Assembly: GCA_016927835.1 (NCBI GenBank) | Contig: JAFGMA010000399.1 | Span: 62,001-126,000 of the forward strand | DNA from: Candidatus Zhuqueibacterota bacterium | GTDB taxonomy: Bacteria > Zhuqueibacterota > Zhuqueibacteria > Thermofontimicrobiales > Sulfurfontimicrobiaceae | DNA length: 64,000 bases | Direction: 5' to 3' | Part shown: piece by piece, positions 1-64,000 of the stretch | How the letters are laid out: each line of letters starts with the position of its first letter | Numbering within the stretch: the stretch's first letter is position 1 | Notes under the pieces: model-generated | Told to the model about the DNA's origin: nothing | Databases searched by the model: none | The model's input: the letters and a program-made list of their open reading frames with translations, nothing else | Translations under genes and position numbers: made by a program

Positions 1-3000
1 AATACATTGGCGTATTTTGCAGGGCAACTGAACCGTTGGATGCGGTCGCTTTCACCGTATTAAGCACGCCATTTTCGGGTCCAACAGTCAAATACACCTG
101 GGCATATCCATCCTCACCCGACGTTTTTACGACCATGGTATCTGTATCACCATCCAGGGTTCCCCCGCCGGTAGTGACTTCGAATGTGACGGTCAGTCCG
201 CCGACACCATTATTATTATTATCAGTGACCTGAACTTTGAATGGCTGAGGAAGCACAGCGCCTACGGTACCATTTATGGTTTCATTGCTGATTCTCCGCA
301 ATTTTGTGGCGGAGCTTGCCATGCCCGATGCATAGACAATATAAGGTGAATCTACAAGATGGTTGGCAGTGTAAGTTGAAGCAACCTGCAGCTCGTTATT
401 ATAATCTCCTTTTTCATTTCCGATTGACCAGTACACCTGGACAAATCCATCAGGATCGGTATATTGATCTGTTGTCGTTACAACATTGTTGATTTTGCCC
501 CCGCCTTTCATCACTGTAAAAACAACTTTATGTTGATTAATGGGATTCAGGGCAAAGTCGGTCACGCGCGCTCGAATAGGCAATTCCAATTGACCGCCGA
601 CGACTGCCATCTGGCTATCGCCCTGCACAATATGCAAAACAGACGCCGAACCCAGTTCTGCTGATGCCCAAAATTTAAGAGGTGAAAATGTCAGGTGATT
701 GCCATTAAAAAGGGCATGCGCTTCGATAATATTGTTTTTCAAGCCCGGTTGCGGACCTAGCGTCCATTGAACGGCAGCATGACCCGCCGTATTCGTCAAT
801 AGCGAAATTTCATCCACACCGTTTACTTTGCCGCCGCCTTCGAATATCAAAAACTTGACCTGAAAATTGCGCAATCCGACTCCCTGGTCATCGGTAACCA
901 GCACTTTCACCGAATCCGCGAGAGGTAATCCGGCTGTCCCGCTTTCATTCTTTTCACTCACACGCCTGATTTGCGTTGCCGGATGAGCCGTTGCGGTAAA
1001 TGTTTGGGGATTCCCCTTCAACGCCACGCCATGACGGTATCCATTTACTTCGATGCGATTGACTTCGCCCGGGGTGTCGCCCAGTGTGAAGATAACCTGG
1101 GAGAGACCCTGGTCATTCGATGTAACCGAGGTATCAGTTGCTCCGTTGAAGGTACCACTTCCTTGCTTGACGGTAAACAGGACTTCTTCATGACCGGGCA
1201 CAGGATTTCCATAATTATCGGTGACCTTGATACTTAAAGGAACCGAAAGCTGATATCCTGCTGATCCCTTTTGATTGTTTCCGGCATAAATCGCAATTTT
1301 GTCAACCAGACCCGGCGTAGCCTCAAATTGAACCGGAGAGTTGACGAGTGGATCGGCGCTGCCAGTTGTTGCGCTTACCTCGGCGATGTTCTTGATTTCA
1401 GAATCGGTGCCCAGGGTGAGCGTTGCGCCAGCCAAGCCGTTTCCATCGGTATAAACCTGTGTGGAAACCTGACCATCAAAATTGCCTCCGCCCTGCTTCA
1501 CTTGAAATGTGACCTTATGTCCGGCAACGCCATTGCCATATTCATCGCCAATTTTGACGACAAACGGATTCGCTAACCGGCTATTTGCAGCTCCGGTTTG
1601 TCCGTTTCCCGAATACCGCGAAATGTCGTACGCAGTCGCCGGTGTTGCTCTGGCAATAAACTCATAAGGCGAATTCTCAAGCGGTTGACCGGATCGAAAA
1701 GCGCGGGCTTCTACCCGATTTGTATCGGCGACGGTACCCAAATCCAGGCTAATACGCGCCAATCCGTCGGAACCGGTTGTGATTGTTTGCGTTGTGGTTC
1801 CATAAGAAGTGAATTTGCTCCCGCCAGGTCCTTGCGTGATTACAAACTGAACGCTATGATTTTTAATTGCATTGCCGAAATCATCTTCAATTTTTACTTT
1901 GAGCTGTGTTCCGAGTGTTGTAGTTACTTCACCACTTTGGTTTTTACCGGAGACGTAAACCATTTTAGACGCAATATGCGACGTAGCGGTAAAGGTAAAT
2001 TCCACCGGGGAACCATCCAGGGGAGCGCCTTCGAACCCTGCTTCGGCGTGCACGACGCTTGTTTCGCTCTCTGTTCCGAGTATATAATGCACCGATGCTT
2101 CACCAGCTTCATTGGTGTTTACGGGCTGCGATTCTACAAAACTACCGCCGCCGGAAACAGAAACGAAGGTCACCGGAAACCCGCTTTTAGCATTTCCGTA
2201 TTGATCTGTTATTTTCACCACCAATGGATTCGGCACCTCCTGACCGCCTGCGCCGCTTTGAGGGCTTCCAGATACAAAAGAGATAGCTGATGGTATATCC
2301 CCGGAGGCAGAAGCGGTGAATGTAACCGGCGAGCCTTGCAATCCCGGGGCTTTGACAACTGCGGTATTCGTGCCCACTTCCGGTCCCATAGTCCATTCAG
2401 CTTTTGCCAAGCCGAACGCATCGGTTTTATATTCAGGATACTCCTCGAGTCCGGTAGGAGTCCAACTTGTATTATTGACAATAACCAATTTATCCAGTTT
2501 TGCATTATCATTCCCATGATACACAATCAGGTCGTGCCAACCGGCAGTGAATGTATATTGCCAATGCGCAGCGACTGGAGAATTATCATATCCTGTTCCG
2601 ACTTTGGACCAGAACCATTCAGATTGGAGCGGGTTGGGATTCCAGAGCCGCGGTTCCTCCCCATTAACTTTGAAATACCATGAATTTGCGCTGGGGCTTT
2701 GGTTGGTGTTTACTCGTCCCCAGAAATAATAATTCCCGGGTGTTTCGATATAAAAATGGTAAGCTGCGGTGCCTTCAAAAGCATCGCCCGAGGTGCAGGT
2801 AATGTATTGCTGATTGGACACGTCGTGGTCGATTTCAATCGACATGGGTGAGGTAATTTTCCCATCTTCAGCTTCAATCCTGATATAATTATCAGGTGCA
2901 ACAGCCAAATCGAAGTGTCCGCCTCCGGATGTTACTTCATAGCTTACCTTTACTCCTGAAACCGGATTTCCATTGTCATCGGTTACTTTTACTGCCAGTG

Positions 3001-5275
3001 ATTCTGGCAACGCTCGGCCGACCGAACCACCCGTCTGGTTATCCCCTGCCCATTTTTCTATTTGTGAAGCTTCACCAACCGCATTGACAATCGCGAATTC
3101 ATCGACGTTATTATTGCGGTTCCCGTGGAGTACCACGCCGGCATATACCTCATTATCGTCCTCACCGAAGAGCTTGCCCAGATCAGAGATGGTGCCATCG
3201 TAGGCATCGTTGATATAATAATCAAAATGATGACCACTATCATCTGCACGAACCATTACTTTGAATTCATCACCCGGCAGTGGATTTGGCAGGGCACCTG
3301 GTTTTTGCAGAAAAAGTGTGGCATCGGCGAGTTGTCCGGCTTCGATTGCTGCCAGACAGATATTGCCATTATCTGTGCGTCGCCAGGCAAGATAGCCGTT
3401 CGTAGCTAAATTCGGATCGGTCAGCATCAGCGCAACCCCGCCGCGGCTGATGCCGGTAGCATCGGCAGTTTCACCCCACTTGACTTTCACTTCAATGGGA
3501 TTTTTGCGCTTGACAAAAACGCCCATATAGTTCCAGCTTTCGCTTGAGGCAGTATTTACAAGATCACCATTGATGATTTGGAATTCCGGCGCCGCTACCC
3601 AATCTGCACCAAGCTGTGTTCTATCGAATGTATCGCGTACTTCGGTTGCATTCGAGGTTGTTGCCTGGGTCAAATTCGATAAGCCCGACATATTGGGAAC
3701 TTCATCATAGGCTTTGATTGCGAAATAGTATTTTGTATTCGGCTGCAAGCCGGTTACGACAAAAGATTGAGTTAGTCCCGCCAGCAAAGGTGTCGGCGGA
3801 TTATTGACTTTATTCGCACGGCTAAAATTGCTTTCGGTGATTACATTTTCGGAATAACGTATGTCGTATCCGACCGGCGTGCCTTCGCTGCCGTCATCGC
3901 CGGGAGCGGTCCAGGTCAAAGTTGCCGTGGTTGCGCCGGCAGAACCAGCAAGCAAATCGGTAATTGTCTGCGGCGCTATATTATCCGTGCTTTTAAACAG
4001 ATCAAAATTATCAACCTCGTTGTTGAATCCGCCTCGCAACATGATGCCAGCATATTGAGGAAATACGTTTCCTTTCCTTCTTTGCGGATCCGAATGCCGA
4101 CCGATAAACTCGTCGTTTTTATAGCAATCGAAATAATGCCCCGCGCCGTCGGTGGTCATGCTGACTTTAAAGATATCGCCGCTGGCAAGAGGACCTGAGA
4201 GCGCACCGCTGATATTTCCGATATTATTGCTATAATCAATCGCACCGTTGGCTACTGCCCAGAGATCCATATTGCCATTGCTCATAATCCGAAGGAAATA
4301 GCCATTGGCTTGCGCAGTGGGTGCATCCAGCATCAGACCGAAACCAAGCTCACTCGCACCAGCAGCATCGACACCGTCGCCTAATTTTATTGAAACCGTG
4401 GTTGGATTAGTGAAGGGCTTGTATGTCGCCAGATAGTCCCACCCGGAAGCTGCGGTATTTGCCAGTTCATTCCCGGAAACTTCATATACACCAGCGGCTC
4501 CCCATACGTCTCCCAACACGCTCCTGTTGAAGTTATCGGTGACAATTGGATCGGAGACATTGACTGCATTCAGTATTGAATTAAAAAATACTTTGGCAAT
4601 CATCGTATATCCATCATTGTTGGGGTGGATATCATCGGTGGCATTCATCAATGTCGTTTCCCAATCAGCCCTGGTTTTAAACATTTCATTAATGCCGGCA
4701 TAGTAAATTTTGTAATCGCTGCTGAGTTTCGCATAATACATATCGAGAAGCAGCACGTTAACATCATCGGTTTTGCTGTCGAAGGCATCTTTTCTGGGCA
4801 CTAAACTAGCTAAAACGATTTTTGTACTTACGTTATCATTATAAATAATATCAACGAGTTGTTCGATTTCGCCAGCAATGCCTTCCGGTGTTTGAGCCGA
4901 ATTAACATCGTTTGTTCCGATCATTAACAGAACAATATCAGGGGAATAAACCGAAAGCCAGGTATTAAGCTTGTTAATCAGACTATCAGCAGTCCACCCC
5001 GGATGCCCTTCGTGATTATTATCGCCGAAATCGCCTGCGGATTGACTTCCGACGAAATCAAAATCAATGCTTTCATCGGTTAATAAATTGTAAAGATCAT
5101 CTCTGTATCCACCCACTGGATTTGAGCCTGCATCTTCATCGCCTTTTGTCATGGAATTTCCCAAAGGCATGATTTTTATTGTCTGTGCATTAAGCGTATC
5201 CACGTTTCCCCATAAAAAACCACAAAGTAACGCCCAGAGTAAAAGGCCGCAGGTTACTTTGTTTAAACGTTTCAT
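1..5275 (-). CDS. Giant secreted SGNH hydrolase with LamG-like, FN3 and tandem Ig-like domains (3' end beyond window)
   Basis: Absent from the ORF track because it has no stop inside the window; hand translation gives one open frame of at least 1758 codons. The ATG at 5275 follows AGGAG by 7 nt. Residues 1-31 look like a Sec signal peptide. Residues ~34-225 are an SGNH/GDSL hydrolase: GNS (Ser41), IGTND near 121, DDIHP near 211, the blocks used by secreted esterases. Then come a LamG-like module (~242-420), FN3 (~430-528), a second LamG-like module (~540-728), and about eight Ig-like (Big_1-type) repeats of ~110 residues to the window edge. Each repeat has a VTDxxGNPV strand and a GGG turn. 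A carbohydrate-binding-like module (~792-937) sits inside the first Ig repeat. Inferred role: a surface or matrix protein that deacylates and binds polysaccharide. How it is anchored cannot be seen. Confidence 0.85.
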   Translation of the reverse strand, partial: MKRLNKVTCGLLLWALLCGFLWGNVDTLNAQTIKIMPLGNSMTKGDEDAGSNPVGGYRDDLYNLLTDESIDFDFVGSQSAGDFGDNNHEGHPGWTADSLINKLNTWLSVYSPDIVLLMIGTNDVNSAQTPEGIAGEIEQLVDIIYNDNVSTKIVLASLVPRKDAFDSKTDDVNVLLLDMYYAKLSSDYKIYYAGINEMFKTRADWETTLMNATDDIHPNNDGYTMIAKVFFNSILNAVNVSDPIVTDNFNRSVLGDVWGAAGVYEVSGNELANTAASGWDYLATYKPFTNPTTVSIKLGDGVDAAGASELGFGLMLDAPTAQANGYFLRIMSNGNMDLWAVANGAIDYSNNIGNISGALSGPLASGDIFKVSMTTDGAGHYFDCYKNDEFIGRHSDPQRRKGNVFPQYAGIMLRGGFNNEVDNFDLFKSTDNIAPQTITDLLAGSAGATTATLTWTAPGDDGSEGTPVGYDIRYSENVITESNFSRANKVNNPPTPLLAGLTQSFVVTGLQPNTKYYFAIKAYDEVPNMSGLSNLTQATTSNATEVRDTFDRTQLGADWVAAPEFQIINGDLVNTASSESWNYMGVFVKRKNPIEVKVKWGETADATGISRGGVALMLTDPNLATNGYLAWRRTDNGNICLAAIEAGQLADATLFLQKPGALPNPLPGDEFKVMVRADDSGHHFDYYINDAYDGTISDLGKLFGEDDNEVYAGVVLHGNRNNNVDEFAIVNAVGEASQIEKWAGDNQTGGSVGRALPESLAVKVTDDNGNPVSGVKVSYEVTSGGGHFDLAVAPDNYIRIEAEDGKITSPMSIEIDHDVSNQQYITCTSGDAFEGTAAYHFYIETPGNYYFWGRVNTNQSPSANSWYFKVNGEEPRLWNPNPLQSEWFWSKVGTGYDNSPVAAHWQYTFTAGWHDLIVYHGNDNAKLDKLVIVNNTSWTPTGLEEYPEYKTDAFGLAKAEWTMGPEVGTNTAVVKAPGLQGSPVTFTASASGDIPSAISFVSGSPQSGAGGQEVPNPLVVKITDQYGNAKSGFPVTFVSVSGGGSFVESQPVNTNEAGEASVHYILGTESETSVVHAEAGFEGAPLDGSPVEFTFTATSHIASKMVYVSGKNQSGEVTTTLGTQLKVKIEDDFGNAIKNHSVQFVITQGPGGSKFTSYGTTTQTITTGSDGLARISLDLGTVADTNRVEARAFRSGQPLENSPYEFIARATPATAYDISRYSGNGQTGAANSRLANPFVVKIGDEYGNGVAGHKVTFQVKQGGGNFDGQVSTQVYTDGNGLAGATLTLGTDSEIKNIAEVSATTGSADPLVNSPVQFEATPGLVDKIAIYAGNNQKGSAGYQLSVPLSIKVTDNYGNPVPGHEEVLFTVKQGSGTFNGATDTSVTSNDQGLSQVIFTLGDTPGEVNRIEVNGYRHGVALKGNPQTFTATAHPATQIRRVSEKNESGTAGLPLADSVKVLVTDDQGVGLRNFQVKFLIFEGGGKVNGVDEISLLTNTAGHAAVQWTLGPQPGLKNNIIEAHALFNGNHLTFSPLKFWASAELGSASVLHIVQGDSQMAVVGGQLELPIRARVTDFALNPINQHKVVFTVMKGGGKINNVVTTTDQYTDPDGFVQVYWSIGNEKGDYNNELQVASTYTANHLVDSPYIVYASGMASSATKLRRISNETINGTVGAVLPQPFKVQVTDNNNNGVGGLTVTFEVTTGGGTLDGDTDTMVVKTSGEDGYAQVYLTVGPENGVLNTVKATASNGSVALQNTPMY

Positions 5276-5322
5276 ACGAACTCTCCTAATTTGTTTATAT
5301 TCAATAAACAACACCAAAAATT

Positions 5323-5347
5323 ATTATATCCTTTTAATTATTAAAAG
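5323..5347 (-). promoter_or_regulatory. Putative -10 box with adjacent dyad upstream of the giant SGNH gene
   Basis: On the minus strand TATAAT lies at 5328-5323, about 50 nt before the start codon. Just upstream is a perfect AT-rich dyad, CTTTTAAT-T-ATTAAAAG (5331-5347), which would lie between the -10 and -35 regions where an operator could sit. No good -35 hexamer is visible at 17 nt, so this is only a candidate. Confidence 0.3.
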
Positions 5348-5880
5348 ATAAAGCATCCTTCGGCTTATGTTTGCAATTTTTATACCAGATTTTTGGTACG
5401 GATGGCATGTAATCCAACCGGCATAATAATTTGCAAAATGTAAAACCGCTATTTTTAATTCCCAGGCACCGCGTCGGAAGCAATGAAACCGAGAATCAAA
5501 TTAGCGACACATTACTCAGGTTTTACATTGGAAAGCTCTATCATTTGATTTCCTCAAGGTGTTGTATTAGAGCGAAACAATAGCAAATCTTTGGCGAATC
5601 TCAATGATACACCTTTCCCATCGCCATCCAGCAGGGCGTAACATGGATTTAATTGCGCAATTTTAACGAACTGCATTCGTTTAACCGGGAATTATGAATT
5701 TACGAATGACTCAGCGTGGTTTCAAAATACTCAAATACATTATCGTCAATATTGTGACTTTTCTTAAATAATTTTTCTTTGCGCCCAGGGATGCTTTGAG
5801 GGTTCATCGTCAGGCTATGACAGGAAATCCTGACTTTCGGCTTTTGTTATAACTTCAAACGGGCATAATTTGAACAACTT

Positions 5881-5937
5881 GGAGTGCATCGCCTTTATAC
5901 GATGCGTGATTTGAAATCCATAAAGGGATTTCACTCC
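5881..5937. repeat. Nested palindromes that could fold as a three-way junction
   Basis: GGAG(TG) at 5881-5886 pairs with (CA)CTCC at 5932-5937. Between them are two perfect hairpins: GCATCG-N8-CGATGC (5886-5905) and TGAAATCC-N6-GGATTTCA (5912-5933). All pairings were read directly from the sequence. Function unknown. Confidence 0.5.
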
Positions 5938-6097
5938 AACCGACATGGTCGTTGTCATTCTAATTATTCTTCTCAGAATTAGTGTTCGAAAAGTTTAATT
6001 TGTGACCGTTTTAAGTATAACATTATATGTTAAAAAAAATGTGATTGAGCCAGCAGGCGACAAAGAGCGTCTGCCAACAGATCGTTGCTGATACGAG

Positions 6098-7294
6098 CTA
6101 TTCGGTAACATCGCTCGCTAAATCGCCATCTGCACATCCCGCGCCGGCTAACCATATTGATTTGAATTTTTCTATGATGCAATCGGCTGCCAGGCGATTC
6201 GCCAGCGAACTGGGATGGCGATCGAATTGGTTGACCCATAACTTCCTATATTCCTTTTCCTTTGAAAATGGATCACGCAAATCTACATATAGTGTACTCT
6301 CTTCATCACAGATAGCAATCACTCGTTCATGTAAAAAGGCAAACGGATAATTCGCATTCAAATCGCCGACAACATCCGGAAACAATACGATTCCCATGCG
6401 GATATCATTATCCTGGCAACTTTGAATGAATTGCTTGAGCGCCCGATTGCTTTCCTGCGAATCAAGGCATTGGGGATCACTGAACCGCCTGGAAATATAA
6501 TCCGAATAGCTTCCAGCCCAACCCAGCGCCTCCTGCAAAGCGTACCATTGGAGACTGACCAGAAAATATAGCGCGGATGCTGACTGCAATTTTGCATGCA
6601 ATTCGTCAGAGGGAGCGAGTGTCATCGAGCCCGGACGTCCGCTTTTATCATGACCTTCTACATCATTCACGAACCACTGCAACAGCACAAAATCGGGTCT
6701 GGTTTTCAGTACGATTGAATTTAGTATTTCAAGGTGATCTACTGTTTCAGCGCCGGATCGCCCAAAATTCAGGACTTCACAAGCAACGCTGCAGCGTTTC
6801 GCTTCCAAATAGGTACCAATCAGGTTGGAAAAGCGCTCCGCGATGGGAATTCCCTGACCATAAGCAAATGAATCCCCGATAATGGCGATTCGGTAAATGC
6901 TGTCAGCTTTTGCTATATCAAATTCGCGCTCCCTGAATTGTAATTTATTGAAGCGGACGTTGAACCAGTTCCATCGAAGGGCAAAATAGCTTGTATCATC
7001 CGCTGTGGTTGTGATACCGCGAAAGGCGATTCGAACGGCAACTTCACTCATCACCAGCAGGATGAGAATGGTTATAGATAGCACAATCAATTTGGAAATG
7101 ATGGAATTAGCGCGAGACTCATCAAGGAAAATGCGTAGATCGATGCCGAGCAGTATGCCTGCCAATCCCATAAACAGGCAGATCTTAAGCCAGATATTTG
7201 CAATAATCTGCATATCTGCGAGGGAATTTACCAGCAGCAATATAAGTGAGCCACTGGTCAAAAAGACACAAAAAAAGATGAATTTACGACTCAT
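6098..7294 (-). CDS. Membrane-anchored SGNH hydrolase
   Basis: 398 aa. Three hydrophobic segments lie within the first ~105 residues, followed by an SGNH-type catalytic domain outside the membrane. The four blocks are visible: IIGDSFAYGQG (Ser nucleophile), NFGRSGAET, FVNDVEG and FDRHPSSLAN (the Asp and His pair). The ATG follows AAAGGA by 5 nt. Enzymes of this build often add or remove O-acyl groups on cell-surface polysaccharides; that role here is inferred from the fold and the neighbouring glycan locus. It is a stand-alone gene with gaps over 500 bp on both sides. It shares only the SGNH fold, not overall similarity, with the giant protein downstream. Confidence 0.82.
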   Translation of the reverse strand: MSRKFIFFCVFLTSGSLILLLVNSLADMQIIANIWLKICLFMGLAGILLGIDLRIFLDESRANSIISKLIVLSITILILLVMSEVAVRIAFRGITTTADDTSYFALRWNWFNVRFNKLQFREREFDIAKADSIYRIAIIGDSFAYGQGIPIAERFSNLIGTYLEAKRCSVACEVLNFGRSGAETVDHLEILNSIVLKTRPDFVLLQWFVNDVEGHDKSGRPGSMTLAPSDELHAKLQSASALYFLVSLQWYALQEALGWAGSYSDYISRRFSDPQCLDSQESNRALKQFIQSCQDNDIRMGIVLFPDVVGDLNANYPFAFLHERVIAICDEESTLYVDLRDPFSKEKEYRKLWVNQFDRHPSSLANRLAADCIIEKFKSIWLAGAGCADGDLASDVTE

Positions 7295-7838
7295 GACTTT
7301 CCTTTCATGATTGAATTCCAGAGCTAGCGTCCTGGTGAAACTGGAACAGGCAGGTTGAAGTAAGGTTTTTATGCTTAATCAGGGATTTTTAGCGTCCCAT
7401 TAAAAGCATCCGCAACGAAGCACAAATCAATTGTCTATTGAAATCAAATTTGATCGCGGTTTGCCGGAATCGATTTTCATAAAATCTGCATCATCCCGGT
7501 TAGTTGATTTAAAGGGCAACCTTCATGCCCGTATTTTTTAAAATAAAACTTGTTAATCACTAAAAGCGAAGCGTTGAATGATGGCTCAATTATACAAACA
7601 ACATGCAAGAATTGGAGAAATAAAATAGCCGGAAACCCTGCTTTGGATTTTCCAGATATCTTAAAGTATCGTCAATAAATTAGAATTCTTAAGTGAGATT
7701 TGAAGGAGACAAAGGTGCAATGGTTGTGTGAGTTGAATCAGGCAGCAATCAAGGAGGTGGGATATAATAAGTTACCCATTTAAATTTCTTCAGTGGCTAT
7801 TTGTCAAAATTTTTTTAAAGCAAAATGTCCAGGTTATT
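7295..7838. other. Non-coding gap with a MITE-like repeat
   Basis: No gene-like frame. The right part is occupied by the palindromic repeat at 7752-7849. The remainder, 7295-7751, is AT-rich leader for the membrane SGNH gene with no promoter I would defend. Confidence 0.6.
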
Positions 7839-7849
7839 TTATCCCACCT
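7752..7849. repeat. MITE-like palindromic repeat, copy 1
   Basis: Ends are AGGAGGTGGGAT and ATCCCACCT, an inverted repeat. The reverse complement of 7753-7849 aligns without gaps to 38497-38593, about 81 of 97 positions matching by hand. The first bases overlap the 3' end of the TolB-like gene and supply its stop codon. There is no coding capacity and no clear target-site duplication. Confidence 0.75.
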
Positions 7850-8849
7850 GCGAAAAAAAAGACTGCAATTTTCGCAACAGCTTATCACGAAGGATCCATT
7901 GTGAGAAGTTGATTATTTTTTTGGCTTTAATGGAAACGGATGTCATGAAGGAAGGAGGAGAGAACGGAACAAGCCACAGGTCTTCGTTGCCACTTCGATC
8001 CGACTGAAAGACAATTTTCTTCCCATCGGGCGACCAGGCTGGATACCAATCGAGACAGGGTTCACCAGTCACCTGAAACGGTGAACCGGCCGGCAAACCG
8101 TTTTTCAGAGAAAGCACATAGATATGACTGCGTCCGGTAGACATCGCGCGATACGCAAGATAATGGCTGTCAGGCGACCAGGCGGCAATATCTTCGAGAG
8201 AAGGGGTTTCTGTGATTCGCTGCGGCTCGCCACCCGAAACCGGAATTACCCAAATATCCCAATTCCCGCTTCGATTGGAAGAAAAAGCGATCTGCGTGCC
8301 ATCAGGTGACCATGTCGGGAATTTCTCTTCATACGCATCGGACGTAATCTGTACCGCAGCGCCTCCCCCTGTGGGCATTGTCCAGATATCGCTGCTGCCG
8401 CTTCTTCTTGAGATGAATGCAATATTCATCCCGTCGGGCGACCAACTGGGCATAAAATCCGCACTTTCATGCTGCGTAAGCTGCCTGACACTGCCTGTGA
8501 CCAGGGAATAAATCCAGATCTCGGAATTCCCCTCAAAATAGGCTTGAAACACCAGCGCATCACCGTCCGGCGACCACGACGGAAAAAAGACGCGTTCGAA
8601 CGAAGTTTCGAGCACGCGAGAGCTTTCGTCCCCAATCGACAACAGGCATAATTTATTCACTACGTTGTCGTACCTTGTATAGACAATCGTTTTGCCATCA
8701 GGAGACCATCTCGGCGTGCTCTCATCGCGCTCATCAGTGGTGAGTTGCTCCGGTGTTTTCATCGCATAGCCGGATAGTAACAAAAGACCACCGATCACAC
8801 AGCACAGGAAAACCAGCACGATCAAGCCAATTTTCAGCAACTTGCGCAT
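7839..8849 (-). CDS. TolB-like WD40/PD40 beta-propeller protein with N-terminal membrane anchor
   Basis: 336 aa. A single hydrophobic segment (residues ~5-28) without an obvious cleavage site suggests a signal anchor. Six PD40 repeats follow, each with a (P/A)xWSPDG core and a (D/E)(I/L)W strand, spaced about 43 residues from ~45 to ~300, enough for one propeller. TolB-type propellers usually bind partners or peptides and are often non-enzymatic. The ATG at 8849 has GGAGGG upstream. The last ~35 residues do not look like PD40 sequence, and the final codons and TAA stop lie inside a palindromic repeat, so the original C-terminus may have been replaced. It lies 47 bp downstream of the GHL15-like gene and may be co-transcribed with it. 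Confidence 0.8.
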   Translation of the reverse strand: MRKLLKIGLIVLVFLCCVIGGLLLLSGYAMKTPEQLTTDERDESTPRWSPDGKTIVYTRYDNVVNKLCLLSIGDESSRVLETSFERVFFPSWSPDGDALVFQAYFEGNSEIWIYSLVTGSVRQLTQHESADFMPSWSPDGMNIAFISRRSGSSDIWTMPTGGGAAVQITSDAYEEKFPTWSPDGTQIAFSSNRSGNWDIWVIPVSGGEPQRITETPSLEDIAAWSPDSHYLAYRAMSTGRSHIYVLSLKNGLPAGSPFQVTGEPCLDWYPAWSPDGKKIVFQSDRSGNEDLWLVPFSPPSFMTSVSIKAKKIINFSQWILRDKLLRKLQSFFSQVG

Positions 8850-8896
8850 AATTCATAACCCTCCATGGTTAGCTTTCTCCGGTTTATTTTCGGAAT

Positions 8897-11734
8897 TTAC
8901 GGTCGTCGCACCTGCAACCCCACAGGCGGGCTCGGTGGAGTGTCGCCACGCGGATAAACGAATCGAAAATAGACCACATTGTCATTTTCATTATCCGCCG
9001 ACCAGATCCATTGCACTCCCCTGTCTTGCGAGATGCCGCTTACATTGCCGTAATCGCTCCAGGGCTGGGTCGCACCATGCCGACCTATTTCCGTGGCATA
9101 ACTCCAGCCGGAGTCGTTATACTCGACAGATTTCCAGTTGAGCGGTTCCGACGTGGCAACTTTCCAGGTACGATCGGACACAAAATGATTGTTCATATAA
9201 TCGATCTCAACCACCAGCCCACCCTGGATATCATAATCGATAGCTCTTACCGCTATCACATTGGTGCCTGATACTGAGGGAACCACATACGTTTCGGCAT
9301 CATTCCAGCCATCACCTCGTCCGATGCTGTCGCCATTCACAAACAGATGATATTCGTTATCTGAAGAGATCGTTATAGTAAATTCCGGCGGTATACCAAT
9401 ATATTTAAGTATAGTTGGATTAGGTGAGATTACATTTCGTGCTTTCGCCCTGTCGATCAGGTTACTGATTGTTACTTCATAGGTTACCCCGGCGGTATGG
9501 GCGCTGGTGCCAAGATTGACTTTGGTCGGTTCAACCAGGTTTGCGCTGTAAATTGATATACCACTATTGATCGAATAGTTGCCCACATTTTCAGCGGATG
9601 ATTCATCCATCGGTTCGCTGAACGTGATTTCGACGACATTCGAACTGGTATTGGATGCAAAAAGCGCCTTCGGCGGAGTATTATCTGCCAGTGTGTGATA
9701 CGGTCCGCCATCGGCAGAGGTGGTGCTTCGATTCCCGGCATCATCGACAGAAAAAACCGAGTAGCTGTAATCCGTATCTTCTTCTAAGCCAGTATCGATA
9801 TACGTCGGGTTGACTGTCGTGCGAACGAAAGTACCATTGCGATGAATTTCATAATACGATGCCAGATCTCCATCAGATGCGGGACCTGGTGCCGTCCAAG
9901 CCAAAGTAACACTGGACTCTGTCTGATCTGAAGAACCCAGGTTTGTTGGCGGCAGGGGTGGAATTGCTTCCTTCGGAAATTCGAAGCGGATAGCATCGGC
10001 TATCACAATGCCGTTGAGCGTATTGGAGACTTTTATATAATTATTGCTTCCGGCGGAAAAACTGAATGTGCCCAGGTAATTCCATTTGCCATAATTAGCT
10101 CTCTGGTTGACCGTGACCGTGCTGGTACCATTCGAATGATGAATTTCATACGGAACATCTGCTGCTTCGTCGTCGCCGGCAGCGCCATGAAATGCATGCC
10201 ATTCGTACACCTTGTACGATCCGGCTACGCCAAACGTGGGCCTGAAAACGGCATAATTATTCCCGTTGCCCGATGACGCGTAGTGATAGCCGGCGCCGAA
10301 TCCATCTTTTGTTGAATTAGTCATCGCCCAGGCGCTTCCCGCAGTTCCATAATTGCCAATCGCCCAGTTCCCGACATACTCTACGGTTTCGCTGCCAGCG
10401 GAGGTTCCGGCATCCACATTATCAATAATCACATCAGCGATAATGGTTTCCGGTTTTTTGACCAGCACGATTCCGTCGCCCATTATTTTATACAGGCTCG
10501 GATTTTCATAAACGCCCCAGAGCGTAATCTGATCGAACGGTTCGCCATTATTGTGCGTCGGATCTTGCCCACCCTTAAAGCGATAATAAGGACCGGCATA
10601 ACCATTCAGCGTCCGCAATTCAGCATCGGTGACGGTGACTGTTTTGCCTTTGGCATTGACGATGGACGCGCCATTATCGAAAAATCGCACCCACACCGCC
10701 TGGATATTCCAGTCCGGACCCTCTGCTTGCAGTCTCTGGGCATCGTGTGTGGGGTAGCCTAACTTCACATCGAATTCATCATAATATTTGACGTATTCGT
10801 GAAATTCGGAATGCACATCCTCAAAGGTGAAATAGCCATCGCCCAGTAGAGTTGTCGTCAGCAAAAAGCGCATTGCCTGGTAATCATTCTTGGTGATCGT
10901 TGGCTTATTGTCCCAACGGTATTTCGCAGTTCCGTCCACAAACATCACGTGCGGTTCGAGAGCGCGTTTCATCCAGTCCTGATACAGCGTGTTAAAGTGC
11001 GTCCAGTTGGTTAGCGCCCAGCAGAATTCCAGGAACATACCATTGGTTGTATTCCAGCCGAAAGAATGGAATCCACCTGAATTAATGAAGAAGAGCTTGT
11101 TGGGATTACGGTCTCGCCATCCCTGGAGCACTTTATTGACACCATTCAGCCAGTAGCCTCGTATCCAGTCCCTGCCATGTTCATTCCAGTCATTCACGCC
11201 ATTGCGGTCGAGATCGATATCGGTGCTCACCCAGGTATCGGGAAACTCCCAGAGCCCGTCGGTCGCTGCCCCGTCAAAAACGGATAAATCGCAAAATGTA
11301 CTCATATAATCTATAACGGCATCGCTATAGCGCTTGCCACCGATCACCGGGCAAAAATCGCTCATATCAGCCAGGGGTCGTGCGCCACCATAGATTCGAA
11401 TTTCAGAGCCATCGGATTTTAGAGTTGTCCACTGATCATAATAAGGCGAAGCGCATTGACCGGCATTTATGTCGCGGGTGGGCATGACCCAGGTATTCGG
11501 ATTAATATTCTTGATCCCCTGGGCAAAACCAGTACCGTTGTTTGCTGTCACAACGACATCGAATTTTGCATACCATTCCGGTGTGGCACCCCCCCAGTTA
11601 AACATCATCAACCGCGGATAGTCATGGCTGTGCTGTGCGAAAAGCTCAACAGGCATTACGCACAACAAGATTATAACTACCACGACAGCAAGTGTTAAAA
11701 CCATCGTTTTAAATTGCATCACATAACTCATCAT
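8897..11734 (-). CDS. Secreted GHL15-like glycoside hydrolase with carbohydrate-binding, FN3 and Ig-like domains
   Basis: The track frame starts at 11740, but GGAG abuts that ATG. The ATG at 11734 (6 nt spacing) or 11731 fits better; 945 aa from 11734. A signal peptide precedes a domain (~residues 38-430) opening with RLMMFNWGGATPEWY, which I assign to the putative glycosyl hydrolase GHL15 family. Next come a golvesin-like carbohydrate-binding module (~450-610), FN3 (~615-710), an SbsA/Big_5 Ig-like domain (~712-800, SEPMDESS), and a galactose-binding-like module to the end. Likely secreted or surface-exposed and polysaccharide-active; the substrate is unknown. Its position just past the end of the polysaccharide locus suggests it acts on that or a related glycan. 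Confidence 0.72.
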   Translation of the reverse strand: MMSYVMQFKTMVLTLAVVVVIILLCVMPVELFAQHSHDYPRLMMFNWGGATPEWYAKFDVVVTANNGTGFAQGIKNINPNTWVMPTRDINAGQCASPYYDQWTTLKSDGSEIRIYGGARPLADMSDFCPVIGGKRYSDAVIDYMSTFCDLSVFDGAATDGLWEFPDTWVSTDIDLDRNGVNDWNEHGRDWIRGYWLNGVNKVLQGWRDRNPNKLFFINSGGFHSFGWNTTNGMFLEFCWALTNWTHFNTLYQDWMKRALEPHVMFVDGTAKYRWDNKPTITKNDYQAMRFLLTTTLLGDGYFTFEDVHSEFHEYVKYYDEFDVKLGYPTHDAQRLQAEGPDWNIQAVWVRFFDNGASIVNAKGKTVTVTDAELRTLNGYAGPYYRFKGGQDPTHNNGEPFDQITLWGVYENPSLYKIMGDGIVLVKKPETIIADVIIDNVDAGTSAGSETVEYVGNWAIGNYGTAGSAWAMTNSTKDGFGAGYHYASSGNGNNYAVFRPTFGVAGSYKVYEWHAFHGAAGDDEAADVPYEIHHSNGTSTVTVNQRANYGKWNYLGTFSFSAGSNNYIKVSNTLNGIVIADAIRFEFPKEAIPPLPPTNLGSSDQTESSVTLAWTAPGPASDGDLASYYEIHRNGTFVRTTVNPTYIDTGLEEDTDYSYSVFSVDDAGNRSTTSADGGPYHTLADNTPPKALFASNTSSNVVEITFSEPMDESSAENVGNYSINSGISIYSANLVEPTKVNLGTSAHTAGVTYEVTISNLIDRAKARNVISPNPTILKYIGIPPEFTITISSDNEYHLFVNGDSIGRGDGWNDAETYVVPSVSGTNVIAVRAIDYDIQGGLVVEIDYMNNHFVSDRTWKVATSEPLNWKSVEYNDSGWSYATEIGRHGATQPWSDYGNVSGISQDRGVQWIWSADNENDNVVYFRFVYPRGDTPPSPPVGLQVRRP

Positions 11735-11740
11735 CCTCAT

Positions 11741-12437
11741 CTCCTTTCACTCAATAGTTAACTCTGTTTTTGAATGGTTAAGCTAATTGAAAAAGAATGG
11801 GTTGCTATTGAATTCAGGCATTTGTTTCAACCTCATCATGTATCAATGAGATATTCACATGCCCAGTTTTATCAAAATATTATGAATCAAACTCACTCGA
11901 CCGGAGAAAATCAAAACATGGCAGTATTATTGGCTTTTTCACATTATGTTCTGAGTGAGTTGTTTCAATGTACTTAATTAACTAGATAAATTCACGTCAT
12001 TAAGCTTTTTTCTGAGATGCACGATTCAAAGCAAGCGAAAAGCAGTTGATGCGTCAGACTTGATATATTACGGATGGATTAAATCAATATAAAAACAACA
12101 ATTTTTCTGGCAATATACAAAATTAATAATTACGGTGCAAGTAATTTTTTTTAATATTTTCAGATTCTTCAAATCTGCTTAATTAAATTAGCATCAAATG
12201 CAACATACATGTATAAAACTTAATAATTTTATAATTTAATCTTATATTTTAATGAAATATATTATATTGCACACTCCATCTTATATCAACAATCAAAATA
12301 CCTGTATTCAGAAGGAAATTTATGATTCACATCAGTAATATTTCTAGAACCCTGGAATAGAACGGCGCGGATTGGTTTCAAAAGCACTTTGCCGCCTGCC
12401 GGGTTCTATTCAATCGGGCTTCCCGTTTACAGACATT
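11741..12437. other. Non-coding AT-rich gap between glycan locus and secreted-protein island
   Basis: About 700 bp with no gene-like frame; 12060-12330 is especially AT-rich. Its right edge holds a long inverted repeat (12355-12411) and a small CGGG-CTT-CCCG hairpin (12415-12425) just past the last gene of the glycan locus. Its left edge is the leader of the GHL15-like gene. Confidence 0.6.
12355..12411 (-). terminator. Candidate transcription end of the glycan locus (inverted repeat)
   Basis: GAATAGAAC (12355-12363) pairs perfectly with GTTCTATTC (12403-12411), with further GGC/GCC pairing inside. It lies ~27 nt past the last methyltransferase stop, at the end of the long minus-strand gene run. 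There is no U-tract, so it is either a non-canonical terminator or a remnant of another element. Confidence 0.35.
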
Positions 12438-13433
12438 TCAATCAACTTTCAATGCACCTCGATATTGCTGTATTAACTCCTTATCAGAAATTGTCTTATC
12501 TGTCTTTCTGCCTATAAAATAGTAGCTTGAAGCGGCATCCATTGTTCCGGGCTTGTTAATGAGAAACGTATCGAAATATTTGAGCCAGAAGCCCGTAAAT
12601 CTGGCGAACGCTTTGGCGGTTTTTCTTAAAAATGCGGTTTCGGCGAAGCTGAGGAGAAAATATTCATAAGCCCAGGCTAGCGCCATTCCGGGTCCGCATG
12701 CTGCCCCGCTGTCAATTTCCTCAAATTTCCTGAACAGGCGTCGATGCCCCAGATGCGTAAAGCGCGTAAAATCATAGCGTCCCATGTGAACCTGCTGCAT
12801 AAATGGTGTTTCGGCATAAACAATGCCCTGCCCGGGTTTGAGTATCCGATGAATCTCGGAAGCGCATTTTGCGGGATCGACCACGTGTTCGAGTACAGCC
12901 TGCACGATAACACCATCCAGCGAATTATCAGGAAAAGGTATGTCATGGGCATCGCAGATGATCATTGTCCGGGGACCGAAATAAATATCGGTCTCGATCA
13001 ACTCAACAGGTGGCTGCGATTGTATCAAAACTTCCATTCCTTCTCCCACGGTACCACCTCCTAATACGAGTACCCGTGGATTGGGATTTGATTGAAGCAG
13101 GCAATCGAGAAACGTTGCATTATTCTTCCTGGCTCCCACATTGCGATTTGGATTTGGAATAAATCGGGTGGCATCACTCAGCCGCGCCATTTTATCCGCT
13201 GATTTGGCTGCAACCGCCTTCTGACTACTGACAATGTCGTCGATTGAGAAGATGCTTGCTTGCTCGTTTATCAAGATCGGCACTCCGTTGACTACGGGGT
13301 AGATCACAGCACATCCGCTATTCGAACATGCCAATTGTGAGTCGGAAACATGCAGCTTTTTATGGCATGCAGGACAGGTGAGTAACGCTTGAATTGATTT
13401 ATTCATCCTTAACATCGCAGATTTTCTTCCCAT
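12438..13433 (-). CDS. SAM-dependent methyltransferase with N-terminal Trm112-like zinc ribbon
   Basis: 331 aa. Near residues 19-40 is a CPAC...CSNSGC zinc-ribbon pattern followed by YPVVNGVPIL, as in Trm112-like domains. Then comes a class I methyltransferase: VLVLGGGTVGEG (SAM-binding glycine loop), CDAHDIPFPDNSLDGV and ILKPGQG. The substrate is unknown; at the 3' end of a polysaccharide locus a sugar or lipid-carrier methylation is plausible. It starts 10 nt after the preceding GT4 gene, so it is translationally linked. The ATG at 13433 has only a weak RBS; the ATG at 13415 has GGAAG 9 nt upstream and is an alternative. Confidence 0.75.
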   Translation of the reverse strand: MGRKSAMLRMNKSIQALLTCPACHKKLHVSDSQLACSNSGCAVIYPVVNGVPILINEQASIFSIDDIVSSQKAVAAKSADKMARLSDATRFIPNPNRNVGARKNNATFLDCLLQSNPNPRVLVLGGGTVGEGMEVLIQSQPPVELIETDIYFGPRTMIICDAHDIPFPDNSLDGVIVQAVLEHVVDPAKCASEIHRILKPGQGIVYAETPFMQQVHMGRYDFTRFTHLGHRRLFRKFEEIDSGAACGPGMALAWAYEYFLLSFAETAFLRKTAKAFARFTGFWLKYFDTFLINKPGTMDAASSYYFIGRKTDKTISDKELIQQYRGALKVD

Positions 13434-13443
13434 TAACTAATTC

Positions 13444-14586
13444 TCAAATTCCATTCAGACTCTCTTCATACAGCGAAACAAACTTCTCGACTTGCTTGTC
13501 GACGGAAAAGGCATCCTGCACTGTTTTACGCGCGCGCATTCCAATCTGAATTCTTTCCTGAGGATCTGCCAGCAAGTCTAAAATAGCTGCGTTCAATTTT
13601 GCAGAATTTTCTGGCGGTACAAGTAATCCGTTCTGCCCGTGCGAAATCACTTCAGGGATGCCCCCGACGGATGTAGCGATTGCGGGCACGGAACAAGACA
13701 TCGCCTCCAACAGCACGTTCGGCAGCCCTTCAGAGACCGAAGGCAGGATGAAAATATCGAAAATATTCAATAATTCGAAAACATCATCACGGAATCCCAG
13801 GAAAATAACATGCTCCTTCAAAGCGAGTTTCTCGGCTTGCAGCTCCAATTCATCGCGGAATTCGCCGCCGCCCACAAAAATACAGACGGTATCGGGAAAT
13901 TTTCCGATGACACCAGCAAGGGCATCAATCAAATATTTATGACCCTTCACCGGTTCCAACCGTCCGACGACACCCAATACCGTGGTAGCACCGTTAATTC
14001 CAAGTTCTTTTCGCTTATGACTAAAATTCTGTTTTCGGAATTTTTCAGTATCCACACCATAATGAATGATTTGAACCTTCGACGCTTCAATCTTTCTCAG
14101 CTTGAGCAGCGAAGCCTTCACCTCGGCTGAAACGGCTGCAATTTTAAAAACGACTTTCATTGCAAATTTATAGGCAATGCGCCGATGCCAGCGTGAATGC
14201 ATATAATTTTGACTATGGGAGACGGTTTCCCACGAAATCACCGCCGAAACGCCGGCTAATTTGGCAGCGATGGCTCCGATTATGTCCGCATAGAACAGGG
14301 TTGTTTGAACGATATCGATTTTTTCGCGGCGAATTAACTTTGCAACTTTGAATACGAGGGTCAAATCGAATTTATGTCGCTTCGGAAATATCACGGTTTT
14401 CACGCCCAATGCTTCGAATCGTTTCTGAAGCGGTCCGCCCTGTCCCACGCTGCAAACCACTTGATTGAATTTGTTAGAATAATGCTTCTGGATGAGTTTC
14501 ACGAGTTCCAGCAGCTTCAATTCGGCACCGCCGATGGCAAAGCCATTCACCAGATGCAATATATTCGCTTTAGCGACTGCTTTCAT
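13444..14586 (-). CDS. GT4-family glycosyltransferase
   Basis: 380 aa, GT-B fold. The N-terminal acceptor side carries the NGFAIGGAELKLLEL loop typical of GT4 enzymes. The C-terminal donor side has VVGRLEPVKGH and the SEGLPNVLLEAMS segment (~residues 288-300), holding the E-x7-E motif that contacts the nucleotide sugar. A cytoplasmic retaining transferase adding one sugar to the lipid-linked repeat unit; sugar and linkage cannot be read. Its ATG overlaps the stop of the upstream GT4 gene (ATGA), so the two are translationally coupled. Confidence 0.88.
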   Translation of the reverse strand: MKAVAKANILHLVNGFAIGGAELKLLELVKLIQKHYSNKFNQVVCSVGQGGPLQKRFEALGVKTVIFPKRHKFDLTLVFKVAKLIRREKIDIVQTTLFYADIIGAIAAKLAGVSAVISWETVSHSQNYMHSRWHRRIAYKFAMKVVFKIAAVSAEVKASLLKLRKIEASKVQIIHYGVDTEKFRKQNFSHKRKELGINGATTVLGVVGRLEPVKGHKYLIDALAGVIGKFPDTVCIFVGGGEFRDELELQAEKLALKEHVIFLGFRDDVFELLNIFDIFILPSVSEGLPNVLLEAMSCSVPAIATSVGGIPEVISHGQNGLLVPPENSAKLNAAILDLLADPQERIQIGMRARKTVQDAFSVDKQVEKFVSLYEESLNGI

Positions 14587-15782
14587 TTTCCGTTCTTCTT
14601 GCTTTGTAATACATCATCGCACACAGTCGAAAACTGAATTGCTTTTTCACGCCATGTATGCTCTTTCACAATTGTTTCCCGTGCATGCTGTCCCACCGAG
14701 TCACGCAATTGCGGATTGGAAATCAGCGTGAGCAATGTATCAATTATTTGCCGGATGTTATCGGGTTCACACAAAAAACCATTGTGTTGATCTTTGATAA
14801 GTTCGGCAATTTGTCCGATCCGCGTCGTCACTACCGGCTTGCCAGCCGCCATATATTCATAAATTTTCACCGGAGAATAATAGAAAAAGGGCAAATTCGG
14901 ATATGGCGCCAGCACAATATTCATCGCAGAAATATATTCCGGCATGGCTTCATGCTGCACATAGCCGGTCAAAATAACGCGCGTCTGAAGATTTTTATGT
15001 TTGACAAACTCCTCGAGCGCTGCTTTCATTGGACCACCTTCTCCGACCAGTAAAAATGCGGTATCCGGATTTACTTCGGTCAACTTGCCGATAACCTTCA
15101 AAATATTTTCGACACCATGCCAGTAATGAAACGATCCCACGAATCCGATAATAGTTTTGCCCCGAAGGCTATATTTATCTAATACATGGCTATTGTCAAC
15201 CTGCGGATGAAATTTTTCAATATCCGCTCCATTGCTGATCACCAGCAGCTTATTTTCCGGAACGCCCTGCTGCATGAAATAGTGTTTTGCCACGTTGGAA
15301 ACACAGACGCTTTTGTCCGCATTTTTGAGATTCAATTTTTCGATCAATTCAGGCAGGATAGGTATTTTCCAAAATTGTTTTGCAAACTCCCTTAATTCGT
15401 AGACAACTGGCGCGTCGGCTTCGATGACGATGGGAATTTTCTTGAACTTTGCCAGCAGGAGCGATGAAAAAAGGTAATGCTCCAGCCTGGAGATGATAAG
15501 ATCCGGCTGATCCTTTTTGATGATTCGATATTCCTTGATAAAATAGGCAATGTTTTGCATCAACTGTTTGGGATCGTGCAAATACCGGGACATTAATTTT
15601 CGAACCCAGCTTTGCCTGCCTTTTTTTAGCGGTTTCTTATTCTGGGGCTGATTTTTCATCCAGTAGATTTTCACATCATTCCCAACTTCCTCCAACTCGT
15701 GCATCAAAAGCTCGGCTTTTCGGGTGGAGCCGATGGAAATGCCATACAAATCATATAAATAGTTGAAATATACAATATTCAT
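14583..15782 (-). CDS. GT4-family glycosyltransferase
   Basis: 399 aa. Like many GT4 enzymes it has a donor-binding half with IGFVGSFHYWHGVENIL (start of the C-terminal Rossmann domain) and YSPVKIYEYMAAGKPVV near residue 305. Predicted cytoplasmic or membrane-associated transferase in repeat-unit assembly. It lies 15 nt after the next GT4 gene upstream and overlaps the following one by 4 nt, so three GT4 genes form a tight string behind the second flippase. Donor and acceptor are unknown. Confidence 0.88.
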   Translation of the reverse strand: MNIVYFNYLYDLYGISIGSTRKAELLMHELEEVGNDVKIYWMKNQPQNKKPLKKGRQSWVRKLMSRYLHDPKQLMQNIAYFIKEYRIIKKDQPDLIISRLEHYLFSSLLLAKFKKIPIVIEADAPVVYELREFAKQFWKIPILPELIEKLNLKNADKSVCVSNVAKHYFMQQGVPENKLLVISNGADIEKFHPQVDNSHVLDKYSLRGKTIIGFVGSFHYWHGVENILKVIGKLTEVNPDTAFLLVGEGGPMKAALEEFVKHKNLQTRVILTGYVQHEAMPEYISAMNIVLAPYPNLPFFYYSPVKIYEYMAAGKPVVTTRIGQIAELIKDQHNGFLCEPDNIRQIIDTLLTLISNPQLRDSVGQHARETIVKEHTWREKAIQFSTVCDDVLQSKKNGK

Positions 15783-15797
15783 GTTTCAATTTCCGAT

Positions 15798-17042
15798 TTA
15801 TTTCATCAGGTCTAAATATAATTGATACATTTTTTCATAATGTGGATCAGGGCTAAATTCCCGTTCTGCTTTGTCGCGCCCGTTCCGACCAAAATTTCTC
15901 ATTAGTTTCGGATTATGCAGCAGGTGGTTCATTTTATCTTTTAAATCCACCACATCGCCCGGAATAAACAGAAAGCCGTTTTCCTCATGATCGACAAGCT
16001 CAGAAATACCACCGATATCGGCGCCAATCACAGGTCTTCCCATCGAAAAAGATTCATAAATTACCAGTGGCGAGTTATCATACCATTCCGACGGTACCAC
16101 TACAAATTGCGCCCTGGAAACAAGGTTTTTCAATTCATCTTTTGATTTATTCCCCATAAATTTGACATTGGAAAGCCCGTTCTGCGCGACATATTGTTCC
16201 AATTCAGGGCGCTGAGGACCATCACCGACAACCAGCAATCGGGAGCTGCGAAATGCATCCATCGCTTTTAACAGTGTCAAAATCCCTTTTTCGTGAGACA
16301 ACCTGCCATAATAAATGAAATAATCGTCGAACACATTTGAAAAGGGATAATCATCGAGATTGATCGTATAAAACATGTTGAATATTTTATCTTGAGGAAT
16401 TCCGCCTTCCGCCAGCTTTTTCCCCATGAAGCCACTCGGTACATGAAATTTATCGATAATATCATAAATTTTCATCTTGCGATGCGTGAATGATTCCAGT
16501 GCAATCAGCGTACTGGCAAACCGGGATCCTTTATGGCATTTTTCAATAATCGGGTGCAGCGCACTGCCCTTCACGCATTTTTCACAAATTTGACCTTTTT
16601 CGGCAATGTAAAGCCGATAATTGGGACACACAAGCTTGTATTGATGAACCGTCTGGACTACCGGAATATCATGTTTTTTCAGCACGTGCAAAATTGACGG
16701 CGACAGTTGGTGATCGATCATGTGCAGGTGAGCGATATCCGGTTTGCACGCATCAATCAACTGCTCGAGCCTGGTTTTTGAATGCAGCGAATAAATGATC
16801 CTGCCGGCAATTTGTGGCGTCTTGATTAATTTCTGCAGCGGTGATCCGTAATTGAATTCAATCTGATCGACAAAATAGCGGCTGTATTCAGAATCGAAAT
16901 TGGACGGATGTTTCATTGCAAAGGGAATTACATCGTGCCCGCGAGATTTCAGAACTTTTGTTAATTCGAAATAATACCGTTCCGAGCCACCCATTATGAA
17001 ATAGTATTTATTTATTTTTAATATTTTAAGACCCTTACCCAT
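15798..17042 (-). CDS. GT4-family glycosyltransferase
   Basis: Two consecutive ATGs (17045 and 17042); the second is better spaced from GAGG, giving 414 aa. The N-terminal half has INKYYFIMGGSERYYFEL. The donor half has YYGRLSHEKGI and PLVIYESFSMGRPVIG near residue 327, with the E-x7-E motif. A cysteine pair, CEKC, near residue 150 is part of an inserted loop (PNYRLYIAEKGQICEKC) that recurs in one GT4 subgroup and may bind metal. The start overlaps the flippase 3' end, so translation is coupled. Confidence 0.87.
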   Translation of the reverse strand: MGKGLKILKINKYYFIMGGSERYYFELTKVLKSRGHDVIPFAMKHPSNFDSEYSRYFVDQIEFNYGSPLQKLIKTPQIAGRIIYSLHSKTRLEQLIDACKPDIAHLHMIDHQLSPSILHVLKKHDIPVVQTVHQYKLVCPNYRLYIAEKGQICEKCVKGSALHPIIEKCHKGSRFASTLIALESFTHRKMKIYDIIDKFHVPSGFMGKKLAEGGIPQDKIFNMFYTINLDDYPFSNVFDDYFIYYGRLSHEKGILTLLKAMDAFRSSRLLVVGDGPQRPELEQYVAQNGLSNVKFMGNKSKDELKNLVSRAQFVVVPSEWYDNSPLVIYESFSMGRPVIGADIGGISELVDHEENGFLFIPGDVVDLKDKMNHLLHNPKLMRNFGRNGRDKAEREFSPDPHYEKMYQLYLDLMK

Positions 17043-18534
17043 CATTACCTCGTTTTAAAAGTTTACCGGAAACTGGCAGTATTTCATCGAACGTAAATCC
17101 TTTCATCAAGAATAAGCTCACAGCGAATATCACTGAACTCGCGAAGACGACGGCGAATAAATTATAGGTTTTGAAGTGCAGCGTGAAAAGCGCCATGATT
17201 GCTGTTGCCACGATATTTTTCAACAGGAATCCCACTTCACCGAGTTTGGCAATTTTCTGATAGGCAACAAAATAAAATGTCACAAAGATAAAGACTTCGG
17301 TGCATACGATGGTGATTGCCGCGCCAATATAGGAATAGTAATGGATAAAAATCAAATTCAAGATGATGTTAATCCCCAATCCGATCACCTGAATTTTGAT
17401 CATCAGTTTCTGCAGGTTGGCTGCCTTCAAAATTCCGGTGAAAAAAATATTGAAAAACATAAGCGCTGCCGCCCACACGAGCACTTTAAGGGAATATGTC
17501 GCATTCACGAAATCTTTGCCGTAAATGAGCATTATGATTTTATCCGCCAGGATAATGGTACCAGCTACCAGCGGAAATGCAGCATACGAAAGATATTTCA
17601 TGCATTTGGTGAAAAGTTCTGCCACCCGTTCCCTCGATTCATGCATTTGCCTCGAAAATGCCGGGTAGGTAGCCGCGACTGTAATCATGGGAATAATTGC
17701 GGTAATGGCAATAAATTTATAGCTTGCCGAGAACCAGCCGACAGCTTGCTCGGTTTTAATTAATGATAAAATGATGACACCAATATTGCTATACACTGTG
17801 GAAATAAAAACCGAAATGCCAAACGGCAGCGAACTGCTCACCAGCGTTTTTATATTTTTAACTTCAGGTTGAAATTCCGATTTACTGAAATTGAAATGTC
17901 TTTTCAAAATAAAAAAGCTGACTGCGCTGCTGAAAATCCCGCCGGCTAAAAACGCACCGCAAAAAATGATTAATCCATAGCCCTTCAACAAAACATATAT
18001 GCCAATTCCTGTAATGAAAATTTTTTCGAGCGTCAATACAATCGCCTCGAATTGCATCCGTTCAAATGCCTCGAAAATGCCGATGGACAGTTGCATTACC
18101 GAAGTTGTAATTCCGTAGCCTGCAAAAATAATGATCGCATAATTGGTATCTGTCGCATAGTTTGCAAAATATAAAAATAGGGCGAGCAGCACAAAATTAA
18201 GCGTTATCAGGGCAATTTTAACAACCAGGGAATTAAAAAAATACCGTTGGGCAATATCCCTGTTCTTTGCAATTTCCCGCGTGATATAGGTATTGATTCC
18301 CAGGTCATTGAAGAGGAACACGAAGAACATAATCGTGCTAGCCAGCGAAAATTTTCCGAATCCATCGTCACCCAGGTAACGAGCGGCAAAAGGGATCAGG
18401 GCAAACGCCAGTACTTTTTGGGAAAGCTGCCCAATCGCCACAAAATAGGTATTTTTTTTCAGACTGCTTCTTTTCACGCTCGTTGAGATTTCCCTCCGAT
18501 TAAGGTTACGCTGCCTGCCCGGGTGCTCTGCCAT
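17035..18534 (-). CDS. wzx: Wzx-type polysaccharide flippase (second copy in locus)
   Basis: Up to 499 aa with about 12-14 hydrophobic segments across its length, the MATE-like MOP superfamily pattern of O-antigen/capsule flippases (SLKKNTYFVAIGQLSQKVLAF start, ARYLGDDGFGKFSLA in the first loop). It moves undecaprenyl-linked repeat units across the inner membrane. The ATG at 18534 lies inside the polymerase gene; a GTG at 18477 preceded by GGAGGG (14 nt) would give 480 aa and begin just before the conserved core, and I think it more likely. It is paired with the polymerase-like gene immediately upstream, the usual Wzx/Wzy arrangement. Confidence 0.85.
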   Translation of the reverse strand: MAEHPGRQRNLNRREISTSVKRSSLKKNTYFVAIGQLSQKVLAFALIPFAARYLGDDGFGKFSLASTIMFFVFLFNDLGINTYITREIAKNRDIAQRYFFNSLVVKIALITLNFVLLALFLYFANYATDTNYAIIIFAGYGITTSVMQLSIGIFEAFERMQFEAIVLTLEKIFITGIGIYVLLKGYGLIIFCGAFLAGGIFSSAVSFFILKRHFNFSKSEFQPEVKNIKTLVSSSLPFGISVFISTVYSNIGVIILSLIKTEQAVGWFSASYKFIAITAIIPMITVAATYPAFSRQMHESRERVAELFTKCMKYLSYAAFPLVAGTIILADKIIMLIYGKDFVNATYSLKVLVWAAALMFFNIFFTGILKAANLQKLMIKIQVIGLGINIILNLIFIHYYSYIGAAITIVCTEVFIFVTFYFVAYQKIAKLGEVGFLLKNIVATAIMALFTLHFKTYNLFAVVFASSVIFAVSLFLMKGFTFDEILPVSGKLLKRGNDG

Positions 18535-19873
18535 CTGCGGATTGATTCGCCGCTTTCATGCGCCTGAGATAGATTAATTTTTTCTGCAGAAGGCGCTCCT
18601 GCTCGTTGAGTGCAACCAACATCCCGATGAAAAAACCAATTTGAACCAGCAATTGCTGACTGATAATATCAGGACCCGCCAGGAAAGCAATGCAAATTGC
18701 CAGAAGCCCGGTCAGGAGTCCGATTCCTATATTTGAATTATAGGGGCTCTTGGAAGCCGCGGCTTTGAATCCCTGTATGAATGACATGATAATTCCCCAG
18801 AAAAACATCAATATACCGGGATAGCCCAATTGCGCGGTCAGAAAGAAATAGGAATTGTGCACCATTTCCGAAAACTGCCATGAGCGCGGATCCGCCTTTT
18901 CATAATCAAAGACAAAATTGGGCGATACCAGTTCGTAATTCCCCAGACCTGTCCCAAAAATCGGATTGGCTTTTATCATCCGCCGCGCGATTCTGAATTG
19001 ATCAAAACGGATGGTTGTTGCACTTTCGCGCTCTTCGCCGAACTGCCTTTCGATAGTTGGCAGGTAGTGAATCAAAAAAGCTGCCCCAAAAATAATGAGC
19101 AATCCCAGTGCCCACTTGATTTTCGGACGATACTTGCTTTTGAGGAGACTTAAAAAAAACATCAATGCCATTGCCCCGGCAAATGAAACCCAGGCGCCCC
19201 GAGCAAAGGTGATTAAAACCGTCAAAACGCCTGCACCCAGCACAACGCCATACCATTTGGTCAGGCTCTTTTGCTGCGGCTTGTAAAACAGGAATAAACG
19301 GAGCAGTATCGGCACCAGCATGATCAGGTAATTTGCCAGATAATGCGGCGCATAGAATGTGCCGGTTGAACGCCAATTATGGAATTGCTCATTGATAAAT
19401 GGCATCAGGGGCGTGGGACCGATTCGCCATTGCCACATCGCCAAAAGCCACTCAAACAGAATGCCAACGTAAAATCCCGCCATGATGGCATGAACATCTT
19501 TCTGGGTCTTGACATGATTTGCTACGCACAAAAAAACCAGATAGGCACGAACCGCTTTTGATAATTCTGCCATTGCCCAACCGAAATTGATGGCAGGCAC
19601 CGCCGTTATGACAATCCATATAACCAATACGAAGAACGGCGCGCTTATCTTTCGAAAATAGAATTTGAATTTTTCTTTTGATTTGATCCCTTGAAAAATC
19701 AGCGCAAAAACAGGGAAATCAACCATGATGACCCCTGTGTAATGATAAAAAATCCAACCCAGGTTGAAAATGTAATAAAAGCTTAATAGGAACAAAAGAG
19801 TCCGTTTTGGATTTTTTGTCGCAAAGGAGCAGAGTGCAATGATAGCTCCTATTGCAAAAGTCAAAAGCTTCAT
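18506..19873 (-). CDS. O-antigen polymerase/ligase-like membrane protein (Wzy/WaaL family)
   Basis: 455 aa with about 11-12 hydrophobic segments. The large periplasmic loop and the segment MVHNSYFFLTAQLGYPG (~residues 342-358), together with FGTGLGNYE, match the Wzy_C/O-antigen ligase family. It either polymerises flipped repeat units (Wzy) or transfers glycan to an acceptor (WaaL); sequence alone cannot decide. As the only such gene in the locus and next to a wzx, polymerase is the simpler reading. Its 3' end overlaps the annotated start of wzx. Confidence 0.8.
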   Translation of the reverse strand: MKLLTFAIGAIIALCSFATKNPKRTLLFLLSFYYIFNLGWIFYHYTGVIMVDFPVFALIFQGIKSKEKFKFYFRKISAPFFVLVIWIVITAVPAINFGWAMAELSKAVRAYLVFLCVANHVKTQKDVHAIMAGFYVGILFEWLLAMWQWRIGPTPLMPFINEQFHNWRSTGTFYAPHYLANYLIMLVPILLRLFLFYKPQQKSLTKWYGVVLGAGVLTVLITFARGAWVSFAGAMALMFFLSLLKSKYRPKIKWALGLLIIFGAAFLIHYLPTIERQFGEERESATTIRFDQFRIARRMIKANPIFGTGLGNYELVSPNFVFDYEKADPRSWQFSEMVHNSYFFLTAQLGYPGILMFFWGIIMSFIQGFKAAASKSPYNSNIGIGLLTGLLAICIAFLAGPDIISQQLLVQIGFFIGMLVALNEQERLLQKKLIYLRRMKAANQSADGRAPGQAA

Positions 19874-19918
19874 ATCTTTTTGCCGCTCGTTAGGGCGTGA
19901 TTAAGGCACAAATATTTC

Positions 19919-20926
19919 TCAGGTTTCTTTGTTCGCAACGATTTGAAATCCCCTTGGCGAGTAAATCGTTATCGGTGATAGCCATTCCCAAATGGCTTGC
20001 AGCCATCTCAAATCGCTTCGTGCTGGTCCGCTTGAAATAACTCGCGCTTTGAAACCATATTGGGCAAGCTCGCGCTTAAGCTCCTTCGGATTGAATAAAT
20101 ATTCCATATATGTATCCAGTATCGGATCAAGCGGACACACACCTCGCCGAAATTCTGACTTTTGCGAGAAATTATTGCGCATGAACTGGTTCACTGCCTC
20201 AATGATCGTCTCTTTGGCATACCCAAACGTGAAACTCGCATACTCGGTCACTTGCTCCGGCGACAATTCCGGGAACTGCTCACGGATGATCTCTTTTCTC
20301 TGGTCAAGGTAGCACGTCTCGCCCTTGGAGTGCCCATAAAGCGATATCGCCCCGGGATAATTTTCAAATACATCCCACAATCTATAATTCTTTCGCCGCA
20401 CAGAAGGCGATGCGCCATTGTTCCCATCCCGAATGATAAGGAAACCGTCTTTTCTGGTTATTCTGCCGGCAATTTCTAAAAATGCATCGTAGTGCCGGTA
20501 ATGCGATATCGCTTCGACGCTGAAAATTCCATCGACACTATTCGCCGGCAATTTGAGCTCGCCAATGTCGCTCTCTATGGTTTCGATATTATCCAGATTC
20601 GCGCTTTTCGCCAGAAAATTTGTTGAATCGATACAATCCGTATAATAATCAACAGCATATACCTTTTGGGCTCCCAATAGCCCAAGCAGCACACTGAACG
20701 TTCCCGCGCCACAGCCGGCATCCATAATGACTTTGCCCTTAATCCGGTCTTTGACGTATCGCGTATCATTCAGCATGGTGTACAGGTGTTTTATGCCGGT
20801 CAATTTATTGCTAATCGTATGTTTCGTATCTTTTATCCATGCCAGGCGTGTGGTATATTCTGCATTATTTTTTTTGAATGCCTCCATTGCCGCCATAAAT
20901 CTGGATTCGATGTCATTTTCAGTCAT
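19919..20926 (-). CDS. Class I SAM-dependent methyltransferase
   Basis: 335 aa. The SAM-binding motif IMDAGCGAGTFSVLLG starts near residue 68, followed by an acidic loop (ETIESDIGELKLP) and ISHYRHYDAFLEIAGRI. The ~65 residues before the core and ~140 after it are larger than a minimal methyltransferase and may recognise a glycan or lipid. ATG at 20926 has AAGGA 8 nt upstream. It sits between another methyltransferase and the polymerase gene. Substrate unknown; sugar O-methylation is an inference from context. Confidence 0.8.
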   Translation of the reverse strand: MTENDIESRFMAAMEAFKKNNAEYTTRLAWIKDTKHTISNKLTGIKHLYTMLNDTRYVKDRIKGKVIMDAGCGAGTFSVLLGLLGAQKVYAVDYYTDCIDSTNFLAKSANLDNIETIESDIGELKLPANSVDGIFSVEAISHYRHYDAFLEIAGRITRKDGFLIIRDGNNGASPSVRRKNYRLWDVFENYPGAISLYGHSKGETCYLDQRKEIIREQFPELSPEQVTEYASFTFGYAKETIIEAVNQFMRNNFSQKSEFRRGVCPLDPILDTYMEYLFNPKELKRELAQYGFKARVISSGPARSDLRWLQAIWEWLSPITIYSPRGFQIVANKET

Positions 20927-20990
20927 TCGATCATTCCTTCATGTCGAGTCACAAGTGTTTTGTTGCTCCCTCAATTCTCAACGGTTTTAT

Positions 20991-21857
20991 TTATGTGCCT
21001 TTTCCCGCATAATAGATCATCCGGTATCGATTCCCCATTAATCGCGCAGCAAAGTCTAATATCTTGGTACCTAGTGATAGCAACGGCGGAATTGGAACGG
21101 ATTGCCAGCGCTCGATTTTTGAATCCATCCAGGCGATTTTCAGCCTCCGATCGAATCCCGCTTGTTTCAACAAATGCTCCAACGTTCTTTTATTGAAAAA
21201 AAAATTATGATGGATATCGTACAATAAAACCAACGGGGAAACTATCTTTTTGAAGCTGAGAGCATAAATTAGATGCCCGACGGCATTAATCAGGCTTTTT
21301 TGGTTTATCGTAAAAATCATCAGTACACCATCAGCTTTCAGTACCCGATGAATTTCGCGGAGCGTACTGAGAGGATCATCTAAATGTTCTACGACATCCC
21401 AAAGGGTAACGACCGAAAAATAATCATCCGGATACTCGGCGCTTTCCAGGGTACAATTTTGAATATTAAGTTTTCTCTGTTCCACCGCATAGGAATATGC
21501 TTTCGAAGAAATCTCGACGCCATAGGCTTCCCATCCATGTTCTTCAGCCATTTCCAGGAACGCACCATAAGAACAGCCAACATCCAACAGGCGTTTCTTT
21601 TCGGTCATGGTGTCCAATGATTTCAGCACATTATTGTAAGCATTGTATGGTTCGCGATCCCTCTTTTCTCCGGCTTTAAGCGCTTGAAAATAGGGCGATT
21701 CAAGATATGAATCGCTATCATATAAATCAAAAAGCGAGTTGCCTGCAATCAAATTTTTTCTAAAAACAGTTCCACAGTCAATACATTTACAGATGGTGCC
21801 GTTCGGCAAATTCGCAATGAGTTTGTTTGTTGGGTAGTTACAAATCGGGCAATTCAT
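20991..21857 (-). CDS. Zinc-ribbon class I methyltransferase
   Basis: The track start (TTG at 21914) overlaps the upstream gene by 77 nt. The ATG at 21857, with GGAGG 13 nt upstream, puts MNCPICNY at the N-terminus, so I prefer it (288 aa). CPIC...CKCIDC forms a zinc ribbon. The methyltransferase core follows: LLDVGCSYGAFLEMA, YGVEIS, LWDVVEHLDDPLSTLREIHRVLK. This zinc-ribbon plus Methyltransf_23 layout is frequent in surface-polysaccharide loci. The overlap with the preceding membrane glycosyltransferase (~20 nt) suggests coupling. Confidence 0.82.
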   Translation of the reverse strand: MNCPICNYPTNKLIANLPNGTICKCIDCGTVFRKNLIAGNSLFDLYDSDSYLESPYFQALKAGEKRDREPYNAYNNVLKSLDTMTEKKRLLDVGCSYGAFLEMAEEHGWEAYGVEISSKAYSYAVEQRKLNIQNCTLESAEYPDDYFSVVTLWDVVEHLDDPLSTLREIHRVLKADGVLMIFTINQKSLINAVGHLIYALSFKKIVSPLVLLYDIHHNFFFNKRTLEHLLKQAGFDRRLKIAWMDSKIERWQSVPIPPLLSLGTKILDFAARLMGNRYRMIYYAGKGT

Positions 21858-23088
21858 GAATACGCTTCTTCCTCCTATTCTTAATTTTTTCGTTAAAGAG
21901 ATGCACAATTTCAACTGCCGCGAAAAGACCCATAAATGGTATCAAAGGTATTCTATATCTGGGCCAGGGTAAAGTTATGACATGAATTGCAGTCATATAC
22001 AGGAAAATCAAATATATTAACATAAATTCTTTCCAACGGTTGCGCGTGCGCAAAATCCCGGGTAAGAAAAAAAAGAGAAGCATTAGATGGATGATCAAAA
22101 GCACATAATAAACGATCCCTTTTCCGGCGTGCTTTGTTCCATCGGGAACAGTGGAATAGATGCGGCTCCAGTAACGAAATAGCTTTTTTACCCACAGCTT
22201 CGCTGTTCCGGCGACATCGCGTTTCATATTCTGTTTGGCTTCGGCAGTGAAGAACCTCTCTCTCTCAACAAATGTCATCCCGTTGGTCATTGAATCTGCG
22301 AGTGCCTGGGTTTTGTGGTACTCATATTCTCCATCGAAAGGCAGATAGTTTCCAGCCCAGAGCACATACCCCAATCCCACTGAAACCGGTGTAAACGATC
22401 CCGAAACGCGATAATTTCGGATTGTCCACGGTGCAATAGTCATACATAAAAAAATGCTAAACAAAGCAGAGTTTAGCGCCGCTTTTTTAAATGGTTGAAC
22501 GAATATTAATCCGCTGAAAAAAATCACCGGAAAATACAGTGTAATCCCACGCGTCAATGTACAAATGCCCCCGGTGACTGCTGCCAGGATCAAAAATATC
22601 ATTTTCTGGGTTCGATAAAATCGAACAGTAAAATAGATTAAGCAAATAAATAAAAAGATAAAAACTGTTTCAGTATATAGAAATGATGTTAGCGCGATGA
22701 TTTCCGGATGAAATAATGCAATCAAACAGGCGATCGCGGCGACGGCTTCGCTGAAAAATTCCCGTGCCAATAAAAAGGTGACGCAAGCGATTCCAACGTT
22801 AAGCAAGCATTGGATCAATTCCACTAAAACCGTAGAATGACCGAACAAAAAATAAATACTACTAAGGAAAGCCGGGTACGCCGGCGGTAAAAACAGCGTG
22901 GGATTCACACCATCCTGCGTGAATCCGAGACCTTTGGTGATGTTTACTGCAACTGCATTATAAGCCGCCGAATCCATTGCATCAATTGTTCCGATGTTGG
23001 GAAAGGCGAGAACAAAAAGTATCCTGACTATTAATCCCACACCGATTATCGCCAGCAGCGCTTTTCGATTTTTTATCGTATCCATCAT
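21838..23088 (-). CDS. GT39/ArnT-like polytopic membrane glycosyltransferase
   Basis: 416 aa with about 10 hydrophobic segments. The first periplasmic loop has DAMDSAAYNAVAVNITKG followed by PPAYPAFLSSIYFLFG, the layout of PMT/ArnT-type transferases that use polyprenyl-phosphate sugars (the acidic residue is catalytic in the family). Acts in the inner membrane with its active site facing the periplasm, probably adding side-branch sugars. Its ATG overlaps the DUF2304 stop (ATGA), and a polyprenyl-phosphate GT2 gene lies just beyond, so the three form a unit: GT2 makes the lipid-linked sugar and this protein uses it (inference). Confidence 0.8.
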   Translation of the reverse strand: MMDTIKNRKALLAIIGVGLIVRILFVLAFPNIGTIDAMDSAAYNAVAVNITKGLGFTQDGVNPTLFLPPAYPAFLSSIYFLFGHSTVLVELIQCLLNVGIACVTFLLAREFFSEAVAAIACLIALFHPEIIALTSFLYTETVFIFLFICLIYFTVRFYRTQKMIFLILAAVTGGICTLTRGITLYFPVIFFSGLIFVQPFKKAALNSALFSIFLCMTIAPWTIRNYRVSGSFTPVSVGLGYVLWAGNYLPFDGEYEYHKTQALADSMTNGMTFVERERFFTAEAKQNMKRDVAGTAKLWVKKLFRYWSRIYSTVPDGTKHAGKGIVYYVLLIIHLMLLFFFLPGILRTRNRWKEFMLIYLIFLYMTAIHVITLPWPRYRIPLIPFMGLFAAVEIVHLFNEKIKNRRKKRIHELPDL

Positions 23089-23474
23089 ATTACCGCGTTC
23101 GCCGATTTTTCGTCATGAGAAATGTAATTCTTCTCAATATCATTCACTTTCTTTTCGAGCAGCGCTAAATTTTGGGTCAGCGACTTGTTTTGCTCTGCCA
23201 ACTTGGAGATGACGACTGAATAGTGAAACATGATTAGCAGCAGACCAAGAATCGCGATTACAAAAACCAGTGCGGGCTCATAATAGATGCCCACGAAATG
23301 CGCCAATCCTTCGATGGCATCGCTGAAAATAGGTGCCAGCAAAAGCAAAAATCCGGTAATCACCCAGAAGAGCGCATATTCCTCTTTCAGATTTTTTCGA
23401 CGAATGAAATTGATTACGAAAACCAGAATTGCCATGCTCACCAGGCAGATGAAAATTCTTGCTTTAATGTCCAT
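23085..23474 (-). CDS. DUF2304 family small membrane protein
   Basis: 129 aa: three hydrophobic segments (~5-22, ~34-52, ~65-88) and a C-terminal coiled-coil-like stretch (KLAEQNKSLTQNLALLEKKV). The motif LKEEYALFWVITGFLLLL is characteristic of DUF2304, a family of unknown function regularly encoded next to GT2 polyprenyl-phosphate transferases. Here it overlaps the GT2 gene by 11 nt and the GT39-like gene by 4 nt, so it is very likely a partner of one or both. Confidence 0.85.
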   Translation of the reverse strand: MDIKARIFICLVSMAILVFVINFIRRKNLKEEYALFWVITGFLLLLAPIFSDAIEGLAHFVGIYYEPALVFVIAILGLLLIMFHYSVVISKLAEQNKSLTQNLALLEKKVNDIEKNYISHDEKSANAVI

Positions 23475-24195
23475 TGCTTATCGCCTCTCTCCTTATTTGC
23501 CCTCTCCGCAGAAGGATGATGAAAATTGCCAAAAACATTTTATAAATATAATACAGCGATTTGAGTTTGCTGTGCATCGAGCTTCCGGCGATACGATTTC
23601 GCATAACCACGGGAACTTCTTTGATTTTGAATCCCAGAAAATTCAGCAGAATAATTGTATCCGCATCAGGATAATCGGACGGATAGTTGTCGTTGGCGAA
23701 AGACAACATCACCCGCCGGTTCATCGCCTGGTAGCCTGATGTCGGATCCGATACTTTTTGCCTGATCACTATCGAGGCGATTTTACCAAAGATTGCCATG
23801 CCGATTCTCCGGGCAAGCGGAACCGTATATTGCAAATCGCCCAAAAAACGCGAACCGATGGTAATATCCGCTTCACCGGACTGCACGACACTCAACAAGT
23901 CGCGGATGCAACGGGGATCGTGCTGCCCGTCGCCGTCAATGAGAACTCCATAATCATAACCTTCTGCAACAGCGTATTTGAAACCGGTTTGAATCGCTCC
24001 GCCATAACCTAAATTGCACGCCAAATTGATGACATTCGCGCCGGCTTCTCTGGCGACATTGGCTGTATTATCTTTCGAATTATCATTGATCACGACGATT
24101 GAAATATCATCGATTGAATTCCGGATTTCTGAAATCACCTTGCCAATATTCATTTCTTCGTTATACGCCGGAATAATTGCTAATATTTTTTTCAT
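23464..24195 (-). CDS. GT2 glycosyltransferase, polyprenyl-phosphate sugar synthase type
   Basis: The track starts at a TTG (24204); the ATG at 24195, just after GGAG, is the likely start (243 aa). GT-A fold: AIIPAYNEEMNIGKVI, INDNSKDNT, LIDGDGQHDP (DXD near residue 93) and GSRFLGD. There is one hydrophobic C-terminal segment. This resembles DPM1-like enzymes that load hexose on polyprenyl phosphate at the cytoplasmic face. The overlapping DUF2304 and GT39-like genes downstream support that role. Confidence 0.85.
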   Translation of the reverse strand: MKKILAIIPAYNEEMNIGKVISEIRNSIDDISIVVINDNSKDNTANVAREAGANVINLACNLGYGGAIQTGFKYAVAEGYDYGVLIDGDGQHDPRCIRDLLSVVQSGEADITIGSRFLGDLQYTVPLARRIGMAIFGKIASIVIRQKVSDPTSGYQAMNRRVMLSFANDNYPSDYPDADTIILLNFLGFKIKEVPVVMRNRIAGSSMHSKLKSLYYIYKMFLAIFIILLRRGQIRREAISNGH

Positions 24196-24436
24196 AGTCT
24201 CCAAATTGTTCCTTACAGGTTAGAAACAGCTCAGGATTTGAATGATGCCGTCTCAGTAATTCACTCATTCGCTTAAAGCAATAAATATACCACCCCAAAA
24301 TACAGACTTTGCAACCGGTTGGCTTTATTCAGCTTCACTTCGTTCAAACGCCTCATACAAATATCGTATTTCTATTTTGAAAGAATTCGCTTGCTCAGAT
24401 GCTCGTGGCGCGTTCCGCCTTTGCACCGCTTATATT

Positions 24437-26179
24437 TCATTTTTGTAAATCCGCAGCTTTCTCGCCGGTCGCAGCAGCAGGCGCATCCATTATTTCATAA
24501 ATTCGCGTGCCCAGTCCATTGGCTTGTTCATCGGAATAAATCAATTTCAAATCCGGAGGAACGCCTACGCCTTCGTACAAATTCGAAATCAACGGGTGAT
24601 GGTGCCTGTACCTGTCATCCAGGACCAGGTATTGCGCGCCTCGGTACCTGGCATACGCTAAAAGCCGATCTACATCATTTTCGGGAATCTCGACCGACTC
24701 CTTAATCTCATAATTTCCCGCATAGAAACTTACCGCATGATTGTACGCCATAATGATCGGGTGCTTTTTACCGTTTTCCCTGAGCCACAAACCGGCTTTC
24801 TGCTGCTCAATTGCCGGCTCCCATTCAGCAGTGGAGGTTTGATCGCGCTTCATTTGTTTTCCGAATTCAGGCAATATCGATGAAATTAAAATCAGGGAGA
24901 TCGCAATCGCGAAACTAACGAATTTGATGCAGGCTTTTCCCGATTGCATCTGGAGCAGGTCAGGCAATGACGAGTTAAGCCAGTTTTTCAATTGCACGGT
25001 TCCCCTGGCGATCCAAAGGAAGCTGATCGGTAACAGCGGTATCAAATATCGCGGCGCAGGGAAGAATGCTGAGAGCAAGCCAATCCAGAAAAAAATGATG
25101 AATGACAGCAGGTAAAAATCGAGCAGCGTTTGTTCGCGATTCAAGCGTATAGAAAACAGCCCCAATGCCAGCAGCATGATCAATGGCAGGTTCAATATTT
25201 CCGGTATATTGCTCTTCAAAAGTTTATAAAAATTTTCAATCGCTTTGGCGGCAAAATCCTTTATGGATATTTTTACCACCGGCTGACCCGCTTTCTCCTG
25301 ATTTCTGACAAACGTGCCCAGGTGGTAAACCTCATCCTGCAAAAGCCGCTTGTTATCTTTTGACAGCGAATGAAACGGGTGCTCCTGAAACTTCGCTTTA
25401 TTTCTCACATACATCGATCCCTGCTGATTCGACGCTCCTTTGGCACTGATGGTCCATACGCCGGTTGCCTGACGCAAATAAATTAAATACGGGGAAGCTG
25501 TCAGTAAAAATCCTATTGCTGCCAACAGAAATATCGCCAGATATGATTTTACCTTTGCCCTGTGGAGCAATTGGAAAAGGATCAGCACTGACAGGGAAAA
25601 CAAAAATGCGATCAGAAATCCGGTTCCTTCGGGTCGTGCCAGGTAGGCAGCACCGAACAGGCAACCGGCAAAAAATCCTTTCAACGGACTGCTGTTTTTC
25701 ATAGCCGACCAGCCGAAGAAAATACCCAGAATCCCGACCAACGAGTAAAGCGGTTCCGTTTCAATTTTTACATTATAAACCGCCGCGATGCTGAAAAAGG
25801 CGATCAGCAAGCTGCTTCCGCAGGCGATATTTCGGCTGTAATACCTTTTTACGAAAAAGAAGAACGGAACGATGAGCAGACTGCTCAGCGCAATGGACAG
25901 CAACCGCGCCGCCAATATATAATCGGGAATAATGTATGCGACTAGCGCCACCAAAGCGGGGTAGAGCGGCGTCCAGTAAGGGTGCAGAACATGGTTCAAA
26001 CCATTGAGATGCCCGCTGGCAGCCAGCTTGATATAATTGACTTCATCAAAGCCGATGGCGACTTCTTTGGTCAAAAAGATCAGTCGAAACGCAACTGCCC
26101 CAATCAAAATCAGGCTCAGTATAATCCAATCTTTGAACTGCATATCGCGTAGGTGAGTTTTAATCCATTTGCCCGGCAT
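24437..26179 (-). CDS. GT39-like polytopic membrane glycosyltransferase
   Basis: 580 aa with roughly 11-12 hydrophobic segments and a soluble C-terminal domain (~residues 430-570). The first extracytoplasmic loop has IGFDEVNYIKLA and HPYWTPLYPALVALV, with the Asp-Glu pair expected in PMT/ArnT-type enzymes. ATG at 26179 has GGAG 8 nt upstream. Longer than its neighbour at 21838-23088 and clearly divergent from it, so it may transfer a different sugar. It lies 16 nt from the GT4 gene upstream. A 240-bp gap without features follows. Confidence 0.8.
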   Translation of the reverse strand: MPGKWIKTHLRDMQFKDWIILSLILIGAVAFRLIFLTKEVAIGFDEVNYIKLAASGHLNGLNHVLHPYWTPLYPALVALVAYIIPDYILAARLLSIALSSLLIVPFFFFVKRYYSRNIACGSSLLIAFFSIAAVYNVKIETEPLYSLVGILGIFFGWSAMKNSSPLKGFFAGCLFGAAYLARPEGTGFLIAFLFSLSVLILFQLLHRAKVKSYLAIFLLAAIGFLLTASPYLIYLRQATGVWTISAKGASNQQGSMYVRNKAKFQEHPFHSLSKDNKRLLQDEVYHLGTFVRNQEKAGQPVVKISIKDFAAKAIENFYKLLKSNIPEILNLPLIMLLALGLFSIRLNREQTLLDFYLLSFIIFFWIGLLSAFFPAPRYLIPLLPISFLWIARGTVQLKNWLNSSLPDLLQMQSGKACIKFVSFAIAISLILISSILPEFGKQMKRDQTSTAEWEPAIEQQKAGLWLRENGKKHPIIMAYNHAVSFYAGNYEIKESVEIPENDVDRLLAYARYRGAQYLVLDDRYRHHHPLISNLYEGVGVPPDLKLIYSDEQANGLGTRIYEIMDAPAAATGEKAADLQK

Positions 26180-26195
26180 TCAACATTCTCCTGAT

Positions 26196-27296
26196 TCAGC
26201 TTTTTCGAATCATTTTGTAAAAAAGAGTTTCATACCTATCGGTAATTCTATCCCAGGTGTAGGCTTCCATTATCCTGGCAACCGCTTTTTTCTGATATTC
26301 CTGCACGATTTTCGGATTGTCCAACAGGTGCTGCATTTTTTCGGGCAGATCACTTTCATCCTTGACATTGAAGAAAATGCCAGCATCCCGCAATACCTCT
26401 CGATGTTCGGGCACATCATTGGCAAGCACGCAATTGCCAAATCCCATCCCTTCGAGAAGGGCAGGATGGGTGCCGCCAACTTCGGTCGCCTGGATGTAGA
26501 AGTAGGCGTGCGATTGGAACTCACGATAGCCTTTGCCAAACACGTATCCGGTGAAAATGATACGCGGATCTTTGGTTGATTTGATTTTCCTGATATATTC
26601 AGAGCTATAAGGCGCATCGCCCACAACGACGAGATTCAGGTCGGTTTCCACTTTTTCGAACGCCTTGACCACTTCGAGCGCGTTATTTTCCGGTTCGATG
26701 CGGCTGACATACAACACATATTTCCCGGGCTTTACGCCGAACTTATCCAGCACCTCTGTGGTGGATTCCTTTTCGGTAGGCGCTCCATAAGGGATGAAGG
26801 TCGATTCTTTGCCAAACTTCTTCTGATAATACTTTCGGATAAAAATAGAATCGGTTACAATTTCATTCGCGCTGAACGTAGCAATCCTTTCGGACAGCAG
26901 GTAATACCAGCGACCCAATATATTCCATTTTGCCCGCTGCCATTCCAATCCATCTACATTGATCGCCACTTTTTTGCCTCCCAGACGGGGAATGAGTGCG
27001 AACGCGCTGTTCGCGCTATTACAGATTAAAATAACATCGAATTTTTGAACTAATGAATGCCAGGCACAGAGGAACGTGTGCGCAACCGTGTCAAGATATT
27101 TGTGGCTGATTGTAGGCAAAATTACCAATTCGACACCTTTATAATATTTCTCTTTGTAATCAATAATGTTCGATCTCCCGTAGACCGTCACTTCATGGTT
27201 CTTTTCAACCAGACGCGTTGACAATTCCTCTGCAAAGGTCTCAAATCCGCCGTAGTTTGCGGGGATTCCTCTTATTCCCATTATCGCGATTTTCAT
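26196..27296 (-). CDS. GT4 glycosyltransferase with DUF1972 (rhamnosyltransferase-like) N-terminus
   Basis: 366 aa. The N-terminus MGIRGIPANYGGFETFAEEL is the hallmark of the DUF1972 half found in bacterial rhamnosyltransferases such as WsaF and WchF relatives. The donor half has YVSRIEPENNALEVV and an ATEVGGTHPALLEGMGFGN segment in the E-x7-E position. Predicted cytoplasmic enzyme adding a deoxyhexose early in the repeat unit; the exact sugar is an inference from family resemblance. Confidence 0.85.
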   Translation of the reverse strand: MKIAIMGIRGIPANYGGFETFAEELSTRLVEKNHEVTVYGRSNIIDYKEKYYKGVELVILPTISHKYLDTVAHTFLCAWHSLVQKFDVILICNSANSAFALIPRLGGKKVAINVDGLEWQRAKWNILGRWYYLLSERIATFSANEIVTDSIFIRKYYQKKFGKESTFIPYGAPTEKESTTEVLDKFGVKPGKYVLYVSRIEPENNALEVVKAFEKVETDLNLVVVGDAPYSSEYIRKIKSTKDPRIIFTGYVFGKGYREFQSHAYFYIQATEVGGTHPALLEGMGFGNCVLANDVPEHREVLRDAGIFFNVKDESDLPEKMQHLLDNPKIVQEYQKKAVARIMEAYTWDRITDRYETLFYKMIRKS

Positions 27297-27410
27297 TGGT
27301 GATCTTCAAATCCCTTTTATTTGAATACGTCTTCGATAAACTGTTTGTCGCTGTATCTTATGCTAGAGCGTGCGGCTTCATCCGTTTGAGGATAACTTCA
27401 TTCACCGCCT

Positions 27411-29333
27411 CTATTCGATTTTCAAACGAAACAATGTTACATACTCGGCAGCCTTGCGATCCGCGCTTTCATTCAACAATGCAGCATCAAGCTGATATTC
27501 GCCGGCTGGGCTTTCAGATGGTATTTCGATGAATGCGCAGTCGCAGATCAGATGATTCACCTCCCATTGCGATAGCGGATAAGTTCCGAATGCCGGTGCA
27601 TGCTGCTGGTAAACATCTATGGTGCCATTGCTTAATTTCAGACAGATCGACAGGCTGTCGTCGACTGTCGAACGCGCCTGCCAGTATAACGTCAATCGCA
27701 CCAGTTTTTTCCACGACAACCCATTTGTGCCGGCGGTATCGGGAAACCAGAGATTCATGATTTTCGGAGCGTCGTAGCCTTTGAATGCCAATTTCTCATT
27801 TAACTCAATGTCTGCGGCATGCTGAATAGAGGCTTCATTCGTTTCCACCAGTTTTTTAATGCCTTCGGTATAATCTTTCCCGCGTTCGAATAAAATCACA
27901 CCGTCATCAAAATGTACAATCCCGTATTGGGGATTTTGCAGCATTTTTCGAATATATGGGTTCAGGGGAAGGCTATGTTCCAGAAAAAAATCTTCCCGTG
28001 TGTACATCGCGAATATCGGTGCGTGAAAATCATACAATACAAAATCGGCTGAAGCCATATTATCAGGAAAAACATACATTTCACGGCGCTCGGAGGTGTG
28101 ACTGCTCAAATAGACATCTGCCGATAACGAAGCATCTTCGGGAATCTGCCCAATCACCCTGTCGATGGTTTTATGATGCTCGGTCACCTCATATCCGGCA
28201 ACTTTCAGTGCGTTCGATCTGGTAACGAAAAATAGAATCGACAATAACAGCACACAAAGCCCCACGCCATACATCAATTTATCAATCTTGAAACTGGCTG
28301 CTTTTTTTGAACGCAACTTCTTTTTTTCAATAAACTTGACGATATTACTGAAACCAAATATTGCAGAAATAAACACAATCGGTGTCAGTGTTGACGTGTA
28401 GACGTGTTCTATTCCGTGAGCAAAGTACCAATCGCTTAACATGTTGATCGTGAATGTCGGCGCCATTAATACCACCGTTGTCAGACTGAAAAAACTGAAA
28501 AATCCGACCGGTCCGAAAAGATTAACCATGTACCAGATATTGTATTTTTTGGCGAGAAAATTCACCAGGTAAAGCGGATTATCCAGCACAGCATTCAGAT
28601 GTTCCCAGTGACTTGGCGTATCCACATGAAAAATAATGGGTGGCAATCCGAGCATCGACCGGATAGCACTCCTTTTAAAGAACAGCGCGAACCAGAGAAC
28701 ACTGAGAAGCCCGGTGTACACGCCCAGCTTTCTCTCTTTCATGATGAAAAATGCGTACAAGCTGTACATAAATAAAATCAGCGACACATCTTCCCGGCAG
28801 AGCAGCGCCAGAAATGCAAACAACCCGAATAACTTTAAATTCTTTTTCAGCAAAAAATAAAAGGTGAAACTGAGCAGGGATGTTGAAAACGCCAGTCCGT
28901 GAATATCACATAAATTCGCATTCTGCATCGCCGGGTACAGCAGGTATGCCCCGGCAAAGCATACAGCAGCAAACGCATGTTTCAGCTTTTCATTCGCAAG
29001 CAGGTAGACTGCAAATGCCCCCATTGCGAGCACGATTGTCTGAATAATGAGCAATGTCTCTGGCGAATTGAAAATCATATACACCAGCGTCACCGGCAGG
29101 TAAATGAATTCCCAATGCGCCACCCAAAATCTGGACGTCGGCGCACCGATATTGATGCTCTCTTCGAAAAATCTGCCATGGCTCATATTCCATATCGTCT
29201 GCGTCATGATGCCCATATCGAACGCATTTGCGTTGAAAGAATCGAAACGCAGTATCGAAAGGTAGCTCATCGAGATAATGTAAATCAGCACCATCAGCGC
29301 CACAACATAAATACCCCATCGGGTGCTCTTCAT
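27411..29333 (-). CDS. DUF2079 polytopic membrane protein
   Basis: The track start is a GTG (29360) without an RBS; the ATG at 29333 follows AGAGGA by about 9 nt (640 aa). About 10-11 hydrophobic segments in the first ~400 residues carry DUF2079 signatures: SFNANAFDMGIMTQTIWNMSHG and NANLCDIHGLAFSTSL. A soluble C-terminal domain of ~250 residues follows (beta-rich, ending LFRLKIE). DUF2079 proteins resemble GT-C transferases and usually occur in glycan loci, but activity is unproven. It lies between two GT4 genes. Confidence 0.8.
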   Translation of the reverse strand: MKSTRWGIYVVALMVLIYIISMSYLSILRFDSFNANAFDMGIMTQTIWNMSHGRFFEESINIGAPTSRFWVAHWEFIYLPVTLVYMIFNSPETLLIIQTIVLAMGAFAVYLLANEKLKHAFAAVCFAGAYLLYPAMQNANLCDIHGLAFSTSLLSFTFYFLLKKNLKLFGLFAFLALLCREDVSLILFMYSLYAFFIMKERKLGVYTGLLSVLWFALFFKRSAIRSMLGLPPIIFHVDTPSHWEHLNAVLDNPLYLVNFLAKKYNIWYMVNLFGPVGFFSFFSLTTVVLMAPTFTINMLSDWYFAHGIEHVYTSTLTPIVFISAIFGFSNIVKFIEKKKLRSKKAASFKIDKLMYGVGLCVLLLSILFFVTRSNALKVAGYEVTEHHKTIDRVIGQIPEDASLSADVYLSSHTSERREMYVFPDNMASADFVLYDFHAPIFAMYTREDFFLEHSLPLNPYIRKMLQNPQYGIVHFDDGVILFERGKDYTEGIKKLVETNEASIQHAADIELNEKLAFKGYDAPKIMNLWFPDTAGTNGLSWKKLVRLTLYWQARSTVDDSLSICLKLSNGTIDVYQQHAPAFGTYPLSQWEVNHLICDCAFIEIPSESPAGEYQLDAALLNESADRKAAEYVTLFRLKIE

Positions 29334-29480
29334 ACCATGATTCCTCTTTATTTTCTCCACTTTATATTCTGAAAACAGATCGGCACTTCAGGCAGGCAGA
29401 CGATATGCCGATTTGAATAGATTGATAATCTAGATCCGGATAATTCATTACTAAAAAAATGACTTCATGCAATTTTAGTT

Positions 29481-30563
29481 TCATTCGATCCCGTTGAATA
29501 CATCGAGCATCTTTTTGGTGCTGTGTTCAATGCCGTACCCGTTGCGGATGATTTCAGTATTTCGCCTGCCAAATACATTGGCAAGCTTAGCATTCCGGAA
29601 AAGCTGATTTGCTTTTTCCGCGAGTGATTCGGGATCTCTGAATGGCACGATGTAGCCGTTTTCACCATCCTCAATCATTTCTCCGCCGCCTTCGATTGAA
29701 CACACCACAGGCAAACCGCACGACATCGCTTCGAGCGTGGTAACAGGCACGCCTTCAGAGAGCGAGGGCAAAATGAATACTTTGGCGCGCTGGTACAATT
29801 TTACCAGTTCATCATGATTCAGTCTGGGAATCAACTCGAAATTTTTCTTCTTTTGCGCCAGCCTTAAATAGTGCCCGGCAACGCGCTGTGCCACGGCAAT
29901 GACTTTGCCATCGATAAAATCTGCGGCTGCCAGAACGGTATCAAATCCTTTGGCGATGGTTCCCCGCCCGACAAAAAGCGCAATATTTTCCCGGTTGTCG
30001 GTTTCCGGCGGCTTAAAAAAATTTGTATTGATGCCGACGCAAATGATTTCAATTTTTTCAGCAGGCACATTTAATTTTTCGACCATAAACCGCTTCACGT
30101 CGTCTTTCGGCACCACAATACGATCCACATTCCTCAGGCTTTTTGCTTCGAGCACCTTGAAATACAAATAGCTCGCGGTATTGAAAAAGGGCTTGTAGCG
30201 CAACGGCAGCCGGTGCTGAAAATATTTGGTCTGGCGTGAAAACAAACAATTGGCATAAACCACAGTTTTCGCTTTTGAGCGGCGACCTATCGGTGTCGTT
30301 ATCGATGAAAAGTATAAAATATTATAATTCCGCTCAATTTCCGGGATTAATTTCAGCCCGACATACGGGTAGACAAATCCTTCGCGAATATAAGGAAAAT
30401 GCTTGATTTTATCGGGAATTCCGACATCGATACCGTTTGCATACGAATAAATCGTGCACTCATTGCCCCTGCTTTTCAATTCATTATACAGCAATTCTGT
30501 CCATACTTCCGCGCCGCCGGCTTCTTTTGTGCCATAGGATTCATCGATAAATGCAATTTTCAT
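29481..30563 (-). CDS. GT4-family glycosyltransferase
   Basis: 360 aa. N-terminal IDESYGTKEAGGAEVWTELL; donor half FVGRGTIAKGFDTVL and PSLSEGVPVTTLEAMSCGLPVV (E-x7-E near residues 270-278). Cytoplasmic sugar transferase in repeat-unit assembly. Its ATG overlaps the stop of the UPF0104 gene by 4 nt, so the two are translationally coupled. Sugar specificity cannot be read. Confidence 0.87.
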   Translation of the reverse strand: MKIAFIDESYGTKEAGGAEVWTELLYNELKSRGNECTIYSYANGIDVGIPDKIKHFPYIREGFVYPYVGLKLIPEIERNYNILYFSSITTPIGRRSKAKTVVYANCLFSRQTKYFQHRLPLRYKPFFNTASYLYFKVLEAKSLRNVDRIVVPKDDVKRFMVEKLNVPAEKIEIICVGINTNFFKPPETDNRENIALFVGRGTIAKGFDTVLAAADFIDGKVIAVAQRVAGHYLRLAQKKKNFELIPRLNHDELVKLYQRAKVFILPSLSEGVPVTTLEAMSCGLPVVCSIEGGGEMIEDGENGYIVPFRDPESLAEKANQLFRNAKLANVFGRRNTEIIRNGYGIEHSTKKMLDVFNGIE

Positions 30564-31594
30564 TGTTCCATCTCACTGCTAATTGACGTTTCAGCGATCC
30601 TTTCCCCGCCTTCGACGAGTTCAGGCGCTTGCCCTGGCGTATCGGTCTGTTTTCGAATCGCATGATTGATTACCTTTTCGGATACGAATAGCATAAACAG
30701 CGCTAGGTATGTCAGTATTCTGCGGATCAGCACTGCAATAACAGATACTTCGCCCAGCTTATAAAATACCTTGAACATATAAGCACTCGACACTTCTCGC
30801 ATCCCGAGCCCTCCCGGTAACGGTGAAAAAAGCGCCATGAAATGAGCGAAGCAGCCGGAAAACACGATAAAAATGTAAGGAATGTCGAAGCCAATCGATT
30901 TATACAACCAAACATCCGCGGCGAATGTCAGCAAATAATTTAATACCGTAATGCCCGCGGCAGCAGCGAGTACATCTTTTCTGCGCCCCGATTCTTTCAG
31001 TGCGACGACAATGTTCTTAAAAAATTGGGTGGATATGACTTTCTTCCTGAGCATGAAAGCCAGTAGAATGATAGTCGCCAGAAACACAAATATGATCGTG
31101 TAATTCAATTCAATGAGATATTTGTGAAATGACTCGATCACAACCGTCAAATATGAACCGACGAGTGCGGCAGCCAGCATCAAAAAGGCAGCAATTGAAT
31201 ATTCTAAAATCAGTTCGCTCATTAATGAAGGAATTGATTTTGAAATTTCGACGCCCTCCATTTTTTTCAAAAGCACTGCCTTGGTCGGCATCCCGAGTTT
31301 GCCGGGTCCTGTGAAGTCAACGGCGACTGCACTGATCGAAATATAAAAAACATTCCCGAAAGAGATACCGTTTTTGACCGGTTTTAAAAGCAGAAACCAG
31401 CGATAAATGATTAGCAGCACATTTAAAACCGTGATAGCCAACACGCCAACAAGACCGAAATAATCCAAATTTTTACCGATATCCTTCAGCTTTTCGATAT
31501 CGCCGCTTTTGAGTATAAAATATATCCCGCCAGCTATCAGCAGCAGAAAAACAAAATTGAAAATAAGTTTTGTACGGCGCTGTTTTGTTTGCAT
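30560..31594 (-). CDS. UPF0104 / lysylphosphatidylglycerol-synthase-like membrane protein
   Basis: The track start at 31627 runs into the preceding gene. The ATG at 31594, 1 nt past that stop and 5 nt after AGGA, is better (344 aa). Seven to eight hydrophobic segments and a VDFTGPGKLGMPTKAVLLKK motif match the LPG_synthase_TM/UPF0104 family (AglD-like). Members are thought to move or modify lipid-linked substrates; function here is unknown. The last ~25 residues (TPGQAPELVEGGERIAE) are not family-like and are encoded by a dispersed-repeat-like sequence, so the tail looks acquired. Confidence 0.78.
   Translation of the reverse strand: MQTKQRRTKLIFNFVFLLLIAGGIYFILKSGDIEKLKDIGKNLDYFGLVGVLAITVLNVLLIIYRWFLLLKPVKNGISFGNVFYISISAVAVDFTGPGKLGMPTKAVLLKKMEGVEISKSIPSLMSELILEYSIAAFLMLAAALVGSYLTVVIESFHKYLIELNYTIIFVFLATIILLAFMLRKKVISTQFFKNIVVALKESGRRKDVLAAAAGITVLNYLLTFAADVWLYKSIGFDIPYIFIVFSGCFAHFMALFSPLPGGLGMREVSSAYMFKVFYKLGEVSVIAVLIRRILTYLALFMLFVSEKVINHAIRKQTDTPGQAPELVEGGERIAETSISSEMEQ
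30602..30640. repeat. Dispersed palindromic repeat inside the UPF0104 3' end
   Basis: CGCC-TTCGACGAGTTCA-GGCG forms a hairpin. The CTTCGACxAGxTCAGG core resembles a short repeat that I recall from many environmental bacterial genomes and that, read in this frame, yields PELVEGGER-like peptides. It is a single copy here, so the assignment rests on recall rather than on comparison within the window. Confidence 0.45.
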
Positions 31595-31595
31595 T

Positions 31596-32231
31596 TCAGT
31601 CCTGCTGTGTTGCCTGGTTATTGCCATAAAGAGCCGGATTCAGATTCGGATCATTGTACATTTTGAATTGAAAATAGACCCGCATCGTTTTCCTGCCCTC
31701 CGCGTAATCAGCAATGAGCTCAGATAGACAGGTTGACAGATCGTTTTTTTGAATAATGAGCGTATTCAATTTATCCTGACAGGCTTGAAGATGCGCTTGT
31801 GTGGCATCCGTGCGCCTGGTTTGTTCTGCCATGTGGTACACCTTCAACGAGATGATTGACAGGCGATCGATGATGGAACCGGGCGTTTCGGAATTGAGCG
31901 GCAATCCTTCTTTGTACAGGTTTTGCTGTTTTAATTGCGTAACAATGTACTTATCAAGCTGCTCAATTGAATCATTGCGCTGCTGGTTGAATTTATCAAT
32001 ATTTCGTTTGACCCGTGCGATCATCGCGTCGGAAACATCCTTGCGCCGCGCTTCATCCTCTTCGTGCCACAGGCTGAAATTAAAAAAATGAAGATTGAAA
32101 AAGATATTTTCGAAGCTATCCCGGTTTTTCGGTTCAGCATCAAACTCGTTGTGCCATGTGGTATTCAGTTTATCGAAGTACTCAAAAAAATCATAAGTCT
32201 TAATCGAATTCAAGCTCCAATCTCGATTCAT
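31596..32231 (-). CDS. DUF4254 family protein
   Basis: The track frame starts at 32351, but ATG at 32231 follows AAGGA by 7 nt and starts at the conserved region (MNRDWSLNSIKTYDFF), giving 211 aa, the usual family size. The N-terminal YFDKLNTTWHNEF, the NFSLWHEEDEARR segment and a Gln/Asn-rich helical core are DUF4254 features. The protein is soluble and mostly helical. DUF4254 genes are commonly found beside family 9 glycosyltransferases; here the GT9 gene is directly upstream. Function unknown; a role in the same sugar transfer is suggested by neighbourhood only. Confidence 0.82.
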   Translation of the reverse strand: MNRDWSLNSIKTYDFFEYFDKLNTTWHNEFDAEPKNRDSFENIFFNLHFFNFSLWHEEDEARRKDVSDAMIARVKRNIDKFNQQRNDSIEQLDKYIVTQLKQQNLYKEGLPLNSETPGSIIDRLSIISLKVYHMAEQTRRTDATQAHLQACQDKLNTLIIQKNDLSTCLSELIADYAEGRKTMRVYFQFKMYNDPNLNPALYGNNQATQQD

Positions 32232-32395
32232 TTCAAATTCCTTTTTAAAATAGTCGGTTCGTTCAGTTGCATAGCCAGCAAAATAAATGTAAAGGCTCAG
32301 TGACAGGGTCCCAAACTCCAGTCTGGGAACCCAGGAGGCATTGTAAGCCATTTAAAATAAAAGGCATACTTGCTTGCTATTTCTGGTATACCGTT

Positions 32396-33511
32396 TCAGT
32401 TTTCGGTCTCAATCAGCTTTGATAAATATTTATCAGCCGCATCAAACACAGTTTCAAGGGCGATTTGCTTCATGCAGATCACTTCGGGCAGCGAGCAGAT
32501 GAGCGGTTCGGTGATATTTGCCAATCCCCAACAGGGACTGCAATGCGCCGGCGAATTAATAACGACATGCTGCTCATTTTTCAGATCGGCTCTCACACTG
32601 TCCACGGGTCCGAAAAGCCCGATGGTAAAAATACCAACTGCCAACGCAAGATTCATATTTCCGGAATCATTGCTGACAAACAAGTCGAGATAATCCATAA
32701 TTGCAGCATCTTTGGGCATGGATGTTTTTTCGACAATGACCGGGGTAACTTTCATCCGTTCCGCAATCGCCATTTTCAAACCTTTTTCCTCCGGACCGCC
32801 GAACAGCAGAATTTTTGCATCATATTTTTCAGTGATCAGGTTACCCAGGCGGGCAAAATTTCTGGCGCCCCAGCGTTTGTACGTCATGCCGAATTCTTCA
32901 CTGCTTCCGGCATGAAAGCCCACCAGAATTTTATCTTTTCGTCTCCCTTCGCCGAGTAGCTTTTCGATATAATTTGCCGCGAAAGTTTGATCATCCTCCG
33001 AGGTCCAAATCTGAAGCTTTCGGTCGGCATTTGTGGTATCGATGCCGATTATTTCCAGGAGGCGAAGATTCTGTTCCAGATCGTGAATTGAAATATCGAC
33101 GGGAATGCGAACCGATTGCAAAAATCCAAGATCGCTGAATTTGCTATTAACATATTTGTGTGAAATCCTCACGCCCGCGCCAATGAGAAATGCAAAGAGA
33201 TTCTTCTCTCGCTTCTCCGACGGAAACGCTGTGATTAACAGGTCAAATTTCCGTCTCCTGAGTTCGCATATCAAGCGTACCTTGCTTTTAAAGCTTTTAA
33301 CCGTGCTGTAGTCAATTACCATTATTTCATCAACATAAGGACATTCGTCAAGTAGCGCCCGCGCAGGTTTGAAACGTACGAATAGCGTAATTTTCGCCTC
33401 AGGGAAATTTTTCCGCAACAGGCGCAGCATGGGCACTGCAAAAATCGAATTTCCAATTCCCGATATGGATGACACGGCGATATTTTTGAATTTACGTCCG
33501 GATACATTCAT
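32396..33511 (-). CDS. GT9 (heptosyltransferase-like) glycosyltransferase
   Basis: 371 aa, GT-B fold. SISGIGNSIFAVPMLRLLRKNFP begins the acceptor half; LVGFHAGSSEEF and VSNDSGNMNLALAVG (~residues 280-295) belong to the ADP-heptose-binding half. GT9 enzymes usually build LPS cores, but members also occur in exopolysaccharide loci. The donor need not be heptose. A 165-nt gap separates it from the DUF4254 start at 32231, and a 258-bp gap without recognisable features lies upstream (33512-33769). Confidence 0.85.
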   Translation of the reverse strand: MNVSGRKFKNIAVSSISGIGNSIFAVPMLRLLRKNFPEAKITLFVRFKPARALLDECPYVDEIMVIDYSTVKSFKSKVRLICELRRRKFDLLITAFPSEKREKNLFAFLIGAGVRISHKYVNSKFSDLGFLQSVRIPVDISIHDLEQNLRLLEIIGIDTTNADRKLQIWTSEDDQTFAANYIEKLLGEGRRKDKILVGFHAGSSEEFGMTYKRWGARNFARLGNLITEKYDAKILLFGGPEEKGLKMAIAERMKVTPVIVEKTSMPKDAAIMDYLDLFVSNDSGNMNLALAVGIFTIGLFGPVDSVRADLKNEQHVVINSPAHCSPCWGLANITEPLICSLPEVICMKQIALETVFDAADKYLSKLIETEN

Positions 33512-33769
33512 TCCTAGAATTCCTGATGTTTTTAATTTCTCACATTCGCTGTTCGATTTGGAGGGGACGAAATCAATTCTCTTGAAATATGCTGCAATCG
33601 ATTACGGCGTTTCCAGCCAATCACAATTCTATGGTGACTGCACAATAGTCAACAATCTACAGCATTTGGTGAACCATCGCTATGATCGCTATCAACAATT
33701 TGCAACTTTAAAGCGCATTCGATCCGGTCAACTACGCGGCTTCATGAAACCACAGGATATCGCAAGCTG

Positions 33770-34699
33770 CTATTTTTCTATTAGCTTGCGCATTAAATAA
33801 CGATTGCGGCGCATGCTTTCCTGCGTCAGGCGCCAGCTATTATTGAGCGAATCCAGCAGCAGTCCCATGAGAAATATGATGACAGATAACAGGATGCTCA
33901 ATGCCGTAAATACCGCTAAACCGACATGGTACATGAAACCGGTTTTCAAATAAATGATGAAAATATACGCGCCGCTTGCAAAACCGCTGATGAAAAACAC
34001 AAGCGAGAGCGCCACGAAAAAAACCATAGGATTATAGTCCCGGAAAAGCGTCACAATGGTGTAGAGTATCAGAAAGCCGTCTCCCCAGGTGCTCAATTTG
34101 GATTCCGAGCCTTCGGGTCGGTTGCGATACTCGATTGGTATCTCTATGATCCTGAAGTGCTCCTGAAGGCTGCGGATTGTCAACTCGGCTTCAATCTCAA
34201 AACCTTCTGCCAGCAAAATCAGGTTTTCGACCAATTTTCTGCTCATGACGCGATAACCGGATAATATATCTTTTAAATTGACCTTGAAACTGCGATTCAG
34301 AATGTTGGTTAACGTGATATTGCCGATTTTATGCGAGAGCGAGAATGCTTGTTTGGAAATCTGCTTTCGCATCCCCACAACCATATCGGCTTTGCCTGAC
34401 TCGACAGGCTCGATCAGGTCGCGAACATTGGAAGCGCTGTACGTTTCATCCGCATCGATCATGATGTATATGTCGGCGGTAACGTCCTCGAAGAGCTGCC
34501 TGACAGCATTGCCCTTGCCCTGCTTATCGCACGGGATCACAACGGCACCGGCTTCTCTGGCACGGACAGCGGTTTGATCTATGCTGTTATTATCCCCGAC
34601 ATAAATCGCTGCTTCGGGCAACGCCTGCCTATATTCAGCGATCACGTTGGCGATCGTGCGCTCTTCGTTATAAGCGGGGATAATGACCGCTATTTGCAT
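33770..34699 (-). CDS. GT2 glycosyltransferase with C-terminal membrane helices
   Basis: 309 aa. GT-A domain: IIPAYNEERTIANVI, MIDADETYSASN (DXD near residue 80), DILSGYRVMSRK; then two hydrophobic segments (~230-252, ~262-285). A DPM1/GtrB-like polyprenyl-phosphate sugar synthase is likely. The ATG has a strong GGAGG RBS 6 nt upstream. First of three GT2 genes in a row in sequence order, but not close to the other two in sequence. Confidence 0.85.
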   Translation of the reverse strand: MQIAVIIPAYNEERTIANVIAEYRQALPEAAIYVGDNNSIDQTAVRAREAGAVVIPCDKQGKGNAVRQLFEDVTADIYIMIDADETYSASNVRDLIEPVESGKADMVVGMRKQISKQAFSLSHKIGNITLTNILNRSFKVNLKDILSGYRVMSRKLVENLILLAEGFEIEAELTIRSLQEHFRIIEIPIEYRNRPEGSESKLSTWGDGFLILYTIVTLFRDYNPMVFFVALSLVFFISGFASGAYIFIIYLKTGFMYHVGLAVFTALSILLSVIIFLMGLLLDSLNNSWRLTQESMRRNRYLMRKLIEK

Positions 34700-34783
34700 A
34701 CTATTCCTCCAAATTCATGGAATTAAATTGAAAAAATTTTTTGATACTCTTCGATGCATGGAAGCGATTTTAGCCATCGATAT

Positions 34784-35782
34784 TTATTCTACAATCTTCT
34801 CAATATTATATTCTTTGATATCTCTTGCATGCGTGTAAATTATCATTTCTCCGATGAGACCGATGGAAATCATTTGGATGCCGATGACCAGAAATAATGC
34901 ACCCACCAGAAGCAACGGTCTGCCGGCGATGGGTCCCATGCCCAGAATGCGATATACGAGCAAATAGGCATTTGTACCGATCCCGACAATCGCAAACAGC
35001 ATCCCGACAAATCCCAAAAAATGAATCGGCTTTTTGGAATATTTGGTCAGAAAGATCACTGTCAGAATATCGAGCAATCGCTGTAAATATTCACCCAGGT
35101 ATCTCGATTGTCTGAAGAGCCCTTTCAACTGCTCGATCTTCTCTTCGGTCACTTTGTAGCCCTGGCGATGTGCCAGCATCGGCAAAAAGCGGTTCAGGGA
35201 GCCATAAATGGGCACATTTTCCAGCACTTCACGCTTCGCAACCAAAATGCCGCTATTAATATCATGCAAATTCAAGCCGCCCATTTTTCGAGTCAGCCAG
35301 TTGAAAAGCCTGGAAATAATTTGATTGAGCGAGGAATCTGCGCGTGGAAAGCGCCATCCGACGACCATATCATAGCCGTCATCGAGTTTCTGGCAAAGCT
35401 TCAGAATGCCTTCCATCGCCACCCGAACACGACTCGTGACATAGACGATCGTATCTCCCGCAGCGCGTTTGACGCCGGCGTCGAAAGTGGATGCTTCACC
35501 GAACGAAGATCTCATTTTGATTATCTTCACGCGATCATCCGTATCCGCGATTTCGTTCAAAAGCGAATAGGTTGCGTCGGTGCTCCCATCATCTACATAA
35601 ATAATTTCGTAACGAGTGTTGCTGTTTCGCATTGACGTACTTAAAGATGCGTGCAATTCTTTGATACTCGTTTCACAATTATAAAGTGAAATAATTAATG
35701 AAATTAATCCTGCACGATCGACGGTTGCGGTGTCCCCGACAGCGTCAGGAATGCGTTTTTTATTGACGGCGTTTGAAGTCAT
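34784..35782 (-). CDS. GT2-like glycosyltransferase with altered DXD motif
   Basis: 332 aa. It aligns along its length with the neighbour at 35841-36791: YVDDGSTDAT, KIIKMRSSFGEAS, LDDGYDMVVGWR, LHDINSG, KKPIHFLGFVG and two C-terminal membrane segments. Where the neighbour has AMDGDLQNDP, this protein has YVTSRVRVAM (~residues 110-119), so the metal/nucleotide-sugar DXD is missing. It may be inactive, regulatory, or use a different donor geometry. AGG lies 9 nt before the ATG. Expression looks intact: no stop or frameshift. Confidence 0.82.
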   Translation of the reverse strand: MTSNAVNKKRIPDAVGDTATVDRAGLISLIISLYNCETSIKELHASLSTSMRNSNTRYEIIYVDDGSTDATYSLLNEIADTDDRVKIIKMRSSFGEASTFDAGVKRAAGDTIVYVTSRVRVAMEGILKLCQKLDDGYDMVVGWRFPRADSSLNQIISRLFNWLTRKMGGLNLHDINSGILVAKREVLENVPIYGSLNRFLPMLAHRQGYKVTEEKIEQLKGLFRQSRYLGEYLQRLLDILTVIFLTKYSKKPIHFLGFVGMLFAIVGIGTNAYLLVYRILGMGPIAGRPLLLVGALFLVIGIQMISIGLIGEMIIYTHARDIKEYNIEKIVE

Positions 35783-35840
35783 TTTATCAACCTTTTCAAC
35801 TAGTTTTTAAGTATCCGATATCAACCTGCCCGATTCGGAC

Positions 35841-36791
35841 TTATTTTGATTCAGACAGATAAATCTGCTTTCTGTCCCCTGTTTCGACAACCAGGTTTGC
35901 CAACAAGCCTATCGCCAGAAATCCGAAACCCGAGCCTGTGAACAGGAACACCAGGGTTAACAGCACATTCAATTCATCCAGCGTGGCATTTGCATTTTCG
36001 AACAGCATGCAGAGCATACCAGCGCCAAAAATAGCCGCAGCAAACAGACAGAATACGCCTATAATTCCGAAGAAATGTATCGGCTTTTTCAAATGTTTAA
36101 TAAACAGATTGAGAGTCGTCAAATCCATTATTACCCGGAAGGTGCGGGTGATATTGTATTTTGAAACACCGAATTTCCGCGCATGATGCTTGACGACCAG
36201 CTCGGTTATCCGGGCACCTTCAATTTTTGCCAATGCCGGGATGAAACGATGCAGCTCTCCATACAGCTTAACGCGCTTGATGATTTCTTTTCGAAACGCT
36301 TTCAATGAGCAGCCGGTATCATGTAAGTCGACTTCGGTGACCGAACAGATCAATTTATTGGCAATTTTCGAGGGTATTTTTCGCATTACCATCTTGTCTT
36401 TTCGATTCTTGCGCCAGCCGGCAACCACATCATAGCCTTCGTCGAGTTTTTGCAGCATTCTCGGGATGTCTTCAGGATCATTTTGCAAGTCGCCATCCAT
36501 TGCCACAACAATGTCACCCTTGGCATATTCGAAGCCGGCAGCCATCGCAGCCGATTGCCCGAAATTACCGCGAAATTTAATGATTTTCAATTGAGGATGC
36601 GCCTGGTGCAATTCTTCGAGTATCTCAAAAGTACGGTCGGTACTGCCATCATCAACCAGAATGACTTCGTACGGTTTGCCCAAATCGTCCAGAACCTTAC
36701 AGATTCGATCCTGAAGAAGTGCTACATTTTCTTCTTCATTGTAAACCGGCACGACCACGGAAATTTCTGTTTTTTCGTTTGTTTGGTTCAT
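35841..36791 (-). CDS. GT2 glycosyltransferase, GtrB/DPM-like with two membrane helices
   Basis: The track start at 36896 lies inside the next gene. The ATG at 36791 overlaps that gene's TGA stop (ATGA) and starts at the family's natural N-terminus (MNQTNEKTEISVVVPVYNEE), 316 aa. DXD motif MDGDLQNDPED near residue 97; LVDDGSTD and KFRGNFGQSAAMAAGF are typical. Two hydrophobic segments near the C-terminus anchor it. It likely loads hexose or GlcNAc on polyprenyl phosphate for one of the GT39-type proteins in the locus. Confidence 0.86.
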   Translation of the reverse strand: MNQTNEKTEISVVVPVYNEEENVALLQDRICKVLDDLGKPYEVILVDDGSTDRTFEILEELHQAHPQLKIIKFRGNFGQSAAMAAGFEYAKGDIVVAMDGDLQNDPEDIPRMLQKLDEGYDVVAGWRKNRKDKMVMRKIPSKIANKLICSVTEVDLHDTGCSLKAFRKEIIKRVKLYGELHRFIPALAKIEGARITELVVKHHARKFGVSKYNITRTFRVIMDLTTLNLFIKHLKKPIHFFGIIGVFCLFAAAIFGAGMLCMLFENANATLDELNVLLTLVFLFTGSGFGFLAIGLLANLVVETGDRKQIYLSESK

Positions 36792-37354
36792 TTCGTTGCC
36801 AGATTTGCTTTCCTTGTTTTCGAATATTTTTTGTATAAGCTCACCGCCCCCCAGATTGGCGCGAGAATCAGGATTTCTCCCATCACTGTTCGCCAATTAT
36901 GTGCTTCCGCCAGACCTGCCAGGAAAGAGCGGTTCGTTGCTCCTTTGTAGACATCGGAAAAAATCAGTATCGGCGAAAGCACAGACTCTTCGGAAAAGGG
37001 ATACAGCAACGGCACACCGTAAGGCAAGCTCGTGTCGACGCACAAGTAATCCAGGATCACGTGCGAAAAAACGACTGCTGTACAAACCCAAAACGCTCTT
37101 AAAAACTTGAGGTTAAGTGCAAACTTTGCCAGCAGCCCGGCAATGATCCCTGCCAGCACTGAAAATCCCAGGCTGTGAGTGATGCCGTGATGAAAGCGAT
37201 TGGGTGCGCCGATAAGAATTCCGGGCAAATAATCGATATCGGGCAGGTTTGCAAGGATTAGGAACAGCCAAAATGCAGACCATTTAAACTGCTTATTTTT
37301 CAATCCCGCATAACAGGCAGCGCCCATTAAACTGTGCCCGATCGGTGTTGGCAC
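36788..37354 (-). CDS. YdjM-like membrane-bound metal-dependent hydrolase
   Basis: The GTG at 37354 has AAGGGG 8 nt upstream and gives the family N-terminus (V/M)PTPIGHSLMGAACY, so I prefer it to the track start at 37399 (188 aa). Four to five hydrophobic segments; metal-site-like residues in LANLPDIDYLPGIL, NRFHHGITHSLG and SHVILDYL (His/Asp pattern of PF04307). Activity of the family is uncharacterised; it may act on lipid-linked or phospholipid substrates. Translationally coupled to the GT2 gene after it. Confidence 0.8.
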   Translation of the reverse strand: MPTPIGHSLMGAACYAGLKNKQFKWSAFWLFLILANLPDIDYLPGILIGAPNRFHHGITHSLGFSVLAGIIAGLLAKFALNLKFLRAFWVCTAVVFSHVILDYLCVDTSLPYGVPLLYPFSEESVLSPILIFSDVYKGATNRSFLAGLAEAHNWRTVMGEILILAPIWGAVSLYKKYSKTRKANLATK

Positions 37355-37437
37355 GGCATTTTCCCCTTTTGCTCGATAAAAATACAGCTTCGATTGCAAT
37401 CACCTGCTGGTGGTCTACAACCTGCGATTCACAGCTT

Positions 37438-38460
37438 TCAACCCTTTTTGTTCATATTCAGCATTTGCCTGGCACGTTTGTCATTGCCAAGCAATCCATC
37501 GATAATTCCCATTGCCTTTCCGAATGCGCCCATGGGATTGCCGCGCAGAATCAAATCACGAACCGCGGCATACGGGATACCGCCAACGGCATACAGCATA
37601 TACTTTGCCCAATTCCCGGCAGTCGCGTGTTTTTTCATAAATCGGATGGCATTGCGCGTGGCAAGATATTTTTTTCGAAATGAGAACTGTTCGATTGTTT
37701 TATGGGGTCGATGCCATACTTTGGATTTGCCGCAAAAAATCACTTTATACCCGGCTTTACGAACGCGCACGCTGAAATCCGAGTCTTCGAACCAATACCC
37801 CAGGTACTCAGAATCGAATAATCCGACTTTTTCCAGCACTTCGCGCGTGGCAATCATGGCGCCACCCCAGAGATAATCGACTTCCTCGGTTTTTTCAAAT
37901 TGACCGACGTCTTTTTCACAATCACCGCGCCCGCGACTTACGTTTTCGGTGAAATCGATGATCCCCCCGGCGGAGAGCAAAATATCCGGTTTGCTGTAAT
38001 CGTACATTTTGGCGCCTACGATGCCGGCGTCGGGAATTTCTTCCAGCACATTCATGAGCTGCGTCAACGAGTCGCGGGCGACGACAATATCGTTATCCAC
38101 CATATAGACAACATCCATATCCGACTCGAGCGATTTTCTCAGCCCGATATTTTTGCCTTCCGGCGCGCCATAATTTTTATCATTCTCCACGATCACGACA
38201 TCCGGGTACGCCTCGCGAATCGCATCAACCGAGCCATCGGTCGAGGCATTATCGACCACTATCACCTGATAAAGCGGACACTCCATTTCAAAAATGTGGG
38301 AAAGGCAATCGAGTACATTGTCTTTGCGATTCCAGTTTAGAATAACGACGCTCACTTTTTTGATCATTTCAGGACTCGCAACATATTCGGCGGCACCAGG
38401 CTGCGTTGATACCCGTTTAAATTCATCGTTTAATTCAATATTAAGTTCATTCGCATTCAT
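37438..38460 (-). CDS. GT2 glycosyltransferase (rhamnosyltransferase-like)
   Basis: 340 aa. VSVVILNWNRKDNVLDCL, VVDNASTDGSVD, KNYGAPEGKNIGLR, MVDNDIVV (DXD position near residue 121), WGGAMIATREVLEKVG and YLGYWFEDSDFSVRVRKAGY are all hallmarks of WbbL/RfbN-type GT2 enzymes. Cytoplasmic; adds a sugar, often rhamnose, to the repeat unit. RBS AGGAG at 6 nt. A MITE-like repeat (38494-38592) lies between this gene and the deacetylase upstream. Confidence 0.87.
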   Translation of the reverse strand: MNANELNIELNDEFKRVSTQPGAAEYVASPEMIKKVSVVILNWNRKDNVLDCLSHIFEMECPLYQVIVVDNASTDGSVDAIREAYPDVVIVENDKNYGAPEGKNIGLRKSLESDMDVVYMVDNDIVVARDSLTQLMNVLEEIPDAGIVGAKMYDYSKPDILLSAGGIIDFTENVSRGRGDCEKDVGQFEKTEEVDYLWGGAMIATREVLEKVGLFDSEYLGYWFEDSDFSVRVRKAGYKVIFCGKSKVWHRPHKTIEQFSFRKKYLATRNAIRFMKKHATAGNWAKYMLYAVGGIPYAAVRDLILRGNPMGAFGKAMGIIDGLLGNDKRARQMLNMNKKG

Positions 38461-38493
38461 TTCCGACTCCTGTCAACCGGTTTTTTGCATTTT

Positions 38494-38592
38494 AGGAGGT
38501 GGGATCACTTATCTTGGATATTTTGCTTAACAAACATTTTGATAAATAGCTATTTAAGAAATTCAAATGGGTAACTTATTTTATCCCACCTC
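38494..38592. repeat. MITE-like palindromic repeat, copy 2
   Basis: Terminal inverted repeats AGGAGGTGGGAT and ATCCCACCTC; the two ~45-bp arms show partial complementarity to the centre, where TAAATAGCTATTTA is a perfect palindrome. 38497-38593 aligns without gaps to the reverse complement of copy 1. It fills the gap between the deacetylase and GT2 genes and would form a large hairpin in the operon transcript. Confidence 0.75.
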
Positions 38593-38622
38593 TTTAAACA
38601 TTTCGCCAGCCTGTGAAATAAT

Positions 38623-39723
38623 TCAATACTGAGGACCTTGCTTCAACCGGCGTTTTATTTTTGAAATGAAAACCCCTGGCAATGATAATCGCCCTTTGCC
38701 GGACAATCGAAAAATAAAATCGCCGCTCAATCGGTTGATATAATACAGCTTTCCGGCATAGCCATCGCTCGAATACGTTTTCAACAGCCCACCGTAAGCC
38801 GTTTCGTAGCCACATTCTTTGACTAGCCGGCTGGCAATTTTGCCTGTTTCATTCCAGGGAAACGAGAAATGACGAACAGATTTTCCTGTTATCCTGGCAT
38901 CGATTTCCTCGCGGGATTGTACCAGTTCTTCGGCTATCCGCTTTTCCTGCTCTTCTTTTGCTTCATAATAGCCGCTAAAAGAATGCGATTTGCGATAGTC
39001 ATTCACCAGCGTGGTCAGGCGAGATCGCCAGCGCTTGTCACGAAAGAACGCCTCATTGCCATTCTCGCGGACAAACTTGACACACGCCTTTATAAATGAT
39101 TCTTCGGGAAAATAGCGCCGGTGATCGGACAAACGCGACGCATATTCAAAAATCGGCATCCCCAATTGCGGAGGCTGAAAGTAGCGATCTTTCCCATTTT
39201 CAGCCTGCACGGGCAGATTCCATACCTGGTGAGACACAAATCCGGGATAATAAAAATCGATGATTCGGGAAGAAATATTAATTCCGGCATGATGCATCGT
39301 ATGCGACTGGAAATCAACGGCACCCGCCAGATGCATTTCGTTAGCCTGTTCCCAGGTGATGCTCCCTTTTTCGCCCACCCATGCCGGAATTATGAAAGCC
39401 ACTGCTTTGAAGCCGTATTCCTTGAGCAGGGGGAAAACCACATCGTAGAGATTTCGCAGCCCATCATCGAATGTCAGGACAACTGCTCGTTCCGGAATCT
39501 TCTGCTTTTGCAGATAGACAGATGCATATTCATCCGCAGCCAGTGTGGTGTAGGCGTTCTCTTTCAGATAGCGCAACTGGGCTTCGAACTCCGCTCTGTC
39601 AATGCGGTGATAGCTGAACACCGGAATCCCCGGCGACATTTTTGATCTTGTCACAAAATCCGGATACTCGCTCCTGCGGAGAATTCCGAAAATAGAAGAT
39701 ATTTCTTTAAATTGAGATTTCAT
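38623..39723 (-). CDS. Polysaccharide deacetylase (NodB family)
   Basis: 366 aa. VVLTFDDGL (motif 1, residues ~80-88) and FQSHTMHHAG (motif 2, His pair near 141-145) are the metal-binding motifs of carbohydrate esterase family 4; HFSFPWNETG is the later aromatic/Arg motif. No signal peptide or membrane segment is clear, so it may act in the cytoplasm on lipid-linked or nucleotide sugars, as in exosortase-type EPS loci. An inserted helical stretch (~residues 215-285) makes it longer than a minimal NodB domain. Likely removes N- or O-acetyl groups from a repeat-unit sugar. Confidence 0.85.
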   Translation of the reverse strand: MKSQFKEISSIFGILRRSEYPDFVTRSKMSPGIPVFSYHRIDRAEFEAQLRYLKENAYTTLAADEYASVYLQKQKIPERAVVLTFDDGLRNLYDVVFPLLKEYGFKAVAFIIPAWVGEKGSITWEQANEMHLAGAVDFQSHTMHHAGINISSRIIDFYYPGFVSHQVWNLPVQAENGKDRYFQPPQLGMPIFEYASRLSDHRRYFPEESFIKACVKFVRENGNEAFFRDKRWRSRLTTLVNDYRKSHSFSGYYEAKEEQEKRIAEELVQSREEIDARITGKSVRHFSFPWNETGKIASRLVKECGYETAYGGLLKTYSSDGYAGKLYYINRLSGDFIFRLSGKGRLSLPGVFISKIKRRLKQGPQY

Positions 39724-39755
39724 TTATGAATTATATTTCTTCCAGACATAAAAAA

Positions 39756-41645
39756 TCATGGGATTTTATCGAGATGTTCTTGCAGCCACATCTCTAGCAC
39801 TGCCAACGCCCAGATCCTGTGGGAATAATTTTGACGTTTGGAATTATGCTGTTTGATCATCTTTTGCACAAAATCAGGATTGAAGAATCCTCGTTTTTTT
39901 AAGACATCCTCAGACAGATATGTCATGATGAATTCTTTTATCTGGTCATTTGACCGCATCCAGTTTTTCAAGGGGATGCTGTGTCCGAGTTTATCCTTGC
40001 GATGCACAATTTCGTCGGGCAACACCGTTTCCATCGTTTTTTTAAAGATATATTTGGTTTCGGACATGCCTCTGAATTTCATCCCGGATGGCAACGTGGC
40101 ACAATAGTCGATCAAACGGTGATCTAGCAATGGATATCGCGGTTCGAGCGCGAACTTATTGTTGAGATTCATGCGTCGCAAATAAAATCCGACGACGGTG
40201 TGATAATCGCTGTAGAGCGAGTTGCTAAGTCCGTCGCGACCATCGGCTTCATTATTGAATTGCAGGATATCCTCATACGGGTGAAATCCATTCAACATCT
40301 GGCTTATTTCTCTGGTGTATAATCGCTGCAATTCGTTTAGATCGTAATAGATGCGCCAGCGATGAGAAAGCAGTTCTTTTGGAAATCGATAGCTGGCGGC
40401 AAAGCGCTTGGCTTTCACGATAAAATTTTTCTTCTTATCGGAATCCGGCAGCAATCGAGCGATGCCCAACACCGGGGTGCGAATGAATCCCGGAATTTTA
40501 TCCACGACCGCCGCCATTTTATCGGCTTCGTACACCGGATGCCCCGCAAAAAGCTCATCTCCGCCATCACCGGTGAAAATGTACGGTACGAATTGGCTCG
40601 CCTGCTTTCCGAGAATATAGGTTGCAACATTGATCCCCACATCGCAGAACGGCTCATCCATGTATTTCACCATTTGAGCCGTTTCGAGCACATCTTCAAC
40701 CCGGTATTCGGTTTCGTGATGGCTGGTGTTATAATGCTTCGCCATAAATCGCGCGTAGTGCGATTCATCAAATGATTCTCCCCGGCAGCGATAAGAAAAG
40801 GTATTGAGCTGGCGTTGAAGAAATTCAGTTGTCAGCGCGACCACAGTACTGGAGTCCATGCCGCCACTGAGGAAGGTTCCCAGGTTCTCCCCGGATTCGA
40901 TCCGGCATTTCACAGCATCCCGGAGCAGTTCAATCAACCGTTCGCCGGCTTCTTTTTCACTCTTTTCTGCGATACGAGCGAATGTGAGCGTCCAATACTT
41001 TTTGAATGCCACATCGCCATTTCGTAATATCATTAAATACGCAGGTCGCAATTTGTGAATTTGCTCGAAAAACGTATGCAATCCGGGATTATACGTAAAT
41101 AGTAAAAATTGGCATAACGCCTGATAATTCAATTCTTTCTTCACCCCGGGGTAACGCAGAATTGACCTGATATTTGAACTGAAAACCAGTCGCTCCTTAT
41201 CCAGGTAATAATACAGCGGCTCGATTCCAACCCTGTCACGACCGAGGATCACGGTATTTCGATTTTTATCCCAAATTGCAAATGCGAATTTGCCATTCAT
41301 TTTCCCGATAAATTTTTGCTCGTGTTGACGATACAGATACAGCACCAGCTTTGCCGGATTTTCATCGATCTCTTTTTTAAATTCATCGGACAGGCTCGAG
41401 ATGAGTTCATCAGTATTGTAGATTCGCCCTTCGAAGATAGTGATAATTGAACCATCCCCAGCACTTGCGGGTTGGTATTTTTCAAAGCATTTTGTTTTGA
41501 ATGTCTGCTTATAAAAGCACCCGAAATTTTCCGAAAGCAGTATTTTCGGAGCGCCTTGACTTATTTGATCGGCTTTGGAAACGCTTTCCAATGCGTTCGG
41601 ATCGACCGAGCACTCCCGTACCCGTTCAAGAACTCCAAATATCAT
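39756..41645 (-). CDS. Asparagine-synthase-like protein lacking the Cys2 nucleophile
   Basis: The track starts at 41678, but AGGAG lies 5 nt before the ATG at 41645, giving MIFGVLERV as N-terminus (629 aa). Asparagine synthetases and related amidotransferases begin MCGI, with Cys2 as glutaminase nucleophile; here residue 2 is Ile. The glutamine-pocket motif NGEIYN reads EGRIYN, and the SDTE segment is gone. The C-terminal synthetase half is intact: LSGGMDSSTVVAL (PP-loop, ~residue 262), FTGDGGDELFAGHP, RYPLLDHRLI. It may use free ammonia, another amine, or ammonia from a partner. It lies 29 nt after the first flippase gene. Confidence 0.85.
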   Translation of the reverse strand: MIFGVLERVRECSVDPNALESVSKADQISQGAPKILLSENFGCFYKQTFKTKCFEKYQPASAGDGSIITIFEGRIYNTDELISSLSDEFKKEIDENPAKLVLYLYRQHEQKFIGKMNGKFAFAIWDKNRNTVILGRDRVGIEPLYYYLDKERLVFSSNIRSILRYPGVKKELNYQALCQFLLFTYNPGLHTFFEQIHKLRPAYLMILRNGDVAFKKYWTLTFARIAEKSEKEAGERLIELLRDAVKCRIESGENLGTFLSGGMDSSTVVALTTEFLQRQLNTFSYRCRGESFDESHYARFMAKHYNTSHHETEYRVEDVLETAQMVKYMDEPFCDVGINVATYILGKQASQFVPYIFTGDGGDELFAGHPVYEADKMAAVVDKIPGFIRTPVLGIARLLPDSDKKKNFIVKAKRFAASYRFPKELLSHRWRIYYDLNELQRLYTREISQMLNGFHPYEDILQFNNEADGRDGLSNSLYSDYHTVVGFYLRRMNLNNKFALEPRYPLLDHRLIDYCATLPSGMKFRGMSETKYIFKKTMETVLPDEIVHRKDKLGHSIPLKNWMRSNDQIKEFIMTYLSEDVLKKRGFFNPDFVQKMIKQHNSKRQNYSHRIWALAVLEMWLQEHLDKIP

Positions 41646-41674
41646 ATTCACTCCTGCAAAAATATCTGAGAGAC

Positions 41675-43156
41675 TCATGTCTCACTGGTTTGAGTACCCT
41701 TGCGCACTAGCGAGAGGACATTTCCCTTCAACGACTCGATCTCCTCTTTCGAAAATGCCTTGAGCACCAAAAGTAAGCCAATAAATAATCCTGTCAAACC
41801 AAGCGCTATCCCGGCTTGCCCCGCGAAGGGGATTGTATAATGCTCATTCAATGAAAAAAATATGCCGAAAATTAGCGCTGCCGCAAGCAGCGGTTTAAAG
41901 CTTATTTTAAACACCGGTATTTTGATATGATGTGTATACAGGTAAATCGAACATAATGTAAAAATGAGCGCTTCGCCCAAAACTGTGGCGACGGCTGAAC
42001 CCTCGTAACCGTAAATGGGTATTACGAGATAGTTCAAGATAATTTTGAATAGCAGCCCCGTGCTGCCCGTAATGAGAATAATTTTTTGTTTATCCACCGA
42101 AATCAGGATCGTATTCAGCATCCAGTTCGGATATTGAAACATAATTCCCAGAAAAAGCGTTTGCAGCGCAAAACTCGCCTGCCAATATTCAGGTTTGTTG
42201 CTAAAAAAAAGCTTCAAACCGAAATCTGAAAATGAAATTCCGAATACAACGATGGGCATTGCCATGATAAACATATACTTGACAGCGCGAATCGCGAGAT
42301 CCTGATGCTTTTTTTTATCGGTCACAAAAAATTCTGACAACCTGGGCAAAACAACCAGAAACAAAATTGTCGGCAGAATCGTGATGCCTTCATAAATTCG
42401 AAACGCGGCGCTGTATAATCCCACATCATGCAGCCCCTTCATATCCGTCAACATCCAGATATCGATGTAGGAAAAAATAGTGAGAATCACAAAGAACATG
42501 CCCAGGGGTAACGCTTCGATTTGCAACTTTTTCAGGAACCTGAAATCGAATTTGAATCGAACCCGCCCGATTTTCCAGTTCAGGATTCCAAGCGTGATCA
42601 AAAAGTCAACTGCGCGTACCGCGGTAAAACAGAGGATAAAGGAATAAAGCTCCTTGGAAATATGCAAGACAATCAGACAGAAAACGAGCAAACCCGTGCG
42701 TTCCAGCAATACCAGCCCGGTATCGATTGCAAACAGATTATGCGCCTGGAAAAATACGCGAAATGTGTACTTCAGTGATTTTAAAAATGCTGATATCGTC
42801 AGCAGATAGATCGCATAAACGAGCCTGGCTTCATACCCTTTGAGATATACGACGATCATCATCACGCAATAAATTATTGCACACAGGATCAATTTCCACG
42901 ATAAAAGATTTCCGATGTACATTTCGGAAAGGTTGCGATCGCGCGAAACATTTCGCACGCTCAGGTCACGCAGTCCCAGATCGGTAAACATTTCAAAGAC
43001 CGTTGCAATCGCCAGAGCCGAATTGAACGTCCCGTAGTCATCGATTGCAAGTGCACGCCCAACCGCAATTAAAAGTACGAATAGAAAAAAACTACTGAAA
43101 GTGGTAATACTTGAAAAAACAACATTTTTAACCATATTGTATTTTTTCGTCGCCAC
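41675..43156 (-). CDS. wzx: Wzx-type polysaccharide flippase (first copy in locus)
   Basis: About 494 aa, 12-14 hydrophobic segments of the MOP superfamily (AIDDYGTFNSALAIATVFEM, FTDLGLRDLSVRNVSRDR). Flips undecaprenyl-linked repeat units. The ATG at 43165 abuts AAGG; the GTG at 43156, 8 nt from AAGGA, is better placed and used here. Not a close relative of the second flippase at 17035-18534, so they are unlikely to be recent duplicates and may serve different glycans. Confidence 0.84.
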   Translation of the reverse strand: MATKKYNMVKNVVFSSITTFSSFFLFVLLIAVGRALAIDDYGTFNSALAIATVFEMFTDLGLRDLSVRNVSRDRNLSEMYIGNLLSWKLILCAIIYCVMMIVVYLKGYEARLVYAIYLLTISAFLKSLKYTFRVFFQAHNLFAIDTGLVLLERTGLLVFCLIVLHISKELYSFILCFTAVRAVDFLITLGILNWKIGRVRFKFDFRFLKKLQIEALPLGMFFVILTIFSYIDIWMLTDMKGLHDVGLYSAAFRIYEGITILPTILFLVVLPRLSEFFVTDKKKHQDLAIRAVKYMFIMAMPIVVFGISFSDFGLKLFFSNKPEYWQASFALQTLFLGIMFQYPNWMLNTILISVDKQKIILITGSTGLLFKIILNYLVIPIYGYEGSAVATVLGEALIFTLCSIYLYTHHIKIPVFKISFKPLLAAALIFGIFFSLNEHYTIPFAGQAGIALGLTGLFIGLLLVLKAFSKEEIESLKGNVLSLVRKGTQTSET

Positions 43157-43171
43157 CAAGGTCATCCTTGC

Positions 43172-44299
43172 TTAAAATTCCGCTTCGATTCTATCAGCCA
43201 GTCGCATAATATTGGTGCGCCAGGAATAGTGTTTTTTCAATCGTTCAAAATCGACATCGCTCACAAATTTTCCGTCATTCAATGCATCGCAGATTGCATC
43301 CGGAAACGCATCGGTTTCTTTTACACGCAGCAGTTGAAACTCCCTCGGCACCGATCTGGCAGCGATCGGGGTGGCAATGGTGATTTTTCCGACCGCCAGC
43401 GCCTCGATGATCTTTGTCGGCATGCCCCACCCCTGCTGAATGGGCGAAATAATCACATCGGCTCGCTTTAAATATGCGGGCAAATCCTCTACAAATCCGG
43501 TGAATTCCACATTGGGATGCTCGATATCCTGCGGCGGATTCGATCCGACGAACTGAAATTTGGTATCGGGACAACGGGCAATCACCTTTTCCAGGATGCG
43601 CGCCACGGTCACCCGAACCACATCCAGGTTGGTTTGAATATTGTAATTGCCGCAGAAAAGTACAATCTTCGGGTGATTTTCAACCGGATCATAATACGGA
43701 TTGAAAATCGTTTCGTCGAAGCCTTGCGGAATGACCACCATTTTTTCTCGTGTCGTCCAACGGGTATAATACTCCGCATCGTTTTCAGAAATTGGAACCA
43801 GCAGCTTCGATTTTTTAACGCCGTTTTTTTCCGCCCAGTAAACATAAGGAATGAAAACGTAGCGCCGCGGATCGGCTTTGGCTTTACCCCAATACTGGAG
43901 ATATTCGAGATTATGCGAGCAATAAATGAACGGGAGCCTGAATTTCTTCGATAGCTTCAACCCATAGACGGCACTCAAGCCGTAATCGCATAAAATTGCA
44001 TGGTATTTATTTTTCTGCAATAGCTCTGTTGCCGACTGCATCAATCCTGAGCTGAAAATGAAATAATCTTTTTGAGAAAACGGGATCACGATTTTTTCGC
44101 GGACGCCTTTCACTTTTGAAGCAAATTTCCGGGAAAGCTCCGGATTCGGTGGATGCCCGGAGCCATCGATGTAAACCAAATCGAGGGTGAAACGCTCTGC
44201 CAGGTTATTCACAAATTCTGCGCCACGCACACCTGCGCCGGTGAGGGGAACATGTGGGTCATATACGGATAAATATAGTAAGCTTTTTTTCATCATCAT
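43172..44299 (-). CDS. GT4-family glycosyltransferase
   Basis: 375 aa. SVYDPHVPLTGAGVRGAEFVNNLAERF at the N-terminus resembles the GT4 subgroup found in exosortase-linked EPS loci. Donor half: VLFCGNYNIQTNLD and IQQGWGMPTKIIEALAVGKIT (E-x7-E region near residue 295). Three tandem ATGs make the exact start uncertain by two codons. The gap to the flippase gene is 6-15 nt, so the two are probably co-translated. Confidence 0.85.
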   Translation of the reverse strand: MMMKKSLLYLSVYDPHVPLTGAGVRGAEFVNNLAERFTLDLVYIDGSGHPPNPELSRKFASKVKGVREKIVIPFSQKDYFIFSSGLMQSATELLQKNKYHAILCDYGLSAVYGLKLSKKFRLPFIYCSHNLEYLQYWGKAKADPRRYVFIPYVYWAEKNGVKKSKLLVPISENDAEYYTRWTTREKMVVIPQGFDETIFNPYYDPVENHPKIVLFCGNYNIQTNLDVVRVTVARILEKVIARCPDTKFQFVGSNPPQDIEHPNVEFTGFVEDLPAYLKRADVIISPIQQGWGMPTKIIEALAVGKITIATPIAARSVPREFQLLRVKETDAFPDAICDALNDGKFVSDVDFERLKKHYSWRTNIMRLADRIEAEF

Positions 44300-44341
44300 G
44301 ATTCCAAAATTTGTAGTCCTTTGCTTCCAAAAGCAGGGAAT

Positions 44342-45148
44342 TTACTCCGGGGCATGCTCAGTTGCCCGGACTGTCGTCTTGCTTTTCTCATTCGCTGCAC
44401 CATCGAGCCGGCTTCGGAGCACTTTCGCGGGAATTCCGACCGCGATAGAATAGGCGGGTATATCTTTGCTGACAACCGCCGATGTGCCGATCACCGAATC
44501 CCTGCCAATACGCACGCCATCCATCACCTTTACGCCAGCGCCAAGCCACAGGTTATCCTCCATGACAATGCCCGCTGAGGAGCGCTCCTGCTCCAACGGT
44601 GAGACATCCAGCCGATCCATGTGATGGGTTCCGCCGATAATATAGCAGTATGCGGCTATTAAATTGTTTTTGCCCAGACTCACATTGCTCGCTGAAAATA
44701 TTTCGCAATTGAATCCCATATTGACATTTTCATCCAGATGGATATCACCATTTTTGCAACTCAAAATGGTATTGCGCCCGATGAAAACTCCGTTACCAAT
44801 GAAAAGCCCTTGATTGGATTCGCCCTTTGCATCAAGAACGCAGTTATCATCGATCACGACGTTATCGCCGAGAAAAATTTTATTCGGGTGGCGTAGAACC
44901 ACGTTTTGCCCAAAGGTAACATTGCGTCCGCATTTTCCGAGCAGTTTTGGATAGAGTTTCATTCGCAGCACCAAACCCAGGGCACCCGGAATCCAGCTCG
45001 AAATCATCATTATCATTTCGTATTTAAACAGCTTCCACAATCCTCGCTGTCCCACGACCAGATCCTGATATTTTTGCAGCGCTGATTTTTTCTGATCGAA
45101 CAGTTCCTTTTGGGCTTCATGATGCTTATGATTTTTGTCTTTACTCAT
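44342..45148 (-). CDS. Left-handed beta-helix acyltransferase
   Basis: 268 aa. Hexapeptide repeats ([LIV]GxNxx) run from ~residue 75 to ~235: FGQNVVL, LGDNVVID, IGNGVFIGRN, LDENVNMGFN, LGKNNLI. The C-terminal block IGRDSVIGTSAVVSKDIPAYSIAVGIPAKVL is classic for CoA-dependent O-acetyltransferases (WcaF/CysE-like). About 60 residues of hydrophobic N-terminal sequence may contact the membrane or lipid-linked glycan. Its ATG overlaps the SDR stop by 1 nt (TAATG). Likely acetylates a repeat-unit sugar; donor and acceptor are inferred. Confidence 0.86.
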   Translation of the reverse strand: MSKDKNHKHHEAQKELFDQKKSALQKYQDLVVGQRGLWKLFKYEMIMMISSWIPGALGLVLRMKLYPKLLGKCGRNVTFGQNVVLRHPNKIFLGDNVVIDDNCVLDAKGESNQGLFIGNGVFIGRNTILSCKNGDIHLDENVNMGFNCEIFSASNVSLGKNNLIAAYCYIIGGTHHMDRLDVSPLEQERSSAGIVMEDNLWLGAGVKVMDGVRIGRDSVIGTSAVVSKDIPAYSIAVGIPAKVLRSRLDGAANEKSKTTVRATEHAPE

Positions 45149-46137
45149 TACTTTAGTAATCCTTTTTCAAGATACCATTTTGCAGTTCTTCGAATGCCTT
45201 CTTTCAAAGACACCCTGGGCTGATACCCTAAAACTCGCTTTGCTTTCGAGATATCGAATGCCCTGTCTTTCATAAAGAAATCGACGCGTCTTCTGTAAAT
45301 CGGTGGTTGAATTCCGAGTGGGCGACAAACCAGTTCACACAAGGCTCCTGCCAGCCAAACCGGAAAAACCGGGATATGACCTTTTTTTACGGAGACTTGC
45401 AGCGCATCGGCGATCAGCGCCACAATTTCGTTGAGGGTAACAAACTCCTCACCACCCAGCGTGAACAGCCCGTACGCGGCTTCTTTCTTTTCTCCGCACA
45501 AAATAATTCCGTCCACCAGATCATCAATATATGTCCAGTGATACAAAACTTTTCCGCTGCCGATCATGCGAAACTTGCCGCTGTAAATCCATTTGAATAT
45601 TTTGAGGAAACGCGTATCACCGGGACCATAAATCCCCACAGGGCGAAAAATCGCACCGGGATATTGGTTTTGTTGATAAAAGTCCTTGACCATCAATTCC
45701 CCTTGCATCTTCGACTCCTGGTAAACATCGCCGGGGTTGTAAGGTGCATCTTCCGTGGCGGGCGGATCGGCAATTTCGCCCTGAACGCCGACTGTGCTGC
45801 AATGCACAAAATGGGGCAAGCCGGTTTCGAATGCTGCTTCGAGGACATTTCGTGTACCATCGACATTCACGTCGTAAAAATGCTTATGCGGCACATTCTC
45901 TTCTCTGAAAGCTGCGGCGATGTGATACACACAGTCGACGCCTTTCATCGCCGGCTTCATGCTTGCCTTATCGCTTATATCACCATAAATTATTTCGGCA
46001 CCGATTCGTCTCAGATTTTCTAATTTGCTGGTTTGCCTGGCGAGTGCTTTAACGTGATATCCCCGTTCGCACAAAATTTCACACAGTCTGCCGCCGGTAA
46101 ATCCGGTACCTCCGGTTACGAATACCTTTTTATTCAT
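45148..46137 (-). CDS. NAD-dependent epimerase/dehydratase (extended SDR)
   Basis: 329 aa. TGGTGFTGGRL (NAD-binding), HCSTVG and VYQESKMQGE (Tyr-x3-Lys catalytic pair) are present; the C-terminal half (PVFPVWLAGALCELVCRPLG) resembles 3-beta-HSD/dihydroflavonol-reductase-like members rather than typical nucleotide-sugar epimerases. It could reduce or epimerise a nucleotide sugar or an isoprenoid-linked substrate; no precise reaction can be read. Coupled by a 1-nt overlap to the acyltransferase and preceded by the radical SAM gene. Confidence 0.8.
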   Translation of the reverse strand: MNKKVFVTGGTGFTGGRLCEILCERGYHVKALARQTSKLENLRRIGAEIIYGDISDKASMKPAMKGVDCVYHIAAAFREENVPHKHFYDVNVDGTRNVLEAAFETGLPHFVHCSTVGVQGEIADPPATEDAPYNPGDVYQESKMQGELMVKDFYQQNQYPGAIFRPVGIYGPGDTRFLKIFKWIYSGKFRMIGSGKVLYHWTYIDDLVDGIILCGEKKEAAYGLFTLGGEEFVTLNEIVALIADALQVSVKKGHIPVFPVWLAGALCELVCRPLGIQPPIYRRRVDFFMKDRAFDISKAKRVLGYQPRVSLKEGIRRTAKWYLEKGLLK

Positions 46138-46185
46138 CCAGATAAACCTTTGTTAAATACATAAATTTAATATCTGGCACGAAGC

Positions 46186-47193
46186 CTACTCCTTCAGATA
46201 TTTCAAACTTGGCGCCGGAATCCCCATAATTTTCTTTCGGCGCGGGGTATCGCAGGTATTGCATGGCGAATAATCGCGAATATTCAAATCGAGGTGGCGC
46301 TGCCTCAGTTCGACCGTTTCAGCGTTATTGAAAATTTCCACCAGGCTTTTTTCTTTGGTATCGCCCAGGATAATCTCAGCCATATAATCATGCGGGCATG
46401 GTCCGACACGACCATCCCAGAGAATCACCTGAGCATGCCAGGGAAATGTACAGGCTACGAGGTCTTCATCGGCAAAGGTATCAATGGAGACATAGCCAGC
46501 CCAGTTATGCGGCTTTTTGACAATCAACCGATCCAAATCCCGCATCATTTCCAGAAATTTCTGTTTATCCTCATTCCTGAATTCGAATCCTTCAAGGTCT
46601 TCCATCACTTCCATCACCGTTTTAGGTGTGGCGCGCTTCATTTCTTTTTTCAGATCGAGGAATCGAACAATATTTCTGGTAGTTTTATCGAAATTGGCAT
46701 TCACCCGGATCTTTTCATACACATCGCTGGTATATCCGTCGAAGGAAAAAGAAATCAGCGCCAACCCGGATTCGATAAGTTCACGGCTCCTGCGCTCGGT
46801 TAAAAGCGTACCATTTGTATGCAGCTTGACCGGTATGCCATTTTTAGTCGCATATTCGATCATCTCCGGCAGCCGCGGATGCAAATTAGACTCACCCCGA
46901 TGATGGATATTCATGTCATAGGCGAAATAGCGTGCCTCGTCAATGATTTTTTTGAAAAGATCAAAGTCCATGAAACCCAAATCTTCTTTTTTAAAATCCT
47001 TGTTCGGGCACATCACACACGCCAGATTGCATTTATTCGTTGGTTCAATCCATAGCCGATAAGGCTTATATTTGACTTTTGAATTACGACTGAAACGATA
47101 ATTCCATAAAACCTGAACCAATCTCTTCCCCGCCCACAGCGTTCTGAATTTTCGCTGCGGGATAAAGCCATTTGTATTGCTCGTGTCACTCAT
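46186..47193 (-). CDS. Radical SAM enzyme with SPASM-like C-terminus
   Basis: The track start is TTG (47199); ATG at 47193, 8 nt from GGAG, is preferred (335 aa). NKCNLACVMCPN holds the C-x3-C-x2-C [4Fe-4S]/SAM motif (~residues 53-60). IHHRGESNLHPRLPE and LHTNGTLL follow in the TIM barrel. C-terminal cysteines (CTFPW...GPCPHDY...SPCNTC) form a SPASM-type auxiliary cluster site. Such proteins occur in polysaccharide and amidotransferase loci without known chemistry. It lies 35-41 nt after the canonical asparagine synthase gene, which suggests a shared pathway. Confidence 0.85.
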   Translation of the reverse strand: MSDTSNTNGFIPQRKFRTLWAGKRLVQVLWNYRFSRNSKVKYKPYRLWIEPTNKCNLACVMCPNKDFKKEDLGFMDFDLFKKIIDEARYFAYDMNIHHRGESNLHPRLPEMIEYATKNGIPVKLHTNGTLLTERRSRELIESGLALISFSFDGYTSDVYEKIRVNANFDKTTRNIVRFLDLKKEMKRATPKTVMEVMEDLEGFEFRNEDKQKFLEMMRDLDRLIVKKPHNWAGYVSIDTFADEDLVACTFPWHAQVILWDGRVGPCPHDYMAEIILGDTKEKSLVEIFNNAETVELRQRHLDLNIRDYSPCNTCDTPRRKKIMGIPAPSLKYLKE

Positions 47194-47234
47194 CACCAAC
47201 TCTCCTTACGTACAAATGGAATCACACCCACTCG

Positions 47235-49133
47235 TCAAACATTTCGAATATAGACATCGTACCAGATACCGAACATCATCAGCGCCCAGAGACGATGACT
47301 GTGATTTTGTTTATTATTGAGATGTTCCGATTTAAGCTGCTCGATGTAATCTGAGTTGAAAAATCCCTCCGCCTTGATATTCGATGGCGAGAGCACCTCG
47401 TTCATCATCGGCTTCAAATCGGTTTTTAGCCAGTTTTTAATCGGGATGCTGAATCCCTCTTTATTGCGATAAATGATTTCGTCCGGCAGAATATCGGACA
47501 TCGCTTTTTTCAAAATATATTTGGTCTTTTGATGCGACAAGCCTGCCAGTTTAAGATGCGCAGGAACGGTCGCTAAAAATTCCACCACGCGATGATCGAG
47601 AAAGGGTACCCGCGCTTCGAGTGACGTCGCCATACTCATGCGATCCACTTTCACGAGAATGTCATCCACCATATAGGTTTTAATATCCACATATTGCTGC
47701 CGGGACAGATCATCGCTGGCGGGTGCGGTTTGGAAATAATTCCGAATAAAATCGTGCGCATCATAATCAGCAATCGCATCCCGGAACACGGGGGAATAAA
47801 GTTGCTCTCTGTTAAGCGCTGTCATAAACATCATCCATCGCGTATGCTGCAGATCGGACGGCAGTTGCATTCCCTCCACAAAACGTTTGGCACGATTGAT
47901 CAAACCCTTCTTCTTCTGGGTTGGCGGAATTTTAGCCAGCAATTTACCAATCATATACTCTCGGATGAATTTGGGAATTCGCTCGTATCCGACACCGATT
48001 TTCTGAGCGATATATGGATCATAGCCTGCGAGCAATTCATCTCCGCCATCGCCCGAGAGTACCACAGTCACATATTCCCGCGCCATTTTGGATACCAGGT
48101 AAGTCGGAAACATTGAAAAATCACCGAATGGTTCATCGACATAATTGCGAATCAACTTTTCGGTCAAATCGATGGCATTGGGCTCAATTGTAAATTCGTG
48201 ATGCTCGGTTTGGAATTTCCTGGCGATAACTCTCGCATATTCCAGTTCATTATATGTTGAGTCCTTGAATCCGATAGAAAACGTTTTCACCGGTTGATCA
48301 AGATGTTTTGCCATAAAGGCAACAATCGTACTCGAATCCAGACCACCGCTGAGAAATGCGCCCAGCGGCACGTCGCTCATGAGTCGAATTTTTACCGCAT
48401 CGCCCAGAATCGTCCTGAATTTTTCGCATATCTGCTCTTCGGAAAGACCGCTTTCTTTGAATTCGAACTTCCAGTAATTCGAAATCCGTAATCGACTATT
48501 CTCACATAGCAGCGAATGCGCAGGCGGCAATTTAAAAATTCCCTCAAAAATACTCAGGGGTGCGGGAACGTATTCGTAAGTCAGAAAATTATCAAGCGCT
48601 TTCAGATTCACGCTCCTGGGAACATTTTTCAATTGCAGAATTGATTTGAGTTCTGAACCGAAAATCAGGCGCTTTCCATCGGAATAATAATACAACGGTT
48701 TAATTCCCATGCGATCTCTTGCCAGGAAAAGCCGATTCTTTTTTTCATCCCATATTGCGAATCCGAACATCCCGTTCAATTTTTTTGGACAGTCTGCGCC
48801 GTATTCCTCGTACGCATGCAGGATGGCTTCGGTATCGCTTTTGGTTCTGAAGCGATGTCCCTTTTTAATCAGTTCCTTCTTGATTTCTTTATGATTGTAA
48901 ATTTCGCCGTTGAAGACAATCCACACCGTCCCATCTTCATTTGAAATCGGTTGTTGTCCGGTTGACAGATCGATGATGCTCAAACGCCGCATTCCGATGC
49001 CCACGTTATTTTTTACATAAACACCCTCGTCATCCGGTCCGCGATGCGTGATCACGCTGCACATTCGGCGCACATCCGATTCCGGTACATGGTTTTCCTG
49101 TTTGAAATACACAACCCCGCAAATTCCGCACAT
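47235..49133 (-). CDS. asnB: Glutamine-dependent asparagine synthase-like amidotransferase
   Basis: 632 aa with canonical features: MCGICG (Cys2 nucleophile), MRRLSIIDL, VFNGEIYN, KSDTEAI in the glutaminase half; FLSGGLDSSTIVAF (PP-loop near residue 263) and VVLSGDGGDELLAGYD in the synthetase half. RBS GGAG 7 nt upstream. In polysaccharide loci such enzymes (for example WbpS-like) amidate uronic acids. ugd and a UDP-GlcA epimerase in the same locus fit that reading; housekeeping asparagine synthesis is the alternative. Confidence 0.88.
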   Translation of the reverse strand: MCGICGVVYFKQENHVPESDVRRMCSVITHRGPDDEGVYVKNNVGIGMRRLSIIDLSTGQQPISNEDGTVWIVFNGEIYNHKEIKKELIKKGHRFRTKSDTEAILHAYEEYGADCPKKLNGMFGFAIWDEKKNRLFLARDRMGIKPLYYYSDGKRLIFGSELKSILQLKNVPRSVNLKALDNFLTYEYVPAPLSIFEGIFKLPPAHSLLCENSRLRISNYWKFEFKESGLSEEQICEKFRTILGDAVKIRLMSDVPLGAFLSGGLDSSTIVAFMAKHLDQPVKTFSIGFKDSTYNELEYARVIARKFQTEHHEFTIEPNAIDLTEKLIRNYVDEPFGDFSMFPTYLVSKMAREYVTVVLSGDGGDELLAGYDPYIAQKIGVGYERIPKFIREYMIGKLLAKIPPTQKKKGLINRAKRFVEGMQLPSDLQHTRWMMFMTALNREQLYSPVFRDAIADYDAHDFIRNYFQTAPASDDLSRQQYVDIKTYMVDDILVKVDRMSMATSLEARVPFLDHRVVEFLATVPAHLKLAGLSHQKTKYILKKAMSDILPDEIIYRNKEGFSIPIKNWLKTDLKPMMNEVLSPSNIKAEGFFNSDYIEQLKSEHLNNKQNHSHRLWALMMFGIWYDVYIRNV

Positions 49134-49150
49134 AAGAATACTCCAGCAAA

Positions 49151-50329
49151 TCAGTCCAGCTTATCCATTATAAAATCATAAATTGTCTTCGTTTTTTCCA
49201 GGTACACACGATAGCTATACTTTTCCTCCGCCAGTTTCTGGGCGTTTCGGATAATTTCTTGAGTCAATTCTCTATCCCGTATCGCTTTGAGAACGCCTTC
49301 AGCAAATGCTTCGGGGGTACAATCAGTCAGAATTGAGACCGAATCATCCAGTACCTGGGTGTGCGTCAGATGCCGGGTAGCGACAATGGGTTTTCCCGAC
49401 CGCAGATAAGAATATATTTTCAGTGGCGTATTATTGCCTTCGATGCGCGGTGACACCAATACATCCGCCAGACCTTCATAGTCGGGAACCTCCTGCGGCT
49501 GCACTGTGCCGGTAAATACGAAATGGTCGGTAAGGTTCAGATCATCCACCATTTTTCTGTATTTTTTCACCTGGTCATCATTTCCGCCGACCAATATGAT
49601 TTTAGTTGCCGCATTCTGGCGAATGATGAATTCACTGCTCTTTATCAGCAAATCCAGACCCTGGTAAGCTACAAATGTGCCGGCGTAAACCAAAATGGTG
49701 TGATTATTCAGATTAAAACGATTTTTGATTTCCTCTGGTGAAACCGGCTTATGTTCGAATACTTCCCCATTATCCGCAACGTTCTCAATGAGCATGTTGA
49801 ATTTATCGGGAAAAAGCCGTTCGACATAATGATACAACTCAGGGCAAATGGTAATCACTGCGTCCGCGGATTCAATTGTCATTCGTTCCAGTTTTTCGAA
49901 TGTGCTGATTAACGAGCGCAAGGTTGTAAATTTGCAATTCGTAAGCTGCTGAGGCAGACTTGAATGCATATCGTACAAATGGCGCATTTTTCGCTTTTTC
50001 AGCAGCATCGGCGCCATGAAGCCGGCTTCCTCATGAGTGTGCAGCAGGTCGTAATGATTTTGCTTCACCAGTTTTCGGGCTTTCATAAGGATGAAAAAAT
50101 CGAGCACTGCTTTGGGCAGCGATGGTCCGACTGCAATTTTTTTGATGAGCGGAATTTGGGGTATTCGGTGAATTTTTACATTTTCAATTGGGACATCCTG
50201 CCCGATATGATAGGTTAAAAGATCTACTTCATGTCCCAGACGGGAGATCGCTCGCAAGCGGTGCAGAACACTAAACGGAGTACCCCGTGGAGAAAACCAC
50301 GGTTGAGGTGCAATCATCAATACTTTCAT
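49151..50329 (-). CDS. GT4-family glycosyltransferase
   Basis: 392 aa. MIAPQPWFSPRGTPFSVLHRL begins the acceptor domain (GTPFSV loop). The donor half has VYAGTFVAYQGLDLL and IEGNNTPLKIYSYLRSGKPIVATRH, where the last Glu of the usual E-x7-E is Ser (KIYSYL), a variation I recall from other GT4 enzymes with this loop. It starts at ATG 50329 after GGATAGCC. The gene is separated from ugd by a gap with the third palindromic repeat, so it may begin a transcription sub-unit. Confidence 0.85.
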   Translation of the reverse strand: MKVLMIAPQPWFSPRGTPFSVLHRLRAISRLGHEVDLLTYHIGQDVPIENVKIHRIPQIPLIKKIAVGPSLPKAVLDFFILMKARKLVKQNHYDLLHTHEEAGFMAPMLLKKRKMRHLYDMHSSLPQQLTNCKFTTLRSLISTFEKLERMTIESADAVITICPELYHYVERLFPDKFNMLIENVADNGEVFEHKPVSPEEIKNRFNLNNHTILVYAGTFVAYQGLDLLIKSSEFIIRQNAATKIILVGGNDDQVKKYRKMVDDLNLTDHFVFTGTVQPQEVPDYEGLADVLVSPRIEGNNTPLKIYSYLRSGKPIVATRHLTHTQVLDDSVSILTDCTPEAFAEGVLKAIRDRELTQEIIRNAQKLAEEKYSYRVYLEKTKTIYDFIMDKLD

Positions 50330-50785
50330 GGCTATCCATGCCTTAAAATTAATATATAATTTTTCCGATAGTTACAATTGCAAACAAAGGAGGTGGGAGT
50401 ACATCACTTGCCATTTGAAGCGTTTGTATCTAAATAAACTGTTATTGAGCGCTTTCAGGTTCAAAGTTCACTATTCATAGGGGATTAACTATTGACTTGC
50501 CGCCCAAAGAAACGTTGCGTCTTTTTCAACCTTTGGGTGAAAATTTCTTTCCGCATCTTTAAAGATGCAGCTCCCATGAAGTGAACCTCTTAGAGACTTA
50601 CAACCTGCAACCTTGAACGCTGAATCCAATATAATTTAACTGCTTATAAACTTAATATGAATAAAATATCTCATCCCACTTCCTTAATAAAGATGGGGTA
50701 TTTTGACGAATACCCCATTCTTTTATAAAGGAGATTTCAAAATAATATAAATGCAAATACTGAACCATGATTCAATAAAATGCGA
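50330..50785. other. Non-coding gap with MITE-like repeat copy 3
   Basis: No gene-like frame. Nearly the whole gap is the longer repeat copy (50387-50685). The remaining ~100 bp on the right follow the ugd stop and contain no clear terminator. Confidence 0.6.
50387..50685. repeat. MITE-like palindromic repeat, copy 3 (long, diverged form)
   Basis: Left end AAGGAGGTGGGA, right end ATCCCACTTCCTT. The first ~35 bp match the right arm of copies 1 and 2 in reverse complement (CTTGCCATTTGAA against GTTACCCATTTGAA), and the last ~30 bp resemble the opposite arm. About 200 bp of extra sequence lie between, including the perfect palindrome GCATCTTTAAAGATGC (50553-50568) and an AGGTTCA/TGAACCT pair. 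Confidence 0.55.
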
Positions 50786-52084
50786 TCATCGCCCGACACA
50801 TACATATTTGAATCCGTGCTCTTTCATTTTTTCGGGTTCATAAATATTTCTCAAATCGATGACGATTGGTTCTTTCAGCAAGCTCTTGATTTTCGCCAGA
50901 TCAAGGCTTCTGAATTGGTTCCATTCGGTAATGAATATCAATGCATCGGCATCTTTGGCAACCTCGTAAGTATCTTTGCAGTACGTTATCTTCGGCATTA
51001 CTTTTTTCGATTCTTCCATCGCGACCGGATCGAACGCGAAGACTTCCGCGCCACCTTTTAGCAAGCCATTAATGATCGTAATTGATGGTGCTTCACGCAT
51101 ATCATCGGTGTTCGGTTTGAAAGACAATCCCAACACACCCAGTCGCTTACCTTTGAGGTTTCCCACAGCCTTTTTAATTTTTTCCAACATGGCAAGGTGT
51201 TGCCGCTTATTAATTTCGACAGCGGCATGGACGATTTTAAACTCGTACCCTTCCTTTTCAGCAATTTGCAGCAACGCCCGTGTATCTTTTGGAAAACATG
51301 AGCCGCCATACCCTGGTCCCGGATGCAGGAATTTGCCCCCAATCCGCTTGTCGAGTCCCATGCCTTTGGCAACGTGATGGACATCGGCGCCAACCCGTTC
51401 ACAAATTGTGGCGATTTCATTGATATACGAAATTTTGGTTGCCAGAAAGGCGTTTGAAGCGTATTTTATCAATTCCGCGCTTTCGAGATTTGTAACAACA
51501 ATCGGGGTTTCGATCAAGTAAAGCGGGGAGTACAAATCTTTCATAATGGCTTTTGCTTCATCGGTTTCGGCGCCGATTACCACGCGATCCGGTCGCATAA
51601 AATCTTCGATTGCCGAGCCTTCGCGCAAGAATTCAGGATTGGATGCCACTGCAAACGGAATTTTTTCCTCTATTGATTCTTCGATGATTTTTTTGATCCA
51701 CCTGCCAGAGCCAACCGGAACGGTACTTTTGTTAACGATCACTTTATAGCCGTTGAGGTGACTGGCAATGCTTTTGGCAACTGCTTCGACGTGCTGCAAA
51801 TCTGCGGAGCCATCTTCCATCGGGGGCGTCCCAACAGCGATAAAAATCACAAGCGATTTTTCAGTTGCTGTTTTGATATCAGTTGTGAAGGTGAGGCGTC
51901 CTTCTTTTACGTTTTTTGCTACCAAAACATCTAATCCCGGCTCATAAATCGGAAGAATTCCTTTATTGAGATTAGCAATCTTTTTTTCATCTTTGTCAAC
52001 GCAAATGACATCATTTCCAAATTCAGCAAAACAGGTTCCGGTAACCAGACCGACGTATCCTGTTCCTACAATGCTAATATGCAT
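50786..52084 (-). CDS. ugd: UDP-glucose 6-dehydrogenase
   Basis: 432 aa, the usual length. SIVGTGYVGLVTGTCFAEFG is the NAD-binding start; KSTVPVGSG, NPEFLREGSAIEDF and GPGYGGSCFPKDTRAL (catalytic Cys near residue 261) are diagnostic. It oxidises UDP-Glc twice to UDP-GlcA, the donor for uronic-acid sugars. RBS AGGAGG 5 nt before ATG. Together with the UDP-GlcA 4-epimerase-like gene it makes UDP-GlcA and UDP-GalA available. Tyrosine kinases of the Wzc type phosphorylate Ugd in some species, and wzc is in the same locus. Confidence 0.95.
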   Translation of the reverse strand: MHISIVGTGYVGLVTGTCFAEFGNDVICVDKDEKKIANLNKGILPIYEPGLDVLVAKNVKEGRLTFTTDIKTATEKSLVIFIAVGTPPMEDGSADLQHVEAVAKSIASHLNGYKVIVNKSTVPVGSGRWIKKIIEESIEEKIPFAVASNPEFLREGSAIEDFMRPDRVVIGAETDEAKAIMKDLYSPLYLIETPIVVTNLESAELIKYASNAFLATKISYINEIATICERVGADVHHVAKGMGLDKRIGGKFLHPGPGYGGSCFPKDTRALLQIAEKEGYEFKIVHAAVEINKRQHLAMLEKIKKAVGNLKGKRLGVLGLSFKPNTDDMREAPSITIINGLLKGGAEVFAFDPVAMEESKKVMPKITYCKDTYEVAKDADALIFITEWNQFRSLDLAKIKSLLKEPIVIDLRNIYEPEKMKEHGFKYVCVGR

Positions 52085-52157
52085 TCGAACCTCCTATCAA
52101 ATAAAATCCCACACCAATGAATTATAATCAAATTCCCCTTAATTTCCGATGCTGATA

Positions 52158-53615
52158 TTAGCTTGCCCCATAGCCAAATAATACCACAAAAAAAGTTTTG
52201 ATAAAGATTTTGAAATCGAGAAACAGCGACCATTTATCAATATATTCCAGATCCATTTCCATCCATTCGTTGAATGGGATTTGATTGCGTCCGCTAACCT
52301 GCCAAATGCAGGTCAAGCCCGGTTTCAGGCTCAATCGCCGGCGCTGCCATAATTGATACATCTCCACTTCCACGGGCAGTGGTGGTCGGGGACCAACAAC
52401 GCTCATATCACCTTTTAGCACGTTGATAAATTGTGGTAATTCATCGATGCTGAATTTACGGAGCAATCGCCCGATTTTGGTGATACGCGGATCGCGCTTG
52501 ATTTTAAAAACAGGACCATCCATTTCATTCATTTTTTGAAGCTCGCGCTTCCTCATTTCGGCGCCGACATGCATGGAGCGAAATTTGTAGAGCTTGAATT
52601 TTCTTCCGTTTAATCCACTGCGAATTTGATCAAAAAGAATCGGTCCTTTCGAAGTCAGCTTGATCGCCACCGCCGTAATGAGCAGCAGAGGCGATAACAT
52701 CATAATGGCAACCAGTGATACGACTACATCAAAAAGACGTTTGACAAAAAGCTGCCATTCTTTAGCAGCAAATGTTTCAAATTCAAGCAGCGGAAATCCG
52801 TTAAAATTCGTCTGGCGTACTTTTGCAATTCGCAGATCATATAAATCCATTGAAATAGATGTTGCAATACCTTCCCTCTCGCAAGCCAGGATCACTTCAT
52901 CCAACCGGTGCAACCACAACCGAGGAACTACAAAAATCACGCGGTCGATAACTTTTCGATGTAAAATAAAGGGAATATCCTGTAATCGTCCCAATACCCG
53001 ATGTCCTTCGATCACTTTTCCGAACATACCGTGCTCATCATCGATCAGCCCCACGATTTGCAATCCCCAATTGCTGTGTTCTTTGACGGCTTTTATAAAC
53101 TCACGTGCTCTTTGACCGGTGCCGACGATCAATAAATTAATTTGGTTATATCCGCTTTTATGTATATGATCGAGAGCTGCCGTCAAGAGTCTTTTTTCAA
53201 TCACCAGCAAAATAGCGGTAGTGGCAACAAAGCTACCGATGAACAAGCGACTGGTGAGTTGGAGTTTTTGGATGAATATAATTGCACCCAGGGCGATTAG
53301 AGACAGAAATCCGGCTTTAATAATAATGCCGACTGTCTGCCGGTACGCTCTGGTTCTAAAATCGGTGTACATCCCAAATGCAGAGAGCAACCCGATCCAA
53401 ACGGGTAAAATCGCAATGACCAGCGTAATATTTTTATCAGAAAAATATAAAAAACCATCCCAGGTAGGTTCGATGGCATACGCCATGCGTGCCAGATGGA
53501 ATGTATTTCGAATCACATCACTAAGAAAATAGGTTATGACGAAAGAAAGAACGACTACGAATGCATCGATAATCCGGATTATATGACGAATAAATGTTTC
53601 TTTTTCTTTAACCAT
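52158..53615 (-). CDS. Undecaprenyl-phosphate glycosylphosphotransferase (WbaP/polyisoprenyl-phosphate hexose-1-P transferase)
   Basis: The track start is GTG (53621); ATG at 53615 with AGGA 8 nt upstream gives 485 aa. Four N-terminal hydrophobic segments, a CoA-binding-like Rossmann domain (LLIVGTGQRAREF), then the catalytic sugar transferase domain (from ~residue 295): KRLFDVVVSLVAIMML membrane hairpin, KFRSMHVGAE, FSIDELPQFINVLKGDMSVVGPRPP with the Asp-Glu pair, and KPGLTCIWQVSGR. It starts repeat-unit synthesis by placing hexose-1-P on undecaprenyl phosphate. Glucose or galactose cannot be distinguished from the sequence. Confidence 0.92.
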   Translation of the reverse strand: MVKEKETFIRHIIRIIDAFVVVLSFVITYFLSDVIRNTFHLARMAYAIEPTWDGFLYFSDKNITLVIAILPVWIGLLSAFGMYTDFRTRAYRQTVGIIIKAGFLSLIALGAIIFIQKLQLTSRLFIGSFVATTAILLVIEKRLLTAALDHIHKSGYNQINLLIVGTGQRAREFIKAVKEHSNWGLQIVGLIDDEHGMFGKVIEGHRVLGRLQDIPFILHRKVIDRVIFVVPRLWLHRLDEVILACEREGIATSISMDLYDLRIAKVRQTNFNGFPLLEFETFAAKEWQLFVKRLFDVVVSLVAIMMLSPLLLITAVAIKLTSKGPILFDQIRSGLNGRKFKLYKFRSMHVGAEMRKRELQKMNEMDGPVFKIKRDPRITKIGRLLRKFSIDELPQFINVLKGDMSVVGPRPPLPVEVEMYQLWQRRRLSLKPGLTCIWQVSGRNQIPFNEWMEMDLEYIDKWSLFLDFKIFIKTFFVVLFGYGAS

Positions 53616-53621
53616 CGACAC

Positions 53622-54070
53622 AATCCTGATATTCGTTAAGCGAAAACTCGATTGAAACGTGAATTATTCAAATATAAAATCCACCGAACTATCTTGATAA
53701 TAAGCAAACATTTGAGCGAAGTCATTAAGCTAAAGGAAAATTCGATCCTCAAAATTCCTTCCTGGATTATCGCTAAAAACGTGCGAATGACAACCTTCCC
53801 TTACTTAATGGCATTGAATATTTGAGAATTTATAATATGTCGAAATTTGAAGTGATTTCTCACGATCCGTTATGTTATTGCCAACCTTCAGGTAATTACA
53901 TGGAAGCATTTGTAAACAATGTAATTGCTTTATGGTATTCATGCACAAAGAGAACGGAACACAATCTGGATTCGCCTGTTCAAATGCATCCCCGGTTCAG
54001 GCTCTGCAATCAATTCATCATATCAGGTTGTATGAAAAAAGAGAGTGAAATTCAAAAGCATTCACCAGCA
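53622..54070. other. Non-coding gap upstream of the sugar-transferase gene
   Basis: No gene-like frame (the plus-strand ORF across it runs into the epimerase and is a shadow). Contains an inverted repeat AATTACAT-N17-ATGTAATT (53894-53926). No promoter I would defend. Confidence 0.55.
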
Positions 54071-55033
54071 TTATGCCCGGGAAGCATGCTCCTTGAACCA
54101 CTTTACAAAATCGGCGATCCCCTGCTCCATATTCATCGAAGGCGCATATCCCAATTCTGCCCTTGCCTTTTGGATGTCCGCAAAGGTTATATCCACATCA
54201 CCGGGTTGCATCGGCAGGCGCTCGATAGTTGCATCAGTGCCAACATTCCGCGCGATTAATTGGATTAGCTCTCGTAACTGGATCGTCTTTGATTCGCCCA
54301 GGTTATAAATATTGTAGCCGCTGCATTTTTCAATCGCAAGATTAATCCCCTGGATAATATCAGAAATGAATGTATAGTCCCGTTTCGAAGAGCCATCGCC
54401 ATACATCGGGATTTTTTCACCATCATGAATGAGCCTGGTAAAGCGGTGGATTGCCATATCGGGTCGTTGCCTGGGACCGTAAACCGTAAAGAACCTCAAG
54501 CAAGTAATCGAAATCTGGTACAAATGATGATAAGTATAGCAAATTATTTCTCCCATCCTCTTGGTAGCCGCATACGGAGAAATTGGGTGATCAACGAAAT
54601 CGTCTTCGGCAAAAGGTACCTTTTTATTATTTCCGTATACGGACGAAGAGGATGCGAAAATGAATTTCTCAATGTGATGTTGTTTCGCCATTTCCAGCAA
54701 ATTCATCGTGCCTTTGATATTGACATCCTGGTACAACATGGGCTCTTTCAATGAAGGACGAACACCGGCACGAGCCGCCAGGTGGACGATACAATCAAAT
54801 TTATCAGCCCTAAAAATTTTCTCGAGCAAATCCGTATCCCGAATATCACCTTCAAAGAGCTTGAAATCCGTATGGTTTTGGAATTGACTGATATTATTCC
54901 ATTTAATTGAAGGTGTGTAGTAGTTGTTAAAATCATCAAGGCAAGATACATGATTGCCGTGCTTGAGCAGCGATTCGATCAGATGTGAGCCAATAAACCC
55001 CGCACCACCCGTAACAAGTAGTTTCATCATCAT
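54071..55033 (-). CDS. UDP-glucuronate 4-epimerase-like SDR
   Basis: 320 aa. VTGGAGFIGSHLIESL (NAD-binding), SSSVYG, YAATKRMGE (Tyr-x3-Lys), LRFFTVYGPRQRPDMAIHRF and LPMQPGDVDITFADI are the signatures of LspL/Cap1J-type UDP-GlcA 4-epimerases. It would interconvert UDP-GlcA and UDP-GalA, drawing on Ugd in the same locus. Three tandem ATGs leave the start uncertain by two codons. It lies 41 nt after wzc. Confidence 0.88.
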   Translation of the reverse strand: MMMKLLVTGGAGFIGSHLIESLLKHGNHVSCLDDFNNYYTPSIKWNNISQFQNHTDFKLFEGDIRDTDLLEKIFRADKFDCIVHLAARAGVRPSLKEPMLYQDVNIKGTMNLLEMAKQHHIEKFIFASSSSVYGNNKKVPFAEDDFVDHPISPYAATKRMGEIICYTYHHLYQISITCLRFFTVYGPRQRPDMAIHRFTRLIHDGEKIPMYGDGSSKRDYTFISDIIQGINLAIEKCSGYNIYNLGESKTIQLRELIQLIARNVGTDATIERLPMQPGDVDITFADIQKARAELGYAPSMNMEQGIADFVKWFKEHASRA

Positions 55034-55074
55034 ACTCTCGACTAGTTTTAATCCTTAAAAATATTTCAGCACGA

Positions 55075-57420
55075 TTAATACTGATAATAGCTATAGCCTT
55101 CATGGGCTAGATTCGTCTCTTCACCGTTTAATACAATACCCAGAATAGTAGCCGGAACATTGCGGAACATTTCCAATTTTTGTTTTGCAACGTCTCTGTT
55201 GGTTACACCTGAACGAATGACAACAACAACCCCATCAACTTGAGTTCCGATAACCACCGCATCGGTCGCAGCATTCAATGGCGGGCTGTCGAAAATGACC
55301 ATTTCGTACCGCCTGCGCGCTTGCTCAAGAAATCGTTTCATTTGGAGGGAACCGAGTAATTCAGAGGGATTTGGAAGCAAAGAACCACAGCTTATAACGG
55401 AAAGATTAGGTACATACGTCTCGTTAATAATTCGAGTAAAAGACTCCATATTTGTTAAAAAATTAGTAAATCCTGGTTCTTTGGGAATGCCAAAAGTATT
55501 ATGCAGGACACCACGTCGCAAATCGGCATCGATTAGCAACGTGTTGCTTCTTTGCTGCGCCATTGAAATAGCGATATTGGATGACGTAAAGGATTTTCCG
55601 TCACCGGGCGCAGTACTGGTTATGACAAGTGTATGGATTCGACCGGTTTTCTTTGAAAATATCAGATTGGTTCGAAGCGATCGATACGCTTCACCGATTG
55701 GTGTTGGTGAATAATCATGAGTGACAAGCTGATTGTCAATCTGCTTAATCTTTTCGGAATCGCGGTATTCGTCGGTTCCTTTGAAATCGATCTGCGGGAT
55801 GGTACCCAGAACCTGGAGCTTCAGATATTTTTTGATGTCATCCACTGATTTTATTGATTTATCAAAAAAATCGAGTGCAAAAGCGACGGCAATCCCGAGG
55901 ATCAAGCCTGCAATCCCACCGATGGCAGCCATTTGCTTTTTATTGGCATTTACAGGATATTCCGGAACGATTGCTTCCTGGAAAATTTCAATATTTTCAG
56001 AGTTTACTTTTTGGTTCATCAATGCATCGCGATACTCCGTATCAAGGGTTTTCCAGGTATCCCGCTTCATCTCCCAATCGCTTCTTAACTTGGCAAGCCG
56101 CTGTTTCTCCCTGGGCGCGCTTGTCATTCGCACATTGATCGAATTGAGGCGTTGCCGTGTACTGCCAATTTCTCTGCCTAATTTATTCAAATGCTCATTT
56201 GCCGCAGTCCGTATTTCATCCCGGGTAGCATTGATTTTAATTTCGAGTTCCTTCGCCTGATAATTATCCTCTGAAAATTCAGCGACGATCTCATCTCGTT
56301 GTTTTTCGACATCGATGAGTCGTTGCTGCAGCACAGTCATCTCCGGATCATTTTTAAAAGTTGAAAGCTGTGTCAGCGAAACATAAATATATTTCAGATT
56401 ACGATTATACCCATTTCCATTGCCTTTCGACTCAGCATTCAATTTATCCAGCATTGTAGCCAGGTCGGTACGTTCTTGCTGGTATACTTCGAGTTCGCCT
56501 TCAAGTTTGGATTTTTCCGACAATTTTTCTTCGAGTTGATAATCGAAATCCCCGGTATATGATGCCTGAAATTCACTCATCGCTGAGGAAGCGGCATCGA
56601 AGTCATCCTTGGCAAGTGTCAGCCGTTCATTTAAAATGTCGATCTTTCGTTTGGCTTCTATATCTTTTACATTCATGCTCTCATTTTTATAAATCTCAGC
56701 CAGACGATTCACAGTTTTGGTGACCATGACCGGATTATCGCCCGTCATTTGGAGCGTCAACAGGGGTCCGCCACCGCCTCGCAACTGAACCTGCTTATTC
56801 TCCAACATGGCATCGACAGCATACCGAAATCGCGTAATTTCAAAATTAATTTCCCGGGGCAAATCATGGATGCGTTCAGAAAACTTGAAACTAAAGCCAT
56901 TTGCGCTCTGGCTCAGTACTTGTGCCTCTATAATTGATCCCTGCAGGATTACTTTTCCGACTTTATCTCCAGCGCTGATAGCATAAATTTGGTACGTTCC
57001 GTCATCTTTAAAAACGAGTCGATATTCTCCTTCTTTCGGATCTTTTATGGTCGAGAATTCTTTGAATACCTGAGTTCGATCAACCTTTATATCACTGTCT
57101 TTCGCTTTTTTGATTTTTAGCACCAGTCCTAATTGTTGGACGACTTTTTCGCTGAAACGCCGGCTATTCAACTCGGTCATCCGGGTTTCGAGCAGACTTC
57201 GATCCAGTCCGGCATAATCCTTGAATCTGATAATGGTTTCGGCTTCATAAACCGGAGGTTGTTGTTTGATGTAAATTCCCCACGGAATTGCAGCCAGCAA
57301 TGTAATGCCAATAATAAGCCATTTTCGTTTCAATAAAACGCCTATATATCTGGCAATATCTATGCTTTCTTCTTCTTCCTGGGAATCCTCGACAAATAAT
57401 TGATCGAATTGATCAGCCAT
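55075..57420 (-). CDS. wzc: Polysaccharide co-polymerase / tyrosine autokinase
   Basis: TTG at 57423 is immediately followed by ATG at 57420, which has GGAG 7 nt upstream (781 aa). N-terminal Wzz domain with a membrane segment (~33-50), a long periplasmic coiled-coil region (~250-480), a second membrane segment (~505-525), then the BY-kinase: STAPGDGKSFTSSN (Walker A, ~605), LLIDADLRR (A'), YEMVIFDSPP (Walker B, ~710) and a C-terminal tyrosine cluster GYSYYQY. It controls chain length and export together with Wza; phosphorylation of the tyrosine tail is the known regulatory switch in this family. Confidence 0.93.
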   Translation of the reverse strand: MADQFDQLFVEDSQEEEESIDIARYIGVLLKRKWLIIGITLLAAIPWGIYIKQQPPVYEAETIIRFKDYAGLDRSLLETRMTELNSRRFSEKVVQQLGLVLKIKKAKDSDIKVDRTQVFKEFSTIKDPKEGEYRLVFKDDGTYQIYAISAGDKVGKVILQGSIIEAQVLSQSANGFSFKFSERIHDLPREINFEITRFRYAVDAMLENKQVQLRGGGGPLLTLQMTGDNPVMVTKTVNRLAEIYKNESMNVKDIEAKRKIDILNERLTLAKDDFDAASSAMSEFQASYTGDFDYQLEEKLSEKSKLEGELEVYQQERTDLATMLDKLNAESKGNGNGYNRNLKYIYVSLTQLSTFKNDPEMTVLQQRLIDVEKQRDEIVAEFSEDNYQAKELEIKINATRDEIRTAANEHLNKLGREIGSTRQRLNSINVRMTSAPREKQRLAKLRSDWEMKRDTWKTLDTEYRDALMNQKVNSENIEIFQEAIVPEYPVNANKKQMAAIGGIAGLILGIAVAFALDFFDKSIKSVDDIKKYLKLQVLGTIPQIDFKGTDEYRDSEKIKQIDNQLVTHDYSPTPIGEAYRSLRTNLIFSKKTGRIHTLVITSTAPGDGKSFTSSNIAISMAQQRSNTLLIDADLRRGVLHNTFGIPKEPGFTNFLTNMESFTRIINETYVPNLSVISCGSLLPNPSELLGSLQMKRFLEQARRRYEMVIFDSPPLNAATDAVVIGTQVDGVVVVIRSGVTNRDVAKQKLEMFRNVPATILGIVLNGEETNLAHEGYSYYQY

Positions 57421-57474
57421 CAATACTCTCCGATAATATGATTAATGAATGTGACTTATTTTCTGTTCTCCGAA

Positions 57475-58170
57475 TTAGCGTCTCTCTTCAATTTGTACAT
57501 AAAATAATACTGCCGTCATGATAAATGTTGCATATCGCATCAAAACTTCGATTCTGAAGCCTCCTTTATATGGCGCGATGATCTGATCGCCTGAACGGAC
57601 GTTTACATCCTCAAGGGAATAGCCATACTCAAAGCTCTTCAATAAATTTTCCATGACAACCCCCCCGCTCCGTTCGACACGCATTTTCTTCAAATCACAG
57701 TTCTCAGCCGGACCACCAGCCAACTCCACCAGTTCCCACAGCGAGCTTTTGGCATCAATTCTATAGGAACCGGGTTTATTAAATGCCCCTTGCATAACCA
57801 CTCGAATCAGTGGAGTAACAATGATAATGGGATTTTTAATGTAGGGCTTATATTTTTCAACAAGCTCTCCTTCCAGACTTTCAACGGTCATTCCTTTAAC
57901 CCGAACTCTGCCGACAATCGGAAATATTGCGTTTCCATCACCATCAATGATATAATCTGCGGTTAACAAATCGATGAGATCCTGCTTAATATTGCGTTGA
58001 GCAGCCTGCCACACAAAAATCCGCAACGCATCGCCCGGCATAATCTTCTTTGTTGATTGAGGCGACGGAACCGATCCGGGCGCTGCTATTACTTCCATTG
58101 CGCCGATGAAAACGAACAATCCAATGATTAGGTGAGTTGAAAAGTGCTTGAATTTTTTCCCGATGAGCAT
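57475..58170 (-). CDS. wza: Wza-like polysaccharide export protein (short form)
   Basis: 231 aa; signal peptide (~1-30), polysaccharide export domain with MPGDALRIFVWQ, DYIIDGDGNAIFPIVGRVRVKGMT, then one SLBB-like domain (MQGAFNKPGSYRI). E. coli Wza is ~380 aa, so this form is short. No lipobox is visible at the signal cleavage site. A final hydrophobic stretch (VLMRYATFIMTAVLFYV) may be a membrane helix. First gene of the glycan locus, 52-54 nt before wzc; RBS AAAGGA 7 nt upstream. Confidence 0.88.
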   Translation of the reverse strand: MLIGKKFKHFSTHLIIGLFVFIGAMEVIAAPGSVPSPQSTKKIMPGDALRIFVWQAAQRNIKQDLIDLLTADYIIDGDGNAIFPIVGRVRVKGMTVESLEGELVEKYKPYIKNPIIIVTPLIRVVMQGAFNKPGSYRIDAKSSLWELVELAGGPAENCDLKKMRVERSGGVVMENLLKSFEYGYSLEDVNVRSGDQIIAPYKGGFRIEVLMRYATFIMTAVLFYVQIEERR

Positions 58171-58689
58171 TCTCTCATCCTTTCGTTTATAATTTATAAT
58201 TATGCACTTATAATTCTCAATTTCAATGATACACGTTCACTTTCCTTACATGTCCGCCCCTTTAGGAGAAGGAAGAACTTTGAAATCACATCCCGTTTTT
58301 CTTATGACAGGTTTATTAAGTATCAGGTGAGTTTTCCGATTATATGTGAAAAGCATTAAAACTGCTTCAATCAGTCCAAATTTGTCTCGTTTTCGTATTG
58401 ATGTGTGGAAAAATTAAATTCAATTTTATCATGTTCCAGCTACTCTCCGGGATCCGACATAATTGGTTTTGAAGCAAAAAAAGCCACGCGAACAGCCGGA
58501 ATCCAGATTTTAATATTTTCACACACATGAAATTGGAACGCTTAATTCAAAAACAGAATATATAGGTATATATCGGGCATTTTGTAACAATCTTGAGTGA
58601 CATATATCAAGATTTGTATATTTTTGTAGCACTAGTATCCCGGCTATTTTACAGATCGACCAATTTCCGATCAGTCAGCTACGGATGGA
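58171..58689. other. Leader region of the glycan locus
   Basis: 519 bp without a gene, AT-rich. It must contain the promoter for the wza-to-methyltransferase run. No JUMPstart/ops element (GGCGGTAG) is present on the minus strand. An inverted repeat AATCTTGA-N10-TCAAGATT (58589-58614) lies past the STAS gene stop and could be its transcription end, though without a U-tract. Confidence 0.6.
58185..58225 (-). promoter_or_regulatory. Candidate sigma-70-like promoter of wza
   Basis: On the minus strand TTGAGA, 16 nt, TATAAA is found 20-50 nt before the wza ATG, in AT-rich sequence. Spacing and hexamers are acceptable but the region has several overlapping TATAA-like words, so the exact boxes are uncertain, and the leader would be very short. 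Confidence 0.3.
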
Positions 58690-59406
58690 TCACCGCGACC
58701 GATAAAATCGAATGCGTTTTTCCTTGGTTTCCCAATTATAGCGCTTTAATATTTGCAAAATTTTTATAGGATTCGCCTTAACGTAGCCGAAGCGGCTGGT
58801 ATTCAAAGCTTTGCGTATTTGAAAAACCCCTTGCCGCGGATCATCAATGATTATCAACCGTATCTTCTCAGCAAGTGGCAATTTAGCCTCATTTACCTTT
58901 GGCTTGCCAAGCCCTTTTCTGGATTTGACGATTTTCCCGCTCTTATCAGCGGGCATGATATTCTGTCTCGGCACCCCGGCAGCCTTTACTTGCTCGGGTT
59001 CAATCTTTGAGGGACGCCGTTCGATGCTTCGGGTTATATCCAGTCCCAGTGCAATATCAAAATCGTTGATAGCTTCTTCCATATTATCATAGTATGAAAG
59101 GATGCGATTGAATTCGAGCATTTCAAATACTTCATACACATCCGGCATCATCTGTACGATTTTCAGGTCGCCGCCACTCTCTTTTATTCCTCGAATCTCA
59201 CCAACGAATACGCCCCAGCCGGCGCTGCTCACGTAATTCACTGCCCCCATATCTACAACGACCTGGAAAACACTATGGCTGAGGATGCGATCAATATATT
59301 TTCGGAGTTCGACACAGGTATTGGTATCAATGAATCCTTGCACGCGCACCATCGCAATATCGCCGCGAACCCCAACGCTAGATGTATGAATTTGAATACC
59401 TTCCAT
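58690..59406 (-). CDS. STAS-domain (anti-anti-sigma-like) protein with basic C-terminal domain
   Basis: 238 aa. Residues ~8-115 are a STAS domain with VVDMGAVNYVSSAGWGVFVGEI; Ser60/Ser61 occupy the position phosphorylated in SpoIIAA-type antagonists. A Lys/Pro-rich linker (~130-175) leads to a ~60-residue domain (IRLIIIDDPRQGVFQIRKALNTSRFGY) that looks helical and may be a winged-helix-like fold; I do not recognise it. Predicted role: a partner-switching regulator. No cognate kinase or sigma factor is in the window. It lies directly upstream of the glycan locus, separated by 519 bp, so regulating that locus is a testable inference. Confidence 0.82.
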   Translation of the reverse strand: MEGIQIHTSSVGVRGDIAMVRVQGFIDTNTCVELRKYIDRILSHSVFQVVVDMGAVNYVSSAGWGVFVGEIRGIKESGGDLKIVQMMPDVYEVFEMLEFNRILSYYDNMEEAINDFDIALGLDITRSIERRPSKIEPEQVKAAGVPRQNIMPADKSGKIVKSRKGLGKPKVNEAKLPLAEKIRLIIIDDPRQGVFQIRKALNTSRFGYVKANPIKILQILKRYNWETKEKRIRFYRSR

Positions 59407-59828
59407 TTGATATCAATCAGTTAAATTATTGGCAAACGCATCCTGCTGCGACTTAATGCTCCATTGATTAGAAAATTCATCATCAAGTAAGTTGCCAGAC
59501 AGGCAAGGATTTCAAATGGAGGCATCTCTCCGGCTCACCGCCAGGCTGGGCATCGCTCATGGGGATCCTGCATATTCCCGGCAGTTAATCGGATGGTGCG
59601 ATGCGCAAATTTAGTGCCATGACTGGTCTGACTCGTTAATACCGCTAGTGAGAATGTAACCTTACAACTTTCTCGTATTTCTGATGAAATTTCTTTTTTA
59701 ACTGCTTATGTTTTCATGTGTTGCTACGAAACAATGTTCCAAGCTGAAACAAGAAATCTCTTTATTTGTATTATTTTTAAAGAGGTTATAGCACTTTTTA
59801 TTGTGCAATTGATCGATAAAAATTATCA
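59407..59828. other. Non-coding region upstream of the STAS gene
   Basis: 422 bp without a gene-like frame. Left half contains dense inverted repeats (59505-59610), right half is AT-rich with a CTCTTTA-N13-TAAAGAG repeat (59758-59784) past the galT stop. Confidence 0.6.
59505..59610 (-). promoter_or_regulatory. Possibly structured leader of the STAS gene
   Basis: On the minus strand GCATCGC and GCGATGC (7 bp) enclose GGGA...TCCC, and are followed by GGAG-AGATGC-CTCC. The segment GAGCCGGAGAGATGCC resembles, with two mismatches, the B12 box of cobalamin riboswitches, but the rest of that fold is not present. A structured RNA is possible; class unknown. Confidence 0.3.
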
Positions 59829-60833
59829 TCAATTTTCTCTCAACCATTCCGCCGCCGCCTCGGGCGGGACTGGATTGATATGAATTCCTGATCCCCATTC
59901 AAAGCCGGCTGTGCTTGATATTTTTGGGATAATTTCGATATGCCAATGAAAATCTATATTTTTAGAATGGGTGAACGGGCAACTATGCAAAATTAGATTG
60001 TACGCCGGATCGTTGAGTCCCATCTTGATTTTCTTGAGTACATCCTTTAGATTGATTGCCAGATCAAAATAATAGTCATCTTCCATATTCTCATAATTCG
60101 CTATATGGTTAATCGGCAGAATCCATGACTCGAAGGGAAAACGAGATGCAAATGGTGCCAGTGCTGTAAAATGTTTCGATTCAAATACAACTCTGGTTTT
60201 TTCAAGCCGCTCTCTCTTTATTAAATCACAGAAAACACATGTTTTATGTCGAGAGAAATATTTGCGGAAGCCTTCCAATTTCTCTTTGATAGCTTTGGGT
60301 ACTATTGGCGTGCCGATGAGTTGTGAATGGGAATGCTCCAACGAGGCGCCGGCAGCAAAGCCTTCATTTTTGAAAATAATAACATACTTCAACCGCCGAT
60401 CTTGCTTCAAGTGGAGAATCCGATATTGGAATGCTTTTAGAATATCAAAAATATGCCTGGGTGGAAAATCAGTAAATTTTGCAGCGTGGTCAGGTGTTTC
60501 AACAAATACCTCGTGGGCACCAATTCCATTCAGTTTATGAAAAATACCATTATGCTCCGGCGATACCTTTCCAGTGTGCAGCAAAGCGGGATACTTATTG
60601 GGAACAATTCGAATTTTCCATCCCGGACCATCCTTTTTCGAATCGTTCGAACGCAACGCATAAATTTCCGGCGGCGTTTTATCTTCATTGCCTTCGCAAA
60701 AAGGGCAAAAACCGTTAATCTTCTCGTAGTGCGGTTTTATTATCCAATCTGAACCGCGTTGGCTACGTTCTTTTGAGATGATAACCCAATGACCGACAAT
60801 TGGGTCTTTTCGAAATTCTGGCATGGTTGGCAT
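59829..60833 (-). CDS. galT: Galactose-1-phosphate uridylyltransferase
   Basis: 334 aa. PEFRKDPIVGHWVIIS start, CPFCEGNEDKTPPE (zinc Cys pair), LEHSHSQLIGTP (His-x-His-x-Gln nucleophile motif), a second Cys pair TCVFCDL and FHWHIEIIPK in the second HIT domain. It exchanges UMP between UDP-Glc and Gal-1-P (Leloir pathway), or acts on related sugar phosphates. It could feed UDP-Gal to the glycan locus. No galK or galE is adjacent, so bacterial GalT-like enzymes of other specificity remain possible. Confidence 0.88.
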   Translation of the reverse strand: MPTMPEFRKDPIVGHWVIISKERSQRGSDWIIKPHYEKINGFCPFCEGNEDKTPPEIYALRSNDSKKDGPGWKIRIVPNKYPALLHTGKVSPEHNGIFHKLNGIGAHEVFVETPDHAAKFTDFPPRHIFDILKAFQYRILHLKQDRRLKYVIIFKNEGFAAGASLEHSHSQLIGTPIVPKAIKEKLEGFRKYFSRHKTCVFCDLIKRERLEKTRVVFESKHFTALAPFASRFPFESWILPINHIANYENMEDDYYFDLAINLKDVLKKIKMGLNDPAYNLILHSCPFTHSKNIDFHWHIEIIPKISSTAGFEWGSGIHINPVPPEAAAEWLREN

Positions 60834-61069
60834 GTGATTTCATAAATATTCAATCGTGCAGGAGTATAGGGCATTATAATAGATATGTGGCTCACATGAA
60901 GCAAATCGGCAAGTTGGTTATTCGAATTTTAATATAAATCGGAATCGAGCGCACGAATTTTTTCCTGAGGAACGTCGTCATTTTTCAAACCGCAGACACA
61001 CATTGCGATTGAATTCCAAAATCATTCAAACGATTTTCAGGAAATCATCCAGTATCGTATAATTGGTAT

Positions 61070-61102
61070 CGCAGGGTAGCCTGGCTGAATAGCTGCCCTG
61101 CG
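61070..61102 (-). terminator. Hairpin past the TPR lipoprotein gene
   Basis: CGCAGGG (61070-61076) pairs with CCCTGCG (61096-61102), with AGC/GCT inside. It starts 8 nt past the stop codon on the minus strand. There is no U-tract, so it may be a terminator that needs factors or an mRNA 3'-end stabiliser. Confidence 0.45.
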
Positions 61103-61109
61103 TCAGGAA

Positions 61110-61940
61110 CTAAAGAGCGCTCAGGAACCGTCGCGCCTTAGTAATATATTCACTCTTGGGATAATGCGTTACAAGGCGTTCAAACTCCTCTCGTGCACGT
61201 TCTCTTTCATTCAACCGTAAATAGCACATTCCGAGTTTGAGTTGGGCATCATCATTTTTATTCGAATTCGGAAATGAAAATACTTTTTCAAAAGCCGCAA
61301 TAGCTTTTGTATACATGCCCAGACCATAATAACATTCGCCGATCCAATATTGGCAATTATCGGCATAGGAATTATCCGGATTTGATGCCAGAAGCTCTTC
61401 AAAAAGCGGAATTGCCGCTTTGTACCGTCGCGCCTCATATTCTTCACGGGCATTAGTATAGCGTGCCTGGTAGCCGCCGGATGGCAGCGACGCGCTGGTG
61501 CTTAGTTTCGATCTGGAGCGTTCGTTTTCCAATTCGACCGCCAACTCGTTTGACCGCTTGCGTTCCTCATCAAGTTCTGATGCCAGTTTTTGAATTTCCA
61601 GTTCCTTCGCATCAATCTCTTTTTCAAGCGTTTCAACCGCTTTCGATCCTTCAGCCTCAGAGGATGCTTTTTCTTCCACTGGTTGCTTATTTTCGGCTTT
61701 TTCTTCTTTTGTTAGACCGAGCAATTTCAATACTTCTTCTTCATCGCCGCTTTCTTTCTTGGCATCATCCTCACTGGTAGTTGTGTTGAATAATTCATCG
61801 AATTCCGTATTATCTTTGCCGCCGATATCTGCATTCTCATCAAAATCAGCCTTTTTCCCGCAGCCAACTGCCAGAGCAATGATAAAAATGATGGCAATTG
61901 CTAAAGAAGATAATTTTCTTGATGCGAATTGATTTTTCAT
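61110..61940 (-). CDS. Lipoprotein with coiled coil and tetratricopeptide repeats (YbgF/CpoB-like)
   Basis: The track start is GTG (61949) abutting GGAG; ATG at 61940, 8 nt from GGAGG, is preferred (276 aa). Signal peptide ends in LAVGC (lipobox). An acidic, low-complexity stretch (~35-95) and a coiled coil (~100-145) precede three TPR-like repeats (YTNAREEYEARRYKAAI, YWIGECYYGLGMYTKAI, LGMCYLRLNERERAREEF). This layout matches YbgF/CpoB-type proteins working in the envelope with Tol-Pal, but no tol genes are here. It lies 12 nt after the barrel protein gene. Confidence 0.83.
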   Translation of the reverse strand: MKNQFASRKLSSLAIAIIFIIALAVGCGKKADFDENADIGGKDNTEFDELFNTTTSEDDAKKESGDEEEVLKLLGLTKEEKAENKQPVEEKASSEAEGSKAVETLEKEIDAKELEIQKLASELDEERKRSNELAVELENERSRSKLSTSASLPSGGYQARYTNAREEYEARRYKAAIPLFEELLASNPDNSYADNCQYWIGECYYGLGMYTKAIAAFEKVFSFPNSNKNDDAQLKLGMCYLRLNERERAREEFERLVTHYPKSEYITKARRFLSAL

Positions 61941-61952
61941 TTCAAACACCTC

Positions 61953-63152
61953 CTATTCTTTCTGTTTTCGCATAATCAAATACGCTGCTGAGCCCCAACC
62001 GAGCACAGCGGCAGTTGCAGCCATAACGCGCCATTGTTTTGGATTGGGTATCACCTTAATAATATTCGGACGCTTTGGCAAGCCTGAATACCCAACACCA
62101 GAAACCGCTTCGTCAACTGCGACACAACAATACTCTACTCCGGGCGGTTTAACATAGGAGCCCGGAATAACTCCGGTATACTTTCTCCCGCTGAATGTGC
62201 GCATACTGCGTACACGCCAATTCTCGTCTCCCAACGTTCTGTACAATATCGAAACAATCCTGATTTCTCTATCTTCCCAGACTTCAACATCAATGGTGAC
62301 ATCTGCGCCTTCTTCGGCTTTCCGAACCGGATTATGAATGACAATCGGGGGATTGGTATCGGTTCCCTGGTTTGCCGTATCGGCAGAGGCGTCCATGACT
62401 TCTGAAAATCTTTCATCTGGTCCGGGTTCTGGTTTGCCATCATGATCGCAGTATCCATCAGGATCTTCAATTCGCATATTATCCAAATCCAGTTCGTCAG
62501 GCACACCATCGGAATCACGGTCACCTCTGGTACTTGTTTTAAAATAGTAAGTTAAACCACCATAGAAATCTATCACCTGGTCATTTTCGTCCCCTGAATA
62601 TATTTGATCAAGTGCGTCGCTCAGGGAATAGCGGAAGGTTCCACCTACACTCAGCGTTAAATTCCTGTCTCGGTTCAGAACAAACTCCAAGCCGCCGCCG
62701 GTCTTCACGAAAGAGTCAACACCTTCCTGAAGTTTGCCGTCCTTTTGAATCGTTTTCCTGACGCCCGATTTATCGACTGTGGTAGCGTTCCAATAGACGC
62801 CGCCTCCGCCAATCTGCACATAAGGATTCACCTTGCTCAACGGCAGGAAATTGAACGTTAAATCTGCTTCGAAGGGCATAATTGATGTTTGAAATTTCTC
62901 GGTAGTTCTTTCTTTATCTTTCAAAGTAGCATAGCCAAATTCGCAGCCAAGAGATAAAAAGTCGATTGGATTAAATTTGACATGACCATAGAACAGCGGA
63001 CTCAGTTGAGGCTTGGGGATATCCGCCTCCAACTGGGTCAGTCCGACTCTCAAACCTACACCTAAGCTGCCTTTTTCACCACCTGCGTAGCCAGTTTGCA
63101 CAGTGAGCAGCAACCATGGTATTGCGATAGCAATGAGGATTGCGTTCTTCAA
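61953..63152 (-). CDS. Outer-membrane beta-barrel protein with calcium-binding-like repeat, Ig-like domain and C-terminal helix
   Basis: 399 aa. TTG start at 63152 supported by GGAGG 5 nt upstream; no nearby ATG. Signal peptide (~1-23), then ~175 residues of alternating strands (GVGLRVGLTQLE, PYVQIGGGGVYWN, GGTFRYSLSDALD, YGGLTYYFK) as in 8-stranded OmpW/OmpA-like barrels. DRDSDGVPDELDLDN resembles thrombospondin type 3 calcium-binding repeats. An Ig-like domain (~265-360) follows. The final hydrophobic segment (WRVMAATAAVLGWGSAAYLIM) with KKQ-type basic end is unexpected for an outer-membrane protein. Function unknown. Confidence 0.75.
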   Translation of the reverse strand: MKNAILIAIAIPWLLLTVQTGYAGGEKGSLGVGLRVGLTQLEADIPKPQLSPLFYGHVKFNPIDFLSLGCEFGYATLKDKERTTEKFQTSIMPFEADLTFNFLPLSKVNPYVQIGGGGVYWNATTVDKSGVRKTIQKDGKLQEGVDSFVKTGGGLEFVLNRDRNLTLSVGGTFRYSLSDALDQIYSGDENDQVIDFYGGLTYYFKTSTRGDRDSDGVPDELDLDNMRIEDPDGYCDHDGKPEPGPDERFSEVMDASADTANQGTDTNPPIVIHNPVRKAEEGADVTIDVEVWEDREIRIVSILYRTLGDENWRVRSMRTFSGRKYTGVIPGSYVKPPGVEYCCVAVDEAVSGVGYSGLPKRPNIIKVIPNPKQWRVMAATAAVLGWGSAAYLIMRKQKE

Positions 63153-63236
63153 TCAAGCCTCCGCTTATAAGTGAAAGACTTTCCAATATTTAATCAATGA
63201 AATTTAAATATCTTTTAGGTAAAAGTCAAGATTTTT

Positions 63237-64000
63237 TTATACTTTTTTGGATTTTTTAATCTTATTATTTTTAATCACTAAAAATGCTGCTCCGGCAATA
63301 ATCATTAGTAAACTGATGACCTGATTAATTGTTATTTTCACCCCCCCGATAATTGCAAAATAATTGTCTTGATAGCGAACAAACTCAACTAAAAATCGAC
63401 TTAATCCATAGAAAATTAAAAAGATAAAAAACAACATTCCATCAAACTTTTTATACTTTTCGGCGAATAATACAACGCCCAAAATCAGCAAGCCATAAAA
63501 CGCGGCATAAAGCTGTGTGGGATGAAGCGGGACATTCATAAACTCGTTTGCAACCGCGCAATACTCATTCGTGAAAGTCACTCCCCAGGGCAAATCGGTT
63601 TTCAATCCATAGCAGCAACCATTTAAAAAACAGCCGATCCGCGTCAGAAAAATGCCCAGAGCAAGCGACGGAATCATGACATCAGCGGTCAACAGGAATG
63701 ACATTTTCTTGCGGCGCATATAAAAATAGGCTGTAATTATTGCAAGCACGACGCCGCCGAGCATCGTTAAGCCGCCGATCCCAACTTGACCACCTTGAAA
63801 TGGGTTGAATGTGGCTGTCCAGCGTCCTTTGAATTCATCCAGATGATATATGACATACAGCAAACGAGAACCGACAATTGCTGCGATAATGATCCAGATC
63901 GATAAATCCATAATCTGGTTCGGATCGACACCTATTTTTTTCGCCCGACGCGTAGCGAGCCAGATGCCAATCATGAATGAAAGTGCCAACATGAAGCCGT
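63237..64000 (-). CDS. lgt: Prolipoprotein diacylglyceryl transferase (5' end beyond window)
   Basis: Track start at 63992 is internal: the frame continues to the window edge (GFMLALSFMIGIWLA corresponds to the region after the first Lgt helix). Visible part ~254 aa with six to seven hydrophobic segments. FLTRIGCFLNGCCYG is the Lgt signature region and HPTQLYAAFYG holds the conserved His. The enzyme adds diacylglycerol to the lipobox Cys of prolipoproteins in the inner membrane. It lies 84 bp before the barrel gene; the lipoprotein two genes further on would be a substrate. Confidence 0.93.
   Translation of the reverse strand, partial: GFMLALSFMIGIWLATRRAKKIGVDPNQIMDLSIWIIIAAIVGSRLLYVIYHLDEFKGRWTATFNPFQGGQVGIGGLTMLGGVVLAIITAYFYMRRKKMSFLLTADVMIPSLALGIFLTRIGCFLNGCCYGLKTDLPWGVTFTNEYCAVANEFMNVPLHPTQLYAAFYGLLILGVVLFAEKYKKFDGMLFFIFLIFYGLSRFLVEFVRYQDNYFAIIGGVKITINQVISLLMIIAGAAFLVIKNNKIKKSKKV

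Follow-up and report, generated by a model that had tools for sequence, protein, structure and literature searches.

Asparagine-synthetase-like proteins without a glutaminase nucleophile in bacterial exopolysaccharide loci and their possible role in amide ligation

Described relatives of the asparagine synthetase fold

Uronamide synthases of the WbpS type are found in Wzx/Wzy polysaccharide loci, often beside wzx (PMC7468200; PMC3684757), and WbpS, which is related to the NCBIfam model TIGR03108, makes uronamides (PMC7468200). Exopolysaccharide clusters of Zoogloea, Rubrivivax and Thauera carry several asnB-type genes, one of them beside a flippase, and insertions affect aggregation (PMC9012009; PMC3684757). 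Furthermore, exopolysaccharides with galacturonate amide-linked to amino acids are known (PMC4663550), and in C. jejuni the capsular glucuronate is amidated with serinol phosphate or ethanolamine phosphate via the C-terminal domain of Cj1438 (PMC12409886).

The window, i.e. the whole stretch of 64,000 nucleotides analyzed here, is taken up by a single large exopolysaccharide cluster of the Wzx/Wzy type, which includes UDP-glucuronate genes. It encodes two asparagine-synthetase-like proteins, an altered one (ALT) and its canonical Cys2 paralogue (CAN) (Table 1). ALT thus has the locus type and the flippase neighbor of the WbpS-type enzymes, and several asnB-type genes share the cluster, as in Zoogloea, Rubrivivax and Thauera. 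TIGR03108 (XrtA/PEP-CTERM amidotransferase) was also the top NCBIfam model of ALT, which has the two-domain fold in common with these amidotransferases and with the uronamide synthases WbpS/WbqG/PGN_1234, but the score was 386.4 bits against a cut-off of 816.9 and the sequence begins with MIFG instead of Cys2. While TIGR03108/WbpS enzymes are glutamine-dependent, and Cys2 is kept in the members from Vibrio, Photobacterium, Sphingomonas and a P. aeruginosa plasmid, ALT lacks both Cys2 and the glutamine site; the WbpS-like protein in this locus is CAN.

Members of the AsnB fold without the cysteine are already known, namely beta-lactam and carbapenam synthetases and lasso cyclases, and ALT is a further variant. 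The N-terminal domain of the beta-lactam and carbapenam synthetases has no Cys nucleophile, and the same is true of ALT. The Tyr of the catalytic Tyr-Glu dyad of beta-lactam synthetase, which we take to correspond to the position of AsnB Glu348, is however missing: the residue there is Asp360 in all 41 ALT orthologues, and Asp also in the ordinary paralogue. Both synthetases (1jgt, 1q15) combine an adenylating half with an amine other than glutamine ammonia, a functional analogy to ALT, although they belong to antibiotic loci and ALT to a polysaccharide locus. The ALT model matched their structures with E-values of 2e-19 to 3e-22 at about 16% identity. Lasso-peptide cyclases (NF033535) are AsnB-like as well and offer a similar analogy, since the amine of the substrate replaces glutamine ammonia as the nucleophile. 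ALT reached only 236.3 bits with NF033535 (cut-off 525), and neither a lasso precursor nor a leader peptidase was seen among the window genes examined. The structures closest to the ALT model were TsnB9, AsnB, ASNS, beta-lactam synthetase and carbapenam synthetase. The best of these, the hydroxyamidotransferase TsnB9 (7ylz; TM 0.74, 19% identity), is an AsnB homolog with an unusual nitrogen donor, but it begins with MCG and so keeps the N-terminal nucleophile, unlike ALT.

The gene, its locus and its distribution

The initial annotation had placed the ALT start at MIFGV, with Ile at position 2, and the reading frame together with a well-placed Shine-Dalgarno sequence bears this out (Table 1). 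An upstream start restoring Cys2 was sought and does not exist: the sole other plausible start, an ATG at 41678 that overlaps the flippase stop, gives the N-terminus MSLSDIFAGVNMIFG, again without Cys2. No Cys2 N-terminus was found for ALT by looking for ATG, GTG or TTG followed by Cys; two other matches of this kind are irrelevant, one being internal (locus L038) and the other lying 70 codons upstream, where the sequence is not conserved (L060).

Table 1. Features of the window, with positions counted from its first letter
Feature	Position	Strand	Remarks
Wza-like	57475-58170		
Wzz/tyrosine kinase	55075-57423		
Nucleotide-sugar epimerase	54071-55033		
Initiating glycosylphosphotransferase	52158-53621		
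UDP-glucose 6-dehydrogenase-like (Ugd)	50786-52084	-	UDP-glucuronate source
Glycosyltransferase family 4	49151-50329	-	Conserved directly upstream of CAN
CAN, Cys2 paralogue	47235-49133	-	MCGICG; WbpS/XrtA-amidotransferase-like
Radical SAM/SPASM protein	46186-47199	-	Variable accessory gene
NAD-dependent epimerase/dehydratase	45148-46137	-	Conserved between CAN and ALT
Hexapeptide acyltransferase	44342-45148	-	Conserved between CAN and ALT
Glycosyltransferase family 4	43172-44299	-	
Wzx-type flippase	41675-43165	-	Directly upstream of ALT; 4-nt overlap with alternative start
Alternative in-frame upstream start, ATG at 41678	41646-41678	-	Adds MSLSDIFAGVN, without Cys2
Shine-Dalgarno AGGAG of MIFGV start	41651-41655	-	5 nt upstream of start
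ALT, glutaminase-dead asparagine-synthetase-like protein	39756-41645	-	629 aa, N-terminus MIFGVLERV
EGRIYN, residues 72-77, for NGEIYN	41415-41432	-	AsnB Asn74 lost, Gly75 kept
PP-loop SGGMDSS, residues 260-266	40848-40868	-	ATP site; S, G, G, D, S, S invariant in 41/41
GDGGDELFAGHPVY, residues 359-372	40530-40571	-	GHPVY diagnostic of ALT clade (41/41); canonical copies GYDTY
Arg490-Arg491	40173-40178	-	Arg491 (41/41) at tunnel residue Ala388 (E. coli AsnB)/Ala404 (human ASNS)
RKDKLGH, residues 549-555	39981-40001	-	Lys552 (41/41) equals catalytic Lys449 of AsnB
Polysaccharide deacetylase	38623-39723	-	Adjoins ALT
YdjM membrane protein	36788-37399	-	Part of ALT-YdjM-GT2-GT2 block
Two membrane GT2 glycosyltransferases	34784-36896 (35841-36896, 34784-35782)	-	Conserved downstream of ALT

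The names Wza, Wzz, epimerase (54071-55033) and Ugd are our assumption from reading the sequences and from general family knowledge. Downstream of Ugd, the gene order is GT4, CAN, radical SAM, epimerase, acyltransferase, GT4, flippase, ALT, deacetylase, GT2, YdjM and further GT2s, and the canonical paralogue that had been placed some 6 kb away is the MCGICG protein encoded 5.6 kb upstream on the same strand. Two different flippase-like genes (17035-18534 and 41675-43165) and, as read by eye, a Wzy-like polymerase (18506-19873) are present, and the cluster may make more than one glycan.

Whole-genome searches in one phylum (82 genomes) identified ALT in 45 genomes, with profile scores of at least 621 bits against at most 562 bits for all other proteins. 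We read 41 orthologues, one per genome, whose N-termini were MIFG, MIWG, MIYG, MIAG, MISG, MIVG, MFNG, LFG (with a TTG start), MFSG, MLIG, MYIG, MLLG, MMHG/MHGS and MWCG, the last of these, found in two orthologues, having a Cys at position 3. The starts were chosen by us, and in several cases are fixed by a stop codon directly before MI.G. Cys2 occurred in none of the 41, while an MCG N-terminus was found in all 27 complete CAN copies from the same loci and in another 14 Cys2-type copies from other genomes, a contrast far beyond chance that agrees with the nucleophile loss proposed earlier and leaves no room for Cys2 dominating the homolog clade. In a tree of 97 proteins (quick search, midpoint root), the 41 ALT sequences formed a single group with an SH-aLRT support of 100, separate from CAN, all other paralogues and the references. 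Because the ALT sequences make up one clade and none has Cys2, the residue was most likely lost before the sampled members of the phylum diverged. A GTDB contig scan with a single ALT sequence gave one distant relative only, and only distant matches came from tblastn on plasmids (best 31% identity) and from viral contigs (best 28%). All plasmid copies inspected begin with MCG.

Co-occurrence with a Cys2 paralogue, which the initial annotation had proposed as a check, was regular: CAN was found in 42 of the 45 ALT genomes, and the remaining three are fragmented assemblies (70-82% complete). In all 34 contigs with both genes, CAN lies 5' of ALT on the same strand, at a distance of 6-28 kb. About 25 genomes have CAN without ALT, and although some such loci end at contig edges, the absence is real in genomes G029 and G035, where the acyltransferase is followed by YdjM with no ALT between them. 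Since CAN accompanies ALT in 42 of 45 genomes and also occurs alone, ALT goes with the CAN-type locus and not vice versa. Two gene blocks are found repeatedly across genomes in unchanged order, namely GT4-CAN-epimerase-acyltransferase and ALT-YdjM-GT2-GT2.

Other neighbors were less constant. The polysaccharide deacetylase, which near ALT could free an amine, was found in 23 of 40 loci with ALT and in none of 10 loci without it, several of the latter being cut by contig ends. Considering this truncation and the 17 ALT loci that lack the gene, we rejected the deacetylase as an obligatory amine source and regard it as a hint only. In about 12 loci (e.g. L046 3074-3952 and L063 15396-16547), a pyrroline-5-carboxylate reductase-like gene (proC), unexpected in an exopolysaccharide cluster, and an Acetyltransf_6 gene (GNAT, possibly FemAB-like) are situated just downstream of ALT. 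A glycerol-3-phosphate-oxidase-like FAD enzyme (PF01266 and PF16901) is conserved after CAN in 16 of 40 loci with ALT and 7 of 10 loci without (e.g. L180 7477-9141); in the window its place is taken by the radical SAM/SPASM gene, which stands between CAN and the epimerase in only a minority of the related loci.

A second, separate Cys2-less paralogue begins with MSGICG (Cys2 to Ser) and is encoded in tandem directly upstream of a canonical MCGICGK copy, namely in L183 (2313-4232 and 4288-6204, plus strand; G001:C212) and L184 (6031-7920 and 4083-6023, minus strand; G003:C132). HRGPD is retained in this paralogue, but neither the Arg49 motif nor SDTE remains. Pairs of one canonical and one glutaminase-defective copy thus seem to have originated on two or more occasions.

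Glutaminase and synthetase halves

Judged by the residues that characterize class II (Ntn) glutamine amidotransferases, the N-terminal half of ALT has lost its chemistry. Besides the nucleophile (Cys1 in E. coli AsnB numbering), the equivalents of Arg30, Arg49, Asn74 and Asp98 are lost, and Glu76 mostly so, while Gly75 is kept; the columns of Arg49, Asn74 and Asp98 are scattered, with Asp98 retained in 4 of 41 orthologues. The replacement of NGEIYN by EGRIYN was confirmed, and the missing SDTE segment has ENPAK in its place. The GATase_7 fold, on the other hand, is recognizable (Pfam E-value 3e-26; pLDDT mostly above 90 in this part of the model), and the initial annotation needs one correction here, in that the glutaminase domain, though degenerate, is still present and folded. 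ALT scored 259 bits with PF00733 and 92 bits with GATase_7, the latter matching only from residue 56, and CAN 353 and 175 bits, respectively.

Constraint also differs between the halves. In the 27 genomes with both ALT and CAN, the synthetase domain of ALT had a mean pairwise identity of 54%, compared with 32% for the N-terminal domain and 21% for its residues 1-110. The N-terminal domain was the less conserved one in all 351 (non-independent) genome pairs, while CAN showed no such gap (64% N-terminally vs 63%). Among closely related pairs, the dN/dS of ALT was well below 1 in both domains and usually higher N-terminally (e.g. 0.19 vs 0.06); the two domains of CAN were similar in most pairs. 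From the identity gap and the low dN/dS we infer that the ALT gene is functional and no pseudogene, with an N-terminal domain kept mainly for structure.

The ATP-pyrophosphatase half is intact, as proposed from its LSGGMDSS motif. PF00733 matched with 259 bits against a cut-off of 21, SGGxDSS was present in 41/41 orthologues and GDGGDE was invariant. Gly359, Asp360, Asp363, Glu364 and Lys552 were each found in 41/41, as were the equivalents of AsnB Ser234, Gly235, Gly236, Asp238, Ser239, Gly347, Asp351 and Glu352, so that the catalytic Lys (Lys552) and the acidic Mg/PPi residues Asp351 and Glu352 (Asp363 and Glu364 in ALT) are all in place. The addition of AsnB by MAFFT misplaced the columns of Lys376, Asp384 and Lys449, and Lys449 was instead mapped from a pairwise alignment.

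The tunnel residues of human ASNS, including the gate Arg142 and Ala404, have been described (PMC11615228). Mapped onto ALT by a remote alignment (16-19% identity) and not a solved structure, the position of AsnB Met120 has Asn, Lys, Gln and others, that of AsnB Ile143/human Arg142 has Glu in 32/41 (Lys in CAN), and that of AsnB Ala388/human Ala404 has Arg in 41/41 (Val in CAN). The human Asp405 position has Met, Leu or Ile in ALT and Asp in CAN. Arg286-Cys287, Gly337, His369-Pro370-Val371 and His555 (the His of KDKLGH) are invariant in ALT and absent from the paralogue, and the synthetase domain has further invariants of its own, i.e. Asp293-Glu294-Ser295, GHPVY (368-372) and Arg491. The divergence of ALT is therefore not decay, since a new set of positions is kept constant. 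The full-length model, built from 41 sequences, was confident (pLDDT 92.8, pTM 0.93).

The initial annotation had suggested that the pair splits the work or that ALT uses a different amine donor. This is partly supported, by the lost glutaminase chemistry, the intact ATP half and the regular presence of CAN, and the additional replacement of the other glutamine-site residues and of the ammonia-tunnel wall makes a donor other than glutamine more likely than before.

Proposed function

With a modest degree of confidence, ALT is probably an AMP-forming amide ligase with a dead glutaminase, linking the carboxylate of a sugar to an amine from a source other than glutamine. This asparagine-synthetase-fold enzyme, its glutaminase lost at the root of the clade, would activate a carboxylate by adenylation; the likeliest candidate is the carboxylate at C6 of a uronic acid, either in the precursor or in the repeat unit of the polysaccharide. 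An amine not released from glutamine would then attack the acyl-AMP. Less securely, this amine may be a free amino acid, an amino sugar or a similar small amine in the synthetase pocket, and not ammonia, used while bound as in beta-lactam synthetase or lasso cyclases and giving an N-substituted uronamide. CAN would make an ordinary uronamide in the WbpS manner, on the same or another residue. A uronic-acid amide as product is plausible only from the context, i.e. the UDP-glucuronate genes, the WbpS-like paralogue and the deacetylase, and no single neighboring gene marks the acceptor of ALT.

The main rival is an ammonia-dependent uronamide synthetase, forming a plain primary amide from free ammonia or from ammonia supplied by CAN or another glutaminase. 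The intact ATP site and the nearly constant company of a Cys2 paralogue agree with it, but for intermolecular channelling between two AsnB-type chains we know of no precedent. In human ASNS, free ammonia can gain direct access to the synthetase site (PMC11615228), and the loss of the cysteine together with a blocked tunnel can be compatible with an ammonia-dependent enzyme reached in this way. We nevertheless consider this rival rather unlikely, as the invariant bulky or charged residues Arg491, Arg286, His369 and His555 rebuild the synthetase domain and tunnel beyond loss of the donor alone; the bulky, charged tunnel wall and the new invariants favor a bound amine over ammonia. Improbable to a higher degree is a partner or regulatory pseudoenzyme, which would form a heteromer with CAN and position or regulate it without amide catalysis of its own. 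The frequent presence of CAN with ALT, its occurrence alone elsewhere and the fixed gene order and orientation speak for such a partnership. The divergence of ALT and CAN is also correlated (0.88), but shared descent predicts the same and we rejected it as evidence of interaction. The pseudoenzyme is disfavored because no part of the ATP/PPi site, the Lys449 equivalent included, varies among the 41 orthologues, and the synthetase half is the more constrained one.

If ALT were still glutamine-dependent, through another nucleophile or an active site that has moved, this would account for an N-terminal domain that is still folded and under purifying selection. Such an enzyme is very improbable, as position 2 has no conserved Cys, Ser or Thr, the glutamine-binding Arg and Asp are gone, and the first 110 residues are hardly conserved. 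The chance of an annotation artefact, i.e. a wrong start, a frameshift or a decaying pseudogene, we regard as negligible: an upstream ATG exists and the orthologue starts were our choice, yet no start restores Cys2, the frame is open in 40 further genomes, stop codons directly precede MI.G in several orthologues, and purifying selection on ALT is strong.

Returning to the amide ligase, it is possible, though this is a tentative reading, that ALT is an undescribed AsnB-fold carbohydrate amide ligase, encoded beside a glutamine-dependent uronamide synthase, which joins a uronate to an amine other than ammonia (an amino acid or an amino sugar) as the exopolysaccharide is assembled. Its dead domain and blocked tunnel would then serve as scaffold and substrate pocket. 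A literature search of open-licence papers found neither a description of the ALT subfamily nor an asparagine-synthetase-fold enzyme assigned to substituted uronamides. The surface polysaccharides of bacteria are known to include uronic acids decorated with amides, of which the primary ones are accounted for by WbpS-type enzymes. The signature FRC..DES, GHPVY and KDKLGHS, together with the missing Cys2, would let annotation pipelines drop the label 'glutamine-hydrolysing asparagine synthase' from such proteins. A phylum-wide, strictly glutaminase-dead clade beside a glutamine-dependent paralogue is a natural comparison, i.e. the same fold in the same locus with and without glutamine chemistry, and the retention of ALT across the phylum beside CAN in polysaccharide clusters suggests an unusual amide on a cell-surface sugar.
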